Below are positions 1 through 57,383 of a stretch of DNA of 57,383 nucleotides, one piece after another. Under the pieces are notes generated by a model. That model ran no database searches. It was not told where the DNA came from and saw only the letters and a program-made list of their open reading frames with translations. The DNA lies in the IMG/VR virus record IMGVR_UViG_3300028615_000012, positions 1 to 57,383 of that record, one strand, 5' to 3'. Both the position numbers and the translations under genes were made by a program. How positions within the stretch are numbered: position 1 is the first letter of the stretch; each line of letters begins with the position of its first letter. This DNA is from a virus.

Positions 1-412
1 CGAGACGGAATCCCCGATACGGTAGAACAGCACGTCACCGTTGTTTCCGAGATATATGCCACCGCCGTCGACATTCAGCGATTTGTCGAATTGATAGACG
101 AAGATGTTGGCCGAGCTCGCGAACTGAAACGCGCGATTCGGCGCCGTGATCGTGTCGTCGACATTCATCGTCACGTTTTCGACATCGTCGGTGTAGAAGA
201 TCCGGAAGTCAGCCCCGGTAATCACATCCATGCCGACGTCTGTCGTGTTGCCGACTGTTGTGACGGCCTGCAGGCTGGCCGCGGTCGCTGCGGCAGGGTC
301 GAAGTACACCGAGAATGTGAACGCATCGACCGTCGGGATCTTGACCTCTGCGCCCACGCCGTCGACGACGTACCAGACCATCTCGCCGTCACTGACGCGG
401 TAAGCCGGAACA
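1..412. repeat. left copy of terminal near-identical repeat
   Basis: These 412 bases recur at the other end of the window with 11 substitutions (at 94, 97, 103, 133, 211, 220, 250, 256, 293, 294 and 404), about 97.3% identity and no gaps. Both copies lie inside the same tail-fibre reading frame, and joining the ends at this repeat gives one intact gene. The simplest reading is the overlap of a circular or circularly permuted genome assembled from more than one strain. Confidence 0.9.
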
Positions 413-672
413 ATCGTGCCGGAAACGACGTCTCGAGAGCCATCAAAGTCACCAGCGCGCTGCCACGCCGACGTTTCGACGACGTAAATGCCATTCTCGA
501 TCGGATCCGCCTGATCCTTGACGAGACAGCGCATGCCGACGAGAAGCGCCTTGCTGTTGACGGTTTGTTCGCCGGAGAGCGTGATTGGGCCGTTAGTAGC
601 GACATGAACTGGCGCCTTGATCGCCAGCCCGATGATGAATGAATCGACGCGGAAGTTTTTGACGGCGGTCAT
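1..672 (-). CDS. tail fibre protein, N-terminal part (runs off window start)
   Basis: The frame opens at ATG 672 and has no stop down to base 1; it continues in the right-end fragment if the genome is circular, giving 369 residues. The N-terminus has the layout common in phage fibres: a short lead-in, a V.VATNGPITLSG-like strand, then DPIENGIYVV and SAWQRAGDFDG, ending in TTVGNTTDVGMDV. The same layout starts the 1344-residue fibre at 33822-37856, so the two proteins probably share a tail-anchoring domain. The start overlaps the stop of the upstream gene (ATGA). Role as a fibre is inferred from this similarity and the late-gene context. Confidence 0.75.
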   Translation of the reverse strand, partial: MTAVKNFRVDSFIIGLAIKAPVHVATNGPITLSGEQTVNSKALLVGMRCLVKDQADPIENGIYVVETSAWQRAGDFDGSRDVVSGTIVPAYRVSDGEMVWYVVDGVGAEVKIPTVDAFTFSVYFDPAAATAASLQAVTTVGNTTDVGMDVITGADFRIFYTDDVENVTMNVDDTITAPNRAFQFASSANIFVYQFDKSLNVDGGGIYLGNNGDVLFYRIGDSVS

Positions 673-1193
673 ACTGGCGCCCTACCTATGCCGATGCCGT
701 AATCGGATCCCGTCGACAACGACGATGTTGCGCCGGCCGACCCGCTCGGCATTACAGACGAGCCTCCCCACGATCCACCAGCACCGGCATAAGCCGAAGC
801 GGCTGCGGTGACGACGTTGATCACCCCGGCCGTCAGGGCGGCATCAGCCTCGCGTTGCGCGGCGTCCGCTCGGAAATACATGCCTTCGGCGTCATCCTGG
901 GCGCGCCAGAGTTTCGCGAATGCCTGATATTTGCCCTCGGCCTGAATGTCACCGAGCACTTTGACCATGCCCGGAGTATCGACACCGCCGCCGGACGCGG
1001 CGGCTACCGCCAGCGCCCGTGAGTACATGAACTCACGCTCGCGCTCGGCCTCCCGAAAGTCCCGCGTCCCGGCGGCCAACCTGCGGCGACCAGCTTCGGA
1101 GTAGGCGGCGGATTCCGCCTCTTTGAATTTTTTGGTCTGCCATGCCTTATAGGCCTCGGCGCCACCGGCCGCGACTGCTGCTACGAAAGCCAT
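669..1193 (-). CDS. internal virion protein (T7 gp14-like position)
   Basis: A 174-residue protein with a hydrophobic alanine/glycine-rich N-terminus (MAFVAAVAAGGAEAY), a charged helical middle (KKFKEAESAAYSEAGRRR, REAEREREF) and a second alanine/glycine-rich stretch near residues 125-145. Small proteins of this composition between tail-tube and fibre genes of podophages are usually internal virion proteins that enter the envelope with the DNA; that role is inferred. ATG 1193 is preferred over the in-frame GTG at 1202, which would sit directly on the GGAG. Confidence 0.6.
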   Translation of the reverse strand: MAFVAAVAAGGAEAYKAWQTKKFKEAESAAYSEAGRRRLAAGTRDFREAEREREFMYSRALAVAAASGGGVDTPGMVKVLGDIQAEGKYQAFAKLWRAQDDAEGMYFRADAAQREADAALTAGVINVVTAAASAYAGAGGSWGGSSVMPSGSAGATSSLSTGSDYGIGIGRAPV

Positions 1194-1630
1194 CCGTACC
1201 ACGCTCCATGTAGGTGTTCAAAACCCAACCTGTGCAAAATTCGGCAACCCTCGGCGTCTCGAGCGATTGCCAGCACCGGCCCGCGGTATTCCCGCACAAT
1301 CTGCAGGGCGTCCTTGACCGCCCGCATTACTGTAATACTTCTGAGGTAGGGCTGCAGCTGCGGCTTGTAATCGGAGAAAAACTTGCCCCACTCCGGCTCT
1401 CTGGCGACCCCTGCAATCCCAGTAACTTCGCCGTCTTGCGTCACCACGACGGCCTTCATCGAATAGCAGTACGGTTCGCCGTAAAAGGCGACAATGTCGT
1501 CAGCGCGCGCTGGCCGGCTGGCTATCTCCGGTCTGGTGTTTCCACCGCGACGAAGTCTGCGATCGCCGCCAATATCGTCGCTGGCCTCGGAGCCTGTGAC
1601 TGCAAGCATATTCGTGAATCCGGATCCCAT
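1181..1630 (-). CDS. GNAT-family acetyltransferase-like virion-module protein
   Basis: About 149 residues. The middle and C-terminus resemble the GNAT-like proteins often found beside podophage tail genes: a strand pair around MKAVVVTQDGEVTGIAGVA, a helix (SITVMRAVKDALQIV), then PVLAIARDAEGCRILHRLGFEH, which fits the end of a GNAT fold. The acetyl-CoA loop (Q/RxxGxG/A) is not obvious, so catalysis is uncertain. The start is unsure: ATG 1630 or ATG 1609 would overlap the upstream tail gene by about 90-110 nt, and no strong ribosome binding site decides between them. Confidence 0.6.
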   Translation of the reverse strand: MGSGFTNMLAVTGSEASDDIGGDRRLRRGGNTRPEIASRPARADDIVAFYGEPYCYSMKAVVVTQDGEVTGIAGVAREPEWGKFFSDYKPQLQPYLRSITVMRAVKDALQIVREYRGPVLAIARDAEGCRILHRLGFEHLHGAWYGWLS

Positions 1631-4245
1631 TCGCCGCCGAACGGGAAATCCTCCTCGTGATATGAGTCGTAGACGGTGTCGGCGGCGACAACCTGCCCTT
1701 CCTCAACCTGCGGCAGATCATACAGCTGGCTGAAAGATGGGCCATATTGCACTCCGAGATGATGCAGCTTTCTGGCCAAAAAGCCGATCCGATTGACCTT
1801 TTTCGGCTCGAGCAAACTGATTCCAGTGAGCTCGCCCAGTTTCGCCGATTTGAATTGCGCCGTGTACCCGAGGCCGACAATGACATCGCTGGCCGCCGTC
1901 GCCAGCGTGATTTGACCGCTTGAAACCGTCGCCGTACCTACGTCCGCGCCATCGGCCCAGACGATGACATCCTCGCCCTCAAGATGATCGAGGCCGGTAA
2001 TTGTCGTCGTAGCGACGCCAGAGTAGTAGACGAAAGAATCGGCAATTTTGTTGACCGTGCCGCCCTCGGCCTCGGATTCCTGCGCCCACTTGCAGATGTG
2101 ACGTTCCGTATTGCCGTCAATGGTGCGCTTGACGGTGTAGTAAACCTGATCCTCGACGCGCCCAGGAAGCACAGCAACGTCCTCGATCTCGCCGCCAGCG
2201 CCGGGCGAGTCGACGTCGATCCAGCACATGACATTTTCCAGCCGGTCATAAATCAACATGCCGACCGTGCCGTCATTGCGGACACAGTGCACCCGTAAGT
2301 CAGGTTTCATCTGCACCGCAATTTGCTTGATACCGACTTGGTTAAAATCCGGCGCAAAAACCGACAGATCGGCCGATTTGTAATCCTGCACGTCGATGTC
2401 GTACAGGAGCTCGTATAGCCGCTGCTCAGTACGATCGACGAAAACCGCTCTCGACGACGACGGTTTGATTGAGAAATTGAACGGCGTCAGAGGCTCGTCG
2501 AAATTCGATGAGCGAACCGATAGAGGGCTGTTGCCATCCATTCGGTGTGCCGCCACGTTGGCGGATGTGTCGGACGTGCCCATCAGCAAACGCGCCATCG
2601 ACAACAACCAGTGAACGACCTTGATGGGCCCATGGCTGATTTGTCGCGAGATCGGCCCTGAATCGCCCTCGACCTCCTCGTCGAACGATTCGTAATCGTC
2701 AGACACCGATGCCCAGAAACGATCGTTGCCGGCCCATGTGAGCCGACCCTCGTTGATGGCCACGGCTGTTGGATAGCCTTGCTTCTGCGACCATGCGCCC
2801 TCGGCCCAGTCCCTACTGGGATCCAAAGAGCCGAACGGCTTGAAAACGGTGCCGCTGATTTGCGTCGGGCTGATATAGCCGCGCGCTTGAATGATCCCCC
2901 TGATCGAGCCATTGGCATAGATCAACGAGGCCGACACGGTTCCGCTTGTGAAGTCGCCAGATTTCACGCCAATTCGATAGTAAATAACCGAGCCATCCTG
3001 GCCGTCGTTGTATGTCGTGTCGACGTTACCGGTGAAAACCTGATCGGTGTCGTTCCACGGACCCTCCTCGGCAAACGAGAATTGCAGCGTCACCGTGGCC
3101 GTCCATGTGCCGGACAGGACGATCTGAAACTGTCGTGCGTTTGCAGAGCCAGTCACCCGAATTGGATCCGTGAAGTCATCCGCCCCGGAAATGTCCTTCT
3201 GCACTTCTTGCCCGTTCGAGTCGATGCGGAACAGCGCACCAAAGTTTGCGCCCGTGTGCCCGTTCTGATCGAACACCGGTTGCGACGCCGTGATTGTGAC
3301 GGACGGACCGTTGAGCGCGTCTGGCGCGAGCGTTATGCCCGACGTGTTCTGAGTAAGAAACGGCCCATCTTTCGGCTCGTAGGTAATGATCGACCAAGAT
3401 CGGCCATCGCCGCGCCGCTCTATTCGGATCAGCCTGTTCGCGTTTGCGCCAGTCGTTGATCCCCTTTTGCAAGCCACGTAAATGACGTCGCCAGATTGAT
3501 CCCACCGAAGGAACGGCAAATCCTCTGTCGCCCACGGCGTCAGGAGCGTGACGACGCCGGCCGCCTCGATGCTGCATTCGCGTATCCGGACAACATGCTG
3601 CCGCTCGTTGGCGAACTCAATCCAGAAATCGCCCGTTGGCGTGAATGACAGAGAGTGGAGTCCGCGGCCGAGCCTTGTCTCAGAGACGTAGTCGTCCCCG
3701 CCAGATGACGAGCCCACCTTGAACAGCGCGTCAGGATTGTCGATCTCGACAAACAGCGAATGCTCGACCCCCTGATCTGGCCCGGCGACCGTTACTTGCT
3801 GTCGAATGCGTCCGAAGTCCGTGCCATCGCCGGCGAGCTCGACAAAGCTGGTGCCCGCGTAAAAGACTGTTCCGCCGGGATCCGAGGCATCAGTCCAGAT
3901 CAACGAGCCATTGGTGAAATCGTCGTTCTGGACCGTCGTTGACACCCCCGGCCGCGACAACAGCGTGTCGCCGATCCGCACTCGCATAAACAAATTGGTT
4001 AGCTCAATCAGTGCGGTATCGTCGACCTCAAAAATGAACGGCATAATCCGCGCCTGCGCGTTTGCCAGCGTGTTGTCGATATATTGCATGCCCGGCCGCA
4101 ACATCATCGACCCGAGCACCCTGGGGATGTAGTTGCGCTGGATCTCGGCCGACATCGCCATGCGGTCAAGATCAATTCGAGCGAGGCCGAGCTCCGATAT
4201 GACCCCGCGGTTGAATGCGAGAATGTTACGTGTGTTGAACGCCAT
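1522..4245 (-). CDS. tail tubular protein B-like (nozzle) protein
   Basis: A 907-residue beta-rich protein immediately after the tail-tube A homologue, joined by a TAATG overlap. The N-terminus (NILAFNRGVISELGLARID, then RPGMQYID and MPFIF) is typical of the large tail-nozzle proteins of podophages of the BPP-1/T7 style, where an F.GG/RG-S..L..R start leads into a propeller-like domain. The length matches the family (roughly 700-900). It would form the distal tail tube below the gatekeeper protein. Assignment is from recognised sequence style and gene order. Confidence 0.8.
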   Translation of the reverse strand: MAFNTRNILAFNRGVISELGLARIDLDRMAMSAEIQRNYIPRVLGSMMLRPGMQYIDNTLANAQARIMPFIFEVDDTALIELTNLFMRVRIGDTLLSRPGVSTTVQNDDFTNGSLIWTDASDPGGTVFYAGTSFVELAGDGTDFGRIRQQVTVAGPDQGVEHSLFVEIDNPDALFKVGSSSGGDDYVSETRLGRGLHSLSFTPTGDFWIEFANERQHVVRIRECSIEAAGVVTLLTPWATEDLPFLRWDQSGDVIYVACKRGSTTGANANRLIRIERRGDGRSWSIITYEPKDGPFLTQNTSGITLAPDALNGPSVTITASQPVFDQNGHTGANFGALFRIDSNGQEVQKDISGADDFTDPIRVTGSANARQFQIVLSGTWTATVTLQFSFAEEGPWNDTDQVFTGNVDTTYNDGQDGSVIYYRIGVKSGDFTSGTVSASLIYANGSIRGIIQARGYISPTQISGTVFKPFGSLDPSRDWAEGAWSQKQGYPTAVAINEGRLTWAGNDRFWASVSDDYESFDEEVEGDSGPISRQISHGPIKVVHWLLSMARLLMGTSDTSANVAAHRMDGNSPLSVRSSNFDEPLTPFNFSIKPSSSRAVFVDRTEQRLYELLYDIDVQDYKSADLSVFAPDFNQVGIKQIAVQMKPDLRVHCVRNDGTVGMLIYDRLENVMCWIDVDSPGAGGEIEDVAVLPGRVEDQVYYTVKRTIDGNTERHICKWAQESEAEGGTVNKIADSFVYYSGVATTTITGLDHLEGEDVIVWADGADVGTATVSSGQITLATAASDVIVGLGYTAQFKSAKLGELTGISLLEPKKVNRIGFLARKLHHLGVQYGPSFSQLYDLPQVEEGQVVAADTVYDSYHEEDFPFGGEWDPDSRICLQSQAPRPATILAAIADFVAVETPDRR

Positions 4246-4889
4246 TAGCCGATCAGCTGGCCACGATTACCGCGCTCGCGGTTGCCGCTGCGAAAGCCCT
4301 GTCTCGAGCGGGCCCAACCGCCTTTCGGCGGGAACTTCGCCGGAGACTCCATCGCGTCGGTTGCCTTTGCCTCCGACAGCCATTGCTTCCACAGCTGGTA
4401 CAGCTTTTTCTCCGAGATCTCGACACCGCGGATCCGCGGACCGGCTTTGAACGCCATGTAGTGCTCGACCATCTCGGTGAAATTCGGCGGCCAGAGTGTG
4501 AAATCCGACCCCCATTGCGTGTCGTCCGAGACGTAAGCGACGTAGATCGTCTCCTGATCGGTAAACCACCAGCTTGCCTCGTCGGCATAGCGCGTGATCG
4601 GGATGTTGAAATACTCGTCGTGAGCGACGCCCATGGTGCGCACGAAATCCGATGGCTTGTCGAAGGCGTATTGATAGCCGAACGACGGCGTCACCGATGG
4701 ACTGGCCTCGAGCTCGACCGTGCGCCGAGCGAAATTCCATTGGCCCATCTGCAGGACGCGACGCACAAGATCGTTGTCCCAGACGTCATCGAGTTTATAG
4801 CGCGGCTCGCGGTTTTCAGTGAGGCTGGCCAGTTTGCGCTCGCCCAGGATCGTGAGAGCGCCGTTATAAATCGTCAGCTTTGATGGCAT
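4245..4889 (-). CDS. tail tubular protein A-like (gatekeeper/adaptor) protein
   Basis: 214 residues starting SKLTIYNGALTILGERKLA, a hallmark opening of podophage tail-tube A proteins, which form the dodecameric ring joining portal to nozzle. A C-terminal basic tail (RSRQGFRSGNRERGNRG) follows a helix-rich adaptor region with KAGPRI and EKKLYQLWKQWLSEAKA. It directly precedes the tube-B gene and has a GGAGG-type site upstream (AGGAGCCG before ATG 4889). Confidence 0.85.
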   Translation of the reverse strand: MPSKLTIYNGALTILGERKLASLTENREPRYKLDDVWDNDLVRRVLQMGQWNFARRTVELEASPSVTPSFGYQYAFDKPSDFVRTMGVAHDEYFNIPITRYADEASWWFTDQETIYVAYVSDDTQWGSDFTLWPPNFTEMVEHYMAFKAGPRIRGVEISEKKLYQLWKQWLSEAKATDAMESPAKFPPKGGWARSRQGFRSGNRERGNRGQLIG

Positions 4890-4942
4890 CGGCTCCTCCT
4901 AAAAGCCAGCGCATCCCTGCGCTATAGAACGTCCCTGCTCGG

Positions 4943-5446
4943 CTACCGAGTGAGGGCGCTCGCGTGATTTGACGCGAAACGCCGAGCTAGATCCTCCGTT
5001 GCGAAGCCCTTTTTCAGCACTTCGCCCTTGTACTTGCAAACGAATTTGTCGGTGCTGCCGCCCCACTTGATGTCGTAGGCCGAGGCCAGCTTTTCCGGCG
5101 TCTCGACGCTTTCGATCCCGTAGTCGACACGGAACCGCTCGCGGACGATCGCCCAGTTGTGGCCGTGATCAATGACGCGCACGTTGATTTCCCATGCCAT
5201 GTCGTCGGGCATGATCTCAACGATGTCGCCGCGGTTCAGATGACGCGCGATGTGCTCAAAGAACGACGCATCGAGTACCTGATCCGGAGATGTGCCAATT
5301 TTCGCGTTGCAACGCCATTCGTTGCGATGCTCGCCGGCGAGGCCAAAGCGATTGATGCTGACCGGCTTGATGTCCTGCGGTAGTTCTGGCGCTTCCTGCG
5401 CGGATTCGGTGACTTCCTCGTCGACCTTTTTTGCTGCGTCTGCCAT
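4943..5446 (-). CDS. conserved virion-module protein, unknown function
   Basis: 167 residues. ATG 5446 is chosen because GGAG lies six bases upstream; the reading frame opens slightly earlier. An acidic N-terminal 30 residues precede a compact domain containing NEWRCNAKI, DASFFEHIARHL and GDIVEIMPDDMAWEI. It sits between capsid/decoration and tail-tube genes, right after an intrinsic terminator, so it may start a separately dosed unit. Probably a head-completion or structural protein, but I do not recognise the family with certainty. Confidence 0.7.
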   Translation of the reverse strand: MADAAKKVDEEVTESAQEAPELPQDIKPVSINRFGLAGEHRNEWRCNAKIGTSPDQVLDASFFEHIARHLNRGDIVEIMPDDMAWEINVRVIDHGHNWAIVRERFRVDYGIESVETPEKLASAYDIKWGGSTDKFVCKYKGEVLKKGFATEDLARRFASNHASALTR

Positions 5447-5460
5447 TGATTTCTCCAATC

Positions 5461-5492
5461 AAAAACGGGGGCCGCCCTCTCGAGCGGCCCCC
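5461..5492 (-). terminator. intrinsic terminator downstream of capsid genes
   Basis: A perfect 9-bp stem (5467-5475 with 5484-5492) with an 8-nt loop is followed on the leftward strand by a T-run (complement of 5461-5465). It lies between the decoration-like gene and the next late gene, which fits partial termination after the abundant capsid transcript. Confidence 0.85.
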
Positions 5493-5529
5493 GGATTGTC
5501 GCGCAGATATGGCTCTTGCGCCAGTCGGC

Positions 5530-5820
5530 TTAGGTGCCGTTGACGAGAGTTACGTCACCGTTGGCCGCGATCGCGGACACTCGAGTCATATCAACCGTGC
5601 CCAAGTTGTCGTCGACAACAAGGATCACGTCGTTGACCGCGAGCCCGTAGTCGGGGCCGTTGGTGATGTAGCCGGCTGCGATGACCGTGGCAATCGCGTC
5701 CGGCGAGCGGTAGGAGAACAGCGCAAAGCTGTCGCCTGCCGGAACCGCCGGGTCGTTGCCGCCTTCGCCAGTACCGACACGCGGGAGGCGAACCTGCAGA
5801 GATGCTGGTTTGAAAGCCAT
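5530..5820 (-). CDS. putative capsid decoration protein
   Basis: A 96-residue beta-rich protein (SFALFSYRSPDAIATVIAAG, NDVILVVDDN) right after the major capsid gene and just before a strong terminator. Small beta-rich proteins in this position commonly trimerise on the capsid surface. The role is inferred from position, size and composition; no catalytic motif is present. The start has a good upstream AGGAGG. Confidence 0.65.
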   Translation of the reverse strand: MAFKPASLQVRLPRVGTGEGGNDPAVPAGDSFALFSYRSPDAIATVIAAGYITNGPDYGLAVNDVILVVDDNLGTVDMTRVSAIAANGDVTLVNGT

Positions 5821-5835
5821 GATTCATTTCCTCCT

Positions 5836-6696
5836 TTACGCCGCTGCCAGAGCCGAACCGTCATGCGCAACGATGCACACGCCAGAGTTCTGCAACAGCA
5901 CTGAGCCCATGTAGATCGAGCAACGGGCCCAGGTGTAATCCTGCTCCTCGTCGTAACCTACCCTCATTTCCATGTCGTCAGCGTTGTAGGCATGGCCGAT
6001 CGCTGACTTGTGGAACATGTACGTCTCCTCGGTCGCGGAACCGGGGCCACCACCGCCGTTCAGGTTCGGGTGCACCGTCCAGTTCATGCCGAGCCAACGA
6101 TAGCTGACCGGCCGGTCGCGCCACGCGAGATCCGCGGCATCCATCGGTCCGTTCATCGTGTAGTCACGGCTCGAGAAGTCGTTTTCGCCCATCATGTACG
6201 CCTCGTAGGCAGGCGTTACGACGAACGAGATCCAGCCGTCCCACGGCACATCGTTGTTGCCGAGAACGGTCTTGGCCCGCAGAGTGCGGAGCGTCGATGC
6301 AGTCGTCGCGACGCCGATGTTGACCGTCGACGTAGCGAGCTCGCCGAAAATGTCCTGATCAATCTTACGATTGATGACACCGACGGACGTCTTTTGCATG
6401 ATCGCGCGCTGGTTGCCCTGCGAGGCGAAGATGTTGAAATCGGTCTTGCGCACGAGATCGTGCCACTCGACCAGCGTTGCAACCGGCTGATTCAGGTTAT
6501 CGCCACGAGCCGGGATCAGGCCGTTGACGCCGCGCGTCTTGGCCTCGGCACCGCCGGAATCCGCGACAAGGAACGTCGCCTGATTGCCTTTGATGACCGC
6601 TTCGGTCGTGGTGAATCCCCGAATAAGCGAAACCAGCTGCTCGAAACCGGCAATAAATTCCTGCCGATATTGAATTTGAAAAGCAGTTTCAGCCAT
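5836..6696 (-). CDS. major capsid protein
   Basis: 286 residues. ATG 6696 (MAETAF) is preceded by GGAGG at a workable distance, so an upstream in-frame TTG is not used. Features typical of the BPP-1/Bbp17-like podophage capsid family are visible: N-terminal F..GFEQ, a glycine-rich middle (GVNGLIPARGDN), KTDFNIFASQGNQR, and late WTVHPNLNG and YMFHKSAIGHAYN segments. Gene order scaffold, capsid, decoration supports the call. HK97-fold is expected from the family but cannot be checked here. Confidence 0.85.
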   Translation of the reverse strand: MAETAFQIQYRQEFIAGFEQLVSLIRGFTTTEAVIKGNQATFLVADSGGAEAKTRGVNGLIPARGDNLNQPVATLVEWHDLVRKTDFNIFASQGNQRAIMQKTSVGVINRKIDQDIFGELATSTVNIGVATTASTLRTLRAKTVLGNNDVPWDGWISFVVTPAYEAYMMGENDFSSRDYTMNGPMDAADLAWRDRPVSYRWLGMNWTVHPNLNGGGGPGSATEETYMFHKSAIGHAYNADDMEMRVGYDEEQDYTWARCSIYMGSVLLQNSGVCIVAHDGSALAAA

Positions 6697-6739
6697 TGAG
6701 GCATCCTCCAAAAAGTGAAATGTCCATTTCCACTGATCG

Positions 6740-6837
6740 GGTTAGCCTGCGATTGGCTCTGCAAGGGTTAGCCGAGGATCGGGGCCTTGCTTCGCCGGCA
6801 GGGGCCGGTCGGCGCCGGGGCTCGAGTGAGGTTAGCC
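6740..6837 (+). repeat. three short GGTTAGCC repeats in noncoding gap
   Basis: The octamer GGTTAGCC occurs at 6740-6747, 6766-6773 and 6830-6837 in the 233-base gap upstream of the only rightward gene in the late region. They may be regulatory, but spacing is irregular and no promoter could be assigned with confidence. Confidence 0.3.
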
Positions 6838-6929
6838 GGCAACGTGGTAGCACGAGAGAATGTAGATCAGGTATTCGGCACGGTCAAGTCCTATGCTATT
6901 GTCGATGCGCCTCACAGATGGAGTTCAGC

Positions 6930-7142
6930 ATGGCCACGCTCACAATCACTGTCCCAGATCCACAGGTTCCACGCATCCAGACGGCCGTCGGTACATACCT
7001 GAGTCTGGGCCGAGACGCCACGGCAGACGAGGTTCGGCAGCTGCTCGTCAACCAGCTTACGCAGATAGTCCGAAGCGTCGAAGTCACCGAGGCCAGAATC
7101 AGCGCCGACGAAGGCTTCACGGATCCAGGTATCAGCGTTTAG
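6930..7142 (+). CDS. small structural-module protein on the opposite strand
   Basis: 70 residues beginning MATLTITVPDPQVPRIQTAV, with GGAG six bases before ATG 6930. The opening resembles small phage proteins that start with a T(I/L)TIPD...R beta strand and continue with a helix such as VRQLLVNQLTQIVRSVE; these are common in head/tail modules, function unknown. It is the only rightward gene in the late region and converges on the small gene at 7132-7293 with an 11-nt overlap. No clear promoter was found upstream. Confidence 0.65.
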   Translation: MATLTITVPDPQVPRIQTAVGTYLSLGRDATADEVRQLLVNQLTQIVRSVEVTEARISADEGFTDPGISV

Positions 7143-7293
7143 CTTTGCGCTTCTTGCGGTCCTTGAAGCCGTCCGTGGCGTAATACAGGGCCACCTGCTT
7201 TTTTGTGAACTTGCGGCCCGACGGTGACTTGTAGGTGTTCTTGCCGGTTTTCTTGAACGGCACGTAAACCCCCATTGGAGCGGTTTCGCTCAC
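7132..7293 (-). CDS. small basic protein, unknown function
   Basis: A 53-residue frame starting at GTG 7293 (SETAPMGVYVPFKKTGKNTY...) and ending TGA at 7132. It is lysine/arginine rich, with SPSGRKFTKKQVALYY and a basic C-terminus. An AGGGA lies upstream of the GTG, and the frame begins 12 bases after the scaffold gene ends, as expected for the next gene of this tight operon. The codons give a sensible protein while the other frames do not. An internal ATG at 7275 is an alternative start. Confidence 0.6.
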   Translation of the reverse strand: MSETAPMGVYVPFKKTGKNTYKSPSGRKFTKKQVALYYATDGFKDRKKRKAKR

Positions 7294-7304
7294 GTTGCAA
7301 ATCC

Positions 7305-8249
7305 CTATGCGGCGTCGTCGCCTTGTGCGGCCAAGCGTATCTCGTAGAGCTCGCGAAGTCGATTTTGCATCTTCTGATCTTCGTTGTACCGCTTGCGGTC
7401 CGTGCGCATGACGTTTTCGATCTCCGCAATCTCGTCCTCGGTTGCCTGCAGCGCCGTCATGTCATTCGGGATCGGCTTGCCGTGCGGATTGTGCAGCCGG
7501 GCCAGCTTCGCCATGCCCTGCAGCACGATAGGATCGTTGAAAAACATCTTGCCATCGCCGTAACGGCCGCCGATCAGCTGCTCGGCCGCTTCCTCGCCGA
7601 AAACAGATTTCAGCATGCCGTTGATCAGATTCATGTTGGTCGTGTAGTCGGACCCCCATGCCTCCTGTAGCGCAGCGATCGCCTCGCCTTTGTGCTCGGT
7701 GTCGACTTCGGCCATCTCGGCCTGCGTTTGCTCGGCAAAATCGTTGTACCAGCCGAGCGCCTCGTGGACGAGCTCCGGACTGGCGTTTTTGCCGTGCAGG
7801 CGTTCAACGAAGTTTGCAACGATCTCTTTGTCATCCTCGCCGATGACCAAACCCTCGGGCAGATCCTTGAGATAGCCGTCGGGCTCAAGCGGGATGTTGT
7901 TGGCGCGCCGATACTCCCTGATTTGATCCTCGGTCGCGTCCTCGGGGAGCTCCTCGCGCAGCTGGCCAGAGCGGATTTTCTGTTGCGCCTCGCGGAAGCT
8001 GTTACCGAAGGACTGCGGTGAATCGAAGCGGTCCAGGGTAGAGCGGAACTTTTCGTCGTCGCCGGCAATCTCGGCCCGCCAGTCGCGATTCTTGGCCTCG
8101 GAATAGTCCTTGATGAAATCGTCTGGGCTCTCGAACTGCGACAGGAGCTCCTTGCGGCCCTCGTCCTCGCCGACCAGTGAGTCGTACCAGTTACCTTCGA
8201 GTGCGTTGTTTTGGCTTTGATCGTTCGGGTCGTTGTTCAGATCGTCCAT
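7305..8249 (-). CDS. scaffolding protein
   Basis: About 314 residues, strongly acidic, helix-rich and without catalytic motifs. It opens MDDLNNDPNDQSQNN and ends in a charged coiled-coil-like tail (EDEIAEIENVMRTDRKR). This composition, and its place between portal and capsid, are characteristic of phage scaffolding proteins that template procapsid assembly and then leave. Start ATG 8249 is preferred because GGAG lies seven bases upstream; in-frame starts at 8255 and 8279 are possible. Confidence 0.8.
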   Translation of the reverse strand: MDDLNNDPNDQSQNNALEGNWYDSLVGEDEGRKELLSQFESPDDFIKDYSEAKNRDWRAEIAGDDEKFRSTLDRFDSPQSFGNSFREAQQKIRSGQLREELPEDATEDQIREYRRANNIPLEPDGYLKDLPEGLVIGEDDKEIVANFVERLHGKNASPELVHEALGWYNDFAEQTQAEMAEVDTEHKGEAIAALQEAWGSDYTTNMNLINGMLKSVFGEEAAEQLIGGRYGDGKMFFNDPIVLQGMAKLARLHNPHGKPIPNDMTALQATEDEIAEIENVMRTDRKRYNEDQKMQNRLRELYEIRLAAQGDDAA

Positions 8250-8571
8250 CGTCATTCTCCATGCTTCTGCGGGCTGCAATCTTATCAGGGTCAGTTTTCG
8301 CCGGCGCGGTCGTAATCAGCCAGACGAGTGTAGTGCCGGCGTTGCGTCGGCCCTCGGCGAATGCCGTGCCGTGCGGGTCCTCCGGCCGGTAGCTGGTGTC
8401 GTGAGTGCCGAAAATGCGCACCAGACAATCGAGCGCCAGTCGTTGCTGACGCGGATCGGCCTCGCCGCGCCAGACGGCGCGGATAGCCTGTACTTCTGCC
8501 TCGGTGTAGTCGGGACGCTCGAGCGGGTTTCGCTTCGGGACGCAGTCCGCGACGGAATCTCTGATCGCCAA
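8191..8571 (-). CDS. Bbp19-like small virion protein
   Basis: 126 residues with the segment LDCLVRIFGTHDTSY...HGTAFAEGRRNAGTTLVWLI, which matches the core of the Bbp19-like family of BPP-1-type podophages (an aromatic-rich helix then F.EG.RN.G..L). The start is a TTG just after the portal stop. The C-terminal third is basic and low complexity and overlaps the scaffold start by about 59 nt. Function in the head is not known to me. Confidence 0.7.
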   Translation of the reverse strand: MAIRDSVADCVPKRNPLERPDYTEAEVQAIRAVWRGEADPRQQRLALDCLVRIFGTHDTSYRPEDPHGTAFAEGRRNAGTTLVWLITTAPAKTDPDKIAARRSMENDDGRSEQRPERSKPKQRTRR

Positions 8572-10209
8572 TTACGCTGCTGCTGCCTGAGCTCGGTTTT
8601 TCTCGGCGCTCGCGAATTCCCTCTCGGCGGTAGCCGCGTCTTTTGCGATGGCAGCCTGCTCCTCCATGGCCGCCTGCTCGGCGTTCGCGCGCAGGATTTC
8701 TTCCACCTGCTCCTCGGAACGCATGTGTCTGGCCTCCACGCCGATGCCCTCGAGGGCCGCCCGCAGCGCAGAGCTCGTGTCCCAGTTCGCCAGCGCGTTC
8801 GGATCGAGCTCGAGCGCGACCCGCGCGAGCTCGGAGCCCTCGAGGAACGTGCTCGCTTCCTTGCGCTCGATCGCGTCGTGAAGCGGCGAAATGAACTTGA
8901 ACCGGACGTCCCGGCCCGACAATTCGGCCGGCATGTCGGCCGGTGCGCCGAACGTACCGGCGCGCAACAGCGCATCGAAGGTGTCCTCGCACAGCTGGCC
9001 GTTGTACTCGTACTCCATCGGCTCAAAAAGAGGCAGCGCGGCGCGCACGTATTCCTCGACGCGCTGCCCAACCTCGAAAGCGGTCATATCGCCTTCGGGG
9101 GGAGGGAGAGTGAGTTTGTTGATGTAGAAGGCCTCGGCCAGCATTGCCATCTGGCCGTCGCGCGCCTCGTAACCCATCGGCAGTCCGCGCCGGTCCTGGG
9201 TGATCGGGCGCAGCACGTCGCCCTTGCGCTCGTCGTACTCGACGTCGGCCCATGTAATGCCGCCGGAGTACAGCTGAATGTCACCGCGGATAGCATCCTG
9301 GGTGGCGATCATTGGAGGACGCACGGACATCTCGCCGGCCTCGAGTAGCGTCAGGCTCATGGCCTGTAGCAGCCGTGCGTCCGGAAGGCCGGCTACTGCC
9401 GCGGGTGAATAGGCGTACTGCGAGCCGGAAACGGTCTGCCAGCGCGGCAACGTCGTGCCGTGACTCCACACACCGTACTCCTGAATGATGTGCGAGTTTT
9501 CGCAGTCCATGTAGACGATGATCCACGGGAAGTTCTCGCCCTCACCGTTCTGGCCCTTGTAAATGTCGGTCGACAGCACCATGCGCTTGCATTCGACCTT
9601 GCGCAGATCCTCTTTGCTGCGCTGGATCTCCGGCGACAACGCATCATTGCCAAAGCGTTCGCGCAGATCCTTGATGCGCGGTTTCCACTTGAAGTAGAAC
9701 TCGCCGATCTCGCCGTCGGCCTTCTCGGCCCACGCGCAATCGCGCAAATGCCATGAGCGATACAGGAGATGCGGGCTCGGTGTATCCCAGATGATCTCGC
9801 GCGTGATCACGCACTGGCCGAACGCCGCAAAATCCGCATCGCCCTCACTGGTTGCGCGGATCAGATGCGCCCGGCGGTCATACATCGCTTGGCGCATGCG
9901 CTTGGTTGCCCACTCGAGCCACATTTTGCCGGTTTTCGTGAGCTCGTCCTCGCCCTCGACCGAAATGTAGAACCATTCACGGGCCCGCGGCCGCAACATG
10001 GCGGCAAACGAATTGCTGAGATCGCGGTGCACCAGGACCGGATACGAAGAATACAGATGCTCGGCGAATTCCTCGCCGATGTAGCGTCGAATCGTGAAAT
10101 CCGCGCGCTGCGGATAGAAATTCTCGGCGATCTCCTGCCACAGCGTCGTGATGGCCTTGCGCTCGGAATAGAGCGTCGCGCCCCGCTCGACGAGATCCTT
10201 GGGTTTCAT
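8572..10209 (-). CDS. portal (head-to-tail connecting) protein
   Basis: 545 residues, the normal length for the PF12236 head-tail connector family. It opens with LVERGATLYSERKAITTLWQEIAENFYP, continues through RDLSNSFAAMLRPRAREWFY, and ends in an alanine/glutamate-rich helix (EEILRANAEQAAMEEQAAI) as in T7-type portals. It forms the dodecameric vertex through which DNA is packaged and ejected. Its ATG overlaps the stop of the preceding small gene (ATGA), placing it in the terminase-portal transcript. Confidence 0.92.
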   Translation of the reverse strand: MKPKDLVERGATLYSERKAITTLWQEIAENFYPQRADFTIRRYIGEEFAEHLYSSYPVLVHRDLSNSFAAMLRPRAREWFYISVEGEDELTKTGKMWLEWATKRMRQAMYDRRAHLIRATSEGDADFAAFGQCVITREIIWDTPSPHLLYRSWHLRDCAWAEKADGEIGEFYFKWKPRIKDLRERFGNDALSPEIQRSKEDLRKVECKRMVLSTDIYKGQNGEGENFPWIIVYMDCENSHIIQEYGVWSHGTTLPRWQTVSGSQYAYSPAAVAGLPDARLLQAMSLTLLEAGEMSVRPPMIATQDAIRGDIQLYSGGITWADVEYDERKGDVLRPITQDRRGLPMGYEARDGQMAMLAEAFYINKLTLPPPEGDMTAFEVGQRVEEYVRAALPLFEPMEYEYNGQLCEDTFDALLRAGTFGAPADMPAELSGRDVRFKFISPLHDAIERKEASTFLEGSELARVALELDPNALANWDTSSALRAALEGIGVEARHMRSEEQVEEILRANAEQAAMEEQAAIAKDAATAEREFASAEKNRAQAAAA

Positions 10210-10451
10210 CCGAGAGTGTCCGCGTCCTGCGTCATCACGTTACGGACGCGACTGCCGCGGCGCTTGGCCGCCTTGCGGCGCTCGTTGCGCGCAATGAGCT
10301 CGTCGTCGGGCATGTCGGCCGAGGCGTACATTTTATCGAGCACCCCCTGCCGCTTGGCCTGATCTTTCTGACGCTTCTCGTCGCGCGTCATGTAGCCCTT
10401 GCCCATCGAAGCATTAGCCAGTCGCTTCACCGTGTTCTTTAATCCAGACAT
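10206..10451 (-). CDS. small basic protein between terminase and portal
   Basis: 81 residues, rich in lysine and arginine (MTRDEKRQKDQAKRQGVLDKM, RNERRKAAKRRGSRVRN). It is coupled to both neighbours by TGATG and ATGA overlaps and has a GGAGG site inside the terminase 3' end. I do not recognise the family; a nucleic-acid or head-assembly cofactor would fit the charge and position. Confidence 0.7.
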   Translation of the reverse strand: MSGLKNTVKRLANASMGKGYMTRDEKRQKDQAKRQGVLDKMYASADMPDDELIARNERRKAAKRRGSRVRNVMTQDADTLG

Positions 10452-12079
10452 CAGTGCCTCCTCCTTGGGCCCATGTTGACCGACGGCCGTCGCTTGCCGC
10501 CGAAATTACCACTTCGCTGATCTTCCCGCCACTGTCCAAGATGCGTGATCGACTTGGCGCCGGCCGACCAGCACATGACGATCGCGTCGCCTTTGTCCGG
10601 AGAGCGGCCCAGTTCCTTGACCAGATCCTTTTTCGGCGTGACCTTGATTCCCTGCGGCGTCAGTTCCCACTTGAGCGCGGTGAGATCGGAAACGAGCTCC
10701 TGATCGTCCGGCAGCGCAATCGGCGACCCGCCATCCTGCTCCGGATCGAGCGCCTCCATGAACTTCCAGTAGACCTCGGCGCGCTTGTTGAAAAACTTGA
10801 GATGCTTCGATTTCGTGCGGCCGACACTCGAATCCATGCCGACATGCCGCACACACTGGATCCCGTTTTCATCAAGATGCGCGAACGCCTCCGCACCGTT
10901 CATCTCGCCGCAGTCGATGACCGGCGTGGCGTTGTCGCGGCGCGTTCTGAGTACCAGCGCGGCCACGTCGCGGCCATGCGGCGTCTCGTGGCCCGGCTTG
11001 ACGATCATCTCGGTGAAAAAGCCGTCGTAACGCGGCGCCAGCACCGTTTTGTCCTTCGACCGGGCGCAGTCGACGCCGATCGCGCACATCGGCACCCCCG
11101 AAGGCGGTTTACCGCCGGCATCCAGCCATCTATTCTGCGCCGCATGGATCCACGCCGTCGGAATGACCTGATCCGCGTCGTCTTTGCGCGCGGCCATGAA
11201 ATTGCCGTCCCGAAACGCGCTTCTGAGCGGCTCGGGCATGGCGTCCAGCTGCGCGCGGTAATTCGTGTTTGCCAGGAACGGATTATCGGAGAGATGACTG
11301 GGTATGAACGTGCGCGAGAGCGGTATCAGGTATTCGGGCTCGCCTGTGTCCGGATTGATTTTGCCGGAGGGCACCTTCGCGTCAGGGCCGTCGACCCACT
11401 GATCAAATGAATCGCCGTTTTCGTTGACACTCGTCACGCACCAGCGAATTTCGCCGTACTCGGCCGGGTCCGGATAGCGCGGATCCAGCCACGGCGCAAA
11501 CATCTCGATGATCCACAGGCCAACACTCGAAATCGGCGGGTTCGTGGCCATCACGACACGGCATCGCTGCTCGGGATTCACCGAACGGTTCCAGCCCATC
11601 AGATACCGCACCTGCCGTTCCTTGTTCTGAACCGCCTCGTCGAAACCCACCAGATCGTGCGGCTGGCCCTGCCAGTGCTCCTCGGCACCGTCCTCGGCCA
11701 GACCACCAAAATCAATAATCTTGTCGTTGACGGTTTTCAGCCGCGGCGGCACCTGCCCCGAAAACCCCTTGTCCGTGCCGTTCAGCTGCTTCGCGCGGTC
11801 GGTGATCGCGCGCATATCGGTGTAGTGCTTGCGAATGATCAGGCTGCGCTCGTGATACTCAAAAGCCAGCCCCAACAACAAATCCGTCTTGCCGCCGCCG
11901 GCCTCACCGCCGTACAGCAAAATATCCGCCTCGGAATGCGTCGCCTCCCACTGAGGCCCAGGACTGGGCACCCAGATCCGCCCCGAACTCCGCTCATCAA
12001 TAATCGCATCGAGCTCGGCGCGCTGCTCCTCCGGCAACGAGCGATATTTACCCAGTAACTCCTCAATCGCCGCCGACAC
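10451..12079 (-). CDS. terL: terminase large subunit (packaging ATPase/nuclease)
   Basis: 542 residues. The N-terminal ATPase has a Walker A at about residues 57-65 (GGEAGGGKT) and Walker B DLVGFDE at 142-148, with the catalytic Glu following the Asp. The C-terminal RNase H-like nuclease shows GVDCARSKDKTV near residue 340 and IDCGEMNGAEAF downstream, as expected for metal-binding acidic residues. It drives DNA into the procapsid through the portal and cuts concatemers. Translation appears to start at GTG 12079, overlapping the previous gene by 17 nt. Confidence 0.95.
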   Translation of the reverse strand: MSAAIEELLGKYRSLPEEQRAELDAIIDERSSGRIWVPSPGPQWEATHSEADILLYGGEAGGGKTDLLLGLAFEYHERSLIIRKHYTDMRAITDRAKQLNGTDKGFSGQVPPRLKTVNDKIIDFGGLAEDGAEEHWQGQPHDLVGFDEAVQNKERQVRYLMGWNRSVNPEQRCRVVMATNPPISSVGLWIIEMFAPWLDPRYPDPAEYGEIRWCVTSVNENGDSFDQWVDGPDAKVPSGKINPDTGEPEYLIPLSRTFIPSHLSDNPFLANTNYRAQLDAMPEPLRSAFRDGNFMAARKDDADQVIPTAWIHAAQNRWLDAGGKPPSGVPMCAIGVDCARSKDKTVLAPRYDGFFTEMIVKPGHETPHGRDVAALVLRTRRDNATPVIDCGEMNGAEAFAHLDENGIQCVRHVGMDSSVGRTKSKHLKFFNKRAEVYWKFMEALDPEQDGGSPIALPDDQELVSDLTALKWELTPQGIKVTPKKDLVKELGRSPDKGDAIVMCWSAGAKSITHLGQWREDQRSGNFGGKRRPSVNMGPRRRH

Positions 12080-12359
12080 GACTCTCGTCCCACATCGCGT
12101 ACCGATACCAGTAATTCATCGTCTCAATCGGCTGCGCGTTCAATTCCGAAACCACCAGATCGCCGATTGCCCGCGACACGATCAGCAACCGCCGGCACCG
12201 CTCCATATCGCCCACCGGAAGCGGCAACATGAACCGCGGATTGTCGATCTGAATAACATCCCGGCCAGCGCGCGCCGGATCAACAAAAAGGAGCCCGAAC
12301 CCATCGGGAACGGGCACATTCCTGAGTTCCTCGAGAAAATCGACAACCGTGCCAGTCAT
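12063..12359 (-). CDS. unknown protein of terminase operon
   Basis: 98 residues with a compact mixed alpha/beta pattern (DGFGLLFVDPARAGRDVIQI, RCRRLLIVSRAIGDLVVSEL). It is coupled to the upstream gene by an ATGA overlap and to terL by a 17-nt overlap. No family recognised. Confidence 0.7.
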   Translation of the reverse strand: MTGTVVDFLEELRNVPVPDGFGLLFVDPARAGRDVIQIDNPRFMLPLPVGDMERCRRLLIVSRAIGDLVVSELNAQPIETMNYWYRYAMWDESRVGGD

Positions 12360-12628
12360 TCCGCGTCCGGCGCTGGCTCCGGCTTCGACTCGGCCGCAAT
12401 ACGCTCCTGCGCCTCGCGCTTCGTCTCCGTGATCTTCGTGTTCTGACGCACATTCCCGAACGTGAAATCGTCCTTGGCCTGCGCCTTGCGCCGATAATTC
12501 GCGCTCATGTTCTTCTTGATCTCGGCCTTGCGCGCCTCCTCCGATACCGGCTCCTCGGCCGCTACCTCACCCGGCTCGCTCACGGGCTGCTCGTCGACGC
12601 TCTCGCTCACGTTTGTTTCGTCGGACAT
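12356..12628 (-). CDS. acidic protein of terminase operon
   Basis: 90 residues. The N-terminal half is highly acidic (SESVDEQPVSEPGEVAAEE), followed by a basic helix (KAEIKKNMSANYRRKAQAK) and another charged tail. The start at 12628 has GAGGAGG upstream and lies inside the preceding small gene, a 61-nt overlap. Likely intrinsically disordered; function unknown. Confidence 0.65.
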   Translation of the reverse strand: MSDETNVSESVDEQPVSEPGEVAAEEPVSEEARKAEIKKNMSANYRRKAQAKDDFTFGNVRQNTKITETKREAQERIAAESKPEPAPDAE

Positions 12629-12767
12629 CCTCTTTCCCCTCCTCGATCACACGATCGAAATTTCGCCAAAATCGCGCCACAGCCGGCCCATCCGGTCGCT
12701 GACGCACATACCCATCGGGCCTGCGTAGTCTACGCCGACCCTTCCGATTGTTCACGCGCTTACTCAT
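12567..12767 (-). CDS. small arginine-rich protein
   Basis: 66 residues, very arginine rich at both ends (NNRKGRRRLRRPDG, RRNKRERERRRAARERAG). ATG 12767 is chosen for the AGGAGG site upstream; the open frame extends further but lacks a better start. It is the first gene after the intergenic region holding the palindromic operator-like site. Nucleic-acid binding is plausible from charge only. Confidence 0.6.
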   Translation of the reverse strand: MSKRVNNRKGRRRLRRPDGYVRQRPDGPAVARFWRNFDRVIEEGKEDVRRNKRERERRRAARERAG

Positions 12768-12823
12768 TTTCAGCCTCCTGTCGGGCAAAAGGCCACCGCC
12801 GCCACTCCTGGGCGCGGGGGCAA

Positions 12824-12840
12824 ACCGGAAATTTTCCGGT
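12824..12840. promoter_or_regulatory. 17-bp palindrome, copy 1 (operator-like)
   Basis: ACCGGAAATTTTCCGGT: perfect 8-bp arms around one central base. It lies 57 bases upstream of the small gene starting at 12767. The same 17 bases occur at 26617-26633 and 51051-51067. Confidence 0.6.
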
Positions 12841-12875
12841 AGTTGCATGTGAAATAAAAAATGCGGGCGGTTTCA

Positions 12876-12905
12876 GAAAAAAATATGCGTGAGGGTGCTC
12901 CACCC
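12876..12905 (-). terminator. possible weak terminator after small terminase gene
   Basis: A 5-bp GC stem (12893-12897 with 12901-12905, 3-nt loop) is followed on the leftward strand by a T-rich run (complement of 12876-12883) about 9 bases away. The stem is short and the T-run displaced, so this is tentative. Confidence 0.35.
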
Positions 12906-12956
12906 CCACTATTAATCTGCGGAGCGGGCTCCCCCCCGTGGTAATCGGGACCCCTA

Positions 12957-13601
12957 TCACAATTCGTCAGGCGTGGCCGGGTCATCAGGCGGGCTTGCCG
13001 GAGTGTGATCGCCCTCACGAGGGCCAGCGCCGGCGGGCTGGTCTGGCGAGGCTGGCTCGGCCGTGCCTTCGAGCAGCGCACCCGCCCGGCTATCGTCGAG
13101 CATGAACGAGGCCAGCCGACGCATGCGCTCCCGGTCATCGAGGGTGACGGCCTGCGTCACCGTGCCGCTGTGCTCGTGCTGCACCCGGTCGCCGTAGACA
13201 CGGGGCGCCAGCTTGGCCAACAGGAACTTGCGCGTGTCCACCTGCAGGCGGGCCCGGCCGACGCTGGCGTGGTTGGCCGTGCCATCGGGCAGCACGTCGA
13301 GCGTGTCATCATCGGCGATCGCCAGCATGTCGTCGCTCATGGCTTCCATCCCGATAGCCCGCGCGCGCATGTACTGGTCGTCGAAGGCGGGATTCCGCAT
13401 GCGCCACCGGTGCACCGTTTGCCGTGTCGGCAGTCCGCGCGTCCGGCAGATGGCTGTGAGCGTCTCGCCGTCCGCCAGCCGTGCGCAGATGTAGTCGGCG
13501 ATCGCCGGGCTGTATTCTGATGGCCTTCCTGTACCCGGTACAGCTGAGGGGGTAGCAGTCTGCAGGGCTTGATGTGTCTGGCTCTCCGCGGGGTCGCTCA
13601 T
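12957..13601 (-). CDS. terS: terminase small subunit
   Basis: 214 residues. GRPSEYSPAIADYICARLADGETLTAICR followed by LPTRQTVHRWRMRNPAFDDQY is the helix-turn-helix DNA-recognition region of a well-known small-terminase family; RSRL-like RARLQVDTRKFLLAKLAPRVYGD completes the signature. The C-terminal 35 residues are proline/acid rich. It recognises packaging DNA and feeds it to TerL. It is the first gene of the leftward late region and is divergent from the early operon. Confidence 0.9.
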   Translation of the reverse strand: MSDPAESQTHQALQTATPSAVPGTGRPSEYSPAIADYICARLADGETLTAICRTRGLPTRQTVHRWRMRNPAFDDQYMRARAIGMEAMSDDMLAIADDDTLDVLPDGTANHASVGRARLQVDTRKFLLAKLAPRVYGDRVQHEHSGTVTQAVTLDDRERMRRLASFMLDDSRAGALLEGTAEPASPDQPAGAGPREGDHTPASPPDDPATPDEL

Positions 13602-13631
13602 TGTCTGGATCTCCGGCCGTCGACGCTTCGG

Positions 13632-13660
13632 ATTCTACCTATGCAATTGGGTATTGACAC
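13632..13660 (-). promoter_or_regulatory. leftward promoter candidate for terS
   Basis: On the leftward strand GTGTCA (13660-13655) and TAGAAT (13637-13632) are separated by 17 bases. Its -35 hexamer overlaps that of the rightward promoter. The -10 matches consensus at 5 of 6 positions and the -35 at 4 of 6. Confidence 0.5.
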
Positions 13661-13682
13661 CCGCGGGCCAATGGCCCATACT
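13654..13682 (+). promoter_or_regulatory. rightward sigma70-type early promoter
   Basis: TTGACA (13654-13659) and CATACT (13677-13682) with a 17-base spacer, about 70 bases upstream of the first gene of the rightward operon. The -35 is a perfect consensus, so host sigma70 recognition is expected. Confidence 0.75.
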
Positions 13683-13738
13683 CTAGGGTGCAGCATGGCA
13701 TATGGCCAGCTGCCGGGGCCGCAGACCCCGACAACCCG

Positions 13739-13756
13739 ACCCGAGGAGGTAACGAA
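13739..13756 (+). promoter_or_regulatory. RBS cassette copy 1
   Basis: ACCCGAGGAGGTAACGAA directly before ATG 13757. It fixes this start rather than the upstream in-frame ATG at 13688. Confidence 0.85.
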
Positions 13757-14170
13757 ATGACGAACCGCACCCCATGGACACCGGCCGAGAATGTCGCGCT
13801 GTGTCGTCTGTACTTCACCATGCTGGACGCAGCCCTCGACGGCCGCGACTACAACAAGGCGGCGTTGATCCGCAGCGCACAGGGCGCCGGCGACCAGTGG
13901 CAGAACGACAGCCACGACGCCGACGGTAACGCCGTGCTCCGCAACCGCAGCCGCGGCAGCATAGAGGCCAAGCTGATGAACGCCAGCGCAGCGCACCGTG
14001 ACCTAGTGCCGGGAGCCGAGACAATGGACGGCCACGGCTACCGGGCGCTGGCCAACTACCAAGCCGCGCTCAAGGAAGCGATGGCGGATGCACTCGCAGC
14101 CCGCGGCCACCGCTCGCAGGAATTGACAGCGCACTACGTTAAGCAGCGTGTCGTAGGGCAGCGCCCATGA
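13757..14170 (+). CDS. SANT/Myb-like early protein
   Basis: 137 residues. TPWTPAENVALCRLYFTMLD...YNKAALIR, RSRGSIEAKLMNASAAH and GYRALANYQAALKEAM match a module I associate with the N-termini of some bacterial restriction or DNA-interacting proteins, in which a W..EN..I..YF.ML helix resembles a SANT/Myb-like fold. Here it stands alone. It is the first gene of the rightward operon and overlaps the methyltransferase-like gene by four bases (ATGA), so the two products may act together. The family link is from memory and needs a profile search. Confidence 0.65.
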   Translation: MTNRTPWTPAENVALCRLYFTMLDAALDGRDYNKAALIRSAQGAGDQWQNDSHDADGNAVLRNRSRGSIEAKLMNASAAHRDLVPGAETMDGHGYRALANYQAALKEAMADALAARGHRSQELTAHYVKQRVVGQRP

Positions 14171-15135
14171 TCGCCCGAGCCTACCGGCTGGACGTCACCC
14201 GACTGGCCGCGGACTATTCCGCGGCCGTTCGGGCGGCGCTCACCGACAACCAGCTGGCCAAGGTGCAGCGCGGCGACGCCGTCGCTGACGACTACACCGA
14301 CGCCGGCGAGATCCTCAACGAGTGCATCGCCGCGGCCGTGCCCGGCTGCACTATCGCCGACTACCAGCAGGAGGCCATCGAGGCGCAGCAGCGCGCGGTG
14401 GAGGCTGGCTATCGGCTGTCCCGCATTCTCGTCGCCTGCGAATTCTCAGGAACCGTGCGCGACGCTTTCGCAGCCTGCGGCCATGCCGCCGAGTCCTGCG
14501 ACATACTCCCGAGCGAATCGCCGGGAGGCATTCACCACCAGCGCGACGTCCGAGAGATCCTCGGCGACGGCTACCACCTGATGATCGCCCACCCGCCGTG
14601 CACGTATCTGGCCAGCAGCCAGCTGTGGCGGTGCAAACCACAACACGACGTCCGCGCCAAGACTGGGCACCCCGACGGCTGGCGCGAGGCGCAGCGTCAG
14701 GAAGCGTTACAGTTCGTGCGGGATCTCGCCGCGGCGCCGATCGAGCGCGCCTGCATCGAGAATCCCAAGGGCTGCATCGGCACCGAGGGCGCCGCGCCGG
14801 GCTTCACCCCGACAATGGTGCAGCCCTACGAATTCGGCCACGACGTCAGCAAGCAGACCTACCTATGGTTGCGCGAGCTCCCCGAGCTCAAACGCGACCC
14901 GGCCGACTATGTCGAGCCCCGCGTGATCGAGTACAAGGGCAAGCCGGCGAAACGGTGGGCCAACCAGTCGCCATGCGGCGCCGATCGCACCGGGCCGAGC
15001 GCCGACCGCGGCCACAAGCGCAGCCGGTTTTTCGCCGGCATCGCCCGCGCCATGGCCGAGCAATGGGGCGGGCTGGCCACACGGGCCCGCGCCACCGTGA
15101 CGCCGATCACGGCGCAGATGGAGCTCGGACTGTGA
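14167..15135 (+). CDS. DNA cytosine methyltransferase-like protein
   Basis: 322 residues. After a helical N-terminus of about 85 residues comes a SAM-dependent methyltransferase-like domain: ILVACEFSGTVRDAF (88-101, motif I region), CDILPSE (111-117), AHPPCTYLASS (141-151, the PPC catalytic loop with Cys145) and CIENPKG (196-202, ENV/ENP motif). It ends with VQPYEFGH, KQTYLWL and a GIARAMAEQWG helix, as in a phage family often labelled DNA cytosine methylase. A normal target-recognition domain is not evident, so activity and target are uncertain. It is coupled to the two PP-loop genes downstream. Confidence 0.75.
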   Translation: MIARAYRLDVTRLAADYSAAVRAALTDNQLAKVQRGDAVADDYTDAGEILNECIAAAVPGCTIADYQQEAIEAQQRAVEAGYRLSRILVACEFSGTVRDAFAACGHAAESCDILPSESPGGIHHQRDVREILGDGYHLMIAHPPCTYLASSQLWRCKPQHDVRAKTGHPDGWREAQRQEALQFVRDLAAAPIERACIENPKGCIGTEGAAPGFTPTMVQPYEFGHDVSKQTYLWLRELPELKRDPADYVEPRVIEYKGKPAKRWANQSPCGADRTGPSADRGHKRSRFFAGIARAMAEQWGGLATRARATVTPITAQMELGL

Positions 15136-15917
15136 CCCCGCGCGACATGATCGAGGCCGGCGCGCTGGTTTTCGCGTCGCACTCCGGCGGCAAGGATTCG
15201 CAGGCGATGCTCGCCGAGCTCCGGACCCAGGTTCCCGCCGAACAGCTGGTGATCGTACACGCCAATCTTGGCGAGGTAGAGTGGCCCGGAGTCATAGACC
15301 ACATCCGCGCCAACATTGACGGCGACCAGCTGCACATAGTCCGCGCCGGGAAAACCCTGCTCGAAATGGTCGAGCGCCGCCACGAGTCACGGCCGGACGT
15401 CCCGCCGTGGCCGAGCGCGAAGCACCGCCAGTGCACGAGCGACCTCAAGCGCGGGCCGATCTACAAGTTTATCCGCCAGACCATGAAGGCGCGCGGCGCG
15501 ACGCTGGCTATCAACGCCATGGGCCTACGCGCCGAAGAATCGAGCGCCCGCGCCAAAAAGCAGCCGTGGACCCACAATGCGGCCCTGAGCAAGGCCGGCC
15601 GCACGGTTTACGACTGGCTCCCTATTCACGACTGGCCGACGGCGCGCGTTTTCGAGCGGATCGCCGAGGCTGGCCAGCAACCATTCCACGCATACGAGAG
15701 CGGAAACGAGCGCCTTTCCTGCATGTTCTGCATTCTCGGATGCACCGGCGACCTCCGCAACGCCGCCAGACACGCGCCGGAGCTCGCCCGCAAATACATC
15801 GAGCTCGAACGCCGCACCGGCTATTCGATGTTCCCTAATGCCACGCTCGCCGATCGTCTCGGCTGGAACCAGCCCGAGCCGGCCGCCGAGCCCGACCAAT
15901 TGGAGCTCGCCCTATGA
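15132..15917 (+). CDS. PP-loop ATPase / PAPS reductase-like protein 1
   Basis: 261 residues from GTG 15132, which overlaps the previous stop (GTGA); a longer frame extends upstream but only shadows the previous gene. The PP-loop SGGKDS is at 18-23, followed by a conserved CTSDLKRGPI and GLRAEES region, as in the PAPS-reductase/ATP-pyrophosphatase superfamily. CMFCILGC near residue 200 suggests a metal or thiol centre. Such enzymes adenylate or transfer sulfur; phage copies, like DndC of phosphorothioation systems, are candidates for nucleic-acid modification. The substrate cannot be told from sequence. Confidence 0.85.
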   Translation: MTPRDMIEAGALVFASHSGGKDSQAMLAELRTQVPAEQLVIVHANLGEVEWPGVIDHIRANIDGDQLHIVRAGKTLLEMVERRHESRPDVPPWPSAKHRQCTSDLKRGPIYKFIRQTMKARGATLAINAMGLRAEESSARAKKQPWTHNAALSKAGRTVYDWLPIHDWPTARVFERIAEAGQQPFHAYESGNERLSCMFCILGCTGDLRNAARHAPELARKYIELERRTGYSMFPNATLADRLGWNQPEPAAEPDQLELAL

Positions 15918-16933
15918 GCACAGCCCAGTTTGATCTATTCCGCGAGGCAGAGCCCGCGACCCAGGATGGCAGCCTGCAGCTGCCCGACGCGCCGCTGATT
16001 GTATGCTACGGCGGCGGCGTCGACTCGACGGCCATGCTTATACGCATGGTGCGCGAGGGCATACGGCCGGACGTGATCACGACGGCCGACACCGGCGGCG
16101 AAAAGCCGGAAACCTACGCCTACATCGAGCGGTTTTCGCGCTGGCTGGTTTCGCAGGGATTCCCCGCGGTGCAGCTGGTGAAGTACCAGACCAGCCGCGC
16201 GCCTTATAGCGACCTTGAAGGCAACAACACGGCAAACGAGACGTTGCCATCGCTGGCGTTCGGGATGAAAAGCTGCAGCATTAAGTGGAAGGCGCAGCCG
16301 CAGGATTACTACATCAAGGGCTGTAAGGGCGGCCCCAACCAGTGCGACCCGCACCCGGTATGGCTGGAAGCGCAGCGCCGCGGCGTGAAGCCTTGCAAGT
16401 TAATCGGCTATGACGCCGGCCCGGCGGATCTCCGGCGCGCTGGCCGCCTGAAAACGTCAGACGCCAGCTTTCAGTATGCCTACCCGTTGCAGCAATGGGG
16501 TATGGATCGCGGCGACTGCATCGCCCTAATACTCGACGAGGGTTTGCCCGTGCCGATTAAAAGCGCCTGCTGGTTCTGCCCGGCTTCGCAAAAGTGGGAA
16601 CTCTACTGGCTGGCCGGCAAACACCCGCGCCTATTCGAGCGCGCCCTACAGATGGAGCACCGCGCCATGGTGGGCCGGCATAGCCGCTGGCCATGGCGGG
16701 ATTGCGACTACGGCCCGGACTGGGAGCGCCTCATTCACGAGCCGGCCGACCAATGGCCGCAGGTAGATATTACCGTCGGCCTCGGACGCTCGTTCGCTTG
16801 GAATCACTGGGCCCGGCAAAACGGCGTAACCGACAGCGCCGGCCGCGTGATCCTGGACCCGCAGGAATGCCTACGGCGGGCCAATGAATTGAAAGCGCAA
16901 GGCGGCAATGCGGCCGACTTGCGGACATGCTAG
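15914..16933 (+). CDS. PP-loop ATPase / PAPS reductase-like protein 2
   Basis: 339 residues starting with ATGA overlap. The PP-loop GGGVDST is at 33-39 and ADTGGEKPETYAYI follows, as in phage-encoded PAPS-reductase-like proteins. It has several cysteines likely to bind metal (SCSIKW, CKGGPNQCDP, ACWFCPASQKWELYWL). It differs clearly from the preceding PP-loop protein, so the pair is not a recent duplication. Being adjacent and translationally coupled, they may form one pathway with the methyltransferase-like protein. Confidence 0.85.
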   Translation: MSTAQFDLFREAEPATQDGSLQLPDAPLIVCYGGGVDSTAMLIRMVREGIRPDVITTADTGGEKPETYAYIERFSRWLVSQGFPAVQLVKYQTSRAPYSDLEGNNTANETLPSLAFGMKSCSIKWKAQPQDYYIKGCKGGPNQCDPHPVWLEAQRRGVKPCKLIGYDAGPADLRRAGRLKTSDASFQYAYPLQQWGMDRGDCIALILDEGLPVPIKSACWFCPASQKWELYWLAGKHPRLFERALQMEHRAMVGRHSRWPWRDCDYGPDWERLIHEPADQWPQVDITVGLGRSFAWNHWARQNGVTDSAGRVILDPQECLRRANELKAQGGNAADLRTC

Positions 16934-16951
16934 ACCCGAGGAGGTAGGACA
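16934..16951 (+). promoter_or_regulatory. RBS cassette copy 2
   Basis: ACCCGAGGAGGTAGGACA directly before ATG 16952, immediately after the stop of the second PP-loop gene. Confidence 0.85.
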
Positions 16952-17257
16952 ATGGCAACCAGCAAAGCAACACCCGACCGGCTAACCGTCACGGTTTACG
17001 AGGCCGGATCCGCTCAACTATTCAGCCAGACGTCGGCGATGTACTACGGCGAAGCCGGAACGCTGGCATGGGCGCTGGCTGGCCGCGCGTATCTGGCCGG
17101 CTATGAGCAGCCCGAAGTGTATCTAACCCGCAGCGACGGCCGGCGCATCGAGGTGACGCGCCCGAGCCGTGACGTCTGCGAAAGCGCCTATTACCGCGGC
17201 GCCCGATTTTGGGCCCAAGGCAATCAGCGTTATCAGCCCGAGGAGGTAACACAATGA
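16952..17257 (+). CDS. small early protein, unknown
   Basis: 101 residues with no recognised domain; a beta-strand opening (RLTVTVYEAGSAQLF) and a helical middle (AWALAGRAYLAGYEQ). Its last residues, PEEVTQ, are encoded by the ribosome-binding cassette of the next gene, and its stop overlaps that gene's ATG. Confidence 0.7.
   Translation: MATSKATPDRLTVTVYEAGSAQLFSQTSAMYYGEAGTLAWALAGRAYLAGYEQPEVYLTRSDGRRIEVTRPSRDVCESAYYRGARFWAQGNQRYQPEEVTQ
17237..17253 (+). promoter_or_regulatory. RBS cassette copy 3 (inside coding sequence)
   Basis: CCCGAGGAGGTAACACA precedes ATG 17254 and at the same time encodes the C-terminus of the upstream protein. Confidence 0.85.
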
Positions 17258-17622
17258 GAACAGCACCGCTGCACAGCTACGAATTAGATCGCGAGACTTA
17301 CGAGGAGCAACGCGAGGGCGGCCGGTGGAATCCGGCTAGGGTTATCGTCTGGCGCGGCCAGCGTTACACGATAGAAGCCGGCATGGCCGACAACGTCGAC
17401 GTATTCACCGAGGGCGGCGCGCTGTATGTGCTGGCCCGGAATCGCGGCATGTCTTACGCCGGGCTGGAAGTATTCCGCGACGGCGAGCGCATCGCGGATA
17501 TTTTCGTCGACGAGAGCGAGCGCGGCGACTACCTGAACGAATTGACCCCGATATATGCCGCTAAACGGCTGGCCAACTGGGCCGACGCCGAGGGCGGGGA
17601 GGCTTTCGGCTATGACTACTAA
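17254..17622 (+). CDS. small early protein, unknown
   Basis: 122 residues from ATG 17254, fixed by the cassette; an upstream in-frame ATG at 17209 lies in the previous gene. It has a strand-rich core (ARVIVWRGQRYTIEAG, NVDVFTEGGALYVLARNRG) and an acidic C-terminus. No family recognised. Confidence 0.7.
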   Translation: MRTAPLHSYELDRETYEEQREGGRWNPARVIVWRGQRYTIEAGMADNVDVFTEGGALYVLARNRGMSYAGLEVFRDGERIADIFVDESERGDYLNELTPIYAAKRLANWADAEGGEAFGYDY

Positions 17623-18016
17623 AGCATTTACGGCCGATTGCGGCCACGAGATCCCCGCGTTACCCGCCGGCCACTCCGGCGGGACTGGCTATGGCCGAGA
17701 CGCCGAGGGCCGGACGTTTTGCTATGAGTGCTGTGCGGCCCTGGATCGCCGCGACATGGCCGAGACTGGCCGCGCGGTGCTCTATCTCACAACCGAGGGC
17801 CACGCGAGCGGGCCCTATGTGCTCACCAATTGGCCGGGCACGTTACGGATACCCGTGCAGGCCGCGAGCTCCGGCCGGCATAACATCGCCGGCACCCGTA
17901 CCGATGTCTGGTTTAGCTTCGGCGGCCGGCGCTGGCACGGCGTCCAATACGGCGAATTTTCACAGCTGGCGCATTGCAGGCGCCTGAAAGCAACACCCGA
18001 GGAGGTAAGACAATGA
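17612..18016 (+). CDS. zinc-knuckle-like early protein
   Basis: 134 residues, starting 11 bases before the previous stop with GGGGAGGC upstream. CGHEIP near residue 9 and CYECC near residue 35 are spaced like a zinc ribbon, followed by a beta-rich region (GPYVLTNWPGTLRIPV, WHGVQYGEFSQLAHCRRLKA). Proteins of this pattern are frequent in phage early regions; function unknown. Ends PEEVRQ through the next cassette. Confidence 0.7.
   Translation: MTTKAFTADCGHEIPALPAGHSGGTGYGRDAEGRTFCYECCAALDRRDMAETGRAVLYLTTEGHASGPYVLTNWPGTLRIPVQAASSGRHNIAGTRTDVWFSFGGRRWHGVQYGEFSQLAHCRRLKATPEEVRQ
17995..18012 (+). promoter_or_regulatory. RBS cassette copy 4 (inside coding sequence)
   Basis: ACCCGAGGAGGTAAGACA precedes ATG 18013 and encodes the PEEVRQ tail of the upstream protein. 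Confidence 0.85.
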
Positions 18017-18387
18017 ACCGACCAACCCTGAAACAGCGCCGCCTTGCGGCGTTCAAGGCGCTAGGCGCCGAAAACCCGCGAGCAGCTGGCCGCGCGTTCG
18101 ACAAGATCGAGCGCCGGCACCACCGGAAGGCGCTCGCCTACTGTAACGAGCCGCAGACGGACGGCTGGCTTGAGCTCTGGAACACACAAAAGCGCATGGA
18201 TCTCGCCGCGCTTCGCGAACTATTGCCGGCGGTCCAGGATGGCGCTTTTTTTGTGAATCAGGACCCGCGCGGTTTTGCTATCAAGCTGGACAACGAAACC
18301 GAGGCAGGCCGCGCCGCGATCGAGCTCGCCGGCTGCGTTACTGACTGGGGCGGCTACGGCCTGCTGCAGTCGGAGGCGTACCAGTGA
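18013..18387 (+). CDS. small early protein, unknown
   Basis: 124 residues. A basic helical N-terminus (KQRRLAAFKALGAENPRAAG) precedes a mixed domain ending ITDWGG-like (VTDWGGYGLLQSEAYQ). ATG 18013 is set by the cassette. Coupled to the next gene by GTGA. Confidence 0.65.
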   Translation: MNRPTLKQRRLAAFKALGAENPRAAGRAFDKIERRHHRKALAYCNEPQTDGWLELWNTQKRMDLAALRELLPAVQDGAFFVNQDPRGFAIKLDNETEAGRAAIELAGCVTDWGGYGLLQSEAYQ

Positions 18388-18833
18388 GGGCGCACAGGCT
18401 GCCGGCGCCAGAGCCCGGCAAACCGTGGACCCGCTCGCCCGTGTATCGAGCGCAATGCGTCACCGCTCGCGTTTTCTGCCGGCTGTTCGGAGCAGTCGGC
18501 AACGTGAGCAAGGGCCCGGATCCGCGCTATTTTCTGCGCGTCCGGTCCAAGTACCGCGGCGAGCAATGCCTGCGCATGCGTAAGCAGGCGGCCGACGTGA
18601 TCCGACTGGCCCGGCGCCACGGCTCGCTATTCGAGGCCGTGCAGGCTGCAGGAATCGAGCACGACAACCACGAGACGGACCTGTATCTGCCGGCCACGCC
18701 GGAGGCGCTGGCCCTGCTGGCATGCTTTCCGCTGAACGACAAAAACGCGGAGCGGTTCACCAGTGCCATAGATGCGTCGCCCTGGATAGATGTGCCGTTC
18801 GCCTATTTGCCGGGATGGGAGGCCAAGCCATGA
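18384..18833 (+). CDS. small early protein, unknown
   Basis: 149 residues from GTG 18384. A basic N-terminal half (RSKYRGEQCLRMRKQAADVIRL is split by charge clusters) is followed by ETDLYLPATPEALALLACFP, a pattern suggesting a small alpha/beta protein. No family recognised. Overlaps the next gene (ATGA). Confidence 0.65.
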   Translation: MRAHRLPAPEPGKPWTRSPVYRAQCVTARVFCRLFGAVGNVSKGPDPRYFLRVRSKYRGEQCLRMRKQAADVIRLARRHGSLFEAVQAAGIEHDNHETDLYLPATPEALALLACFPLNDKNAERFTSAIDASPWIDVPFAYLPGWEAKP

Positions 18834-19000
18834 GGCTACGAGACTGGATCCGCGAGAATCGCGAGGACATAGACGCGGCCATACTGTCGACGCCGGGGAT
18901 GGAAGGCTACAAGCTGAACGATGACGAGCGCGCCGACTGGATCCGCAACGACGAGGGCCTATATAACTGGGCCCGCCGCGATCTTCGGCGCAACCCATAA
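18830..19000 (+). CDS. very small acidic early protein
   Basis: 56 residues from ATG 18830 overlapping the previous stop. Sequence RLRDWIRENREDIDAAI and ERADWIRNDEGLYNWAR suggests two helices. An upstream in-frame start at 18722 lies within the previous gene and is not supported. Function unknown. Confidence 0.65.
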   Translation: MRLRDWIRENREDIDAAILSTPGMEGYKLNDDERADWIRNDEGLYNWARRDLRRNP

Positions 19001-19023
19001 GGCGCGCGCCGTGCAGATATATG

Positions 19024-19039
19024 ACGAGGAGGTAAGACA
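19024..19039 (+). promoter_or_regulatory. RBS cassette copy 5
   Basis: ACGAGGAGGTAAGACA-type cassette directly before ATG 19040. Confidence 0.8.
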
Positions 19040-19411
19040 ATGAAAGACAGAATGCAAGCATGGGACTGGCCCAGTGTTCGCGATCGCTTCGCGACCCTTT
19101 CAGACGCGCTGGAAATGCCGCCGGATAGTTGCGGCGAGCTCGCCCAGGAACTACAGGATATTGCCGGCTGGATTGCCCTGCAGGGCGCCAGCAAGGCGGG
19201 GGTGTTTTGGGCTTGCCCGACTTGTGGCTGTACCGAAATCGAGGGGCAGGCATGGGTACACCTGAACGAGGACCGGCTATCGAATAGCGAACCGCCGTCC
19301 GATTATTATTGGTGTCCGCAATGCGACATTAACGGCGATGACGGACATTTTGAGAACGGTTGCCCCGAGGCCCAGGAATGGCGGCCGATAACCGAGGAGG
19401 CTACACAATGA
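19040..19411 (+). CDS. zinc-ribbon-like early protein
   Basis: 123 residues. Two CxxC pairs, CPTCGC and WCPQCD, about 32 residues apart, form a likely zinc ribbon; the preceding half is helical. Ends TEEATQ, which is encoded by the next cassette. Role unknown. Confidence 0.7.
   Translation: MKDRMQAWDWPSVRDRFATLSDALEMPPDSCGELAQELQDIAGWIALQGASKAGVFWACPTCGCTEIEGQAWVHLNEDRLSNSEPPSDYYWCPQCDINGDDGHFENGCPEAQEWRPITEEATQ
19391..19407 (+). promoter_or_regulatory. RBS cassette copy 6 (inside coding sequence)
   Basis: ACCGAGGAGGCTACACA directly before ATG 19408, slightly diverged from the other copies. Confidence 0.75.
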
Positions 19412-19587
19412 GCACAGAAACAATCGGGTATGCGAACGTCGATTGTTACGATGATGTCTGGCGTTGGTGCATTGTGGCCAACTATGACGGCCAATGCGGC
19501 GACGTTCTGTGCGTTCTGCACGACGAGCAAGGCGGGCCGATGCACGAGCTCGCCGAGCGAATCATCACGAGCGGGGTGCTGCGATGA
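19408..19587 (+). CDS. very small early protein
   Basis: 59 residues, cassette-defined start. Contains a strand-rich core (GYANVDCYDDVWRWCIVANY) and an ELAERIITSG helix. No family recognised. Confidence 0.65.
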   Translation: MSTETIGYANVDCYDDVWRWCIVANYDGQCGDVLCVLHDEQGGPMHELAERIITSGVLR

Positions 19588-19787
19588 TGAAGCCAGACGT
19601 GCGAATGCACACCCAGGACCCCGTGTATTTCCGCCAGCTGGTCGAGTCGTCGGGGATGTCTCCGGCCGAGCTAGGCAGGCTGATCGGCCACGACGAACGC
19701 ACTATCCGGCGCTGGATGTCTGGCGAGCGTAAATTTAGTTACGCCGTGCAATTTATCGTCGAGTCCGTCGTGCTGAGTCCGGAATAA
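19584..19787 (+). CDS. small HTH DNA-binding protein
   Basis: 67 residues from ATG 19584, overlapping the previous stop; ATG 19587 is an alternative. SGMSPAELGRLIGHDERTIRRWMSGER is a clear Cro/XRE-like helix-turn-helix. As the last gene of the rightward operon it could regulate its own operon or the convergent one. It overlaps the end of the leftward gene at 19753 by 35 nt, tail to tail. Confidence 0.8.
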   Translation: MMKPDVRMHTQDPVYFRQLVESSGMSPAELGRLIGHDERTIRRWMSGERKFSYAVQFIVESVVLSPE

Positions 19788-20166
19788 TCAGGGAGTGCGT
19801 CACGCGGTCATTGTTGGGCCGCAGGAATTCGGTGCCCTTATGCGTCGGCAAGTCATCGCCCTCGCGTATGGGCACCGATCGCTCTGCGCGCACGACACCG
19901 AGGCGCGGCCGAGGGCCGAACGGCGTCGCTTGCTGCACGATGACAAGGCAGTCGCCCGGCGATAGCTGGATGTCGCTATTGAGCACCGGCGTCCGGATTA
20001 TCACCTGATCCCCCGGCACCCGCCGAATGTCGACCTCGAAATCCTCAAGAAACCGCACGAGCTCCTCGACGTTTTCGACGCGCCACTGGATCCAGGGCAC
20101 GTCGGGCATGTCGGTCGGGACCGGCAGCTTGTTCAGGTAACGCTGGTTTACTTTGACTCGATCCAT
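19753..20166 (-). CDS. unknown protein, last gene of leftward early operon
   Basis: 137 residues. N-terminal VNQRYLNKLPVPTDMPDVPWIQWRV and a strand-rich middle with LSPGDCLVIVQQ. Its ATG lies inside the preceding small gene. No family recognised. It converges with the HTH gene of the rightward operon. Confidence 0.65.
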   Translation of the reverse strand: MDRVKVNQRYLNKLPVPTDMPDVPWIQWRVENVEELVRFLEDFEVDIRRVPGDQVIIRTPVLNSDIQLSPGDCLVIVQQATPFGPRPRLGVVRAERSVPIREGDDLPTHKGTEFLRPNNDRVTHSLIIPDSARRTRR

Positions 20167-20324
20167 TTACCGCTCGCATGCAGGCGCTCGGGAACCGAGG
20201 CAGGGCCCGCTATTCGTTCGATCTCCCCGCAGACCAGCCGGACCTTTGGCCATGGCGCATTTTTGCGCACGATGATAGGCCGGAGGACTGTCAGGTAATC
20301 GCTGCATCTCTCAACTCTCTCCAA
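20148..20324 (-). CDS. possible small protein between Ref-type nuclease and next gene
   Basis: A frame of about 58 residues ending SGKWIESK. It fills the 125-base gap between the nuclease gene and the gene at 20166, and its composition is protein-like (DYLTVLRPIIVRKNAPWPKV). The only start near the gap is a TTG at 20324, overlapping the nuclease gene by 34 nt, and no good ribosome binding site was found. Start uncertain. Confidence 0.45.
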   Translation of the reverse strand: MERVERCSDYLTVLRPIIVRKNAPWPKVRLVCGEIERIAGPASVPERLHASGKWIESK

Positions 20325-20737
20325 TGTCGCCGGATCTTGTGTTGCACTTGGCGAGGCAGATTGTATTCGGGCCATGGGTCCTCCGCAAATATGGCCAGCA
20401 GGACGTTCTGGACCGGCACGAGGACGTTGACCTCGTCGCCGAAGGTTTCCTCGAACTCCTTGCGCCCCCAAGGCAGGGGAGGGCCGAGCTCGCCGGACAT
20501 GCGCTGCCGTGTCTGGTCGGGCTCGGTCTGGCCGAAGTGGTGCCATGCACATAGGCCGATCGTCCATTGATGCTGCTCCTCGTCGCCGACGCGCCGCCCA
20601 TGCTCGGTGACGTGCTCGATCGTAGTGTGCACGTCCTTGTAGCCCATCAGGAGACAAGGCAGGCAGCCGCAAAACTTGGCGATCGTGTCCATGCGGTCCG
20701 CGTCCTGGGTCCGAATCGGCTTTGTTTTGCCTACCAT
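20291..20737 (-). CDS. Ref-type RecA-dependent HNH nuclease
   Basis: 148 residues. CGCLPCLL (23-30), TIEHVTEHGRR (39-49) and GLCAWHHFG (61-69) match the zinc/HNH core of the Ref family, known from phage P1, which cuts DNA at RecA-promoted displacement loops. Start ATG 20737 overlaps the previous stop (TGATG); longer upstream frame is not used. It fits the recombination theme of this operon and the ERF/exonuclease operon. Confidence 0.85.
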   Translation of the reverse strand: MVGKTKPIRTQDADRMDTIAKFCGCLPCLLMGYKDVHTTIEHVTEHGRRVGDEEQHQWTIGLCAWHHFGQTEPDQTRQRMSGELGPPLPWGRKEFEETFGDEVNVLVPVQNVLLAIFAEDPWPEYNLPRQVQHKIRRHWRELRDAAIT

Positions 20738-20985
20738 CAGGCCGTCTCGGTGGGGGTGGGAGAATTGTTTTTCCTTTTTCCCACCGGCCGGAACGCCGCA
20801 TTGATCATGTTCTGGCGCTGGCGAGTCGACAGGCCGCCGGCGCACACTGGAACCTTGCCTTCGAGCACGGTTTTCACAGCGTATTCGCTAATCCCCAGAT
20901 AGTCCGCGATCTTTTTACGGCCGAGGCCGAGCTCGCTGAATTCACGGATCCGCTGCATGTCGTCATCGCATATTGTCTGGCTCAC
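20737..20985 (-). CDS. small HTH protein
   Basis: 82 residues from GTG 20985, which overlaps the previous stop (GTGA). REFSELGLGRKKIADYLGISEYAVKTVL is a resolvase/sigma-like helix-turn-helix. Possibly a regulator or a DNA-targeting partner of the nucleases beside it. Confidence 0.7.
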   Translation of the reverse strand: MSQTICDDDMQRIREFSELGLGRKKIADYLGISEYAVKTVLEGKVPVCAGGLSTRQRQNMINAAFRPVGKRKNNSPTPTETA

Positions 20986-21299
20986 GATATATCTACCTCT
21001 CTGAATACCCATCGGTTTTTGACTTTGCGCCAGCCCCAGACGAGGATCGTCCAGCCGGCGGCTCGCATGTCAGGCAGAGCAGGGTTGTCGGCAATCTTTT
21101 TCACCCGCTTGGAGACGTCGCCATAACTGCAGGCCTGAACAGCCACCGTGCCTTGCTTGCCGACAGCGATGACGTCGATGCAGCCGAAAAGATCCTGCCG
21201 GACCTTGATCGCGTGATTCCATTTCTCGACGACCGCGGCCGTCATCTCACGTTTGCGTAGTTCCCGCAGCGTCAGTTGTGTCGGCGACATCTTCGCCAT
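20982..21299 (-). CDS. PD-(D/E)XK (VRR-NUC-like) nuclease
   Basis: 105 residues. An early Glu in AAVVEKWNH, then DLFGCIDVIAV with the catalytic Asp, and VAVQACSYG where Q replaces the usual E of E-x-K, match a small phage PD-(D/E)XK family related to Holliday-junction resolvases and VRR-NUC. ATG 21299 has GAGGAGAG upstream. Probably resolves recombination intermediates. Confidence 0.75.
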   Translation of the reverse strand: MAKMSPTQLTLRELRKREMTAAVVEKWNHAIKVRQDLFGCIDVIAVGKQGTVAVQACSYGDVSKRVKKIADNPALPDMRAAGWTILVWGWRKVKNRWVFREVDIS

Positions 21300-21534
21300 C
21301 TTTTGCTCTCCTCGCGTCCTCGCGTTTCACCCATGCAGCGATGACCTGCCGGGCCGATTGATACTCCGGCCAGCTTCGGATCTCGTCGCCCAGGGAGCCC
21401 TCCTCGTCGAACAAGGTGTCGCGAAAAAACGGATTCCAGTCGTTGCCGTAGCGCATTTTTGCTACCACGAGCAGGATCGCCATGCGATCGACCAGAAACC
21501 TAATGCGCGCCTTGTCTCTTTTTGCTTTTTGCAT
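21247..21534 (-). CDS. unknown protein next to helicase
   Basis: 95 residues, helical, with a basic start (MQKAKRDKARIRFLVDRM) and a threonine-rich end. It overlaps the helicase end by 35 nt and the nuclease start by 53 nt, so it belongs to the same transcript. No family recognised. Confidence 0.65.
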   Translation of the reverse strand: MQKAKRDKARIRFLVDRMAILLVVAKMRYGNDWNPFFRDTLFDEEGSLGDEIRSWPEYQSARQVIAAWVKREDARRAKDGEDVADTTDAAGTTQT

Positions 21535-23065
21535 ACTTGATGTTCCGGTGAATGATCCAATTCAGCACCCGCTCGCTAGGCGGCACGAGCGCGTGATTTT
21601 CCCAGTCTCGAGGCGGCCGAACGCCGGCCTTTTCCTCGAACGAGAACACCGCCCACATCGGCTTGCGGCCCTTCTCTTTGGCATAGTGGCGCAGCATGCC
21701 GAACAGGACTTGATGACTGGGCCAGCCGTCGGGCAGCTTTTTTGCCTCAAGATTGCGGCCTATGGGAACGAGATCGGAGTCAATGACGTCGACCTCGCGC
21801 TTGCTGAAAGGAACCTGCCAGCCGCATTTCGGGCAGCGCCGGCTGGCTTTGAAAACGTGCCCGCAATCCTCGCAGGTATGCGCGCGGCTCTCTTTTTCCT
21901 CGCCGGATCTCTCGTCGCGTGACCAGTTATGCGCAGCTGGCTGGCCCTCGTCGAGACGCCATCGGTACAGATCGTCCGCGAACCCGAGATCGCGCGTGTT
22001 GGCCGTATGGTCGAGCACCATGCAGGTTTTGAATCGAGGATCGTTGCGGTCTGCAATGCGATTGCCGTCGCCGTCGACGGCCGGCCGCATACCCCGGCCT
22101 ATCATCTGCAGATGCAGGACAATCGACTTTGTCGGCCGGCAAATTTGAATGCAGTCAACGCTCGGCGCATCGAACCCATAGCTGGCGATCGAGACATTTA
22201 CGAGGACCTGGATCCTTTGTGCCTTGAAGGCGGCCACGACGTCGTCTCTGGCGGTCTGCTCCATGCCGGTATGCAAGGCTGCCGCTCGTATTCCAACCTG
22301 CCGGAACCGGTCGGCAAGTGCCTCACAATGGGCGATGTCGACTGCGAACACGATCGTATGGCGCTCGTGCGCCAGTCGGAGCCAGTTGTCAACGGCGTCA
22401 CCGACCAATTCGACGCAGGCTTTCGAGAGTTTCTTGGTTTCATAGTCTCCCCGGCGGATCTTGATGCCGCGCAAGTCTGGCGTCGATCCGCCCCAGTATT
22501 CGCACGGCGCAAGGTAGCCCTGAGCGATCAGCTGACGGACGCTCGTGACGTGTTTGATCTCGGTGAAAAAATACCCAAGGCCCCGGCCGGTCAGGCGGGC
22601 TGGTGTCGCCGTGTAACCGTCGATGCGGGCCTTGGGCGAATAGTATTTCAGGATCTCGAGGATCTTCGGTGCGACTGACAGATGGCACTCGTCGACGATA
22701 ACGCGATCGACCCGCGGAAACCAGAAATCTGACTTGCGGGAGCGAGCAATCAGCGTCGGCCAGCTGACAACATGCACCGGATTGACCGGATTCCAATGCT
22801 CATCGACACGCTTCGCCCGCAGGACGCTGACATTTTGCGCGCCGCACAGCTGGCGAGCGAGGCCGAGCGTCTGTTCCAGGATCTCGTTGCGCGGCGTCAG
22901 AATTGCCGTGTCATCGCCGCGATCGAGCTCGCGCTTGGCAATCTGGCACTGGATCACCGTTTTGCCGGAGCCAGTCGGGCTGCAATGGATGACCTTGTCA
23001 TCCTTGCCGTGGCCCATGGCATAGTTGATGTCGTCGGCCTGATACCGGCGGGACTCGAGTTTCAT
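21500..23065 (-). CDS. SF2 DNA/RNA helicase
   Basis: 521 residues. Motif I SPTGSGKT (29-36), motif II VDECH (124-128), motif III-like GYTATPARLTG near residue 155, and motif VI QMIGRGMRP give a complete type III restriction/UvsW-like superfamily 2 helicase. A zinc ribbon follows (CEDCGHVFKASRRCPKCGW), typical of phage helicases of this class. It likely drives branch migration or origin remodelling, supplying unwinding in a genome without its own polymerase. Confidence 0.93.
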   Translation of the reverse strand: MKLESRRYQADDINYAMGHGKDDKVIHCSPTGSGKTVIQCQIAKRELDRGDDTAILTPRNEILEQTLGLARQLCGAQNVSVLRAKRVDEHWNPVNPVHVVSWPTLIARSRKSDFWFPRVDRVIVDECHLSVAPKILEILKYYSPKARIDGYTATPARLTGRGLGYFFTEIKHVTSVRQLIAQGYLAPCEYWGGSTPDLRGIKIRRGDYETKKLSKACVELVGDAVDNWLRLAHERHTIVFAVDIAHCEALADRFRQVGIRAAALHTGMEQTARDDVVAAFKAQRIQVLVNVSIASYGFDAPSVDCIQICRPTKSIVLHLQMIGRGMRPAVDGDGNRIADRNDPRFKTCMVLDHTANTRDLGFADDLYRWRLDEGQPAAHNWSRDERSGEEKESRAHTCEDCGHVFKASRRCPKCGWQVPFSKREVDVIDSDLVPIGRNLEAKKLPDGWPSHQVLFGMLRHYAKEKGRKPMWAVFSFEEKAGVRPPRDWENHALVPPSERVLNWIIHRNIKYAKSKKRQGAH

Positions 23066-23274
23066 CGAACACCATCGCGCACGGCTTGCAGGAACACGAT
23101 TAGCTCGTCAAGTTCACCGACATTCAGGCAGGTTTCTACTGGCCGCTCGTAGTCGCACGACGACAGCGAGATGACGCAAGTGTGGTCCTCGTCGTATATC
23201 GAAGGCAGCGACACCCGCAGCGAATCCTCGCCATTACGCCAATCCATCGAGCCCATTTTCAGGGTCCGCATCAT
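23062..23274 (-). CDS. small protein upstream of helicase
   Basis: 70 residues (or 69 from the second ATG), acidic, with ELDELIVFLQAVRDG at the C-terminus. ATGA overlap with the helicase gene. Function unknown. Confidence 0.65.
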   Translation of the reverse strand: MMRTLKMGSMDWRNGEDSLRVSLPSIYDEDHTCVISLSSCDYERPVETCLNVGELDELIVFLQAVRDGVR

Positions 23275-23456
23275 TCCGGCCTGTAGACTGCTACCGCCTC
23301 AATGCAGCTGCGCACGAGCTCCATCTCCCAACCGTCGACCGTGACGTAAATGATCGGCTTTACCTCGTTGGCCCACTGGTTATAAAAAATCTCGCACTGT
23401 TTTTCGTCTTTGATCTTGAAGTGACCAGCCGACGTCATTGTTATGTGAATGATCAT
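23271..23456 (-). CDS. small protein, unknown
   Basis: 61 residues from ATG 23456 with AGGAGGGAG upstream. Beta-alpha pattern (MIIHITMTSAGHFKI, WEMELVRSCIEAVAVY). No family recognised. Confidence 0.65.
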   Translation of the reverse strand: MIIHITMTSAGHFKIKDEKQCEIFYNQWANEVKPIIYVTVDGWEMELVRSCIEAVAVYRPE

Positions 23457-23464
23457 GCTCCCTC

Positions 23465-24130
23465 CTATTTTGCGAGCGGGCTGTTGATGCGGCAGCCGAT
23501 ACGGTCGCCGCCGGCGCACTGGCCGGGCGGGCAGTTACACCATGTAACGTGCCGTGACAGCGTGTTACGGAGGCGCTCCTGGGCCTCCACCGGCGTCTCC
23601 TGCATGTCGCCGTAAATGTCGATTAGCTCGGCAAGCAGATCTCCCGGCGCATGTCCAGAATCGGCAAGGGGCGCGGATTCGTTCCTTACGGTTTCTATGA
23701 TGTTCTTAGTCTGCGGGGTATCATCCGGCGGGGGCTTCCTTTCTACGCGACCCTCGCGCAGCTGCTCCTCGCGGAGCTCCTCGACCGACTTCCCGGTCAA
23801 CTTCGACGCCAGATCGAGCAGCTTGTCCTCGTCGACCTCGGCCGGCGGATGAATTACCGGCTGCTCTTTGACGACCTTGTCGGCCTGCTCCATCTGCTCG
23901 TAGGACATGACACCGATGCGGCCGTCGGCATGCTTTACGATCCAGCCGAACTCAGGGATCTCCGTCTCGGTGTCGTTGACGTTGAGCCACTCTTTGTTGT
24001 CGACGGTCATCAGCCACTTGCTGTTCATCCACGCCGGCCACGTCTTTTCCTGATACCGCGTAGCCGGCGTCAGCTGAAAGGCCTCGATCACCGTGCCGTC
24101 TGGCATTTTGTAGCGGAAATCAGCCGGCAT
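23465..24130 (-). CDS. unknown protein downstream of ParB-like gene
   Basis: 221 residues from ATG 24130, inside the last 11 bases of the ParB-like gene. The first 90 residues form a compact domain (WPAWMNSKWLM, FGWIVKHADGRIGVM), then a low-complexity acidic/proline linker, then a cysteine-containing tail (TWCNCPPGQC). Similar N-terminal segments occur in phage proteins of unknown function. Confidence 0.7.
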   Translation of the reverse strand: MPADFRYKMPDGTVIEAFQLTPATRYQEKTWPAWMNSKWLMTVDNKEWLNVNDTETEIPEFGWIVKHADGRIGVMSYEQMEQADKVVKEQPVIHPPAEVDEDKLLDLASKLTGKSVEELREEQLREGRVERKPPPDDTPQTKNIIETVRNESAPLADSGHAPGDLLAELIDIYGDMQETPVEAQERLRNTLSRHVTWCNCPPGQCAGGDRIGCRINSPLAK

Positions 24131-24845
24131 CGTCGCCACCCTTGCGCGCCTGCACAACCAAGCCGGCGAGCCACGTCGACACGTATTCCGCATCCGCGAC
24201 GTCGTCTTTGGTCAGCGTCATCTTGTTGGCTGCGTCGGGCCCGGAGTACGGAAACGCCTTGATCAGCTTGTGCGCCTCGCGGAGCTCGGCCAGATCGACC
24301 TCCTCCTGGGAGACGTCACCGCTGTCGATGTAGTCCTCGGAGTCGGGGTCCTTGGGCTCGGCCTTTTTCTTTTTCTTTTTCGGCTTGTCGTCGTCGGTCA
24401 TCATCTGTTGATGAATGTTCCGCACCGTGCGATCGGTGACGCCGCATATATCGGCGATCTCCTCCTGCGTCATCTTTGAGATCTCCGGATCCTTGAGGGC
24501 CATCTGCACCGCATGCCGCTTGTCGGCATTCGTTCGCCGTAAGCCGTGCGCCTGATTGGCTCCGAGCGCCTCTACCAGCGCGTCGTGCATGTTCCCCTCT
24601 TTGACCTCGCAAACAACCTCTGGCCAGCCCAGATTGACCATTGCATAGAGCCGGTGAAAGCCGTCGACCAAGACGTTGCGCTCGGTGTTTTTCTCGCGGT
24701 AGACCAGCAACGGCGGAAACTCGGAGCCATTCTCGAGCGCCTCCTGATAATCGTCGATTACTGACCGATCCAGCCGCACCCGAACCTGCGTCGCTGCAGT
24801 CGCCTCGATGTTGTCGATCTCAATTGTCTCGTAGACCGGCTCCAT
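24120..24845 (-). CDS. ParB/Sulfiredoxin-like DNA-binding protein
   Basis: 241 residues from ATG 24845 (TGATG overlap). The N-terminal ParB-like fold includes RLDRSVIDDYQEAL, FPPLLVYR and the conserved LVDGFHRL (59-66); AHGLRRTNADKR follows. A helix-turn-helix (MTQEEIADICGVTDRTVRNI, about 124-143) and a lysine tract come next. Phage ParB-like proteins can act as nucleases, partition proteins or transcription regulators; no ParA is present, so a nuclease or regulator role is more likely than partition. Confidence 0.85.
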   Translation of the reverse strand: MEPVYETIEIDNIEATAATQVRVRLDRSVIDDYQEALENGSEFPPLLVYREKNTERNVLVDGFHRLYAMVNLGWPEVVCEVKEGNMHDALVEALGANQAHGLRRTNADKRHAVQMALKDPEISKMTQEEIADICGVTDRTVRNIHQQMMTDDDKPKKKKKKAEPKDPDSEDYIDSGDVSQEEVDLAELREAHKLIKAFPYSGPDAANKMTLTKDDVADAEYVSTWLAGLVVQARKGGDDAG

Positions 24846-25123
24846 CAGTCGTCCTCCTGCAGCATGTCCATCTGGTTGTTGTAGAGCTTTTCGAGCGCCG
24901 CTTCCTTCTCGTTGGCCAGCTGCGTTATCAGCTGGTTGCGCAGCGTCTTGGTATGGTCCGGCTGGCTCGCCAGCTGCATGAGCAGGGCCGGGTCGACGCC
25001 CGTGTCGTGCTCCTCGCACACGCCCTTGCCGGCGACGCGCATTGCGAGCTCGAGAACCTCGAGTTTTTTCTCGGCGTCAGCGCGCAGCCGTTGCCGGAGG
25101 GTCATTGCTTTTTTCTTGGCCAT
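24845..25123 (-). CDS. small helical protein upstream of ParB-like gene
   Basis: 92 residues, highly charged and helical (LRADAEKKLEVLELAMRVAG, LANEKEAALEKLYNNQMD). Its ATG overlaps a possible leader ORF stop (TAATG). Function unknown. Confidence 0.7.
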   Translation of the reverse strand: MAKKKAMTLRQRLRADAEKKLEVLELAMRVAGKGVCEEHDTGVDPALLMQLASQPDHTKTLRNQLITQLANEKEAALEKLYNNQMDMLQEDD

Positions 25124-25221
25124 TACGGTTCCTTGTTTAGTGCTGATTGTGGTGCGAAAAAGGCGGGATTACGGACATGCTTGTAGTCCCGCCAAAACCT
25201 ATCCAGATTTCCACCGGGCAT
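25123..25221 (-). CDS. possible 32-residue leader ORF
   Basis: A short frame from ATG 25221 (MPGGNLDRFWRDYKHVRNP...) to a TAA overlapping the ATG of the next gene, the same junction style used elsewhere here. GGAGGT lies directly before the ATG, which is too close for strong initiation. The frame runs through a terminator-like hairpin, so it could be an attenuator leader. It may equally be chance. Confidence 0.35.
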   Translation of the reverse strand: MPGGNLDRFWRDYKHVRNPAFFAPQSALNKEP

Positions 25222-25512
25222 ACCTCCGGGCCTTTGGCCATGCAGGACGCATGGTTACTCGGCTCGCCTTTGGTCGATGCAGTCGCCGTTGGCCACTCGG
25301 ATCATCGGTCAGCCCGTGGGACCTCCCCGAGATTTTTACCTGCCCTGAGTTTCGGTCGGTTGTGGACCCCACACCGGGGAATTGGCGGGGGTTGATACGA
25401 GATGCAACGGGATGCGACAATCGCATCGCGCCGGTAATCGTGGACCCCGATTCCCGAAGGCCCCGATAGTTCATCGCTGTCGGGGCCTTAAAATTTCTGC
25501 CGATCGAAAGTA
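25124..25512. other. 389-base gap with several hairpins
   Basis: No convincing full-length gene. It contains a terminator-like hairpin at 25157-25193, a 6-bp hairpin near 25237-25253, and a 10-bp stem with 13-nt loop (25457-25466 with 25480-25489) just after the gene ending at 25513. GGGGTCCAC-type motifs occur twice. No tRNA T-loop was found. It separates two halves of the leftward early operon. Confidence 0.6.
25157..25193 (-). terminator. intrinsic terminator or attenuator hairpin
   Basis: Stem 25162-25172 with 25183-25193 (11 pairs including one G-U, 10-nt loop), followed on the leftward strand by a T-run (complement of 25157-25161). It lies about 35 bases upstream of the gene at 25123. 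Confidence 0.65.
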
Positions 25513-25872
25513 TCACTCCTCGTATTCTCCGAGCAACATCTTTTTCTCGTGGCACCACTGGCATTGCCAGACGTCTATGTCACCCTCGCCGTCGTACCCT
25601 GGAACCATGGCGCAGCATGTTCCCTCGCCATCGCAGTCGGGGTCTGGGCACTTGGCGGCGCGCAACAACGTCGCCAGCTTGTGAACGTGATCACTGTTGA
25701 CCTGAACGACGTGCTCGAAAAACAGCTTGGCGCACTCCTCGTGCTCGCCCTCGAACGTCATAGGCGGGCCGAAGTGTAGCCGGCCGACCTCGGCGCCGTC
25801 GTTGTGGAAGGTAATGTGCTGCGGCGGATTGCCGCGCAGGATCTCGAACTCGCCGTCGTGTTTCTCGATCAT
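25513..25872 (-). CDS. small cysteine-containing protein
   Basis: 119 residues. C-terminal cysteines (CPDPDCDGEGTCC, WQCQWCHEKK) suggest a zinc ribbon; the N-terminal half is strand-rich. No family recognised. Coupled to the upstream gene by ATGA. Confidence 0.7.
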   Translation of the reverse strand: MIEKHDGEFEILRGNPPQHITFHNDGAEVGRLHFGPPMTFEGEHEECAKLFFEHVVQVNSDHVHKLATLLRAAKCPDPDCDGEGTCCAMVPGYDGEGDIDVWQCQWCHEKKMLLGEYEE

Positions 25873-26045
25873 TTTGCCTCCTCGACCGTCTGGCCGTTTT
25901 CCCGCAAGATCGCGGCGGCACGGCTGGTTGATTTCAGCCAGTCCCGATCGAATGCTTCGTCGATTGACGCCGCCGTGTCTATCAAATCGCTGCCAGAGAT
26001 GGGCTCGCCATCGAGCAGGTATTTCTTTTTGTCGAGCTCGTGCAT
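25869..26045 (-). CDS. small protein, unknown
   Basis: 58 residues from ATG 26045 (ATGA overlap). MHELDKKKYLLDGEPISGSDLIDTAASI is acidic; the rest is a helix. Function unknown. Confidence 0.65.
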   Translation of the reverse strand: MHELDKKKYLLDGEPISGSDLIDTAASIDEAFDRDWLKSTSRAAAILRENGQTVEEAK

Positions 26046-26431
26046 CAGCGATTCTCCGCTATTGGGCCGCAGTCGCACTGGGCCTTTTCTCTGGCGCCGC
26101 AGACGTGACACCACGGCGTCGGGTCCTCGTAAAATTGCGCTTGCGCCCTCGCTGCCTCGCGAGTTTTCAGTGCATCGCGCGACGGATACGTGTGCTCATT
26201 GATGCAGGTATCGTTGCCGTCTGGCCGGCGCTCGCGCGCATACCCTCGAGCCCCGCATGTCGGACACCAGCCGTACACGGCCTCGGCCTCGTCGAGCTCA
26301 AACGCCCGCCGCAGCTTTGCGTAAGCGTCCTGCAGATCCCACCCGCCGGCGGCGCTGCATCGTAGAACCTCTTTGGCGCGCTTGGCGACCACGCGGAGCT
26401 CGCGCGTACTCATCTTGTCGGGGTTTTTCAT
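26045..26431 (-). CDS. zinc-ribbon-like protein
   Basis: 128 residues. YGWCPTCGARG and WCHVCGAREKAQCDCG provide cysteine pairs for one or two zinc sites, after a helical N-terminus (STRELRVVAKRAKEVL). Coupled to the ribbon-helix-helix gene by ATGA. Confidence 0.7.
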   Translation of the reverse strand: MKNPDKMSTRELRVVAKRAKEVLRCSAAGGWDLQDAYAKLRRAFELDEAEAVYGWCPTCGARGYARERRPDGNDTCINEHTYPSRDALKTREAARAQAQFYEDPTPWCHVCGAREKAQCDCGPIAENR

Positions 26432-26580
26432 ACCGGCATGCCTCGTTTTTTCGATTCATCGCGGATGAACTTCCGGATGTACTTGGAGACGCTCATGCCG
26501 GCGCGGTGCGCCAGCAACCTCAAATTGCGGTGCTCGGCCTCGGTAATCCGGACCTGCACAAACTTGTTTTTCGTGTCCAT
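26428..26580 (-). CDS. ribbon-helix-helix (Arc-like) regulator
   Basis: 50 residues. KFVQVRITEAEHRNLRLLAHRAG then SVSKYIRKFIRDE is a beta strand followed by two helices, the classic MetJ/Arc layout that binds palindromic operators as dimers. ATG 26580 is the first plausible start; no clear SD lies before it. It is the first gene of the leftward operon, sits beside the rightward promoter, and the repeated palindrome lies about 35 bases away, so it is the best candidate to bind it. Confidence 0.8.
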   Translation of the reverse strand: MDTKNKFVQVRITEAEHRNLRLLAHRAGMSVSKYIRKFIRDESKKRGMPV

Positions 26581-26591
26581 GGGCCTATAAT
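26564..26591 (+). promoter_or_regulatory. rightward promoter of ERF/exonuclease operon
   Basis: TTGTTT (26564-26569), 16-base spacer, perfect TATAAT (26586-26591). Transcription would begin near 26598, putting the palindrome in the 5' leader, where a bound repressor could block elongation or initiation. Confidence 0.6.
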
Positions 26592-26615
26592 GTACTGACA
26601 AATGTATTGCAGAGC

Positions 26616-26634
26616 AACCGGAAATTTTCCGGTT
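26616..26634. promoter_or_regulatory. 19-bp palindrome, copy 2 (operator-like)
   Basis: AACCGGAAATTTTCCGGTT: perfect 9-bp arms around one base, between the promoter and the first gene of the rightward operon, next to the ribbon-helix-helix gene. Confidence 0.65.
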
Positions 26635-26638
26635 TTTA

Positions 26639-26652
26639 ACCGAGGAGGAAAA
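26639..26652 (+). promoter_or_regulatory. RBS cassette copy 7
   Basis: ACCGAGGAGGAAAA directly before ATG 26653, a variant of the early-operon cassette. Confidence 0.75.
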
Positions 26653-26853
26653 ATGAACCACAAAATGCCGTGCCATATTACGGACGGCCCCACAGATCCC
26701 GAGGACGCCGAGGACCGCTGGCGCGATCTCGAGCGGATCTCCGACTACGACTACGACAAGGCCGCCAATGCGGTCTGCACAATCTGCGGCGTCGAATGGG
26801 TCGACGTCCTGCATGGCGAGGACACCTGTGCTGGTTGTCTGAGCCGGGCCTAA
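26653..26853 (+). CDS. small zinc-binding-like protein
   Basis: 66 residues from ATG 26653, set by the cassette. CTICG and DTCAGC give a CxxC pair arrangement in the C-terminal half. First gene of the ERF operon; role unknown. Confidence 0.65.
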   Translation: MNHKMPCHITDGPTDPEDAEDRWRDLERISDYDYDKAANAVCTICGVEWVDVLHGEDTCAGCLSRA

Positions 26854-26868
26854 CCCGAGGAGGAAACT
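26853..26868 (+). promoter_or_regulatory. RBS cassette copy 8
   Basis: ACCCGAGGAGGAAACT directly before ATG 26869 of the ERF gene. Confidence 0.8.
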
Positions 26869-27633
26869 ATGACTGACTATGATCTCAACACCGTAATACC
26901 CGCAGTTCTGCAACGGCTCGACAACATCGACGGCATGCTGGTCGATCACCAGCGCATGTTCGACAAGATCCAGATTATTGAGTCGGCCAAGCCTGATTGC
27001 ACTGAGCTCTACAGTGCGCTGGCCGCGGCCCAGGGAGAGATCCAGAACGCCGAGGCCAATACCGAAAACGAATTCATCGGCAAGAAGTATGCGAACCTAG
27101 CCGCCGTGCTCGATGCTATTCGCGAGCCGTTCTCAAAAAACGGCTTGTGCCTCATTCAGCTGCCGCAGCCTACCGATACACCGGCAACGCTTGGCCTGCG
27201 CACGATCCTCGCGCACGAGTCCGGCCAGTCGATCGAGGACTATTACGAGATGTCGCCGCCGAAGCTGGACCCGCAAGGTATCGGCAGCTGCATGACCTAC
27301 ATGCGTCGCTACGCAGCGATGGCGATGGCTGGCATTGCCGGCGCGCTGGACGACGACGCCGAGCGCACTAAGGCAGAAGCGCCCAAGATCACGCCGGCCG
27401 AGGCCGACGCGATTCTCAATCTCGCCGACGAGCTCTTTGGCTCCGACGCAGACAACCTGCTCGATCGTATGTGCGCCAAGATCTTCGACTGCGATTCTGT
27501 GCCGCAGATCCCAGAGGGTCAGGCCGAAGTCGCTATGCGCCGCCTGAAAAACCAGCGCGCGCGCATGGACAAGGAAGCCGCCAAGCCGGAAACCAAAGCG
27601 CCGAGCGCGAAACCCAAAGGTGACAAGTCGTGA
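26869..27633 (+). CDS. ERF-family single-strand annealing protein
   Basis: 254 residues. LYSALAAAQGEI (about 48-59), KKYANLAAVLDAI near residue 72, GLCLIQLP and later YMRRYAAMAMAGIAG match the ERF family of phage recombinases, which anneal complementary single strands for genome circularisation and recombination-dependent replication. A charged C-terminus ends KPSAKPKGDKS-like. It is paired with the exonuclease two genes downstream, the usual two-component arrangement. Confidence 0.9.
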   Translation: MTDYDLNTVIPAVLQRLDNIDGMLVDHQRMFDKIQIIESAKPDCTELYSALAAAQGEIQNAEANTENEFIGKKYANLAAVLDAIREPFSKNGLCLIQLPQPTDTPATLGLRTILAHESGQSIEDYYEMSPPKLDPQGIGSCMTYMRRYAAMAMAGIAGALDDDAERTKAEAPKITPAEADAILNLADELFGSDADNLLDRMCAKIFDCDSVPQIPEGQAEVAMRRLKNQRARMDKEAAKPETKAPSAKPKGDKS

Positions 27634-27884
27634 CCCGGCGCATCGCCGACAAAATGATCACGTTTGTCGTTGCGGAGCGGGACATTGACAGCCCGTTCCG
27701 CGCGACCGGCGCGATCATTTTCGAGCAGATGACCAACGAATCGCCGCTCACAGTATTGGACCGGGCTCGGAAACTGGGCAACCGCTACGGCCGGCTATGG
27801 ATCGCGCAGATTCCCGAGGAGATGCTCGTGCCAATCGACGAGTTTCAGGAGCGAATCGAGAAAATGGGCGACGAGGCAGAGTGA
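27630..27884 (+). CDS. small protein between annealase and exonuclease
   Basis: 84 residues from GTG 27630 (GTGA overlap). Contains FVVAERDIDSPF and an acidic C-terminus; no family recognised. Likely an accessory to the recombination pair given its position. Confidence 0.65.
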   Translation: MTRRIADKMITFVVAERDIDSPFRATGAIIFEQMTNESPLTVLDRARKLGNRYGRLWIAQIPEEMLVPIDEFQERIEKMGDEAE

Positions 27885-28531
27885 TGGACTGCCGCATCGT
27901 TACTGTTGAACAGGGCAGCGATGAATGGCTCGATCTGCGCAGGAACCGCATAACCTGTTCGCGTCTGGCCGACGTGATGGCCAAGCCCGAAACCAAGCGA
28001 TACCAGAAGTATCAGCGCGAAAAGATCAAAGAACTGCTCGGCTACCGACACGTTGAGGAGTCGCCGGAGTGGGCGCGCCATGGCAGAGAGCACGAGCCTC
28101 GAGCCCTGGGCGCCTACGAATGGCGCTATGAGATCGACGTGGAGCATGATGTCTTTTTGATCTCGGACCGCTACGACTGGCTTGGCGGATCACCTGATCT
28201 ACTCCACCTGCCGAACTATGACGAGGGTGGAGAGATCAAGTGCCGGGCCCTCTACAAGAATTACCGGAAGTTTCGGAATCTCGCAGAGGAGCACAAGGGC
28301 ACGACGCGAGCATGTCCTGCAGCCGACCGTCATCAGGTACAGGGCCACATGATGCTGACAGGATTCAGCCGGTGGGCCTATATCAATTACTACATCGGCT
28401 CAGATCTCGAGGGCGGTATCACGCAAAAACTGCACCGCGTCTGGATCCCGCGCGACGACACGCTTATTGCCCAAATGGAGGAGCGCGCCGTGCAGTTCAT
28501 GGCCGAATGCTACGAGGAGGCGGGGCTGTGA
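27884..28531 (+). CDS. YqaJ/lambda-type exonuclease
   Basis: 215 residues from ATG 27884 (TGATG). QGSDEWLDLRRNRITCSRLADVM opens the family signature; ARHGREHEPRALGAYE, then GGSPDLL with Asp105 and GGEIKC with Glu117-x-Lys119, supply the metal-binding catalytic core; QVQGHMMLTG follows. It resects 5' ends to make the single strands annealed by the ERF protein. Confidence 0.92.
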   Translation: MDCRIVTVEQGSDEWLDLRRNRITCSRLADVMAKPETKRYQKYQREKIKELLGYRHVEESPEWARHGREHEPRALGAYEWRYEIDVEHDVFLISDRYDWLGGSPDLLHLPNYDEGGEIKCRALYKNYRKFRNLAEEHKGTTRACPAADRHQVQGHMMLTGFSRWAYINYYIGSDLEGGITQKLHRVWIPRDDTLIAQMEERAVQFMAECYEEAGL

Positions 28532-28953
28532 ATAAAGAACTGATCTCGCGGTTGCGGGAAGCAGTAGAAATCACTGACAAGGAATTTATCGCAGCGGTGG
28601 CCGACGCACTGGAAGCGGCACAGCAGCGGGAAGCGCGGCTGAACAGAGATAATGCCAACCTGTTCGATGAACTGAAAAAAGCGCAAGAGCGCATCGCAGA
28701 ACTGGAACATAGCCTGAAGTTGGCTAACGAATCATGCGGCGAGTGGGCTGACGAAAACGAAAAGTTAGAAGCCAAAAACGAACGGCTGCGAGCTGCGCTG
28801 GACAGGGCTTGCGAGGCAATCGAAACGCAGCCGCAGGTAGGGCGAAGCATTGATTATGCAAACGGATTTCGACGAGGCGTTCAGTGCCAACGCATACGCG
28901 CGAAGTTTGCGCGAGATGAAGCACTCGCCGCTGCGGAGGTGGGCGATGAGTAA
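28528..28953 (+). CDS. coiled-coil protein
   Basis: 141 residues from GTG 28528. A long heptad-rich region (LNRDNANLFDELKKAQERIAEL and onwards, roughly 35-95) dominates. No catalytic motifs. Unknown role in the recombination operon. Confidence 0.65.
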   Translation: MNKELISRLREAVEITDKEFIAAVADALEAAQQREARLNRDNANLFDELKKAQERIAELEHSLKLANESCGEWADENEKLEAKNERLRAALDRACEAIETQPQVGRSIDYANGFRRGVQCQRIRAKFARDEALAAAEVGDE

Positions 28954-29395
28954 AAGTACATTCGATTTCGGTTCCGGGCCAGTGCCCGCTCATCAGCACC
29001 CCAATGGTGGCGGATGGGTTGCTGATACAGCGAGCGTTGCTGACACGGCTTATGTTGGCCCAAATGCGCGGGTCTACGACGATGCGCTGGTCTCCGGCAA
29101 TGCGCGGGTCTACGACGATGCGTGGGTCTGCGACGATGCGCGGGTCTACGGCAATGCGCGGGTCTGCGAGGATGCGTGGGTCTACGAGGATGCGGAGGTC
29201 TACGGCAATGCGCGGGTCTACGGCAATGCGTGGGTCTGCGAGGATGCGGAGGTGTACGGCGATGCGCTGGTCTACGACGATGCGCTGGTCTCCGGCGATG
29301 CGCGGGTCTACGGCGATGCGCGGGTCTTCGGCAATGCGCGGGTCTGCGGCAAAGCGGAGCTCTCCGGTAATGCGCGGGTCTACGATGCCGACTAG
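28946..29395 (+). CDS. hexapeptide-repeat left-handed beta-helix protein
   Basis: 149 residues. After about 20 residues the chain becomes near-perfect six-residue repeats of the form (N/D/E)A-x-V-(Y/S/C)-x, e.g. NARVYDDAWVCDDARVYG, giving a predicted left-handed parallel beta-helix of about seven turns. The DNA is itself repetitive, roughly 18-bp units. Related repeat proteins occur in many phages without a known function; they are not expected to be acetyltransferases without the catalytic extension. GGAGGTGGGCG lies upstream of ATG 28946. Confidence 0.75.
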   Translation: MSKSTFDFGSGPVPAHQHPNGGGWVADTASVADTAYVGPNARVYDDALVSGNARVYDDAWVCDDARVYGNARVCEDAWVYEDAEVYGNARVYGNAWVCEDAEVYGDALVYDDALVSGDARVYGDARVFGNARVCGKAELSGNARVYDAD

Positions 29396-29633
29396 CTACC
29401 AAACATTGAAAGACATAACCCTGTATTTTTTCGGCATTGTCTCCGGCCTCGCGCTATCCTTGATCGCCGATCGGCTCAAAGAGCTCACCGATCCGGACAT
29501 CGACGCGCTCTGGCGAGAGCACGACGCAATCCGCGTCTGCATTGAGCGATCCGATTGTCGCCTGTCGATGGATGACTGGATCAGATACTACGACCTGAAA
29601 TGGTCATTAACAGAGGAGAAGGACATTGAGTGA
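29385..29633 (+). CDS. small membrane protein
   Basis: 82 residues. One transmembrane helix (ITLYFFGIVSGLALSLIA) followed by a soluble charged C-terminus with two cysteines (VCIERSDCR). The start ATG 29385 overlaps the preceding gene. Function unknown. Confidence 0.65.
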   Translation: MPTSYQTLKDITLYFFGIVSGLALSLIADRLKELTDPDIDALWREHDAIRVCIERSDCRLSMDDWIRYYDLKWSLTEEKDIE

Positions 29634-29910
29634 AGATCAAGCGCCCTACGACGCGCAGCCCAAACCAGAAGCACCCACGCCACCGCCACCGCTGGCGCCG
29701 TGCCCGTGCGGCACCGTTCCGGAAAACCTGCTGATCGAGATGCCCGACCGGGCCAAGTACGGCCGAGCGATGGGCGATTGCTGCGGAGATTGGTCTATCG
29801 AATTCAAAAACGGGTACACTCAGGACCCCGAAAAGACTACAGCGCGAGCTCGAGAGGCGTGGAACGACGCGCCGCGCGCTGAACCGATCCCGGCGTCATC
29901 CGACGCATAG
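29626..29910 (+). CDS. Lar-like restriction alleviation-type protein
   Basis: 94 residues from TTG 29626, with GAGGAGAAGG upstream. LAPCPCGTVPENL, a second cysteine pair near GDCCGDW, and TTARAREAWNDAP match the small zinc-finger Lar-like family (CP.CG...C..CG...A...WN). Lar alleviates type I restriction in Rac prophage, but most relatives are uncharacterised. The first CxxC is atypical (CPC), so the call is tentative. Confidence 0.55.
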   Translation: MSEDQAPYDAQPKPEAPTPPPPLAPCPCGTVPENLLIEMPDRAKYGRAMGDCCGDWSIEFKNGYTQDPEKTTARAREAWNDAPRAEPIPASSDA

Positions 29911-30003
29911 TACCTCCTCGGGTACAAGGGAAGCCGGACTACTCCCGTGCCGGTCTGCAACAAAGTAGGGAGAGGGCCGCCTGTCAGAGGGCGGCCTTTT
30001 TTA
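29905..30003 (+). ncRNA. candidate 3' UTR-derived small RNA with anti-Shine-Dalgarno loop
   Basis: The rightward transcript after the last gene contains a hairpin (29910-29914 with 29921-29925) whose loop is UCCUCG, a C-rich element around ACUCCCGU (29940-29948), and the terminator hairpin. Bases 29911-29923 are exactly complementary to ACCCGAGGAGGTA of the early ribosome-binding cassettes. No promoter is visible just upstream, so processing from the operon mRNA would be needed. The alternative is that the bases are an RBS for a 24-residue leftward ORF starting at 29908. Confidence 0.4.
29975..30002 (+). terminator. strong intrinsic terminator of rightward ERF operon
   Basis: A 7-bp GC stem (29975-29981 with 29990-29996) with an 8-nt loop and a run of six T (29997-30002). 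It also separates this operon from the convergent leftward late genes. Confidence 0.9.
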
Positions 30004-30213
30004 TTCGTCCGAACGATAGTGGACGGAGTGCCGGCCCTCGAGGCGGGCGACGGCACGGGAGATCCCGCGCACTGGCTTGACTTCCTCCTCCAAGTGCTCG
30101 ACTTTCGTCTCGACCTTGGTAATACGCTTTTCTGTGTGCCGCAAGCCAGCGACGATCGCCAGTATGATGATGACGGTCTGGCCGATGATTGCGACCCAGA
30201 GTTCAGAGCTCAT
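30001..30213 (-). CDS. small membrane-anchored coiled-coil protein
   Basis: 70 residues. An N-terminal transmembrane helix (LWVAIIGQTVIIILAIVAG) then a coiled coil (RITKVETKVEHLEEEVKP). This layout fits a holin-like or virion membrane protein in a lysis region. It is the last gene of the leftward late region. Confidence 0.65.
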   Translation of the reverse strand: MSSELWVAIIGQTVIIILAIVAGLRHTEKRITKVETKVEHLEEEVKPVRGISRAVARLEGRHSVHYRSDE

Positions 30214-30214
30214 A

Positions 30215-30475
30215 TCAGTTTCCCATCAGGATCTCGAACGCCTGCTCGACCCTTCGCTCGGCGTCGTCGATCTCCTCTTTGTTGCGTTCTGCCAGCGCCT
30301 TGTTCGCTGCGATGTTGGTATCCATGCTGACGATCTTGGCGTCGGTGCCGAGATCCTGTGAGGCCAGCGCGTCGTCGACGGCAACGTCGATCCGCCATTC
30401 GGCATAGGCGCCAAGCACCAGCACGCCGAACGCCATGATGGCCAGGATGCCGCCGTTTTCCTTGATCCAGTTCAT
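30215..30475 (-). CDS. small membrane protein with coiled coil
   Basis: 86 residues. A membrane helix (GGILAIMAFGVLVLGAYAEW) followed by a charged helical region (NKALAERNKEEIDDAERRV). ATGA overlap with the upstream gene. Possibly a holin partner; function inferred from topology only. Confidence 0.6.
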   Translation of the reverse strand: MNWIKENGGILAIMAFGVLVLGAYAEWRIDVAVDDALASQDLGTDAKIVSMDTNIAANKALAERNKEEIDDAERRVEQAFEILMGN

Positions 30476-31233
30476 TCGCCCTCCTCCCCATCATCCTCGG
30501 CGAACAGCGCCTTGATCCGCGCCCGCTTCTCGTCGGTGACAAAATCCTCGTGAACGATGACTGGCTCCGGCCGGCGCTCCGCTCGCTCGAGAAGCCGTTG
30601 CTGCCGCTCAACCTGCTCCTGCAGCTGCGCCTGCTCCATGCGTAGCATTGCGAGCTCCTCGTCATTCTGTCTCTCGATCTGCGCGACCATTGCCGGCAGC
30701 GCGTTCGCCGCAGCCGCCGGCGGCGTGAAATCATGCGCGAGCTCGCACTCCTCCTCGCTGGCGAATTCCTTGAGGATCTCTTTGACGTTGCACAGCGCCA
30801 TCGCAGCCAGATGATACTTGCCGGCGCTCAGGTAGAACTCTGCCATGCACACGTTGTTGAGAATCAGGCCTTGTCGGCCGAACACCGGCGTCGACCATTG
30901 CGTTGAGCCCAGACAGTCTGCGATGTCGACGTCACCGAGGACGTTACCCAGGGCCAGTGACTTCGACTCGTTGTGCATCGTGTTGCTACTTGGCGCATTG
31001 ACATCGACCGGCACCGTCACGTCGCCGCCGCTGAACGTGCCGCCGTCGACGTTGATCGTGTCACCACCGACGTCGATCGTGTCGCCGCCGACGTTGATCG
31101 TGTCGCCGTCGTTGCAGGAATTGCCGCGGCAGTCGCCGCTGGCCTGCGCAACCTGAATGCCCCAGATGAACCATGCGATCGCCAGCGCCAGCGCCAGCAA
31201 CCCCCACAGCCGAGCCTTTGTTACCGTTCTCAT
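30472..31233 (-). CDS. secreted repeat protein of lysis region
   Basis: 253 residues. A signal-anchor-like N-terminus (LWGLLALALAIAWFIWGI) is followed by short repeats (DTINVGGDTIDVGGDTINV, about 43-61), a cysteine-containing domain (DCLGSTQ..., CMAEFYL, ALCNV) and a C-terminal coiled coil (QLQEQVERQQRLLERAERR). It is likely exported or periplasmic. I do not know the family. Confidence 0.65.
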   Translation of the reverse strand: MRTVTKARLWGLLALALAIAWFIWGIQVAQASGDCRGNSCNDGDTINVGGDTIDVGGDTINVDGGTFSGGDVTVPVDVNAPSSNTMHNESKSLALGNVLGDVDIADCLGSTQWSTPVFGRQGLILNNVCMAEFYLSAGKYHLAAMALCNVKEILKEFASEEECELAHDFTPPAAAANALPAMVAQIERQNDEELAMLRMEQAQLQEQVERQQRLLERAERRPEPVIVHEDFVTDEKRARIKALFAEDDGEEGE

Positions 31234-31661
31234 AACGCCACCAATATCCCGAGGGCGATCAGCCCCCTGTGAAACCAGTTATCGACAAAATGGTCCCGCC
31301 GCTCGCGGGCCAGCTGCTCCTCGCGCACCTGCCCGAACTGATGCGCCGCCTTGGCGCAGCCCACGAGCTCGTTGTAGGCCTCGCTCTGGGCCTCGAGCGC
31401 CGCGGCGTTGGCAGCCGCAACCTCGTAATTGCCCCCTGCTGTGACTGCGTAGGCCGTCAGCTGACGAAAGCCCTCGAGGCTGAACGTCACGGTGTCCTCG
31501 CTGGTTGACGCGGGAGACGGCATCTCAGGCAGCCTCAGAGGCTCCTGAATTTCCACCGAGGCCTCGTCGACCTCGCAGGTAGGGAGCTCAACCGGACTGC
31601 TGACGCACCCGCTCAGACTGCCAAGCAGAGAGCAGATCATCCATATCGGGATTCGATTCAC
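31230..31661 (-). CDS. putative o-spanin/lipoprotein
   Basis: 143 residues. A lipoprotein signal ends at LSGC, with Cys19 as the lipidated residue; a proline-rich stretch (LPTCEVDEASVEIQEPLRLPEMPS) follows. It starts inside the i-spanin gene (74-nt overlap), as Rz1-type genes often do. The C-terminus is hydrophobic (GLIALGILVAL). Longer than typical Rz1, so it may combine functions. Confidence 0.6.
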   Translation of the reverse strand: MNRIPIWMICSLLGSLSGCVSSPVELPTCEVDEASVEIQEPLRLPEMPSPASTSEDTVTFSLEGFRQLTAYAVTAGGNYEVAAANAAALEAQSEAYNELVGCAKAAHQFGQVREEQLARERRDHFVDNWFHRGLIALGILVAL

Positions 31662-31893
31662 TCAGGCCCTCCAACCGTTTCTCGGTTTCCGCCGCGGCGT
31701 CCTTCGCCGCCGCCTTTTGTTTCTCGGCCTTGCGCGCCAGCTGCTCGGCCTTTTTCTTGTGCTCGTTGGCGCCGGTTGCGAGGAGCTCGTCGCGCTGCCG
31801 CTCGGTGCGCCGCAGCTGGCGGGCGTCACGGCCCAGGATCGCCAGCGCGGCAGCCAGTAGCAGGCCGCCGAGCCAGAGGATCCAGCTTTTCAC
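31588..31893 (-). CDS. putative i-spanin (Rz-like)
   Basis: 101 residues. An N-terminal transmembrane helix (WILWLGGLLLAAALAILG) is followed by a charged coiled coil (RRTERQRDELLATG, KKAEQLARKAEKQKAAAK), the standard layout of an inner-membrane spanin subunit that acts in the last step of Gram-negative lysis. It overlaps the lipoprotein gene and the upstream holin-like gene. Confidence 0.7.
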   Translation of the reverse strand: MKSWILWLGGLLLAAALAILGRDARQLRRTERQRDELLATGANEHKKKAEQLARKAEKQKAAAKDAAAETEKRLEGLSESNPDMDDLLSAWQSERVRQQSG

Positions 31894-32099
31894 GCCAGTC
31901 GCTCTTTGCTGGCGTATCCGATCGCGAGCGCGACCAGCGTCGCCAGACCACCCTCGAACCCCGGCGGCACCCGGCCGTACACTTCCGGCGCAAAGATAGC
32001 CAGCGCGCCCATTGCGATGCTCGCGATGGCGCCGCCGAGCGCAGCCTTTTCCAGCTTGCGCGTCGGTTTACGATTGTTCTGGTTGATCAGTTCAGCCAT
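31890..32099 (-). CDS. putative holin
   Basis: 69 residues from ATG 32099 with GGAGG upstream. Two hydrophobic helices (AALGGAIASIAMGALAIFAP and GLATLVALAIGYA) with a short charged N-terminus, upstream of the spanin genes, fit a class II holin that releases the endolysin. Confidence 0.65.
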   Translation of the reverse strand: MAELINQNNRKPTRKLEKAALGGAIASIAMGALAIFAPEVYGRVPPGFEGGLATLVALAIGYASKERLA

Positions 32100-32113
32100 G
32101 CCTGCCTCCATGC

Positions 32114-32155
32114 AAAAAAAGGGTCTGGCCGGAGAAACAGCAAAAATCCGGCCAG
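32114..32155 (-). terminator. intrinsic terminator upstream of holin gene
   Basis: A perfect 9-bp stem (32125-32133 with 32147-32155), 13-nt loop, followed leftward by a seven-T run (complement of 32114-32120). It would reduce transcription of the lysis genes relative to the structural genes. Confidence 0.9.
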
Positions 32156-32189
32156 CAAGCCCCTGCCGCTGTTCTCCTTCGGGGCGCCC

Positions 32190-32558
32190 CTATGAGAATC
32201 GGTTGACGACCTCGTTGTTCTGCGACTCGATGCGAATGCTGGCGCCGGCCGCCTCGAGCACGATCGTCTGCTCGACCGTCTCGATCGAGCCGGCAGCTAC
32301 CGCGTCAGCCTCGTATTCACCGTCGTTGCTGCCGGAGCCGACAACCTCGATGATCTCTGCGTCCTCGAATCCAGCCAGACCGCTACCCGAATCGCCGATC
32401 AAGTCCGGCGCGGTAAAGTCGATGGTTGTCGCAGGACCGACCAGCTTGTGCCGGCGATCTTCACGATTGGGCTCGCTGTTGAGCCCGTAAGTGTAGCGGT
32501 TCACGCGCCGATTGCGATTGCCGCTCGAATTGTCAAATCCCGGTTTCCGTACCGCCAT
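32190..32558 (-). CDS. small acidic virion-region protein
   Basis: 122 residues. A basic N-terminus (RKPGFDNSSGNRNRRVNRYTYG) followed by an acidic beta-rich part (DAEIIEVVGSGSNDGEYE, VLEAAGASIRIES). No family recognised; precedes a terminator. Confidence 0.6.
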   Translation of the reverse strand: MAVRKPGFDNSSGNRNRRVNRYTYGLNSEPNREDRRHKLVGPATTIDFTAPDLIGDSGSGLAGFEDAEIIEVVGSGSNDGEYEADAVAAGSIETVEQTIVLEAAGASIRIESQNNEVVNRFS

Positions 32559-32570
32559 GATTCACTCCTG

Positions 32571-33026
32571 TCAGTTCGCACTCATGTTGCCCGGAGCCCC
32601 AGGGATCCGGACGTCAATGGTTTTGCAGGACTCATTCGACTGCGCCGACTCCTGCCCGTTCTTTGCAAGGTGCGTCGCCACGTAGCAATGCACCCCGTTT
32701 GGCTGATTGGCGTCCACGTAGGACGTCACCGTAGGGGCCACCCGATCGAGCTCGGTGTAGGCCCGCGGATCGGCCATGCCGGCGCCGTCGAGCGGGAACG
32801 ATTGCTTGTAGATGATCGTCGCCTCGAGCTCGTCGACCGTCAGCGCCGCGCCATCATCCCACTGTGTCGCGTTTGTCCACGACAGATTGACGTCGTCGGC
32901 CAGCACGATCGGAGCCGCGAAGCCCAACGCAATGAGCAGGCCGTAGACCCACGCCTTGAACTTGCGCCATTGCCGGCCGGTCCATGCCTTGAATCGAGCC
33001 CACCTCTCCGAGATCCAGTCCCTCAT
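32571..33026 (-). CDS. membrane-anchored fibronectin-like protein
   Basis: 151 residues. A basic amphipathic N-terminus with a membrane/signal helix (WVYGLLIALGFAAPIVLA) leads into a beta-sandwich-like domain (VNLSWTNATQWDDGAALT..., GVHCYVATHL) resembling fibronectin type III. It overlaps the endolysin gene (ATGA). Perhaps an exported adhesion or lysis accessory protein. Confidence 0.6.
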   Translation of the reverse strand: MRDWISERWARFKAWTGRQWRKFKAWVYGLLIALGFAAPIVLADDVNLSWTNATQWDDGAALTVDELEATIIYKQSFPLDGAGMADPRAYTELDRVAPTVTSYVDANQPNGVHCYVATHLAKNGQESAQSNESCKTIDVRIPGAPGNMSAN

Positions 33027-33475
33027 AACAGCCTCCGCACAGCAAGTAATCGGTCCCGAGGATACCGGGAAACCTTGACCGTGTCGCTCTGGTTGCCGCC
33101 CAGAACCTCGATCAGGCTGCCGAATACCCCGGCGTAAAAGCCCACATGTCCCGGCGCGTCAATGACCTCCGGGCCGTCGTCGGTGCCACGCTTGAGCACG
33201 ATGATGTCTCCCGGCTCCGCGCAGTCGAGCTCGATGCCGCGGCCGACCTCGAGCCAGCTGCGCGCCCGCAGATCCTTGGACCGCGGCGCCCGTGACAGCC
33301 ACGCGATGTAATTGACAAACGCCGAGCACCACGGGACCTCGTCATTCTGCGGCCAGCTGTTGTCGAGTTTCAGCATCGACATGATCTGCGGATTGTCCAC
33401 GGCGCCGCCGACCTCTTTGATTGCGAGGAATCGCTCGGCCAGATCGAACATGTGCCCGCGTGTGAATTTAGTCAT
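33023..33475 (-). CDS. endolysin (CHAP/NlpC-P60-like amidase)
   Basis: 150 residues from ATG 33475 (ATGA overlap). PWCSAFVNYIAWLSRAP places the catalytic Cys at about residue 50; GHVGFYAG supplies the His at about 110 and GGNQSDTV the third residue near 128, matching the TIGR02594 cell-wall hydrolase family. No signal peptide, so a holin would be required. Its neighbours are the metallopeptidase-like protein and membrane lysis genes. Confidence 0.85.
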   Translation of the reverse strand: MTKFTRGHMFDLAERFLAIKEVGGAVDNPQIMSMLKLDNSWPQNDEVPWCSAFVNYIAWLSRAPRSKDLRARSWLEVGRGIELDCAEPGDIIVLKRGTDDGPEVIDAPGHVGFYAGVFGSLIEVLGGNQSDTVKVSRYPRDRLLAVRRLL

Positions 33476-33822
33476 AGCTCTACCACCCCTTGTTCGCGCC
33501 ATCGGATCTCGTCCTCGTTGAGCGGATCGTCCTCCCGCTGATTGGCTTCGACCTCAAACGGATTTTTCTTGTAGCCGTAGCGGATCTGATACCAGATGTA
33601 CGTCGAGTAAAACTTGAGCCGGCCGAGGCTGGCAACCTGATAGCAATGCTGTAGCTCGTGCCGATACAGCCGATCGGTCGCCGACTGATACCACGCCTTG
33701 TAGACGTCGTCGGTCCGGTCGTAGTCGACGTGCTTGACTTCCCGCAGCCACATCCAGGGCCACAGCACCATGCCGCGCGCCCAGAACATCCACCATGCGT
33801 TATTGACGATTTTGAAGTTCAT
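33472..33822 (-). CDS. HExxH metallopeptidase-like protein
   Basis: 116 residues from ATG 33822 (TAATG overlap). YRHELQHCYQVASLGRLKFY contains a zinc-binding HELQH at 55-59, followed by an aromatic stretch (STYIWYQIRYGYKKNP) and FEVEANQRE, where the Glu could be the third ligand. This layout resembles small DUF4157-like peptidases. It may aid entry or lysis; substrate unknown. Confidence 0.7.
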   Translation of the reverse strand: MNFKIVNNAWWMFWARGMVLWPWMWLREVKHVDYDRTDDVYKAWYQSATDRLYRHELQHCYQVASLGRLKFYSTYIWYQIRYGYKKNPFEVEANQREDDPLNEDEIRWREQGVVEL

Positions 33823-36800
33823 TACGGTCCAAGCCTCGTAAGTGTCATCCAACATCCACGGTGCATAACGACAGCCGTTGCGTCAGACACGTTTTGTGCC
33901 CACTGGAAATCGAGCGTACCGCCAGTCGTGGCGTTGGTGGTGAAGTGCGCAATGACATGGACACCCATCTGCCCCACGCCGCTGCTGCTGATACTGATTG
34001 ATGTCTCGATAGCTCGGACAAGTTCTGATGATGGCGTGGCAGAAAAGTCCTGCCCTGCGTGTTGCTTCCAATAGCCTTCTTGCGTCGTCTGACTGAAATT
34101 GAATCGCCACTTGAAGTCGGGGTTTGGGTCGCCGTCATAGCTAAAGAACATGTCGATTCGGTACGACGTGTCGGCCTCGAGATTCCACCCGCTAAGGTGC
34201 GTATCGTTGGTGAACGTCGTGCTGTTGCTAATCGACTGGCTGGCTGTCTTGTATTTCGTGACCTCGTGGAATTGACCGGCAACCGGAAAATCTTGGCCGG
34301 TATCGTCCGTAAACATGAGCGTGTTAGGAGCATCATTTCTTACCCACAGCTGACCTTGGCCGGCCAGATCCGTCGACGCCGCAGCCCGCTCGACGATGTA
34401 GACAACCTGCGAGCATTCCAGATCGCCGACGATGTCGACCGTAGTGGCCTGAATGTCAATCTCCGTGACTACGCCAGCGTTGCGGAATATCTGGAACACA
34501 TTGAAGTCCAGAACATCCGAATCGTCGTAACCGGAGAGGAACAGATCGCCGGCCGACTGGCGCCAGCGATAGACCTTTTCATCCAGAGCGGCGTCAGTCT
34601 CGCGAACCTCGATGTATGGCGCCGTCCCTTCGATCTCGAGATTGCCGGCGACGTCGAGCACCGTGCCATCCCACGTCAGGTTTGCGCTGCCCTCGATCTC
34701 GTCGGCCGTTGCCGCACCGACTGCGATCTGGTTGTCCGCGATGGATCCACCAATGGATGCGGCCAGCAAGTCGTGATCAGTGCCGGCGTCATCGGTAAAG
34801 ATGATCGTGTTCGGCGTGTCATTGCGGACCCATAGCTGACCTTGGCCTGCGGCAGGACTATCGTTGGTTGCCTGCTCGGCAAGGAATAGCGGTGCGTTTG
34901 CGGCGACCGTGAACGAGCCACCTGAGCCCGTTGTCCATCCGGCCGTAATCGTCGTCGACTGAGCGCCGACATCGTTCAGCTGCCAGTCGTTGCCGGCGTC
35001 ATCAGTAAACATCGGCACGTTTGGCGTGTCATTGCGGACCCACCACTGGCCTCGCTTCGCAGCATCGGCACCTGCAGATGCGCGCTCCATCTGGTACAGA
35101 GGCGGGCCGGCAGTCGACGCCATATTGTTAGCGCCGATCTGGACGTAATTGGCAATGCCGTTGGCTTGAAATACCGGAAGCGTACCGTCTTTGTCGTAGA
35201 CCTCGAATAGATCCGTTTCAAGCTGAATGCGACCGGTGCCAGCAAGGCTCTGCGTTTCGATTTTGAGAATCGTGCCGTTGGCGACGTACTCGCAGACCTG
35301 CGTCGCGCCGTCCCATTGTTCGATGATCGAGGCGCCAGCCGATTCCGGCCGAATCCGCACGTTGGCGTTTTCTCGCAAACCTGGAAGCGGGCTGCCGCCG
35401 GTCGTTACCTCCCCGTAGTACAGTGAAAACGCAGTCGTTGGGGTTTCAACAGCTGGCTCCGGCGACAGCGTAATCTGGACTGGCGTCGTGGCTGCCCAAA
35501 AGGTTCCTGAACCGTCTTTATTGACACAGGCAACCTCGAAATACCCGGTTTGCTCGGTCACGGAAATAACGGCGAACGTCTGCCAAGTAGAATCATCTTC
35601 TGGGTCGACAAAAGTCATCAGTGATCCCTGAGTAAGCCGGCGCAGGAGATCCTGCCTATCCGTGCCATCGGCATCGAGATCGTCAATGGACATCCGCTGT
35701 ATCGAGCCAATGGTTAAGCTATCGAAACGGAAGTTGCCGTTGCCGGGGTCGACTATTGTCGTGCCCGTGTCGTAATTCCACGTACTTGTGTGCGGTGAAA
35801 ACCCGCCCGCCGGGCTTGGGTCGCTCGTCAGATTGCTGAACGTGAACATCATCGGCTCACGCACAGTCGTCGAGAAGGCGTTGCCGTTGGCGACATACGC
35901 GACCGGGATCTCCCACCAGCCAGTGTTGTCGACTGCCGGACCGGTTGCCTCGTACACGGCCCAGACCGCGAGATCCTTTGTTTCAGCAATTCGGATCTGA
36001 GTACCGGCCTGTATGGCGCTCAACAGGCCTGCGGGATCTCGGAGCGTCAGTCCACCGTCATCGACAGCGATGGCCGTCACCAACGTCTGATCAGCATTGT
36101 TGAGTTTAAACCGCTGCTGCGTCGGGTCGCTCATGACCTGATTTGTATAGTCGTAGTCCCAGTATTCGGCGGTTTGGCCAAGATCGTAGACGGTCAGCGC
36201 GCGCTTGAGATCATTCGACACACCGGTCACGGTCTGGGCAACTGCAAGACCACCGTTGTTCTGAGCTCGCGCCCGCATAACTTCTGACGAGCCCGCATAG
36301 AAAAAGCTGGTTTCGCCGAGATTGTCGCACCGAACAAATGTCAAATTGCCGATACGTAACTCCACATCTCGACCGGCGTTCGCGTTCAGAAAAGTGCTGC
36401 TGTTCTGGTTGTGCTCGAGAAATGTGTGAGCAGAGCCGCCAGCCAGCGTCGACTGAATACGCACAGAATCATCTTGAGAGAAGTTACGGATCTCAAAATC
36501 GCCATTGCTTTGCGGTCCGACGTGGGCGTGTACGGCGCCGGTGTCGTCCTCGAAAACCAACCGCTTCTCCTCGGTAAAGCCAGTATTGACTCCGCGGATC
36601 CGCGCGTTGACGGTGTCCATGACAAAGTCGGTGCCCTTGAACTCGATCGGCAGCGTCGGTGCATTGAACCACCACAGCGCGCCGGTGTTTTGCACCTGCG
36701 CCAGCGCGATGACGCCGGTGTCCTCGCCGTACATGTTGAAAATGGCTTGCTGTGCATCGCCGCGGAGCGTCGACGACTCGCCGATCGTGACGACGGCATT

Positions 36801-37856
36801 GGCGTTCTGATCCGGATTGATGATCAGATTGTTGATGCCGGGGCCGACCCGCATGGTCGTGTTGGTCGCCGAAGCGTCGTAGACCTCGAGCGAATTGTCG
36901 ACGGCGTTGTACCGAATGTTGATCTCGCCGCCGGCCACGGTGCCGAACTGAACCTCGCCAGCGTCGTCCAGGATCAGATTCGATCCCGTGAGATCTATGT
37001 CGTTGGTCGTCGTGTTGCCGTTGTCGGTAACTGACTGCAGGGTATCGACGACGTTGAGCACCCAATCGGTGCCGGCGTCGTCAGTAAACACGAGCACATT
37101 CGGCGTGTCGTCACGGACCCAGATCGTCGCGAACGACGCGATCGGGCCGGGGAGCGGATTGGTTCCAGAGTTGCGCTCACCCATAACCAGCACGGCGCCA
37201 TCGGGCGCGCCGTCACCGAGAATTCGGAACTCATCGAGCCCGGTGAACTGAAACAGATCGACAATGCCCGTGGCACTGATCTGCATACCAGTCGGTGACA
37301 CGCTGCCGATTTCGACTGTGCCATCGGCCGTCGTGTTGCCGAGCTCGATGCGGCCAGCATTGCTGATAATGAACGCCGGCGTGTAAGGCGTGGCCGGGTT
37401 GATGATGATGTCGTTGGTCGTCGTGTTGCCAACATCCGTGACCGCCTGCAAGCCAGCCGCAGCCGGATTGTCGGGATCGAAATAGATCTGGAACGCGAGC
37501 GCATCGGTGCCAATGCGAATCGGATCAGTGTCGGTCGTCAGGATATACATGATCGGGTTGTCGCTACCCGACCGGCCGGCCGTGATCAGTGTGCTTTCGG
37601 TCGCGTCTCGTGTGCCGTCGAAGTCCGGCGCACGGCTCCATGAGCTCGAAAGATTGACCTCCCAGATCCCGTTCTCAATCGGGTTGGTCTGGCCGTAGAG
37701 CAGGATTCGATCGCCGTCACTCCATGTCCAGCCGTCGATCGGCCCAGGATCCCCGGAGAGCACCTGATTGACGTTTGTCGCGCGCTTGACCGGGACCTTG
37801 ATGGCCTTGCTGGCCAACACGCCATTGAATCTGTCCGTTGAGTTACTGACTGCCAT
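33822..37856 (-). CDS. large tail fibre protein with repeats
   Basis: 1344 residues. The N-terminal ~160 residues share the anchoring-domain layout of the junction-spanning fibre (ATNVNQVLSG, NPIENGIWEV, RAPDFDGTRD, NTTTNDI). At least four repeats of the type WVR(N/D)DTPN-x4-FTDDAGTDW occur near residues 245, 945, 1010 and 1175. The rest is beta-rich and the C-terminus forms a small domain ending CWMTLTRLGP. It probably binds the host surface. Confidence 0.85.
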   Translation of the reverse strand: MAVSNSTDRFNGVLASKAIKVPVKRATNVNQVLSGDPGPIDGWTWSDGDRILLYGQTNPIENGIWEVNLSSSWSRAPDFDGTRDATESTLITAGRSGSDNPIMYILTTDTDPIRIGTDALAFQIYFDPDNPAAAGLQAVTDVGNTTTNDIIINPATPYTPAFIISNAGRIELGNTTADGTVEIGSVSPTGMQISATGIVDLFQFTGLDEFRILGDGAPDGAVLVMGERNSGTNPLPGPIASFATIWVRDDTPNVLVFTDDAGTDWVLNVVDTLQSVTDNGNTTTNDIDLTGSNLILDDAGEVQFGTVAGGEINIRYNAVDNSLEVYDASATNTTMRVGPGINNLIINPDQNANAVVTIGESSTLRGDAQQAIFNMYGEDTGVIALAQVQNTGALWWFNAPTLPIEFKGTDFVMDTVNARIRGVNTGFTEEKRLVFEDDTGAVHAHVGPQSNGDFEIRNFSQDDSVRIQSTLAGGSAHTFLEHNQNSSTFLNANAGRDVELRIGNLTFVRCDNLGETSFFYAGSSEVMRARAQNNGGLAVAQTVTGVSNDLKRALTVYDLGQTAEYWDYDYTNQVMSDPTQQRFKLNNADQTLVTAIAVDDGGLTLRDPAGLLSAIQAGTQIRIAETKDLAVWAVYEATGPAVDNTGWWEIPVAYVANGNAFSTTVREPMMFTFSNLTSDPSPAGGFSPHTSTWNYDTGTTIVDPGNGNFRFDSLTIGSIQRMSIDDLDADGTDRQDLLRRLTQGSLMTFVDPEDDSTWQTFAVISVTEQTGYFEVACVNKDGSGTFWAATTPVQITLSPEPAVETPTTAFSLYYGEVTTGGSPLPGLRENANVRIRPESAGASIIEQWDGATQVCEYVANGTILKIETQSLAGTGRIQLETDLFEVYDKDGTLPVFQANGIANYVQIGANNMASTAGPPLYQMERASAGADAAKRGQWWVRNDTPNVPMFTDDAGNDWQLNDVGAQSTTITAGWTTGSGGSFTVAANAPLFLAEQATNDSPAAGQGQLWVRNDTPNTIIFTDDAGTDHDLLAASIGGSIADNQIAVGAATADEIEGSANLTWDGTVLDVAGNLEIEGTAPYIEVRETDAALDEKVYRWRQSAGDLFLSGYDDSDVLDFNVFQIFRNAGVVTEIDIQATTVDIVGDLECSQVVYIVERAAASTDLAGQGQLWVRNDAPNTLMFTDDTGQDFPVAGQFHEVTKYKTASQSISNSTTFTNDTHLSGWNLEADTSYRIDMFFSYDGDPNPDFKWRFNFSQTTQEGYWKQHAGQDFSATPSSELVRAIETSISISSSGVGQMGVHVIAHFTTNATTGGTLDFQWAQNVSDATAVVMHRGCWMTLTRLGP

Positions 37857-37858
37857 GT

Positions 37859-40800
37859 CTAATCATCCCTGCTCGGCCCGAATAAATACTCGTACAGGGC
37901 CGTGTCATCATCCTCGAAAATTGCCCGATATGTCTTGCTGATCTGGCCAGTCGGCGTGTGTGTTGCTGTACCCACGACATCGAGGAACGCATCGACGGCC
38001 GCAGCATCCGCCTCTCCTTGTCCGGCTTGCTCGATCAGTCGCCAGCTGTCGTTCAAGAATACTCCGACTGGCGTGTTGCCGCCGCCATACTTCGCGGCGA
38101 GGAGCTCGCGGGCATACGGTACACCGGAAATCATTGAGTCTGCGGTGACTGCTGCAGTCCACTTGGCCCACTCCTCCGGCTCATCTTCCTCCTCCGGAAG
38201 CCGGTTATACAGTAGCGCGGAGGCCATGCCCTCGACCGTGAACAGAAGGAACATGTCGGCCGTGTACTTCGCAATCTGAGCCGGACTACGGAAGTTGGTC
38301 GACTTGGTTTTTTCGTAAGCAATGTTGCCCTTGGCCAGCATGTAGGACAGTAGCGTCGACCATATCCTGATCCACTGGGACTGACGGTTTTTGCGCAGGC
38401 CGCTGGTGCCACGCTCGAAACCAGAGCGATCAGAGAAAAAGCCGCTGGTCTGTGATGCCTCGACCTGAGTGTCCGCGTAAATGACCGCGTCGGCCTCGGA
38501 GAGCTCGAGCTCATTCAGCCCCTTGTGGTAGGCACCGAGCCATGTCGTGATGTCGACCACCTGCTGCGCTTTGGCGATCGGGAGAAAATACGTGTAGGCG
38601 AGCCGCGTCATAACGACTTTACTGGCCGTTGGCGTCGTGCCAAAAATGCTCTCGAGATGCGCGCGAGTGTCCTGCACGTCCTTGTTCCACGCGCCGATCT
38701 CATAGCGAGCGTTCAGAAACTTCGACGTTTCCATGACATGCTTCCACGCGGCCCGCGGATTCTGCATGAACTTGCCGAGGCCGCGGCCGTAGTGTGTCGC
38801 GCCGATAACCGCAATCGTCTGAAAGACGCCGGTGAACTGCAGGAACATGACTGCCATGTTCCAGCCGAGTTTCGCCTTTGTGAATCCCGTGCGTATCCAA
38901 GCGGTGCTCGCCTCCCAGATGTTTTCGCTTGGGAGCTCGCCCACGGCCGCGTCAGTGAGCCAGAGATTGAGCGCCTCGAGGGAATGCTCGTTGCCCGTTT
39001 TCTTGAACGCCTTGCGGACCTCACGGGAATCGAGCAGCCGCTTGATGTAGAGCGTTTCATCGCCTATGGCAATGTCGCGAATAACCTCGCGCAAATGCGT
39101 GTCGATATTGTTGAGGCCCAGTCGCACCACCTTGCCGTGATTGCGAACGCGATTGTAGGTTGCGCCGGCTCGCGTGTTCGCTGTCACCATTGAGCCGAAA
39201 GCGACCCGGTTGAACTCGTCCTGTATGTCCTGCGGCGCCGCTTCGGCCTCATAGCTTGAATCGTATCGGAGCGGATAGTAGCCGCCGGCCAGCGTTACCT
39301 CAGTGCCGTCGGCCGTGCGGATCGTGAACGGCAACGGCTCCACCTTTTGCGGAGCCACGCCGCGTCGACGCTTTTCAGCCTCGAAAATCTGATCTCGATA
39401 GGTGTCCAGATAATCCCAGATCCCCTGCACAAAACCCCAGTCCTGCGCCGTCAGATGCGCCAGCATTTCATCCACAGCCTGCTGCGTAAACACTGGTGCA
39501 CCCTCGTCCACGCCGCCCAGTAACGCCGCTCGGTTCGACTGTGACCCCCAGTTAAGCGCCACGGACAAAATCTCCGATCGCGAATAGGTGCGATCCAGCG
39601 ACTCGATCCGAATGTTTCGCTTGGCCAGCTGACCGAGCTCGGCTTTCGAGTAATGCTGTTGATAAATTTTGGACACATCCTCCTGCGCCTTGTGCAGCAT
39701 CGGGATCAATTTCTCAGCGTAAGCCCGCCGCATTGGCGCAATGATTCGCCGGGTCAGCGCACCAAATCCGGCGTTATCCAGGACGCGGGCAATCGAACTC
39801 GGTCGCAACCATGTGCGTATGCCCTGATCAATGCTCTTGCTAACCTGCTCGCGACCAGTGCGGACGCCACCCGGCCGGAGATCAATGCGCTCATTGTTTT
39901 CAAACAGTGACTCGACGACGTCGGCCTCGGCTTCCGAAAAGTCGACCCACTGATCGTTGACGTAATGCTTGTTGCTCGCGACCGCGGAGTGCTCGATCTG
40001 TTTGACCAGATCGCGCATGCCCATGAATTCCTCGAGCGTGAGATCCTGCCAGTTCACGCGGTCATCAAAGATCCGCGCCAGTGTCGAAGGCGTGACAATG
40101 AACCGGCCCTTTTCTACGTCGTCACGAAGGCTCTGCAGTCGCTTATCCATGTCGACCTGTGTCAGCGATCGACGGCGCAGATCAACCCCCTCGAGGATTG
40201 CCTGTATGTCCTCGAGCACACCGGCCTTACCCATCTTGCGTTGAATCGTTGGCCGATTGAATTTCGACAGATACCGCTGGCCAGCTTGTGCATCGCGCTG
40301 CGCTTTGTTTGCCGCGCGCCACATCTCGAGCGCATTGATCTGCTGCATCTTGTGCTTGTAGGCGGCCTGATAGTCTCGTCGCCGCATTGCCTCGAACGCC
40401 ATGCGTCCCGCTTTTCGCTCGGCCGCGAGATACTGGTGCGGCTTGATGTTGCGGATCTCTTTGGCTGCAATCGCCTGCCGGGCGGCAGCGCGAATCATCT
40501 GCACTTCCTTGCGACTTGGCAGCTGCGCTTTGTTGGCGGCGATGGCCTCGCGCTCCTGCCGACGCTCGGCCTGCTGCGCAGCGCGTACTGCCGGCCTGTC
40601 CTCGCGAACCATCCGCCGGAGAGCTCGCAGTTCTGCAGCAAGGATTTCCGCGCGCTTGTGATCGTGTACGGCGCGCACGGCATTGTCAGCCAATGTGCCG
40701 TCCGTCAATGGATCCGGATAGAGCTCGAGCATGCGGCGATCGGTTTCGGCTTTGATCCACGCCTTCATCTTTGGCGCCTTGATCATCTCCTCGATCATTT

Positions 40801-43800
40801 TCATGGCGTCTTTGTAGCCGAACATCTGCGCGGCTACCTGGACGTCGGTGCCGCCGTCCCGGCTGTAGATGTACGGCTTCGGCAGGCGATTGAGCATGGA
40901 CTGATCGCCGGCAACGAGCTCGAGCAGGGATTCTTTGTCGATCTTGAACGGGGCCGTCGGCGACGGCTCACCGTTGGGCTGCTGATCTTTTTGCAGCTTC
41001 GCAAGCGCCACATAGACGCGCGTGTTGTACGCCTCCTCCTCCACTTCGGCCTGAATAGCCTTGCGCTGCTCCTTCCACCACGCCAGCTGATCACGCCGCA
41101 TGGCTTTGATTAGCCGTCGTGTCTCGCGATCAACAGCATCATCATGCGCCGCCTGCAGTCGTCGCTTGTAGAGCGTGAACTCCTCCTGCGACATGCGCGC
41201 CTCCTCGGCGTTCAGGAACAGCGCGGAAAAGCCGTGTGACTCCTCGGCCAGTTTGATCTGCTCGTCACTGGCCAGCATGCGGTCCATAACGCCGCGGACC
41301 TCGTCGGTTAGCTCGACATTGGCCATCTGCGTCAGCTTGCGGTAAATCGCCTGCAGCCAGCGACGGAACGCATTGAACGAATCCTGTAGCTCGAGACTGG
41401 GGGCCTTGCCCTCCATCGTGTATTTCTCAAACGCCCGTGCCCACTTTTCGTGATGCTCGGTTGTTATCTGTGAGCCATCGGTGACGCCAAGGAAATTCAG
41501 AATTTTCGACCAGTCATCTTTGATCTGTTGCGGAGCGTCCTCCATGGCAGCAACACGACGCATGACTTCCAGATACAGATGCCCGGTTTCGTGAATGAAC
41601 GTCGAAAAGTCCGCGTTCTCGGTCAGACGGATGTAGCCTCGGCGCAAATCATCAAAGTCGATGTAGCCTCGCTCGTCCTGTTTATAGCGCCCATCCTTCG
41701 GCGGGATCGTGCCCTGATCCGCGCGGCTTTTGAGCTCGTCGCCGTACAGGTGATCCAGGAACCGGAAGTCATCGGCGAAATTGACGATGTTCTGCACCGC
41801 CTCGGTCGCCAAGTCGGGTGTAACCATGGCAAACGCCGATGCGTTTGTTGCATCCAATGCCTGAAAAAATGCCGCCGCGCCACCGCTCGATCGCAAGTTT
41901 TCCATCTGCTCTGTTGTCAGCGCGATGTGACCGATCAGTCGGTGTCGATTGTCGAGCAGATAAACGCCGGGATTTCGGCCAGCCTGCCGAATCATCGTGC
42001 GCATTGATTCGGGTCCTGTAATCGGCGCGGCGTCTGAGGGCGCAGCGACCAGTATTCGTTCTGTAACCGGAACACGCTTTTTGCGCCGCGCTTTTGTCGG
42101 CACGATCGGACCCAAGTCGCTGCCGTCTGCCGCCATGCGCCCCGCCTTACCGCCGGCGGCGACAATCACATGGCCCATGATGGTGACGCCGGTGCCGGCC
42201 AGCGTGTCCTGCAGCTTTTTCGTAATTCGCGCGTCGGCTTGTGACGGCTCGTTTTTGCCCGAAGGATGGTTGTGGCCGAACCAAACGTATTTCGCGCCCT
42301 TCGTATTGTGGATAGCGCCTGCCAGAACACTCGGAAAGACACCTGCGCCGTCCGTCGTGCCCTTCGTATGATGTATGACGGCGATCGGTTTTTGCTGCTC
42401 ATCCAGCACCAGCGCGACGAAATTCTCCTGCGCATTTTTTCGCACAGGCGCCAGAACATGCGCGGCATCTTCCGGTGTTTCGACCTTGTCAATGCCGATG
42501 TTAAATTGCTTGGTTTCCTCGTGCTTGACGCGAATCTTGTAGTTCGCAATAGATTCGGATTCGCGTATCTTGCCGGACAACGCGGCCGCACCGTACATGT
42601 CGCTGTCGACTGGCTCGCGCACCATATCGTCGCCGTCCTGTTCGGCAGGATTCAGTCCAGTCGACGTGTCGATGTAGTTACCGCTTTCATCGACGATGAT
42701 GCCGCGGTCCGGCTCCTCGAGCACGGTCCGAGGATCCTCGAGCAGCTTGTGCAGCTGGCTGTTCTGGCCAGCCTGCGGATTGACTGCACCCTCTGGCGCT
42801 ACAATGCCTCCCTCTCGATAGCCCGCCGCCACTCGATCACGCTGGCTGATTCCCGTAGCAGCTGCAGCGCCCGGTTGTACTTCATCTGCAGCACCCGGCC
42901 GTTCTGCACCCCGAGGCTCTGGTTGCGTAGGGTCAGTAATATCGCCTCGAGTTCCTCTTTGTTCTGTCCCGACATCTTGGAGGCTGTTGCCAAGATTGTT
43001 GAAAGAGTCGATGTCCTGCGCGTCCGCGAGCCACCGGTAGATTTCGTGGTTGGCATTGAGCGTATCCTCCAATCGTTTCCGCAACCCGGCCATGACTTTC
43101 GGCTCCTGGATCGCGGTCGCCATGGCGTTCTGCAAAGCAAAAATAAAATCATTGTCGTGCGACCACTCCGCGTAGTGAGCAATCTCGTGGATCATCGTGG
43201 TCAGCATCGACGCGGCTGTTACGTTGGCCGGCACTTCCCGGCCGTCCGTCTCGGCACGGGTACGCAACTCGCGAGGATCGGCCGCCGGGTTTATAAACAT
43301 CATCTGGCCCGGCACCTTGGTATGGACGCCGTAGTGCATCGGGCCCAATACGCTGACGCCGGCACCTATCTTGTCCAGACCGCCAAACATGTTTTTGTCG
43401 CCCTTGACGGCGATCAAATTGCGGGTGTCCAAAAACACCCGGCCGATCTCGTAAAAGTATTTATGGACCCGCTCCTCGCCGAACTTGTCGTAGAGCGCAT
43501 CCATGAGATCCGAGCCGGCGTACTCCTCGTGAGTCGACAACAATAGCTGGCGATCGTCTTTGAATTTCTTTTGGTTGTGCAGGATTGGTTCTTTGTTCGG
43601 AATTAAATCCTGATCGACCTGATACTCCGAAGTATCTACCCCGCTCAGATCTCGCATTTCCTCCGGCGTAATACGCTGCTGCTCGATGCCATCGACCACC
43701 AGAACACCGTCACGAACCTCGAGCATCGAACCCTCATCGAGACGCTCGACCAGACCTCCCCGCTGCCGCTCAGGCGGTTCCAGTTTGAGCTCGGGGCCGC

Positions 43801-45622
43801 TGCTACCGTCCTCGGTGAGCGTAAACAAGGTTCCGTAGCCCTGGGCCACTTGCTCGGCCTTGCTTCTGGCATTCAACACAGCGAGATAGGCCTGCAGCTG
43901 CAGCATGTCGCGCTCGGCATGATCGACAAAGGCCTGTCGCTGCAAATTGAACGGGTAGCCCGGCTCGCCAGGATCCATGTCTGGCTTCACGTCGATATAA
44001 AACTGACGCTTGATGATGTCTGACGATGGGTTGACTGGGTTCTCTGTAATGCCTAGCTCGAACTGTTTGAGGCCGTGCACAGACACCCGTGCATTTTCTC
44101 GCCAGACCGCTCGCTCATCTTTCGACATGTAAACGTCGACCGTGCCCCACTCGAAACGGACCTGTTGGATGACGTTGAACTCGTGGTGTCGGAAGTTTTT
44201 GCCGGACGGTGATTGACGGCCATTTTCTGTAACCTTGATGCGCGGATCGAGAATCTGTTTGTCGCTCGATTCCCAGACATCGAAGCCGCGAATGTCCGCT
44301 ATCGTTTTGACCTCACCGGTTCGGAAATCGGTGTACTCGTCGGGCATCGTCACCGTGACGGTAGTGCCGTTTGGCTCGTCGGTTTTCTCGCGACGCAGAA
44401 CGCGATCAGGCGGATACTTCGGATTCAGCGAATGACTTGGATCCTCCATGTTTTTCGCAAAATCCGCGCCTGTTGTCTCGAGCGTCGTTTTGACGCCATC
44501 GCGCACCGTGACGACTTTGAGCGCCTTGTTGCCGGCAAGGAAAAGCACCTTGGCGATACCGAAACCGCCAGAATTGATGTCACCCTCTTTGGCGGTGCCA
44601 GCAACACGCAGAAAGCCTGCGTTGATCATGTCGGGCGTCATGCCAACGCCGTTATCTCGGACTGTTACGCTGCGCTTGTCATCGCTGACGGTAATGTCGA
44701 TTTCGCCCTCGTCGACGGCACCCTTGCGGACATTGGTTCGCACCGCGTCGTAGGCGTTCTGGAACAGTTCCTTGATCGTGACCTTGTGGATTTTCTCCAT
44801 GTCACCGTAAAGCGCCGGGCCAAGCAGCTTGAGCACACGGCCGGCATCGGTTGAACCGCTCGCGCCCATGGCCTCGAGCTCGGCTTCGGCCTGCTGATCA
44901 TCAAGAAAATTGAGCTCCTCCTGTATTTTCTCGCGCTCGGTTCCCGGCTTTTTGCCGTCGTCGATCGGCCCCTGGAACAAACGATCTTTTACGCGCGCGT
45001 CCTCCCACCGCTGTTTATCCAGATCCTCCATGCGATTCTCTAGCTCGACCTTTTGCGCAACGAGAGGCTCGAGATCTCGCACAATTTCGATCGACCGGTC
45101 CATCATCCGGTGCCACGACTGGAATACCTCAAGCGGGGAATTGCCGTGAAGCAGATCGCCGCCCAGTTGATTGTTCCGGAACAGATCGGGATTGACGAAA
45201 AAGATCGCCGACAAACGATTCAGCAATTGCTGATCATTTTCTGGGTCAATGTTTTCCTGCGTTGGCGCTTCCTGCGGGCCGGTCCAGCTGACGACCATAT
45301 CTCGGATCCAGCGAATGCGGCTCCACTCGTCCTGCAGATCGCCAATGTCAGCGAGGACTACTTCATATTCAGCCTCGGCCTTGTCAAATGCCGCCTTGGC
45401 GTAGTCGCCGATAATCGCCCGCACATCAGGATTGCGAACTTGGAGCTCGCCCGACACCTTGGCTTTGCGCACGACGTCGAGCATGTCCATCTCGGCCGCC
45501 AGCTGGTATCGCTGCACGACCGCCTCATCAGACATACCCTCATCCAGCCACGACTGCAGGAGCGCGCGCTCATCCTTGTCGATCAGCTTTCCGAGTTTGC
45601 GAATGCAATCCTTGAGTGCCAT
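37859..45622 (-). CDS. giant polyvalent protein: GHKL ATPase, zincins, RadC/JAB
   Basis: 2587 residues from ATG 45622 (TAATG overlap). A GHKL/Hsp90-type ATPase is visible: N-box ELFQNAYD (285-292), G1 DNGVGM (323-328), G2 GGFGIA (352-357). A zincin HEIAH lies at 812-816, a RadC/JAB site HNHPSG at 1117-1122 with SQAD at 1127-1130, and a second zincin HETGH at 1344-1348. Long charged helices and a membrane-prone C-terminal half follow. Such polyvalent proteins are thought to be ejected with the DNA to counter host defences; here it is coded among virion genes, supporting that role by inference. Confidence 0.9.
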   Translation of the reverse strand: MALKDCIRKLGKLIDKDERALLQSWLDEGMSDEAVVQRYQLAAEMDMLDVVRKAKVSGELQVRNPDVRAIIGDYAKAAFDKAEAEYEVVLADIGDLQDEWSRIRWIRDMVVSWTGPQEAPTQENIDPENDQQLLNRLSAIFFVNPDLFRNNQLGGDLLHGNSPLEVFQSWHRMMDRSIEIVRDLEPLVAQKVELENRMEDLDKQRWEDARVKDRLFQGPIDDGKKPGTEREKIQEELNFLDDQQAEAELEAMGASGSTDAGRVLKLLGPALYGDMEKIHKVTIKELFQNAYDAVRTNVRKGAVDEGEIDITVSDDKRSVTVRDNGVGMTPDMINAGFLRVAGTAKEGDINSGGFGIAKVLFLAGNKALKVVTVRDGVKTTLETTGADFAKNMEDPSHSLNPKYPPDRVLRREKTDEPNGTTVTVTMPDEYTDFRTGEVKTIADIRGFDVWESSDKQILDPRIKVTENGRQSPSGKNFRHHEFNVIQQVRFEWGTVDVYMSKDERAVWRENARVSVHGLKQFELGITENPVNPSSDIIKRQFYIDVKPDMDPGEPGYPFNLQRQAFVDHAERDMLQLQAYLAVLNARSKAEQVAQGYGTLFTLTEDGSSGPELKLEPPERQRGGLVERLDEGSMLEVRDGVLVVDGIEQQRITPEEMRDLSGVDTSEYQVDQDLIPNKEPILHNQKKFKDDRQLLLSTHEEYAGSDLMDALYDKFGEERVHKYFYEIGRVFLDTRNLIAVKGDKNMFGGLDKIGAGVSVLGPMHYGVHTKVPGQMMFINPAADPRELRTRAETDGREVPANVTAASMLTTMIHEIAHYAEWSHDNDFIFALQNAMATAIQEPKVMAGLRKRLEDTLNANHEIYRWLADAQDIDSFNNLGNSLQDVGTEQRGTRGDITDPTQPEPRGAERPGAADEVQPGAAAATGISQRDRVAAGYREGGIVAPEGAVNPQAGQNSQLHKLLEDPRTVLEEPDRGIIVDESGNYIDTSTGLNPAEQDGDDMVREPVDSDMYGAAALSGKIRESESIANYKIRVKHEETKQFNIGIDKVETPEDAAHVLAPVRKNAQENFVALVLDEQQKPIAVIHHTKGTTDGAGVFPSVLAGAIHNTKGAKYVWFGHNHPSGKNEPSQADARITKKLQDTLAGTGVTIMGHVIVAAGGKAGRMAADGSDLGPIVPTKARRKKRVPVTERILVAAPSDAAPITGPESMRTMIRQAGRNPGVYLLDNRHRLIGHIALTTEQMENLRSSGGAAAFFQALDATNASAFAMVTPDLATEAVQNIVNFADDFRFLDHLYGDELKSRADQGTIPPKDGRYKQDERGYIDFDDLRRGYIRLTENADFSTFIHETGHLYLEVMRRVAAMEDAPQQIKDDWSKILNFLGVTDGSQITTEHHEKWARAFEKYTMEGKAPSLELQDSFNAFRRWLQAIYRKLTQMANVELTDEVRGVMDRMLASDEQIKLAEESHGFSALFLNAEEARMSQEEFTLYKRRLQAAHDDAVDRETRRLIKAMRRDQLAWWKEQRKAIQAEVEEEAYNTRVYVALAKLQKDQQPNGEPSPTAPFKIDKESLLELVAGDQSMLNRLPKPYIYSRDGGTDVQVAAQMFGYKDAMKMIEEMIKAPKMKAWIKAETDRRMLELYPDPLTDGTLADNAVRAVHDHKRAEILAAELRALRRMVREDRPAVRAAQQAERRQEREAIAANKAQLPSRKEVQMIRAAARQAIAAKEIRNIKPHQYLAAERKAGRMAFEAMRRRDYQAAYKHKMQQINALEMWRAANKAQRDAQAGQRYLSKFNRPTIQRKMGKAGVLEDIQAILEGVDLRRRSLTQVDMDKRLQSLRDDVEKGRFIVTPSTLARIFDDRVNWQDLTLEEFMGMRDLVKQIEHSAVASNKHYVNDQWVDFSEAEADVVESLFENNERIDLRPGGVRTGREQVSKSIDQGIRTWLRPSSIARVLDNAGFGALTRRIIAPMRRAYAEKLIPMLHKAQEDVSKIYQQHYSKAELGQLAKRNIRIESLDRTYSRSEILSVALNWGSQSNRAALLGGVDEGAPVFTQQAVDEMLAHLTAQDWGFVQGIWDYLDTYRDQIFEAEKRRRGVAPQKVEPLPFTIRTADGTEVTLAGGYYPLRYDSSYEAEAAPQDIQDEFNRVAFGSMVTANTRAGATYNRVRNHGKVVRLGLNNIDTHLREVIRDIAIGDETLYIKRLLDSREVRKAFKKTGNEHSLEALNLWLTDAAVGELPSENIWEASTAWIRTGFTKAKLGWNMAVMFLQFTGVFQTIAVIGATHYGRGLGKFMQNPRAAWKHVMETSKFLNARYEIGAWNKDVQDTRAHLESIFGTTPTASKVVMTRLAYTYFLPIAKAQQVVDITTWLGAYHKGLNELELSEADAVIYADTQVEASQTSGFFSDRSGFERGTSGLRKNRQSQWIRIWSTLLSYMLAKGNIAYEKTKSTNFRSPAQIAKYTADMFLLFTVEGMASALLYNRLPEEEDEPEEWAKWTAAVTADSMISGVPYARELLAAKYGGGNTPVGVFLNDSWRLIEQAGQGEADAAAVDAFLDVVGTATHTPTGQISKTYRAIFEDDDTALYEYLFGPSRDD

Positions 45623-45840
45623 TAGCGATCCTTCACATCGAGCCACGCCTTGATGACAAGGAGCAGGAGCTCGTCCTCGAGCATGATTCTACGCCACCGC
45701 GCCTCTGCGTCCTCGCTGGTGCCCGGCGGAAATGTCGGCTCCGGCGTGAACGGCGGCGGCGGAACGACGCCGGTCCTGCCGTAGTGCGATGACAGGTTGT
45801 GCGAGCTCGCGTAATGAGATCCTCCATAATGGCTGCTCAT
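45622..45840 (-). CDS. small SSHY-repeat protein
   Basis: 72 residues. The N-terminus repeats SHY/SSH units (MSSHYGGSHYASSHNLSSHYG), followed by a proline stretch and a helix (RRIMLEDELLLLVIKAWLDV). I have the impression that similar small SSHY proteins recur in podophage late regions, but their function is unknown. It overlaps both neighbours. Confidence 0.65.
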   Translation of the reverse strand: MSSHYGGSHYASSHNLSSHYGRTGVVPPPPFTPEPTFPPGTSEDAEARWRRIMLEDELLLLVIKAWLDVKDR

Positions 45841-46415
45841 GTGCCGTCCGTGCTCGAGATGTCACGGCCTCCGTTGGCCGAGTCATCGCCAACGATGCGA
45901 TCCTTGCTGTCCGCGGCATCCCTGATCGCGTAGCTGCCATCGCCGGCCTGATTGATCTTGCCGGCCGCATTGGCGCGTATCAGCCGGATCTGCTCGGCCA
46001 GCGTCTCGCCATTCTCCATGACGATGTTTTCCAGATCCGCCAGCGTGATCGAGCCCTCGATCAGGCCACCGGAGTTCTGCGACAGGATGCTGACCTGATT
46101 CGACGTGGCCTTGTCCAGGATGTTGTTGTTGGTCCCGGCCAGAGCGACCGCGTACTGGCCGTCCTCAAACGTGACGAAATACGGGTCGATGATCAGGAAG
46201 GCCTGCGCATAGGTGAAGCCGGAGATCGTATAGCTCGGGAAATTCTGCTGCGTGTCTGGCCACGGAATGCCGTCGACCGTCGCCTCGAGATCCTTGAGAT
46301 CCAGCCAGAACTGCGCCGTGTCCAGCTGCCGGACTTCCGGCGATACCTGAATGATCGGCATGTCAGCGCGCGGCACGAAGATCTCGCCGGTAATCCAGTT
46401 CACGCTGACGGCCAT
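45837..46415 (-). CDS. conserved tail-module protein
   Basis: 192 residues. Features WITGEIFVPRADMPIIQVSPEV, YAQAFLIIDPYFVTFEDGQYAVAL and a C-terminal SITLADLENIVMENGETL region. The pattern recurs in phage tail modules; precise role unknown. Joined to neighbours by ATGA and TAATG overlaps. Confidence 0.7.
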   Translation of the reverse strand: MAVSVNWITGEIFVPRADMPIIQVSPEVRQLDTAQFWLDLKDLEATVDGIPWPDTQQNFPSYTISGFTYAQAFLIIDPYFVTFEDGQYAVALAGTNNNILDKATSNQVSILSQNSGGLIEGSITLADLENIVMENGETLAEQIRLIRANAAGKINQAGDGSYAIRDAADSKDRIVGDDSANGGRDISSTDGT

Positions 46416-48079
46416 TACTCGTCACTCACCAAGGTTATCGTTGCGGACAGTCCGTTTGCGCCAATCGTGTCGTTGATCGGCGACGGCTTGTAGACCGGCG
46501 CGGCTGTGCCCTTGCGGACAAAGCCGGTCACGTCCTGCGGCGTGGCTCCCGTGTAGCTAGTTGATACCTGCCCGTTGACGTCCGTCGTGCCATAGGTGAT
46601 GACGTCGGTGCCTCCCGGCGTCGTCTCGAGGAACACACGGGCACCCTGAATCGGATTACCTAACGTGTCGACGACCGTGATCGTCACTGTCACGGTCTGG
46701 TTGATTGTGACCGTGCCGGTGTAGCCGGCTGCGCGCTCGTAGCTGAACGTGCCCGTGCCGTTGGTCACGTTGATCGTGACGTCGCCGTCCTGCAGGTTGT
46801 CAACGAGGAATACCGTGTTGCCGGTTGTGCCGTCGTTGGCCGTCTCGTAGCCATTGACTTCGTAGCCGTCAATGTTGAACGTCGTCAGCGCGGCCGTGTC
46901 CAGCGCGATCTCGATGGCGTGACCGGTGCCGTCGGAATTGAACGTCAGATTGTCCTGCGCCGATGGATCCGAGCCGCCATCCCAGAGGACCGCACCGAGC
47001 GCATCGTTGGAACCGTTGAACGTCAGCCGATTGCAGACCAGATCATCCAGGTACACCTGATCGCAGTTATTGAAAATGCAGTCGTTCGCGAAGCGACTGG
47101 TGCCGCCAGCCGGCGGGAACGTGATCGTGCCCAGATCCGTGAACGTAACCGCGGTGAGCTCGAGCGTGTTGATATTCGTATCAGAGCAGTCGAACTGCGC
47201 TCGGGTGCCCGTGTTGACGATGACGACATTGTCCAGCACAAAGCTGATCGTGTCGGTTGCATTGGCGACGACGCGGAACGGGAAATGCGTTGCACCGACC
47301 GCCCTGCCGCCAGCGTTGTCGCCGATCCAGAACCATTGCTCGTCCGCGGCCGAGAAATACGCATCGGCATTTGCTGCTGGCTCGCCCCATTCTGTCGGGC
47401 CGAAAAAGTAGTACAGCGCGCCGAGCGGATTAGCGACCAGCCCCCATCCGTTTGTGACGTCGTCGCCCTGCACATCTGCCATCGTTTCCGGTGTAACCGC
47501 TGTGCCGCCATTGATTCGCAGCGCGTAGCTGCCGTTGGCGTGATACGTCATCCGATCCAGACTGAGGTTTGCGACATTGCCCTGCGCCTTGGCGTTATGG
47601 AACGTGCCAAGACCAAACTGAGTGACCGCGGTCTGCGCAAGGTTTGCCTCGCTGCCGGCGTAGGTAGCGAAATTCGTACCGGGCGCCGCGACGATTTCGG
47701 AAACGTCCAGCTTGTAGACGTTGAAAAACGGACCGACTGGCATACCCTGCGCGTCCTGCCCGCCGACTGAGTAACCGATGCGATCGGTGCCATCGCCGAG
47801 AAGGATCTGCACACCGCGATTCGCGAACGTCTGCGGCAGCGCATCCTTGAGGATGATGTAGCAAGTCGAATCGCTGAGATCTATGTTGAACGTCGCGCCG
47901 GCGGAATCTTGCGTCGTGTAGAGCTCGTCGTCGTTGTTTGAGTGCTGCGCCTCGACGGCGGCCGCGCCCTCGTAGAACTGACCGGCCAGCGACACTGTGC
48001 CAAGTGCGCCACCCGATGTCGTAAACAACGTGGTGTCGTCCTCGCAGTCGTTGATTTCTGTGCGTAGATCGACGCTCAT
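46415..48079 (-). CDS. virion protein with C-terminal Ig-like domain
   Basis: 554 residues from ATG 48079 (ATGA overlap). Mostly beta-structured (repeats of TF.IDGYEVNGYE type), ending with TVTITVVDTLGNPIQGARVFLE and TDVNGQVSTSYTG, which fit a carboxypeptidase-regulatory or Ig-like fold used for carbohydrate or surface contact. Likely a tail or appendage protein. Confidence 0.75.
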   Translation of the reverse strand: MSVDLRTEINDCEDDTTLFTTSGGALGTVSLAGQFYEGAAAVEAQHSNNDDELYTTQDSAGATFNIDLSDSTCYIILKDALPQTFANRGVQILLGDGTDRIGYSVGGQDAQGMPVGPFFNVYKLDVSEIVAAPGTNFATYAGSEANLAQTAVTQFGLGTFHNAKAQGNVANLSLDRMTYHANGSYALRINGGTAVTPETMADVQGDDVTNGWGLVANPLGALYYFFGPTEWGEPAANADAYFSAADEQWFWIGDNAGGRAVGATHFPFRVVANATDTISFVLDNVVIVNTGTRAQFDCSDTNINTLELTAVTFTDLGTITFPPAGGTSRFANDCIFNNCDQVYLDDLVCNRLTFNGSNDALGAVLWDGGSDPSAQDNLTFNSDGTGHAIEIALDTAALTTFNIDGYEVNGYETANDGTTGNTVFLVDNLQDGDVTINVTNGTGTFSYERAAGYTGTVTINQTVTVTITVVDTLGNPIQGARVFLETTPGGTDVITYGTTDVNGQVSTSYTGATPQDVTGFVRKGTAAPVYKPSPINDTIGANGLSATITLVSDE

Positions 48080-48474
48080 TGCAAGCACCTGTGCAACACG
48101 AGCGGCAGACAGGCAGCCGCGAACATATCAGTCTCTTGTGGCGTGGGGATGCTGGCCGCCTGTGATGGCGGCGTGACCAGCCGATGCAGATTCTCGTGAT
48201 AGTTGCCAAAAATCACGGCCGGATTTTCAACCGGCCGGATCTCGTCAACGGTCTGGCGAGCACCGGGGATCAGAAATATCCTGCGGTGCTCGTCGATGTC
48301 GGCTATCGCATCATCAATCCTGTCGAATTCCTGATACGCGCCGCATCCTGGTACGTTTCCCACCATGCGCCAATCTCGTATTCGGTAGGCGCTGATCGTC
48401 TGTTTCCACATGCGCCATTCAACGAACAGCTGCTCATCAGTGAACCCAGGCTCCCAGACGCCAACGACAATCAC
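48076..48474 (-). CDS. SPOUT-like protein (tentative)
   Basis: 132 residues. PAVIFGNYHENLHRLV (86-100) followed by SIPTPQETDMFAAACLPLVLH (108-127) resembles the C-terminal knot of SPOUT RNA methyltransferases, where V.FG.E..GL...L precedes IP....SLN.A.A..... The usual conserved Gly and Asn are only partly kept. It sits between two virion genes. If true it would be a structural-module SPOUT relative, perhaps without activity. Confidence 0.45.
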   Translation of the reverse strand: MIVVGVWEPGFTDEQLFVEWRMWKQTISAYRIRDWRMVGNVPGCGAYQEFDRIDDAIADIDEHRRIFLIPGARQTVDEIRPVENPAVIFGNYHENLHRLVTPPSQAASIPTPQETDMFAAACLPLVLHRCLQ

Positions 48475-50876
48475 TCATCCGGCGTCCGAATCGTCGGCGT
48501 CGAGAACGGCCCGAACACGGCGCTCGATTTGAACGTCTTGATCGGATTCGGACTGCCGCCTCGCCGCACCGTGATGGCGACATCCTCGCCCGGTGCGATG
48601 TAAGTAGCCGTGTAGGACTCCTGCCCGCCAGATACATGCTCGGTGTCGATCAGCGCGCGCATGACGTTATTGCCGATTGCCGCATTGCTTGGCGCCGTGC
48701 CGACCAGCGTGAACGTGCCTGTCGTGTTGTCGAACGACGAATAGGGAACCAGATCGTAGTTGCCGTCCGAATCACGCTCGATGCGGATGTTGCCCGATGC
48801 CGGCGTGTTGTCCGGAATGTTGCCGGCACCGACCACCGCGCTCGTGCTGACGCCGGCCGTAAGCGCCACCGTCAGCTGCATCTCATTCAGCGTCGGCGCA
48901 GGATCCCCGTTGACGTCGGTCGTCGTGCCATCCCACGGGTACACCGTGACACGGTCGCCTGCGACAAGGTTTGTCACGGTGCCGGTCCGGTTGTCCGGTG
49001 GGCTGATCGTGACCTCGAGCAGGTTCGGGAAGCTGTCGCCGGCGATGGCGTCGGTCGGGTCGATCGCGATACCGAAATTCGTCTGGAAATTCGTGCCGGT
49101 AAACAGGCCGACGAATTGGTTGTTGATCGTGCGGGTGCTGACCGTGCCGTTGACGTCGATCGTGTTGTTCGACGTCTTGCCGAAAAGCGTCTGATTGTCG
49201 ACCGGTACGACGCCGGTAAGCTGCTGACCGTAGACATTGCCGGTCGTTCCCTGATCATCCAGCGCCATCAGGAGAATCTGGCCGCTGGCGGTGTTGTTGA
49301 CCACCGTGCCAGACGTTGCCGTCCACTCCGAAGCGCCGCGCAGCGTCGTAAGGCTTTCCGTGTTCTGGAATGTGCCAACGACGTCGGCCAGGATGATCGT
49401 TCCGACGCCAGCCGTGTCGTCGACGTAGATGACGCGACCGCGCGCGCCGGACGTGCCGCCCTCGACTACCTCACCCTCGGCCACCAGCGTACCGGTGCCG
49501 CCGGTGTACGGGATCTCGGTTCCGTAAGCCAGAACCTCCGGCTCGGTCAGGTTTGCCGATTCGTTGTCGTAGGCGAAGTTGCGATTGAAACCGGTGAATA
49601 GCTGCGCATTGCGGCCGAACAGTGTCTCGGACGTGCCGCGGCGCTGAATGTACTTGGTTCGCTCGTATGTCTGCAGCCCGCTTGCAGAGCCGAAGTCGAT
49701 CGACAAGCCGAACGGCGTGGCGCCAGATCCCTCGTTGTAATCGAGCGTCTGGTAACCCTCGGTGAGGACGATCGTGTTGTACGGAGCACCTGCGACCGTA
49801 CCCTCGGCCGTGTTGTTGTTGGCGTCGCCTGCAGAGAACAGTGCGAGCGATGTCTCGGCGGTGCCGATCGTCGTGAAGCCCTCGAAGTAACCCTCACCGT
49901 ACTCGAGCAGCTTGCCCTTGATGCGCTGACCGTCGATAGCCACACCGTTTTCGATCGTCTTGATCAGGATGCGAACCTTGCCGGATACCGAGTCTGGGAA
50001 GTAAGCGTTGTTCCAGTAGTCGGTGATAATCGCGTCCTCCTGAATCAGGATCGGGCGCGTCGAGCCGAGCGGCGTTGTGACCTGTACGCCAAGGCCGGAG
50101 TAGAGCTCGCGGGTGTTGCCTGAGCCCTGCTCGACCGAACCGCCGTACATGTGCTGCGCGACGGTGTCGTTGATGTTGATGGTGCCGAGCAGCCGGATAA
50201 TCTGATCGGTGGAACGATCCGACGCCGTGGCGTCGATCATCGACCAGTCATCGTCGCCGGCGATCGTCTCGTCATCGTTGAGATCCATCAGGAAGCGATG
50301 GAGCTCGAGCGGCGTGTAGCCGCGCGGATGTACCTCGCCATTGACCGTGCCGTCGCCAGCAATGTCGCCGGTGAATGTGTCGTCATTGACCGGCAGCCCG
50401 TTAACGTCGATGTCGGTAATGAACCGGACATCGAGCTCGCCGGTCGCGCCGGCATCGGCAACCACCGTAATGACCTCGGCCTGCTGGCCGCCGGAGAATG
50501 TGAGGATCTCGCCGACCACGACATTCGACGTCTGAGCGTCGAAAAAGAAACTGTGCGTTGCGCCGAGCGCAGGCCCGGTCCATGTGATCGCGCCAGAGGC
50601 AGCGACCGCCACGTCGTCACGCAGATACGCGGGATAGAGCAGTAGCGTACTGGCGTCGACGTCGGCCGTGACGCCGCCCTGGGTCAGCGTGTCGGCAGCG
50701 TCCGGTGGCGTTGAGCCGTCAATGATGGCGATGGCCAGCTTGCCGGCGGTGCCATCAGGTATGTCGGAAACGATAAAGCCCGAGTCGGCGCCGGCGTTCC
50801 ACGTTACGAATGCGCCCTCCTCGACGAATTCGCCACCCGCCTGATTGCTATACGTGACGTTGTAGTAGACGGTCAT
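48471..50876 (-). CDS. large beta-rich virion protein
   Basis: 801 residues with AAGGAGGG upstream of ATG 50876. Contains many beta-rich segments and a central region (HPRGYTPLELHRFLMDLNDDE) typical of podophage tail-associated proteins. Its length and position suggest an appendage or tail-sheath-like component. No enzymatic motif seen. Confidence 0.75.
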   Translation of the reverse strand: MTVYYNVTYSNQAGGEFVEEGAFVTWNAGADSGFIVSDIPDGTAGKLAIAIIDGSTPPDAADTLTQGGVTADVDASTLLLYPAYLRDDVAVAASGAITWTGPALGATHSFFFDAQTSNVVVGEILTFSGGQQAEVITVVADAGATGELDVRFITDIDVNGLPVNDDTFTGDIAGDGTVNGEVHPRGYTPLELHRFLMDLNDDETIAGDDDWSMIDATASDRSTDQIIRLLGTININDTVAQHMYGGSVEQGSGNTRELYSGLGVQVTTPLGSTRPILIQEDAIITDYWNNAYFPDSVSGKVRILIKTIENGVAIDGQRIKGKLLEYGEGYFEGFTTIGTAETSLALFSAGDANNNTAEGTVAGAPYNTIVLTEGYQTLDYNEGSGATPFGLSIDFGSASGLQTYERTKYIQRRGTSETLFGRNAQLFTGFNRNFAYDNESANLTEPEVLAYGTEIPYTGGTGTLVAEGEVVEGGTSGARGRVIYVDDTAGVGTIILADVVGTFQNTESLTTLRGASEWTATSGTVVNNTASGQILLMALDDQGTTGNVYGQQLTGVVPVDNQTLFGKTSNNTIDVNGTVSTRTINNQFVGLFTGTNFQTNFGIAIDPTDAIAGDSFPNLLEVTISPPDNRTGTVTNLVAGDRVTVYPWDGTTTDVNGDPAPTLNEMQLTVALTAGVSTSAVVGAGNIPDNTPASGNIRIERDSDGNYDLVPYSSFDNTTGTFTLVGTAPSNAAIGNNVMRALIDTEHVSGGQESYTATYIAPGEDVAITVRRGGSPNPIKTFKSSAVFGPFSTPTIRTPDE

Positions 50877-50888
50877 CGCTCACCCTCC

Positions 50889-51299
50889 TTAGTGAGTAGT
50901 CGGTCGCGCCGGTGTCGCCACAATCCGCTGTGCGAACCCTCGGCCATCGCGTTTTATTTCAAATTCGTAGGATCCCCCGTTGTCGTTCCGCTCCCGCTCC
51001 TCCTTCATTTCGGAGAGGATTTGGACGACCGGGGTCAGATCTATTTCAGAACCGGAAATTTTCCGGTTTTCGCCTTGCTTGCGGATCATGGCCTGCAGCG
51101 TGGCCAGAATCTCGAGATTGGTCTGGTTGCGAGCGATGTCAGCGCGAATGCGCTCCTCCTCATTGGCTGCCATCGTCTTGAGGACGTCGATCAGATCGCC
51201 CAGTTGCTCGACTTGCATCGGTTTTGCCGGAAATTCGACAGATGCGCCCTTTTTTTGCAGCCGGCGGATCTGCCCCAAAGACATAGTTTTTTCAGTCAC
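50889..51299 (-). CDS. small coiled-coil virion-region protein
   Basis: 136 residues from GTG 51299, which overlaps the previous stop (GTGA). Helical (MQVEQLGDLIDVLKTMAANEEERI, VVQILSEMKEERERND). The palindrome copy 3 lies inside the frame and encodes part of NRKISGSE. Function unknown. Confidence 0.65.
   Translation of the reverse strand: MTEKTMSLGQIRRLQKKGASVEFPAKPMQVEQLGDLIDVLKTMAANEEERIRADIARNQTNLEILATLQAMIRKQGENRKISGSEIDLTPVVQILSEMKEERERNDNGGSYEFEIKRDGRGFAQRIVATPARPTTH
51050..51068. promoter_or_regulatory. 19-bp palindrome, copy 3 (inside a gene)
   Basis: AACCGGAAATTTTCCGGTT, identical to the 19-bp version at 26616-26634, here within a coding sequence. Confidence 0.5.
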
Positions 51300-53869
51300 T
51301 TGAGGCAATCTCGCAGTCGAATAGCGTTTTCTTTGCGCTGTTTGGCGTCATCAAAAAGTGACTGTGCGGACGCTGTCATTTCTACGATTTCCCCGTTTTC
51401 CCTGACGCGGACTGTATCAGTAATTTCGACATTCCCAAAGTCTGCGACAGCCGAGACGACGTCGACGATCTCCAAAGCGCGCGCCAGATCCCCGCTGACC
51501 TGATCCGCCTGTTCGACTTTACCGGCCGCTTCGTCCAGCTGGCCAAGCAGCTGCGTGAGTTCCTCGAGCGTCAGCTGTTGGAATCGCTCCATTTTTGATA
51601 GCTGCGCGCGGATCTCCTCGTTGGTCATCGTGTCCACGTCCAGCCCCACCATGCCCAGTTGCTCCTCGAGTTGCTCGAGCATGGTCCCGAGCTCCTGCAG
51701 CCGGGGGTCGCCGGACTCGAACCGGGAGCGCACGGGGTCGCCTGCCATCTCACGATCCAGCGCATCGAGCAGCGAATTCGGAGAGTAGTCTGGCGGCAGA
51801 AAGCCAGCCTCGGCCGCCGCCTCGGCCATGGCGTCGAGCGATTGCCCGGCCTGCGGCCGCACCAGTCCGCGGCGATGTTTGCCAGCATCTCGAGCAGATA
51901 GCTCGCCACCCTCATCGAGAAGGCCGCCCTTCTGCACGATGAAGTCCACCAGCGTCGGGCCTAGCATTTGGCGCTGCGTCGGTTGTTTCTTTTCGCGCAG
52001 CATATTCAGGTAGGGGTCCAGTGTCAGATCAACGTCGGGGCGCTCAGTCAGGACATCGGAACGCACACGCGCGACGCCGCCGAAAACCTGCCGGTACAGC
52101 GCGTCTGGATCCAGCCCTGCGCGCGACGCGATATTCGCAATGCCTTGGTATAGCTGCGCCATCCTTTCGGCGCCTGTGCGCTCTACGTTGGCCTGTAACA
52201 GCTGTCCGAGCACATCCTGGACGATACGACCGGCGGCCTCGGTGCTCTCGGCCTCACTGATGTCCGCCATCGCCTTTTCCAGCGACTTCATTATTTCCGG
52301 ATTGTTTTTGCGGAAATTCTCGGCGTCGCTCAGGCTCATGTCATCCGGATCGGTTTTCAGATGCGGGAGCAAGCCATCGTGATGTTTCGTTGGCGCGATT
52401 TTCTCAATGAACTGCGTACCGTCGATTTCGATGGCGCCGGCCACGACCCGCGCCTCGGCAACCTCGGATTCTTTCAGACCCAAATCCCGTGCGACTGCGT
52501 CCGGATCCGCGCCCTGATCCTGCCAGTAGCGATCGAATTCGCTGACGTCGACCCAGATCTTGCCGCTCTCGGCAAAGCGCGACACGAAAGCACGGAACGT
52601 CTCAGGCGCCTTTTTCGCCAGCTTGGACTCTTTGGCGCCGCGGCCTACAGAATCCCAGACGGCCGCCATGCGTTCAGCTTTGCCGGCACGTTGCACGTCA
52701 CCGACATACTGCATGCCGGGCCCAAGCCCGGCGATCAAAAGCGTCCCCTTGGCCGTCTCGACAAAGACCTCGGCAACCTGATCGGTGTACTCCTCCCACG
52801 ATACGCTCGCCTCCGGCTTCATCTCGGCTTCGGCCAAAATGTTTTGCCCGACCGTCATAATCGCGTCCTGCGCGAGCTCGACCGCTATTTCGGTTCCCAT
52901 GACCTCGCCGTATCGAAGCGGCAACATTTTCGTCGCCTGCGCGACTGTGCGCTTTTCGAGCACATCCTTGCCGAGCCTTTCGGCGACCGACTGCCCTGCC
53001 ATGTTTGTAATGCGGCCGACCCCAGGGATGTACTTGATGAACTTGGATAGCGGTATGACCTCGAGAGCGCCACCGATCGTACCGACGCCCTTTGCCATGA
53101 TCGCCGCATTTTGATGTGAAAACCCTTGCCGAATGTAGTTGTTGTATGCCTCGCCGGTAATCAGCCGACCACCGGATTCCGCAGCGCCAACGGCCGCACC
53201 GACAGTGAGGCCGGTTGTAAAACCAGTCACCGCACCAACGCCAGTGCCTAGCGGACCGCCGGCTGTACCCACCGCCGCACCAGTGCCGGCGCCGGCCATC
53301 GCGCCATACAACGCATCGTCGATTGCGTCCTTCGCGGTTTGCAGCGTTGGGCCCAAGTATTTCGCGGTCCAGACGATGACCTTGTGAGCAGCGTTTTCTG
53401 CGCCGAAATCGTGCGTCTGCTCAGACAGCTTGCGGAGCTCGGCCATTCGCTCCTCGTCATCCGGCTGCCAGTGATCCTGCCCTTTGGCGCGACGAGCGCC
53501 GATCTCCATGAGCTCGACGTCGGCCCACGTTTTGTCCCACCCCATCGAGATCGGGCGCCATGCTCGCTCGAGCATATTCAGGTTTTCTTTGTCGGCCTCG
53601 AGGACGGAAAGGTGATACGGATTTTCTGCTGCAAATTCCGCGAATTTCGGGCTGTGACGGCGGTATTCGTCATACGAGAAATCCGCCTTTTGCGTCTCGA
53701 TTTCGAGGTTTTCGAGATCCGCGTCGACGAGATCCATCGGGATACCGGTGCGCCCAGAGATCCGCAGGATCCGTGCAGCACGGTCGGGGTCCACGGGGTT
53801 TTGATGGCCAACAGACAGCCGCGCGTTTTCCTCAAAACCCTGTACGGCTTGTTCGAGCTCGCTTGCCAC
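51296..53869 (-). CDS. large internal virion protein with membrane segment
   Basis: 857 residues from GTG 53869. A glycine/alanine-rich hydrophobic tract (about 185-245, AMAGAGTGAAVGTAGGPLG) suggests membrane insertion. A segment near 640-720 (GPTLVDFIVQKGGLLDEGGEL, GLVRPQAGQSLDAMAEAAAE) is a recurrent motif of polyvalent and internal virion proteins. It probably enters the cell envelope during ejection. Confidence 0.8.
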   Translation of the reverse strand: MASELEQAVQGFEENARLSVGHQNPVDPDRAARILRISGRTGIPMDLVDADLENLEIETQKADFSYDEYRRHSPKFAEFAAENPYHLSVLEADKENLNMLERAWRPISMGWDKTWADVELMEIGARRAKGQDHWQPDDEERMAELRKLSEQTHDFGAENAAHKVIVWTAKYLGPTLQTAKDAIDDALYGAMAGAGTGAAVGTAGGPLGTGVGAVTGFTTGLTVGAAVGAAESGGRLITGEAYNNYIRQGFSHQNAAIMAKGVGTIGGALEVIPLSKFIKYIPGVGRITNMAGQSVAERLGKDVLEKRTVAQATKMLPLRYGEVMGTEIAVELAQDAIMTVGQNILAEAEMKPEASVSWEEYTDQVAEVFVETAKGTLLIAGLGPGMQYVGDVQRAGKAERMAAVWDSVGRGAKESKLAKKAPETFRAFVSRFAESGKIWVDVSEFDRYWQDQGADPDAVARDLGLKESEVAEARVVAGAIEIDGTQFIEKIAPTKHHDGLLPHLKTDPDDMSLSDAENFRKNNPEIMKSLEKAMADISEAESTEAAGRIVQDVLGQLLQANVERTGAERMAQLYQGIANIASRAGLDPDALYRQVFGGVARVRSDVLTERPDVDLTLDPYLNMLREKKQPTQRQMLGPTLVDFIVQKGGLLDEGGELSARDAGKHRRGLVRPQAGQSLDAMAEAAAEAGFLPPDYSPNSLLDALDREMAGDPVRSRFESGDPRLQELGTMLEQLEEQLGMVGLDVDTMTNEEIRAQLSKMERFQQLTLEELTQLLGQLDEAAGKVEQADQVSGDLARALEIVDVVSAVADFGNVEITDTVRVRENGEIVEMTASAQSLFDDAKQRKENAIRLRDCLK

Positions 53870-55785
53870 TAGAAGCCCTCGATACCTTTAAGCCGCGCTA
53901 TTGCCGAATCGAAGCCCTGCGTGACCAGATAGAACCACGCCTCCTCGAGATCCTTCTGGCTTGGCTCCTCGTTGTTCTCGTCGATCGACTTGCCCATGTT
54001 GACCAGCCAGTCGTAGGCCTTCGCGGTGCCGCCGCCATAGCGATCGGGAATCTGGATGTCGGTCGAAAACGCGGTGCGCGGTACGCCACCAATGTTGACC
54101 TCTTGATCGAGCGGAATGTAGGCCTCCTGCATCTGCTCCGCAGACAGCGCCGGGAACGGCAGTTTCTTGTCGCGACCCCACTCGCGCACAAATACCTCGT
54201 GCCGCATGATTTCACCCAGGATCTCGCGGCGACGCTGTTCGCTGACCTTGCCATTGGTATCGTCACCCTCGGCAACAATGGCCGCGTCCCACGCCAGCGC
54301 AATGCGAGCCCACCGGTCCTTTTGTTCGGACGAATCGCCAGCCGTCGGCTTACGATCGAAGTACGGCGTTGCAACAAGATACTGCTCGAGAAACTGCGTA
54401 TCGGTAAGCCCGCCGGGCTCCTGCGGCGCTTTGCCAGACTCGACACGATTTCGCGCCAGCCTTTTTTGTGCGGACATTGTTTCCATGCGCTTGCGCGTGA
54501 CCACGTTTCGCCACAACACACGATCGCCGTCAGGGTTTTCAGGGTCGATTGGCATGGCGCCATTGAGATCCGCCGCAGCCTTGTCGGCTTCGGTCATTGC
54601 GTCCCACATTTCGTAAGCCTCCCACGTCGTATGATCGTTGAAACCGTCGCTTTCGTGGTGCGACTGCGACGCGCGTTCCAGTTGCCGGCGCTCGCCCTCA
54701 GTCAGCTGCTTTAGCTTCGCGGGATCGAGCTCGTTGTATGTCAGGCCGTTCTCCCGCTCGATCTCGTTCAACAACTCCATCATCGTGTCATGCCGCCGCG
54801 CCGCTTCCTCGGCCGCTTTGCGCCCAGTCTTTTGCGATTCCAGAATCATCGCCTCTTTGCGCGCTTTCGGATTGTCCGCGAGATAGTCCCGAATGAACGC
54901 CTCACGCTCGCTGATGCTGGTGCGCTCCGGAAACGCCTCCCACGCTGCATCCATGGCCTCGAATGCCAGCCCTTGCGTCGTGTCGATCTCGAGCTCGACC
55001 TCGGCCTGCTCGAGCATTTTTTGCGCGATGTCAGCATGCAGATAATCGGCAATTGACCCAGAGCCCTCGCCCTTTTCAAGATCCTCCGGCGTAATTGGGC
55101 CACGCGCTTTGCGGTGGGCCAGCGACAACTCGAGCTCTTTGACGCGATCCTCCGGCGGCATAAAGTCCAGTGCCGATGTTGCTGCGTCCTTCACAAATGC
55201 CTGCAACAGCTTTTGACCCTGGACGTCGCTGTAAACGCCCTCGTCAACGGCCGCCGTGATGTTTTCCAGCTGCGCCTGCATGAGATCGTTCTGCAGCTGC
55301 GGTGATTCAGCGACAGCAATAGCCTCGAGGGCGGAATCGAGATCCGCCATGATCTTGCCCTGCTGCCAGTCGATTCGCTTGCGCCGTGCAATCTCGCCGG
55401 TGAACGCACGACCGCGCTCGCGGATCAGGTTCGATTCGGCCGTCAGCAATTGCCGGTCGCTGCCCGACAAATTGTATTTGGCTAAAACCTCATCTGCGCG
55501 CGTCTGATACGTGCTCGTGTACGCCTCGTCGAACTTGTCGAAATCCTCGCGATCACGAATTTCCTCGCGGGCCGCGATGTCGGCCTGCAGTAAATCGTTT
55601 TTCGCCAGTGAGTAGTTGAGTCGATCGTCTTTGCGCTTTTTCTCGCCGGCAATCTGCGCGAACGTACCGGCTGCCTTGGAGATCGAGTCTGCAATGATCA
55701 GGCCGCTTTCGTCCGGCAAATCCACGCGATTTGATCGCAATGAAGGCCGGGCGCCGTAATCCAAAACTGTAGGTAGCCGTGCCAT
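53869..55785 (-). CDS. internal virion protein (T7 gp15-like)
   Basis: 638 residues, predominantly charged helices with no catalytic motif (ADIAAREEIRDREDFDKF, ARRKRIDWQQGKIMADLDSAL). Helical ejected proteins of this size follow fibre or tail genes in T7-like virions and span the periplasm. Assignment rests on composition and order. Confidence 0.75.
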   Translation of the reverse strand: MARLPTVLDYGARPSLRSNRVDLPDESGLIIADSISKAAGTFAQIAGEKKRKDDRLNYSLAKNDLLQADIAAREEIRDREDFDKFDEAYTSTYQTRADEVLAKYNLSGSDRQLLTAESNLIRERGRAFTGEIARRKRIDWQQGKIMADLDSALEAIAVAESPQLQNDLMQAQLENITAAVDEGVYSDVQGQKLLQAFVKDAATSALDFMPPEDRVKELELSLAHRKARGPITPEDLEKGEGSGSIADYLHADIAQKMLEQAEVELEIDTTQGLAFEAMDAAWEAFPERTSISEREAFIRDYLADNPKARKEAMILESQKTGRKAAEEAARRHDTMMELLNEIERENGLTYNELDPAKLKQLTEGERRQLERASQSHHESDGFNDHTTWEAYEMWDAMTEADKAAADLNGAMPIDPENPDGDRVLWRNVVTRKRMETMSAQKRLARNRVESGKAPQEPGGLTDTQFLEQYLVATPYFDRKPTAGDSSEQKDRWARIALAWDAAIVAEGDDTNGKVSEQRRREILGEIMRHEVFVREWGRDKKLPFPALSAEQMQEAYIPLDQEVNIGGVPRTAFSTDIQIPDRYGGGTAKAYDWLVNMGKSIDENNEEPSQKDLEEAWFYLVTQGFDSAIARLKGIEGF

Positions 55786-55787
55786 TG

Positions 55788-56534
55788 CTAATTAAACTCC
55801 CATCGTGTGTGCTGCAAAGTTTCCACCCCGAAACCTTCCAGTGGCGAATAGGTGATCACACCGCTGCCCATTGCCTCATCAGTCGGCTGAAATTCCCACC
55901 CCCACGTAAACCACAAGCGGCACTGGCTGCTGCTCTCGTTCACATAATCCGCAAAACTGCCGATCTCGTTGTCGGCGGCACCCGGATAGGGTGGCGTAAG
56001 GCTCAGGGAGGCCGACGCGATCGGCGCGCGAAACTTTAGTGCCCAATGAAGCACCAGCGTATCGGTGTAAAGGTTTGCGTCCGACATCCCGAGATAATCC
56101 CACGACGAATCGCCACCGGCCGCGCCATCGGTCAAAAAGCCGCTTTGCACGTTTTGTAGAAAATTCGGTGGCGCCCCCACAAATCCGCTGTACTGGAATG
56201 ACGCCATCTGCGCGATTCGGGCGCCACCACCGGCCTCGGCCGGAATCAAAAAATTATCATTGGCATCGCCGGTCGCTACGCGCGTAAAAACCTGTAGCCG
56301 GTTGCTGCCATAAGCGTGTGTTCGGGTCCATCCCGTTTGCGTCGCATCGCTCGAAACCGGTCCAGCCACAATGACGAAAAGATTGTCGTCAGCTACGCGA
56401 GATGCGAGTGGAATGTTGGTATTAAACCCATCGACATCGGAGCGATAGAAGGCTCCTGCATCTCGTAATGAAATGGATGGGCCGGCGGGCGGCGCTGCAC
56501 CACCGGATAGCGGCCCTCGCAAAATCATGCCCAT
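55788..56534 (-). CDS. virion protein, fibre-adjacent
   Basis: 248 residues from ATG 56534, sharing one base with the fibre stop (TGATG). Beta-rich with an N-terminal glycine/proline stretch (GPLSGGAAPPAGPS) and aromatic C-terminus (CRLWFTWGWEFQ). Probably a fibre-associated or receptor-binding partner; family not recognised. Confidence 0.65.
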   Translation of the reverse strand: MGMILRGPLSGGAAPPAGPSISLRDAGAFYRSDVDGFNTNIPLASRVADDNLFVIVAGPVSSDATQTGWTRTHAYGSNRLQVFTRVATGDANDNFLIPAEAGGGARIAQMASFQYSGFVGAPPNFLQNVQSGFLTDGAAGGDSSWDYLGMSDANLYTDTLVLHWALKFRAPIASASLSLTPPYPGAADNEIGSFADYVNESSSQCRLWFTWGWEFQPTDEAMGSGVITYSPLEGFGVETLQHTRWEFN

Positions 56535-57383
56535 CAGGAGAAATTCTCCGCGAAGGTTCCGAGCCACGTCGTTCCACCGTCCCGCGAACGCAGATGCACG
56601 AGATGAACGCTGCCCAGGGTCGACAGATCTGGCGCCGTGCCACCCGGCCACGTTACCGACCCCGGCCATGTGATCGTTCGAGCAACACCGGCGTCCTGCG
56701 TAATTTCGATCTCGATTTGCGCCAGAACACCCGACGCCGGCAGATTGCTGAACGTCAGGCTGGTGATGTTTTCCGTCAGCGTGATGTTGACCGACTGGCC
56801 GAGTCGGTAGTCGATGTCGAGCGACCCGGCCGCAGAGGCCTCGGCCTGATCCTCGATTGTGAAGTCGATAAACGGCGATTCATTCATGTCCACCGACGAG
56901 GCAATGATGTCGAGCGGACCAGCAACGCAGGTGATGATGATGTTGCTGCCGCCAGAGCAGCTGATCGAGCTCGAGACGGAATCCCCGATACGGTAGAACA
57001 GCACGTCACCGTTGTTTCCGAGATATATGCCACCGCCGTCGACATTCAGCGATTTGTCGAATTGGTACACGAAAATGTTGGCCGAGCTCGCGAACTGAAA
57101 CGCACGATTCGGCGCCGTGATCGTGTCGTCGACATTCATCGTCACGTTTTCGACATCGTCGGTGTAGAAGATCCGGAAGTCTGCCCCGGTGATCACATCC
57201 ATGCCGACGTCTGTCGTGTTACCGACCGTTGTGACGGCCTGCAGGCTGGCCGCGGTCGCTGCGCTAGGGTCGAAGTACACCGAGAATGTGAACGCATCGA
57301 CCGTCGGGATCTTGACCTCTGCGCCCACGCCGTCGACGACGTACCAGACCATCTCGCCGTCACTGACGCGGTAACCCGGAACA
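56534..57383 (-). CDS. tail fibre protein, C-terminal part (runs off window end)
   Basis: The frame is open from base 57383 to a stop at 56534 and contains 412 bases that repeat the other end of the window. Joined at the repeat, it completes the fibre at 1-672: 1110 nt, in frame, 369 residues. The C-terminal part has a beta strand series (SVNITLTENITSLTFSN, TQDAGVARTITWPG) and ends GTFAENFS, a style common in fibre C-terminal domains. Confidence 0.75.
   Translation of the reverse strand, partial: VPGYRVSDGEMVWYVVDGVGAEVKIPTVDAFTFSVYFDPSAATAASLQAVTTVGNTTDVGMDVITGADFRIFYTDDVENVTMNVDDTITAPNRAFQFASSANIFVYQFDKSLNVDGGGIYLGNNGDVLFYRIGDSVSSSISCSGGSNIIITCVAGPLDIIASSVDMNESPFIDFTIEDQAEASAAGSLDIDYRLGQSVNITLTENITSLTFSNLPASGVLAQIEIEITQDAGVARTITWPGSVTWPGGTAPDLSTLGSVHLVHLRSRDGGTTWLGTFAENFS
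56972..57383. repeat. right copy of terminal near-identical repeat
   Basis: Matches 1-412 with 11 substitutions and no indels; at least nine of the 11 differences are synonymous in the fibre frame. See the left copy. Confidence 0.9.

What the first reader, a model, noticed from the sequence alone, without database searches (positions are those of the whole stretch)
13757..16933. SANT-like protein, methyltransferase-like protein and two PP-loop ATPases in one coupled unit
Four genes overlap by four bases each behind a strong early promoter. The methyltransferase-like protein has the PPC and ENP motifs but no clear target-recognition domain. Two distinct PAPS-reductase-like PP-loop proteins with extra cysteines follow. 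This combination could install a sulfur-containing or other unusual DNA modification, or interfere with host phosphorothioation-type defence, and I do not know it as a described system.
Basis: partly seen in the sequence, partly recalled or inferred. Interest (0 to 1): 0.7.

Follow-up and report, generated by a model that had tools for sequence, protein, structure and literature searches.

The report
Phage methyltransferase pair plus sulfur-enzyme pair
A bacterial virus carries two small gene modules side by side, a probable DNA-methylating pair and a pair of enzymes that look built to handle sulfur; relatives show the two modules can live apart, so this is most likely an ordinary anti-restriction locus with an unexplained, possibly sulfur-adding extra, not one new DNA-modification pathway.

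Summary
The four coupled genes are real (13757-16933; overlaps ATGA, GTGA, ATGA). They are best read as two modules. Module 1: P1 (137 aa, the N-terminal domain of bacterial NOV_C/DUF3883 candidate-defence proteins, PADLOC PDC-S36) plus P2 (322 aa, PHROG 757 DNA-methyltransferase family, invariant P[PS]C and ENP, tiny target-recognition region, unique helical N-terminus). P1 lies directly upstream of P2 in 23 non-redundant contigs, and the P2 N-terminus occurs only there. Module 2: P3 and P4, PP-loop enzymes with one shared set of three invariant cysteines; P4's best solved-structure matches include the [4Fe-4S] tRNA thiolases TtuA and NcsA, and the PAPS-reductase catalytic motif is absent. 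Related phages keep module 1 but may lack P3, P4 or both; P3+P4 also occur in phages without a detected DNA methyltransferase. No Dnd/Ssp partner genes were found in the window. Restriction-site loss in this lineage is extreme (22-55% of expected 6-bp palindromes completely absent in genomes above 30 kb), and the full cassette does not measurably relax it. Best reading: a phage self-methylation pair in an anti-restriction locus, plus accessory sulfurtransferase-like enzymes of unknown target. A sulfur DNA mark is not excluded, nor supported.

The parts
13654..13682 (+). sigma-70-like promoter TTGACA-17-CATACT
   Evidence: 10/12 consensus match; 2 sites found vs 0.6 expected in the region; similar site at about the same distance in L002, L258, L005, L114
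13740..13751 (+). leader CCCGAGGAGGTA with Shine-Dalgarno sequence, repeated before other early genes
   Evidence: 6 copies in the window vs 0.13 expected, also at 16935, 17237, 17996
13757..14170 (+). P1: stand-alone N-terminal domain of NOV_C/DUF3883 (PDC-S36-like) proteins; proposed partner of P2
   Evidence: PDC-S36 residues 1-105, E 8.6e-16; 15 of 15 cassette homologues match; bacterial homologues carry a C-terminal NOV_C domain that P1 lacks
14167..15135 (+). P2: PHROG 757 DNA methyltransferase family protein
   Evidence: E 7.5e-46 over residues 84-312; Rossmann SAM-methyltransferase-type fold hits including plant MET1 and fungal DIM2, marginal E
14167..14415 (+). P2 N-terminal helical domain (residues 1-83)
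   Evidence: four helices predicted, mostly pLDDT above 90; present only in P2 proteins with P1 directly upstream
14593..14601 (+). P2 PPC motif (residues 143-145), putative catalytic Cys145
   Evidence: Cys in 83 of 83 homologues
14758..14766 (+). P2 ENP motif (residues 198-200)
   Evidence: conserved in 81-82 of 83 homologues
15132..15917 (+). P3: PP-loop ATPase, PAPS-reductase-like/BrxP-like
   Evidence: PF01507 8.1e-10; phrog_424 8.3e-40; BrxP 4e-17
15183..15200 (+). P3 PP-loop SGGKDS (residues 18-23)
   Evidence: conserved in 85-86 of 87 homologues
15432..15434 (+). P3 Cys101, first of three invariant cysteines
   Evidence: 86 of 87 homologues, one gap
15720..15731 (+). P3 CxxC (Cys197, Cys200)
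   Evidence: 85 of 87 homologues, two gaps
15914..16933 (+). P4: second PP-loop ATPase, SspD-like, with C-terminal extension ending in Cys
   Evidence: phrog_424 6.1e-26; SspD 1.4e-13; fold hits TtuA, TilS, NcsA
16010..16027 (+). P4 PP-loop GGGVDS (residues 33-38)
16274..16276 (+). P4 Cys121, aligned with Cys101 of P3
   Evidence: 67 of 67 homologues; profile alignment of P3 and P4
16568..16579 (+). P4 CxxC (Cys219, Cys222)
   Evidence: 66 of 67 homologues, one gap
16928..16930 (+). P4 C-terminal Cys339
   Evidence: conserved in the full-length cassette homologues; 39 of 67 in the wider set

Best explanation
Two functional modules share one early operon. Module 1 is a two-component phage DNA methyltransferase: P2 is the catalytic subunit (probably C5-cytosine-type chemistry through Cys145), and P1, held against P2's N-terminal helical domain, supplies the DNA recognition that P2 lacks; it methylates the phage's own DNA after entry and protects some restriction sites. 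Module 2, P3 and P4, are paralogous PP-loop ATPases that hold a three-cysteine iron-sulfur cluster and use ATP to activate a substrate and insert sulfur, in the manner of TtuA/NcsA/TtcA; the substrate is most likely a nucleic acid. Shown: gene structure, linkage, conserved motifs, family matches, modularity. Inferred: P1-P2 contact, DNA recognition by P1, methylation, the iron-sulfur cluster, sulfur transfer and its target.
For: P2 is PHROG 757 DNA methyltransferase. That family cross-matches Pfam C5 methylase PF00145: both models hit G052 27.4-28.1 kb, and phrog_757 also hits the PF00145 genes of G067 and G063. P[PS]C and ENP are nearly invariant. P1 lies directly upstream of P2 in 23 non-redundant contigs, plus one contig with reversed order, L281. 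P2's N-terminal domain co-occurs with upstream P1 without exception (redundant loci: 55 with both, 76 with neither). P1-P2 is kept at the same place beside the terminase genes in the contigs of this lineage that reach far enough. An ArdC N-terminal-domain gene follows P1-P2 in L010 and a full ArdC follows a lone P1 in L282. P3/P4: the three cysteines are invariant and align between P3 and P4; P4 fold hits include TtuA and NcsA with clusters; ECG[LIM]H is absent from all 117 P3 and 104 P4 hits. Across 50 virus records, methyltransferase genes lie within 1 kb of P3/P4-like genes in 7 records vs 1.7 expected (P 0.001).
Against: P2 itself has no Pfam methylase match; a direct profile comparison with four canonical phage C5 methylases found nothing, though both profiles were thin; fold hits are marginal (best E 0.0018, low TM). 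P1 relatives also occur without P2 (L268, L279, L282, L283). P1-P2 linkage is largely within one phage lineage, so shared ancestry explains part of it. The model of P4 is weak around the cysteines (pLDDT below 50 at 96-125). Full-cassette genomes avoid restriction sites as much as the others.
Confidence: 0.42

Rival explanations
1. All four genes form one pathway that writes a sulfur-containing or otherwise unusual base or backbone mark on phage DNA.
For: Translational coupling in the window; all four together in 7 non-redundant lineage members including the window; P3/P4 similarity to SspD, DndC, BrxP; methyltransferases near PP-loop genes more often than chance in other phages, e.g. Pseudomonas phage Dolphis and Pseudoalteromonas phage KB12-38.
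Against: P3 absent from 56.7 kb record G013, P4 absent from 56.2 kb record G007, both absent from G015 and G018; P3+P4 in records with no detected C5, N6/N4 or PHROG 757 methyltransferase (G035, G036, G038, G033); gene order changes.
Confidence: 0.12
2. P3/P4 act against host phosphorothioation-type defence (Ssp, Dnd, BREX type 4) as decoys or sulfur-stealing homologues of SspD/DndC/BrxP.
For: Profile similarity to exactly these proteins; no writer partners in the window.
Against: PP-loop and cysteines are conserved as in an active enzyme; similarity is far below curated DndC cut-offs (29.8 vs 290 bits).
Confidence: 0.1
3. P1 is a counter-defence decoy: a free copy of the sensing domain of PDC-S36/NOV_C proteins that occupies their target or partner.
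For: Matches only the N-terminal part of the 280-aa defence model while bacterial homologues carry a C-terminal NOV_C domain; a lone P1 sits next to ArdC in L282.
Against: Very tight pairing with P2 and with P2's own N-terminal extension; no paper naming PDC-S36 was found in the library.
Confidence: 0.15
4. P3/P4 thiolate tRNA (or protect phage translation) and have nothing to do with phage DNA.
For: Best fold neighbours of P4 include tRNA thiolases TtuA and NcsA and the tRNA enzyme TilS; P3/P4 occur without detected methyltransferase genes.
Against: Closest sequence profiles are the DNA phosphorothioation enzymes; proximity to DNA methyltransferases exceeds chance.
Confidence: 0.2
5. P3/P4 are ordinary auxiliary metabolic PAPS reductases that boost host sulfate assimilation.
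For: Automatic annotation of the family and published phage papers assume it (PMC9144972, PMC10434257).
Against: Catalytic ECG[LIM]H motif in 0 of 117 P3 and 0 of 104 P4 family hits; two paralogues side by side; no other sulfate-assimilation gene recognised among the window proteins examined.
Confidence: 0.06

Closest known systems
PHROG 757 phage DNA methyltransferases (e.g. Burkholderia phage Bcep1 gp12, Rhizobium phage Pasto)
   Same: Core domain with PPC and ENP motifs, short target-recognition region
   Different: P2 has an extra helical N-terminal domain and a dedicated upstream partner P1
PDC-S36 / NOV_C (DUF3883) candidate defence proteins
   Same: N-terminal about 105 residues
   Different: P1 lacks the C-terminal NOV_C domain and is a phage gene coupled to a methyltransferase
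SspD/DndC/BrxP sulfur-transfer enzymes of phosphorothioation systems
   Same: PP-loop domain; significant profile similarity
   Different: No DndA/D/E or SspA/B/C in the window; far below curated DndC score; two paralogues
[4Fe-4S] PP-loop tRNA thiolases TtuA, NcsA, TtcA
   Same: PP-loop fold, three conserved cysteines, TtuA and NcsA among P4's best fold matches
   Different: Different cysteine spacing (TtuA/TtcA spacing from memory); no tRNA-binding domain identified; substrate unknown
Phage PAPS-reductase-like genes, PHROG 424, next to DNA methyltransferases (phages Dolphis, PseuP_222, KB12-38)
   Same: PP-loop gene next to a DNA methyltransferase
   Different: There the annotated methyltransferases are of other kinds and no P1 is annotated

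Membership tests
C5-cytosine DNA methyltransferase (PF00145) | catalytic Cys in P-[P/S]-C and Glu in E-N-[V/P] | tested here: met
   Cys145 in 83/83 and Glu198 in 82/83 homologues
C5-cytosine DNA methyltransferase (PF00145) | significant match of P2 to the family profile | tested here: inconclusive
   no Pfam match for P2, profile comparison negative but thin; PHROG 757 and PF00145 cross-match in G052, G067, G063
C5-cytosine DNA methyltransferase (PF00145) | substantial target recognition domain between motifs VIII and IX/X | tested here: not met
   only about 50 residues, partly pLDDT below 50
C5-cytosine DNA methyltransferase (PF00145) | methylates DNA cytosine | not testable with these tools
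   needs expression and sequencing
PAPS/APS reductase (CysH) | PP-loop nucleotide-binding domain | tested here: met
   PF01507 for P3 (8.1e-10); P4 only 0.045, below cut-off
PAPS/APS reductase (CysH) | catalytic ECGLH motif; CC-type cluster motif in APS reductases | tested here: not met
   0 of 117 P3 and 0 of 104 P4 family hits
Dnd/Ssp/BREX-4 phosphorothioation | SspD/DndC/BrxP-type sulfurtransferase above curated score | tested here: not met
   similar (E 1e-8 to 4e-17) but 29.8 vs 290-bit cut-off for DndC
Dnd/Ssp/BREX-4 phosphorothioation | ATPase and DNA-recognition partners (DndD/E or SspC/B), optional desulfurase | tested here: not met
   none among 61 window proteins scanned, which left out a few called genes including two very large ones at 33822-45622
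[4Fe-4S] PP-loop thiolases | three conserved Cys ligands plus PP-loop | tested here: met
   P3 C101/C197/C200, P4 C121/C219/C222 invariant
[4Fe-4S] PP-loop thiolases | cluster binding and sulfur insertion | not testable with these tools
   needs purified protein
PDC-S36 / NOV_C protein | N-terminal domain | tested here: met
   E 8.6e-16; 15/15 homologues
PDC-S36 / NOV_C protein | C-terminal NOV_C domain | tested here: not met
   no PF13020 in P1; present in L193, L195, L196
SANT/Myb-like DNA-binding domain | profile or fold match | tested here: inconclusive

The most novel reading that the evidence does not exclude
A phage cassette in which a split methyltransferase (catalytic P2 guided by P1, a domain shared with a bacterial candidate-defence protein) marks sites where P3/P4 add sulfur to a base or phosphate, giving a phage-encoded sulfur DNA modification made without Dnd or Ssp partners.
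Probability: 0.08. Interest if true: 0.88.

Novelty: new variant of a known kind. Interest (0 to 1): 0.45.

Why it matters
PHROG 424 'PAPS reductases' are commonly counted as sulfur-metabolism genes of phages; in these two families the catalytic motif of that reaction is missing and an iron-sulfur sulfurtransferase pattern is invariant, which calls the label into question and can be tested by cysH complementation. A methyltransferase whose specificity may sit in a separate small protein related to a defence-protein domain would be an unusual design and is easy to test with two genes. Restriction-site loss in this lineage is extreme and differs between relatives, which makes it a useful system for asking which sites a phage methyltransferase really protects.

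Tried and rejected
Sequence search of solved structures with all four profiles: only weak or chance hits. Dnd/Ssp partners in the window: none; the defence-model hits were helicase/restriction-type models, most plausibly the phage's own DNA helicase. Domain fusions in long P3/P4 homologues: no informative extra domain. A constant third partner of P3-P4 outside the lineage: none. Other modification enzymes replacing P3/P4 downstream of P2 in relatives: none recognised apart from an ArdC-type gene. Relaxed restriction-site avoidance in full-cassette genomes: an apparent difference in eight genomes of unequal sequence length disappeared with 21 genomes and a uniform threshold (P 0.31; 0.54 above 30 kb). 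Mirror-tree test: P1-P2 distances correlate (r 0.56) no better than P2-terminase (0.64), so it gives no separate support for co-evolution. Direct C5-methylase profile comparison: negative. Literature: no description of this four-gene unit found; the library lacks most subscription journals. Searches failed on a limit of loci per call and were repeated in smaller form.
Full report
OBSERVATION. The four reading frames are present as described and overlap by four bases at each junction. The upstream gene on the other strand is the small terminase subunit; large terminase, head-tail adaptor, major head and tail proteins follow on that strand, so the window is a tailed phage. A TTGACA-17-CATACT site ends 74 bases before P1; a similar site at a similar distance is found in L002, L258, L005 and L114. 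A leader CCCGAGGAGGTA precedes P1 and recurs before three of the following early genes.

WHAT EACH GENE IS. P1 matches no Pfam or PHROG family, but residues 1-126 match the N-terminal 105 positions of PADLOC PDC-S36 (E 8.6e-16), as do all 15 cassette homologues. In Janibacter, Leptolyngbya and a Desulfobacterales genome the same domain heads proteins of about 280 residues that end in NOV_C (PF13020). P1 is thus a stand-alone copy of that N-terminal domain. 'SANT-like' is plausible by eye but untested. P2 belongs to PHROG 757 'DNA methyltransferase' (E 7.5e-46 over residues 84-312). Its link to C5-cytosine methylases rests on Cys145 and ENP conservation, on places where PHROG 757 and PF00145 both match, and on marginal fold hits that include MET1 and DIM2; a direct profile comparison failed. 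Residues 1-83 form a confidently predicted helical domain. P3 and P4 are PP-loop proteins of PHROG 424; P3 is closest to BrxP and P4 to SspD among defence models. Both carry three invariant cysteines at homologous positions. P4's predicted structure (mean pLDDT 71) finds TtuA, TilS, NcsA and other PP-loop enzymes ahead of PAPS reductases. The catalytic ECG[LIM]H motif of PAPS reductase is absent from every homologue examined.

LINKAGE AND MODULARITY. All four genes occur together in the window and six other non-redundant contigs, in two orders: 1-2-3-4 and 4-1-2-3. P1 and P2 alone, or with only P3 or only P4, occur in the others. Whole-record searches confirm that the missing genes are not elsewhere in the record: P3 is absent from G013 (56.7 kb), P4 from G007 (56.2 kb), both from G015 (54.7 kb) and G018 (56.5 kb); the records may still be incomplete. 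P3+P4 without P1/P2 occur in other phages, several with no detected methyltransferase of three families. P2's N-terminal domain was found only where P1 is directly upstream (55 loci with both, 76 with neither, redundant loci counted). L281 has P1 downstream of a PHROG 757-type protein that lacks the domain. P1 relatives without P2 exist (L268, L279, L282, L283).

HOW FAR SHARED ANCESTRY EXPLAINS IT. In 20 of the 24 non-redundant P1-P2 contigs a homologous large terminase was found, 55-100% identical among them, so P1-P2 is a fixed part of one phage lineage. Terminase-anchored contigs at 61% identity or more that extend far enough beyond the terminase contain P1-P2, or a P1 or P4 piece at a cut end; more distant ones (53% or less) with enough sequence do not. 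Pairwise-distance correlations do not set P1-P2 apart from the terminase. The strongest arguments for functional pairing are therefore the coupling, the co-occurrence with P2's extra domain, and the independent P1/methyltransferase neighbourhood in L281.

MECHANISM. The most economical model is a phage self-methylation pair (P2 catalytic, P1 recognition) plus an accessory pair of sulfurtransferase-like enzymes. The anti-restriction setting is supported by ArdC-type genes next to P1 or P1-P2 and by the extreme loss of restriction sites. In the window 13 of 45 palindromic hexamers expected at least six times are completely absent (for example ATCGAT 0 of about 34 and AGCGCT 0 of about 23), and related genomes lack other sets; CAGCTG is over-represented here but absent from six relatives. 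The cassette therefore cannot protect all sites. Full-cassette genomes are not less purged than others (P 0.31 over 21 genomes, 0.54 among those above 30 kb), so a protective role of P3/P4 has no support from this test. Similar purging is seen in some unrelated environmental phages (control mean 13% absent, up to 50%). Methyltransferase genes do lie near P3/P4-like genes more often than expected in 50 records (7 within 1 kb vs 1.7 expected, P 0.001), and annotated isolates show the same (Dolphis, PseuP_222, KB12-38); that is a hint of a functional tie, not proof.

KNOWN OR NEW. Each family is known; PAPS-reductase-like genes in phages are usually annotated as sulfur metabolism (PMC9144972, PMC10434257), and a recent paper notes their wider occurrence in defence systems and mobile elements and calls for study (PMC11437467). 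Papers on phosphorothioation and BREX type 4 (PMC10853773, PMC12839542) do not, in the passages searched, describe this unit. I file it as a new variant of a known kind: a phage methyltransferase with a dedicated small partner, next to a mobile PP-loop pair.

Noticed in passing
window 1-57383; L327-L364: Complete absence of many palindromic hexamers (13 of 45 with expectation at least 6 in the window; up to 23 of 42 in G015) and of some non-palindromic hexamers on both strands (CACTGC, CCCAGC, CTCCAG in the window); a hexamer tends to be either near expectation or at zero, and related phages lack different sets.
   Followed up: partly
window 13740, 16935, 17237, 17996, 26854, 29911 (minus): Leader CCCGAGGAGGTA repeated before early genes, 6 copies vs 0.13 expected; a shorter version precedes the gene at 19040.
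   Followed up: partly
window 24120-24845 (minus): ParB-like gene (PHROG 1033, E 4.9e-16) in the replication region; ParB-like proteins accompany PAPS-reductase-like proteins elsewhere (IbrA/IbrB, from memory), here about 7 kb from P4 and on the other strand.
   Followed up: no
L282 7983-9494; L010 8375-9752: P1 homologue followed by an ArdC anti-restriction protein in an unrelated phage contig; ArdC N-terminal-domain gene directly after P1-P2 in L010.
   Followed up: partly
L291 (Pseudoalteromonas phage KB12-38): Methyltransferase, PAPS-reductase-like, ligase-like, hypothetical, PAPS-reductase-like and C5 methylase genes in a row, with an annotated antirestriction gene upstream.
   Followed up: no
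L193 6004-7849 (Janibacter limosus): A P1-domain/NOV_C protein sits directly after an HNH_2 endonuclease gene, a possible restriction pair.
   Followed up: no
window 37859-45622 (minus): A single reading frame of about 2590 residues in the structural region, not annotated here.
   Followed up: no
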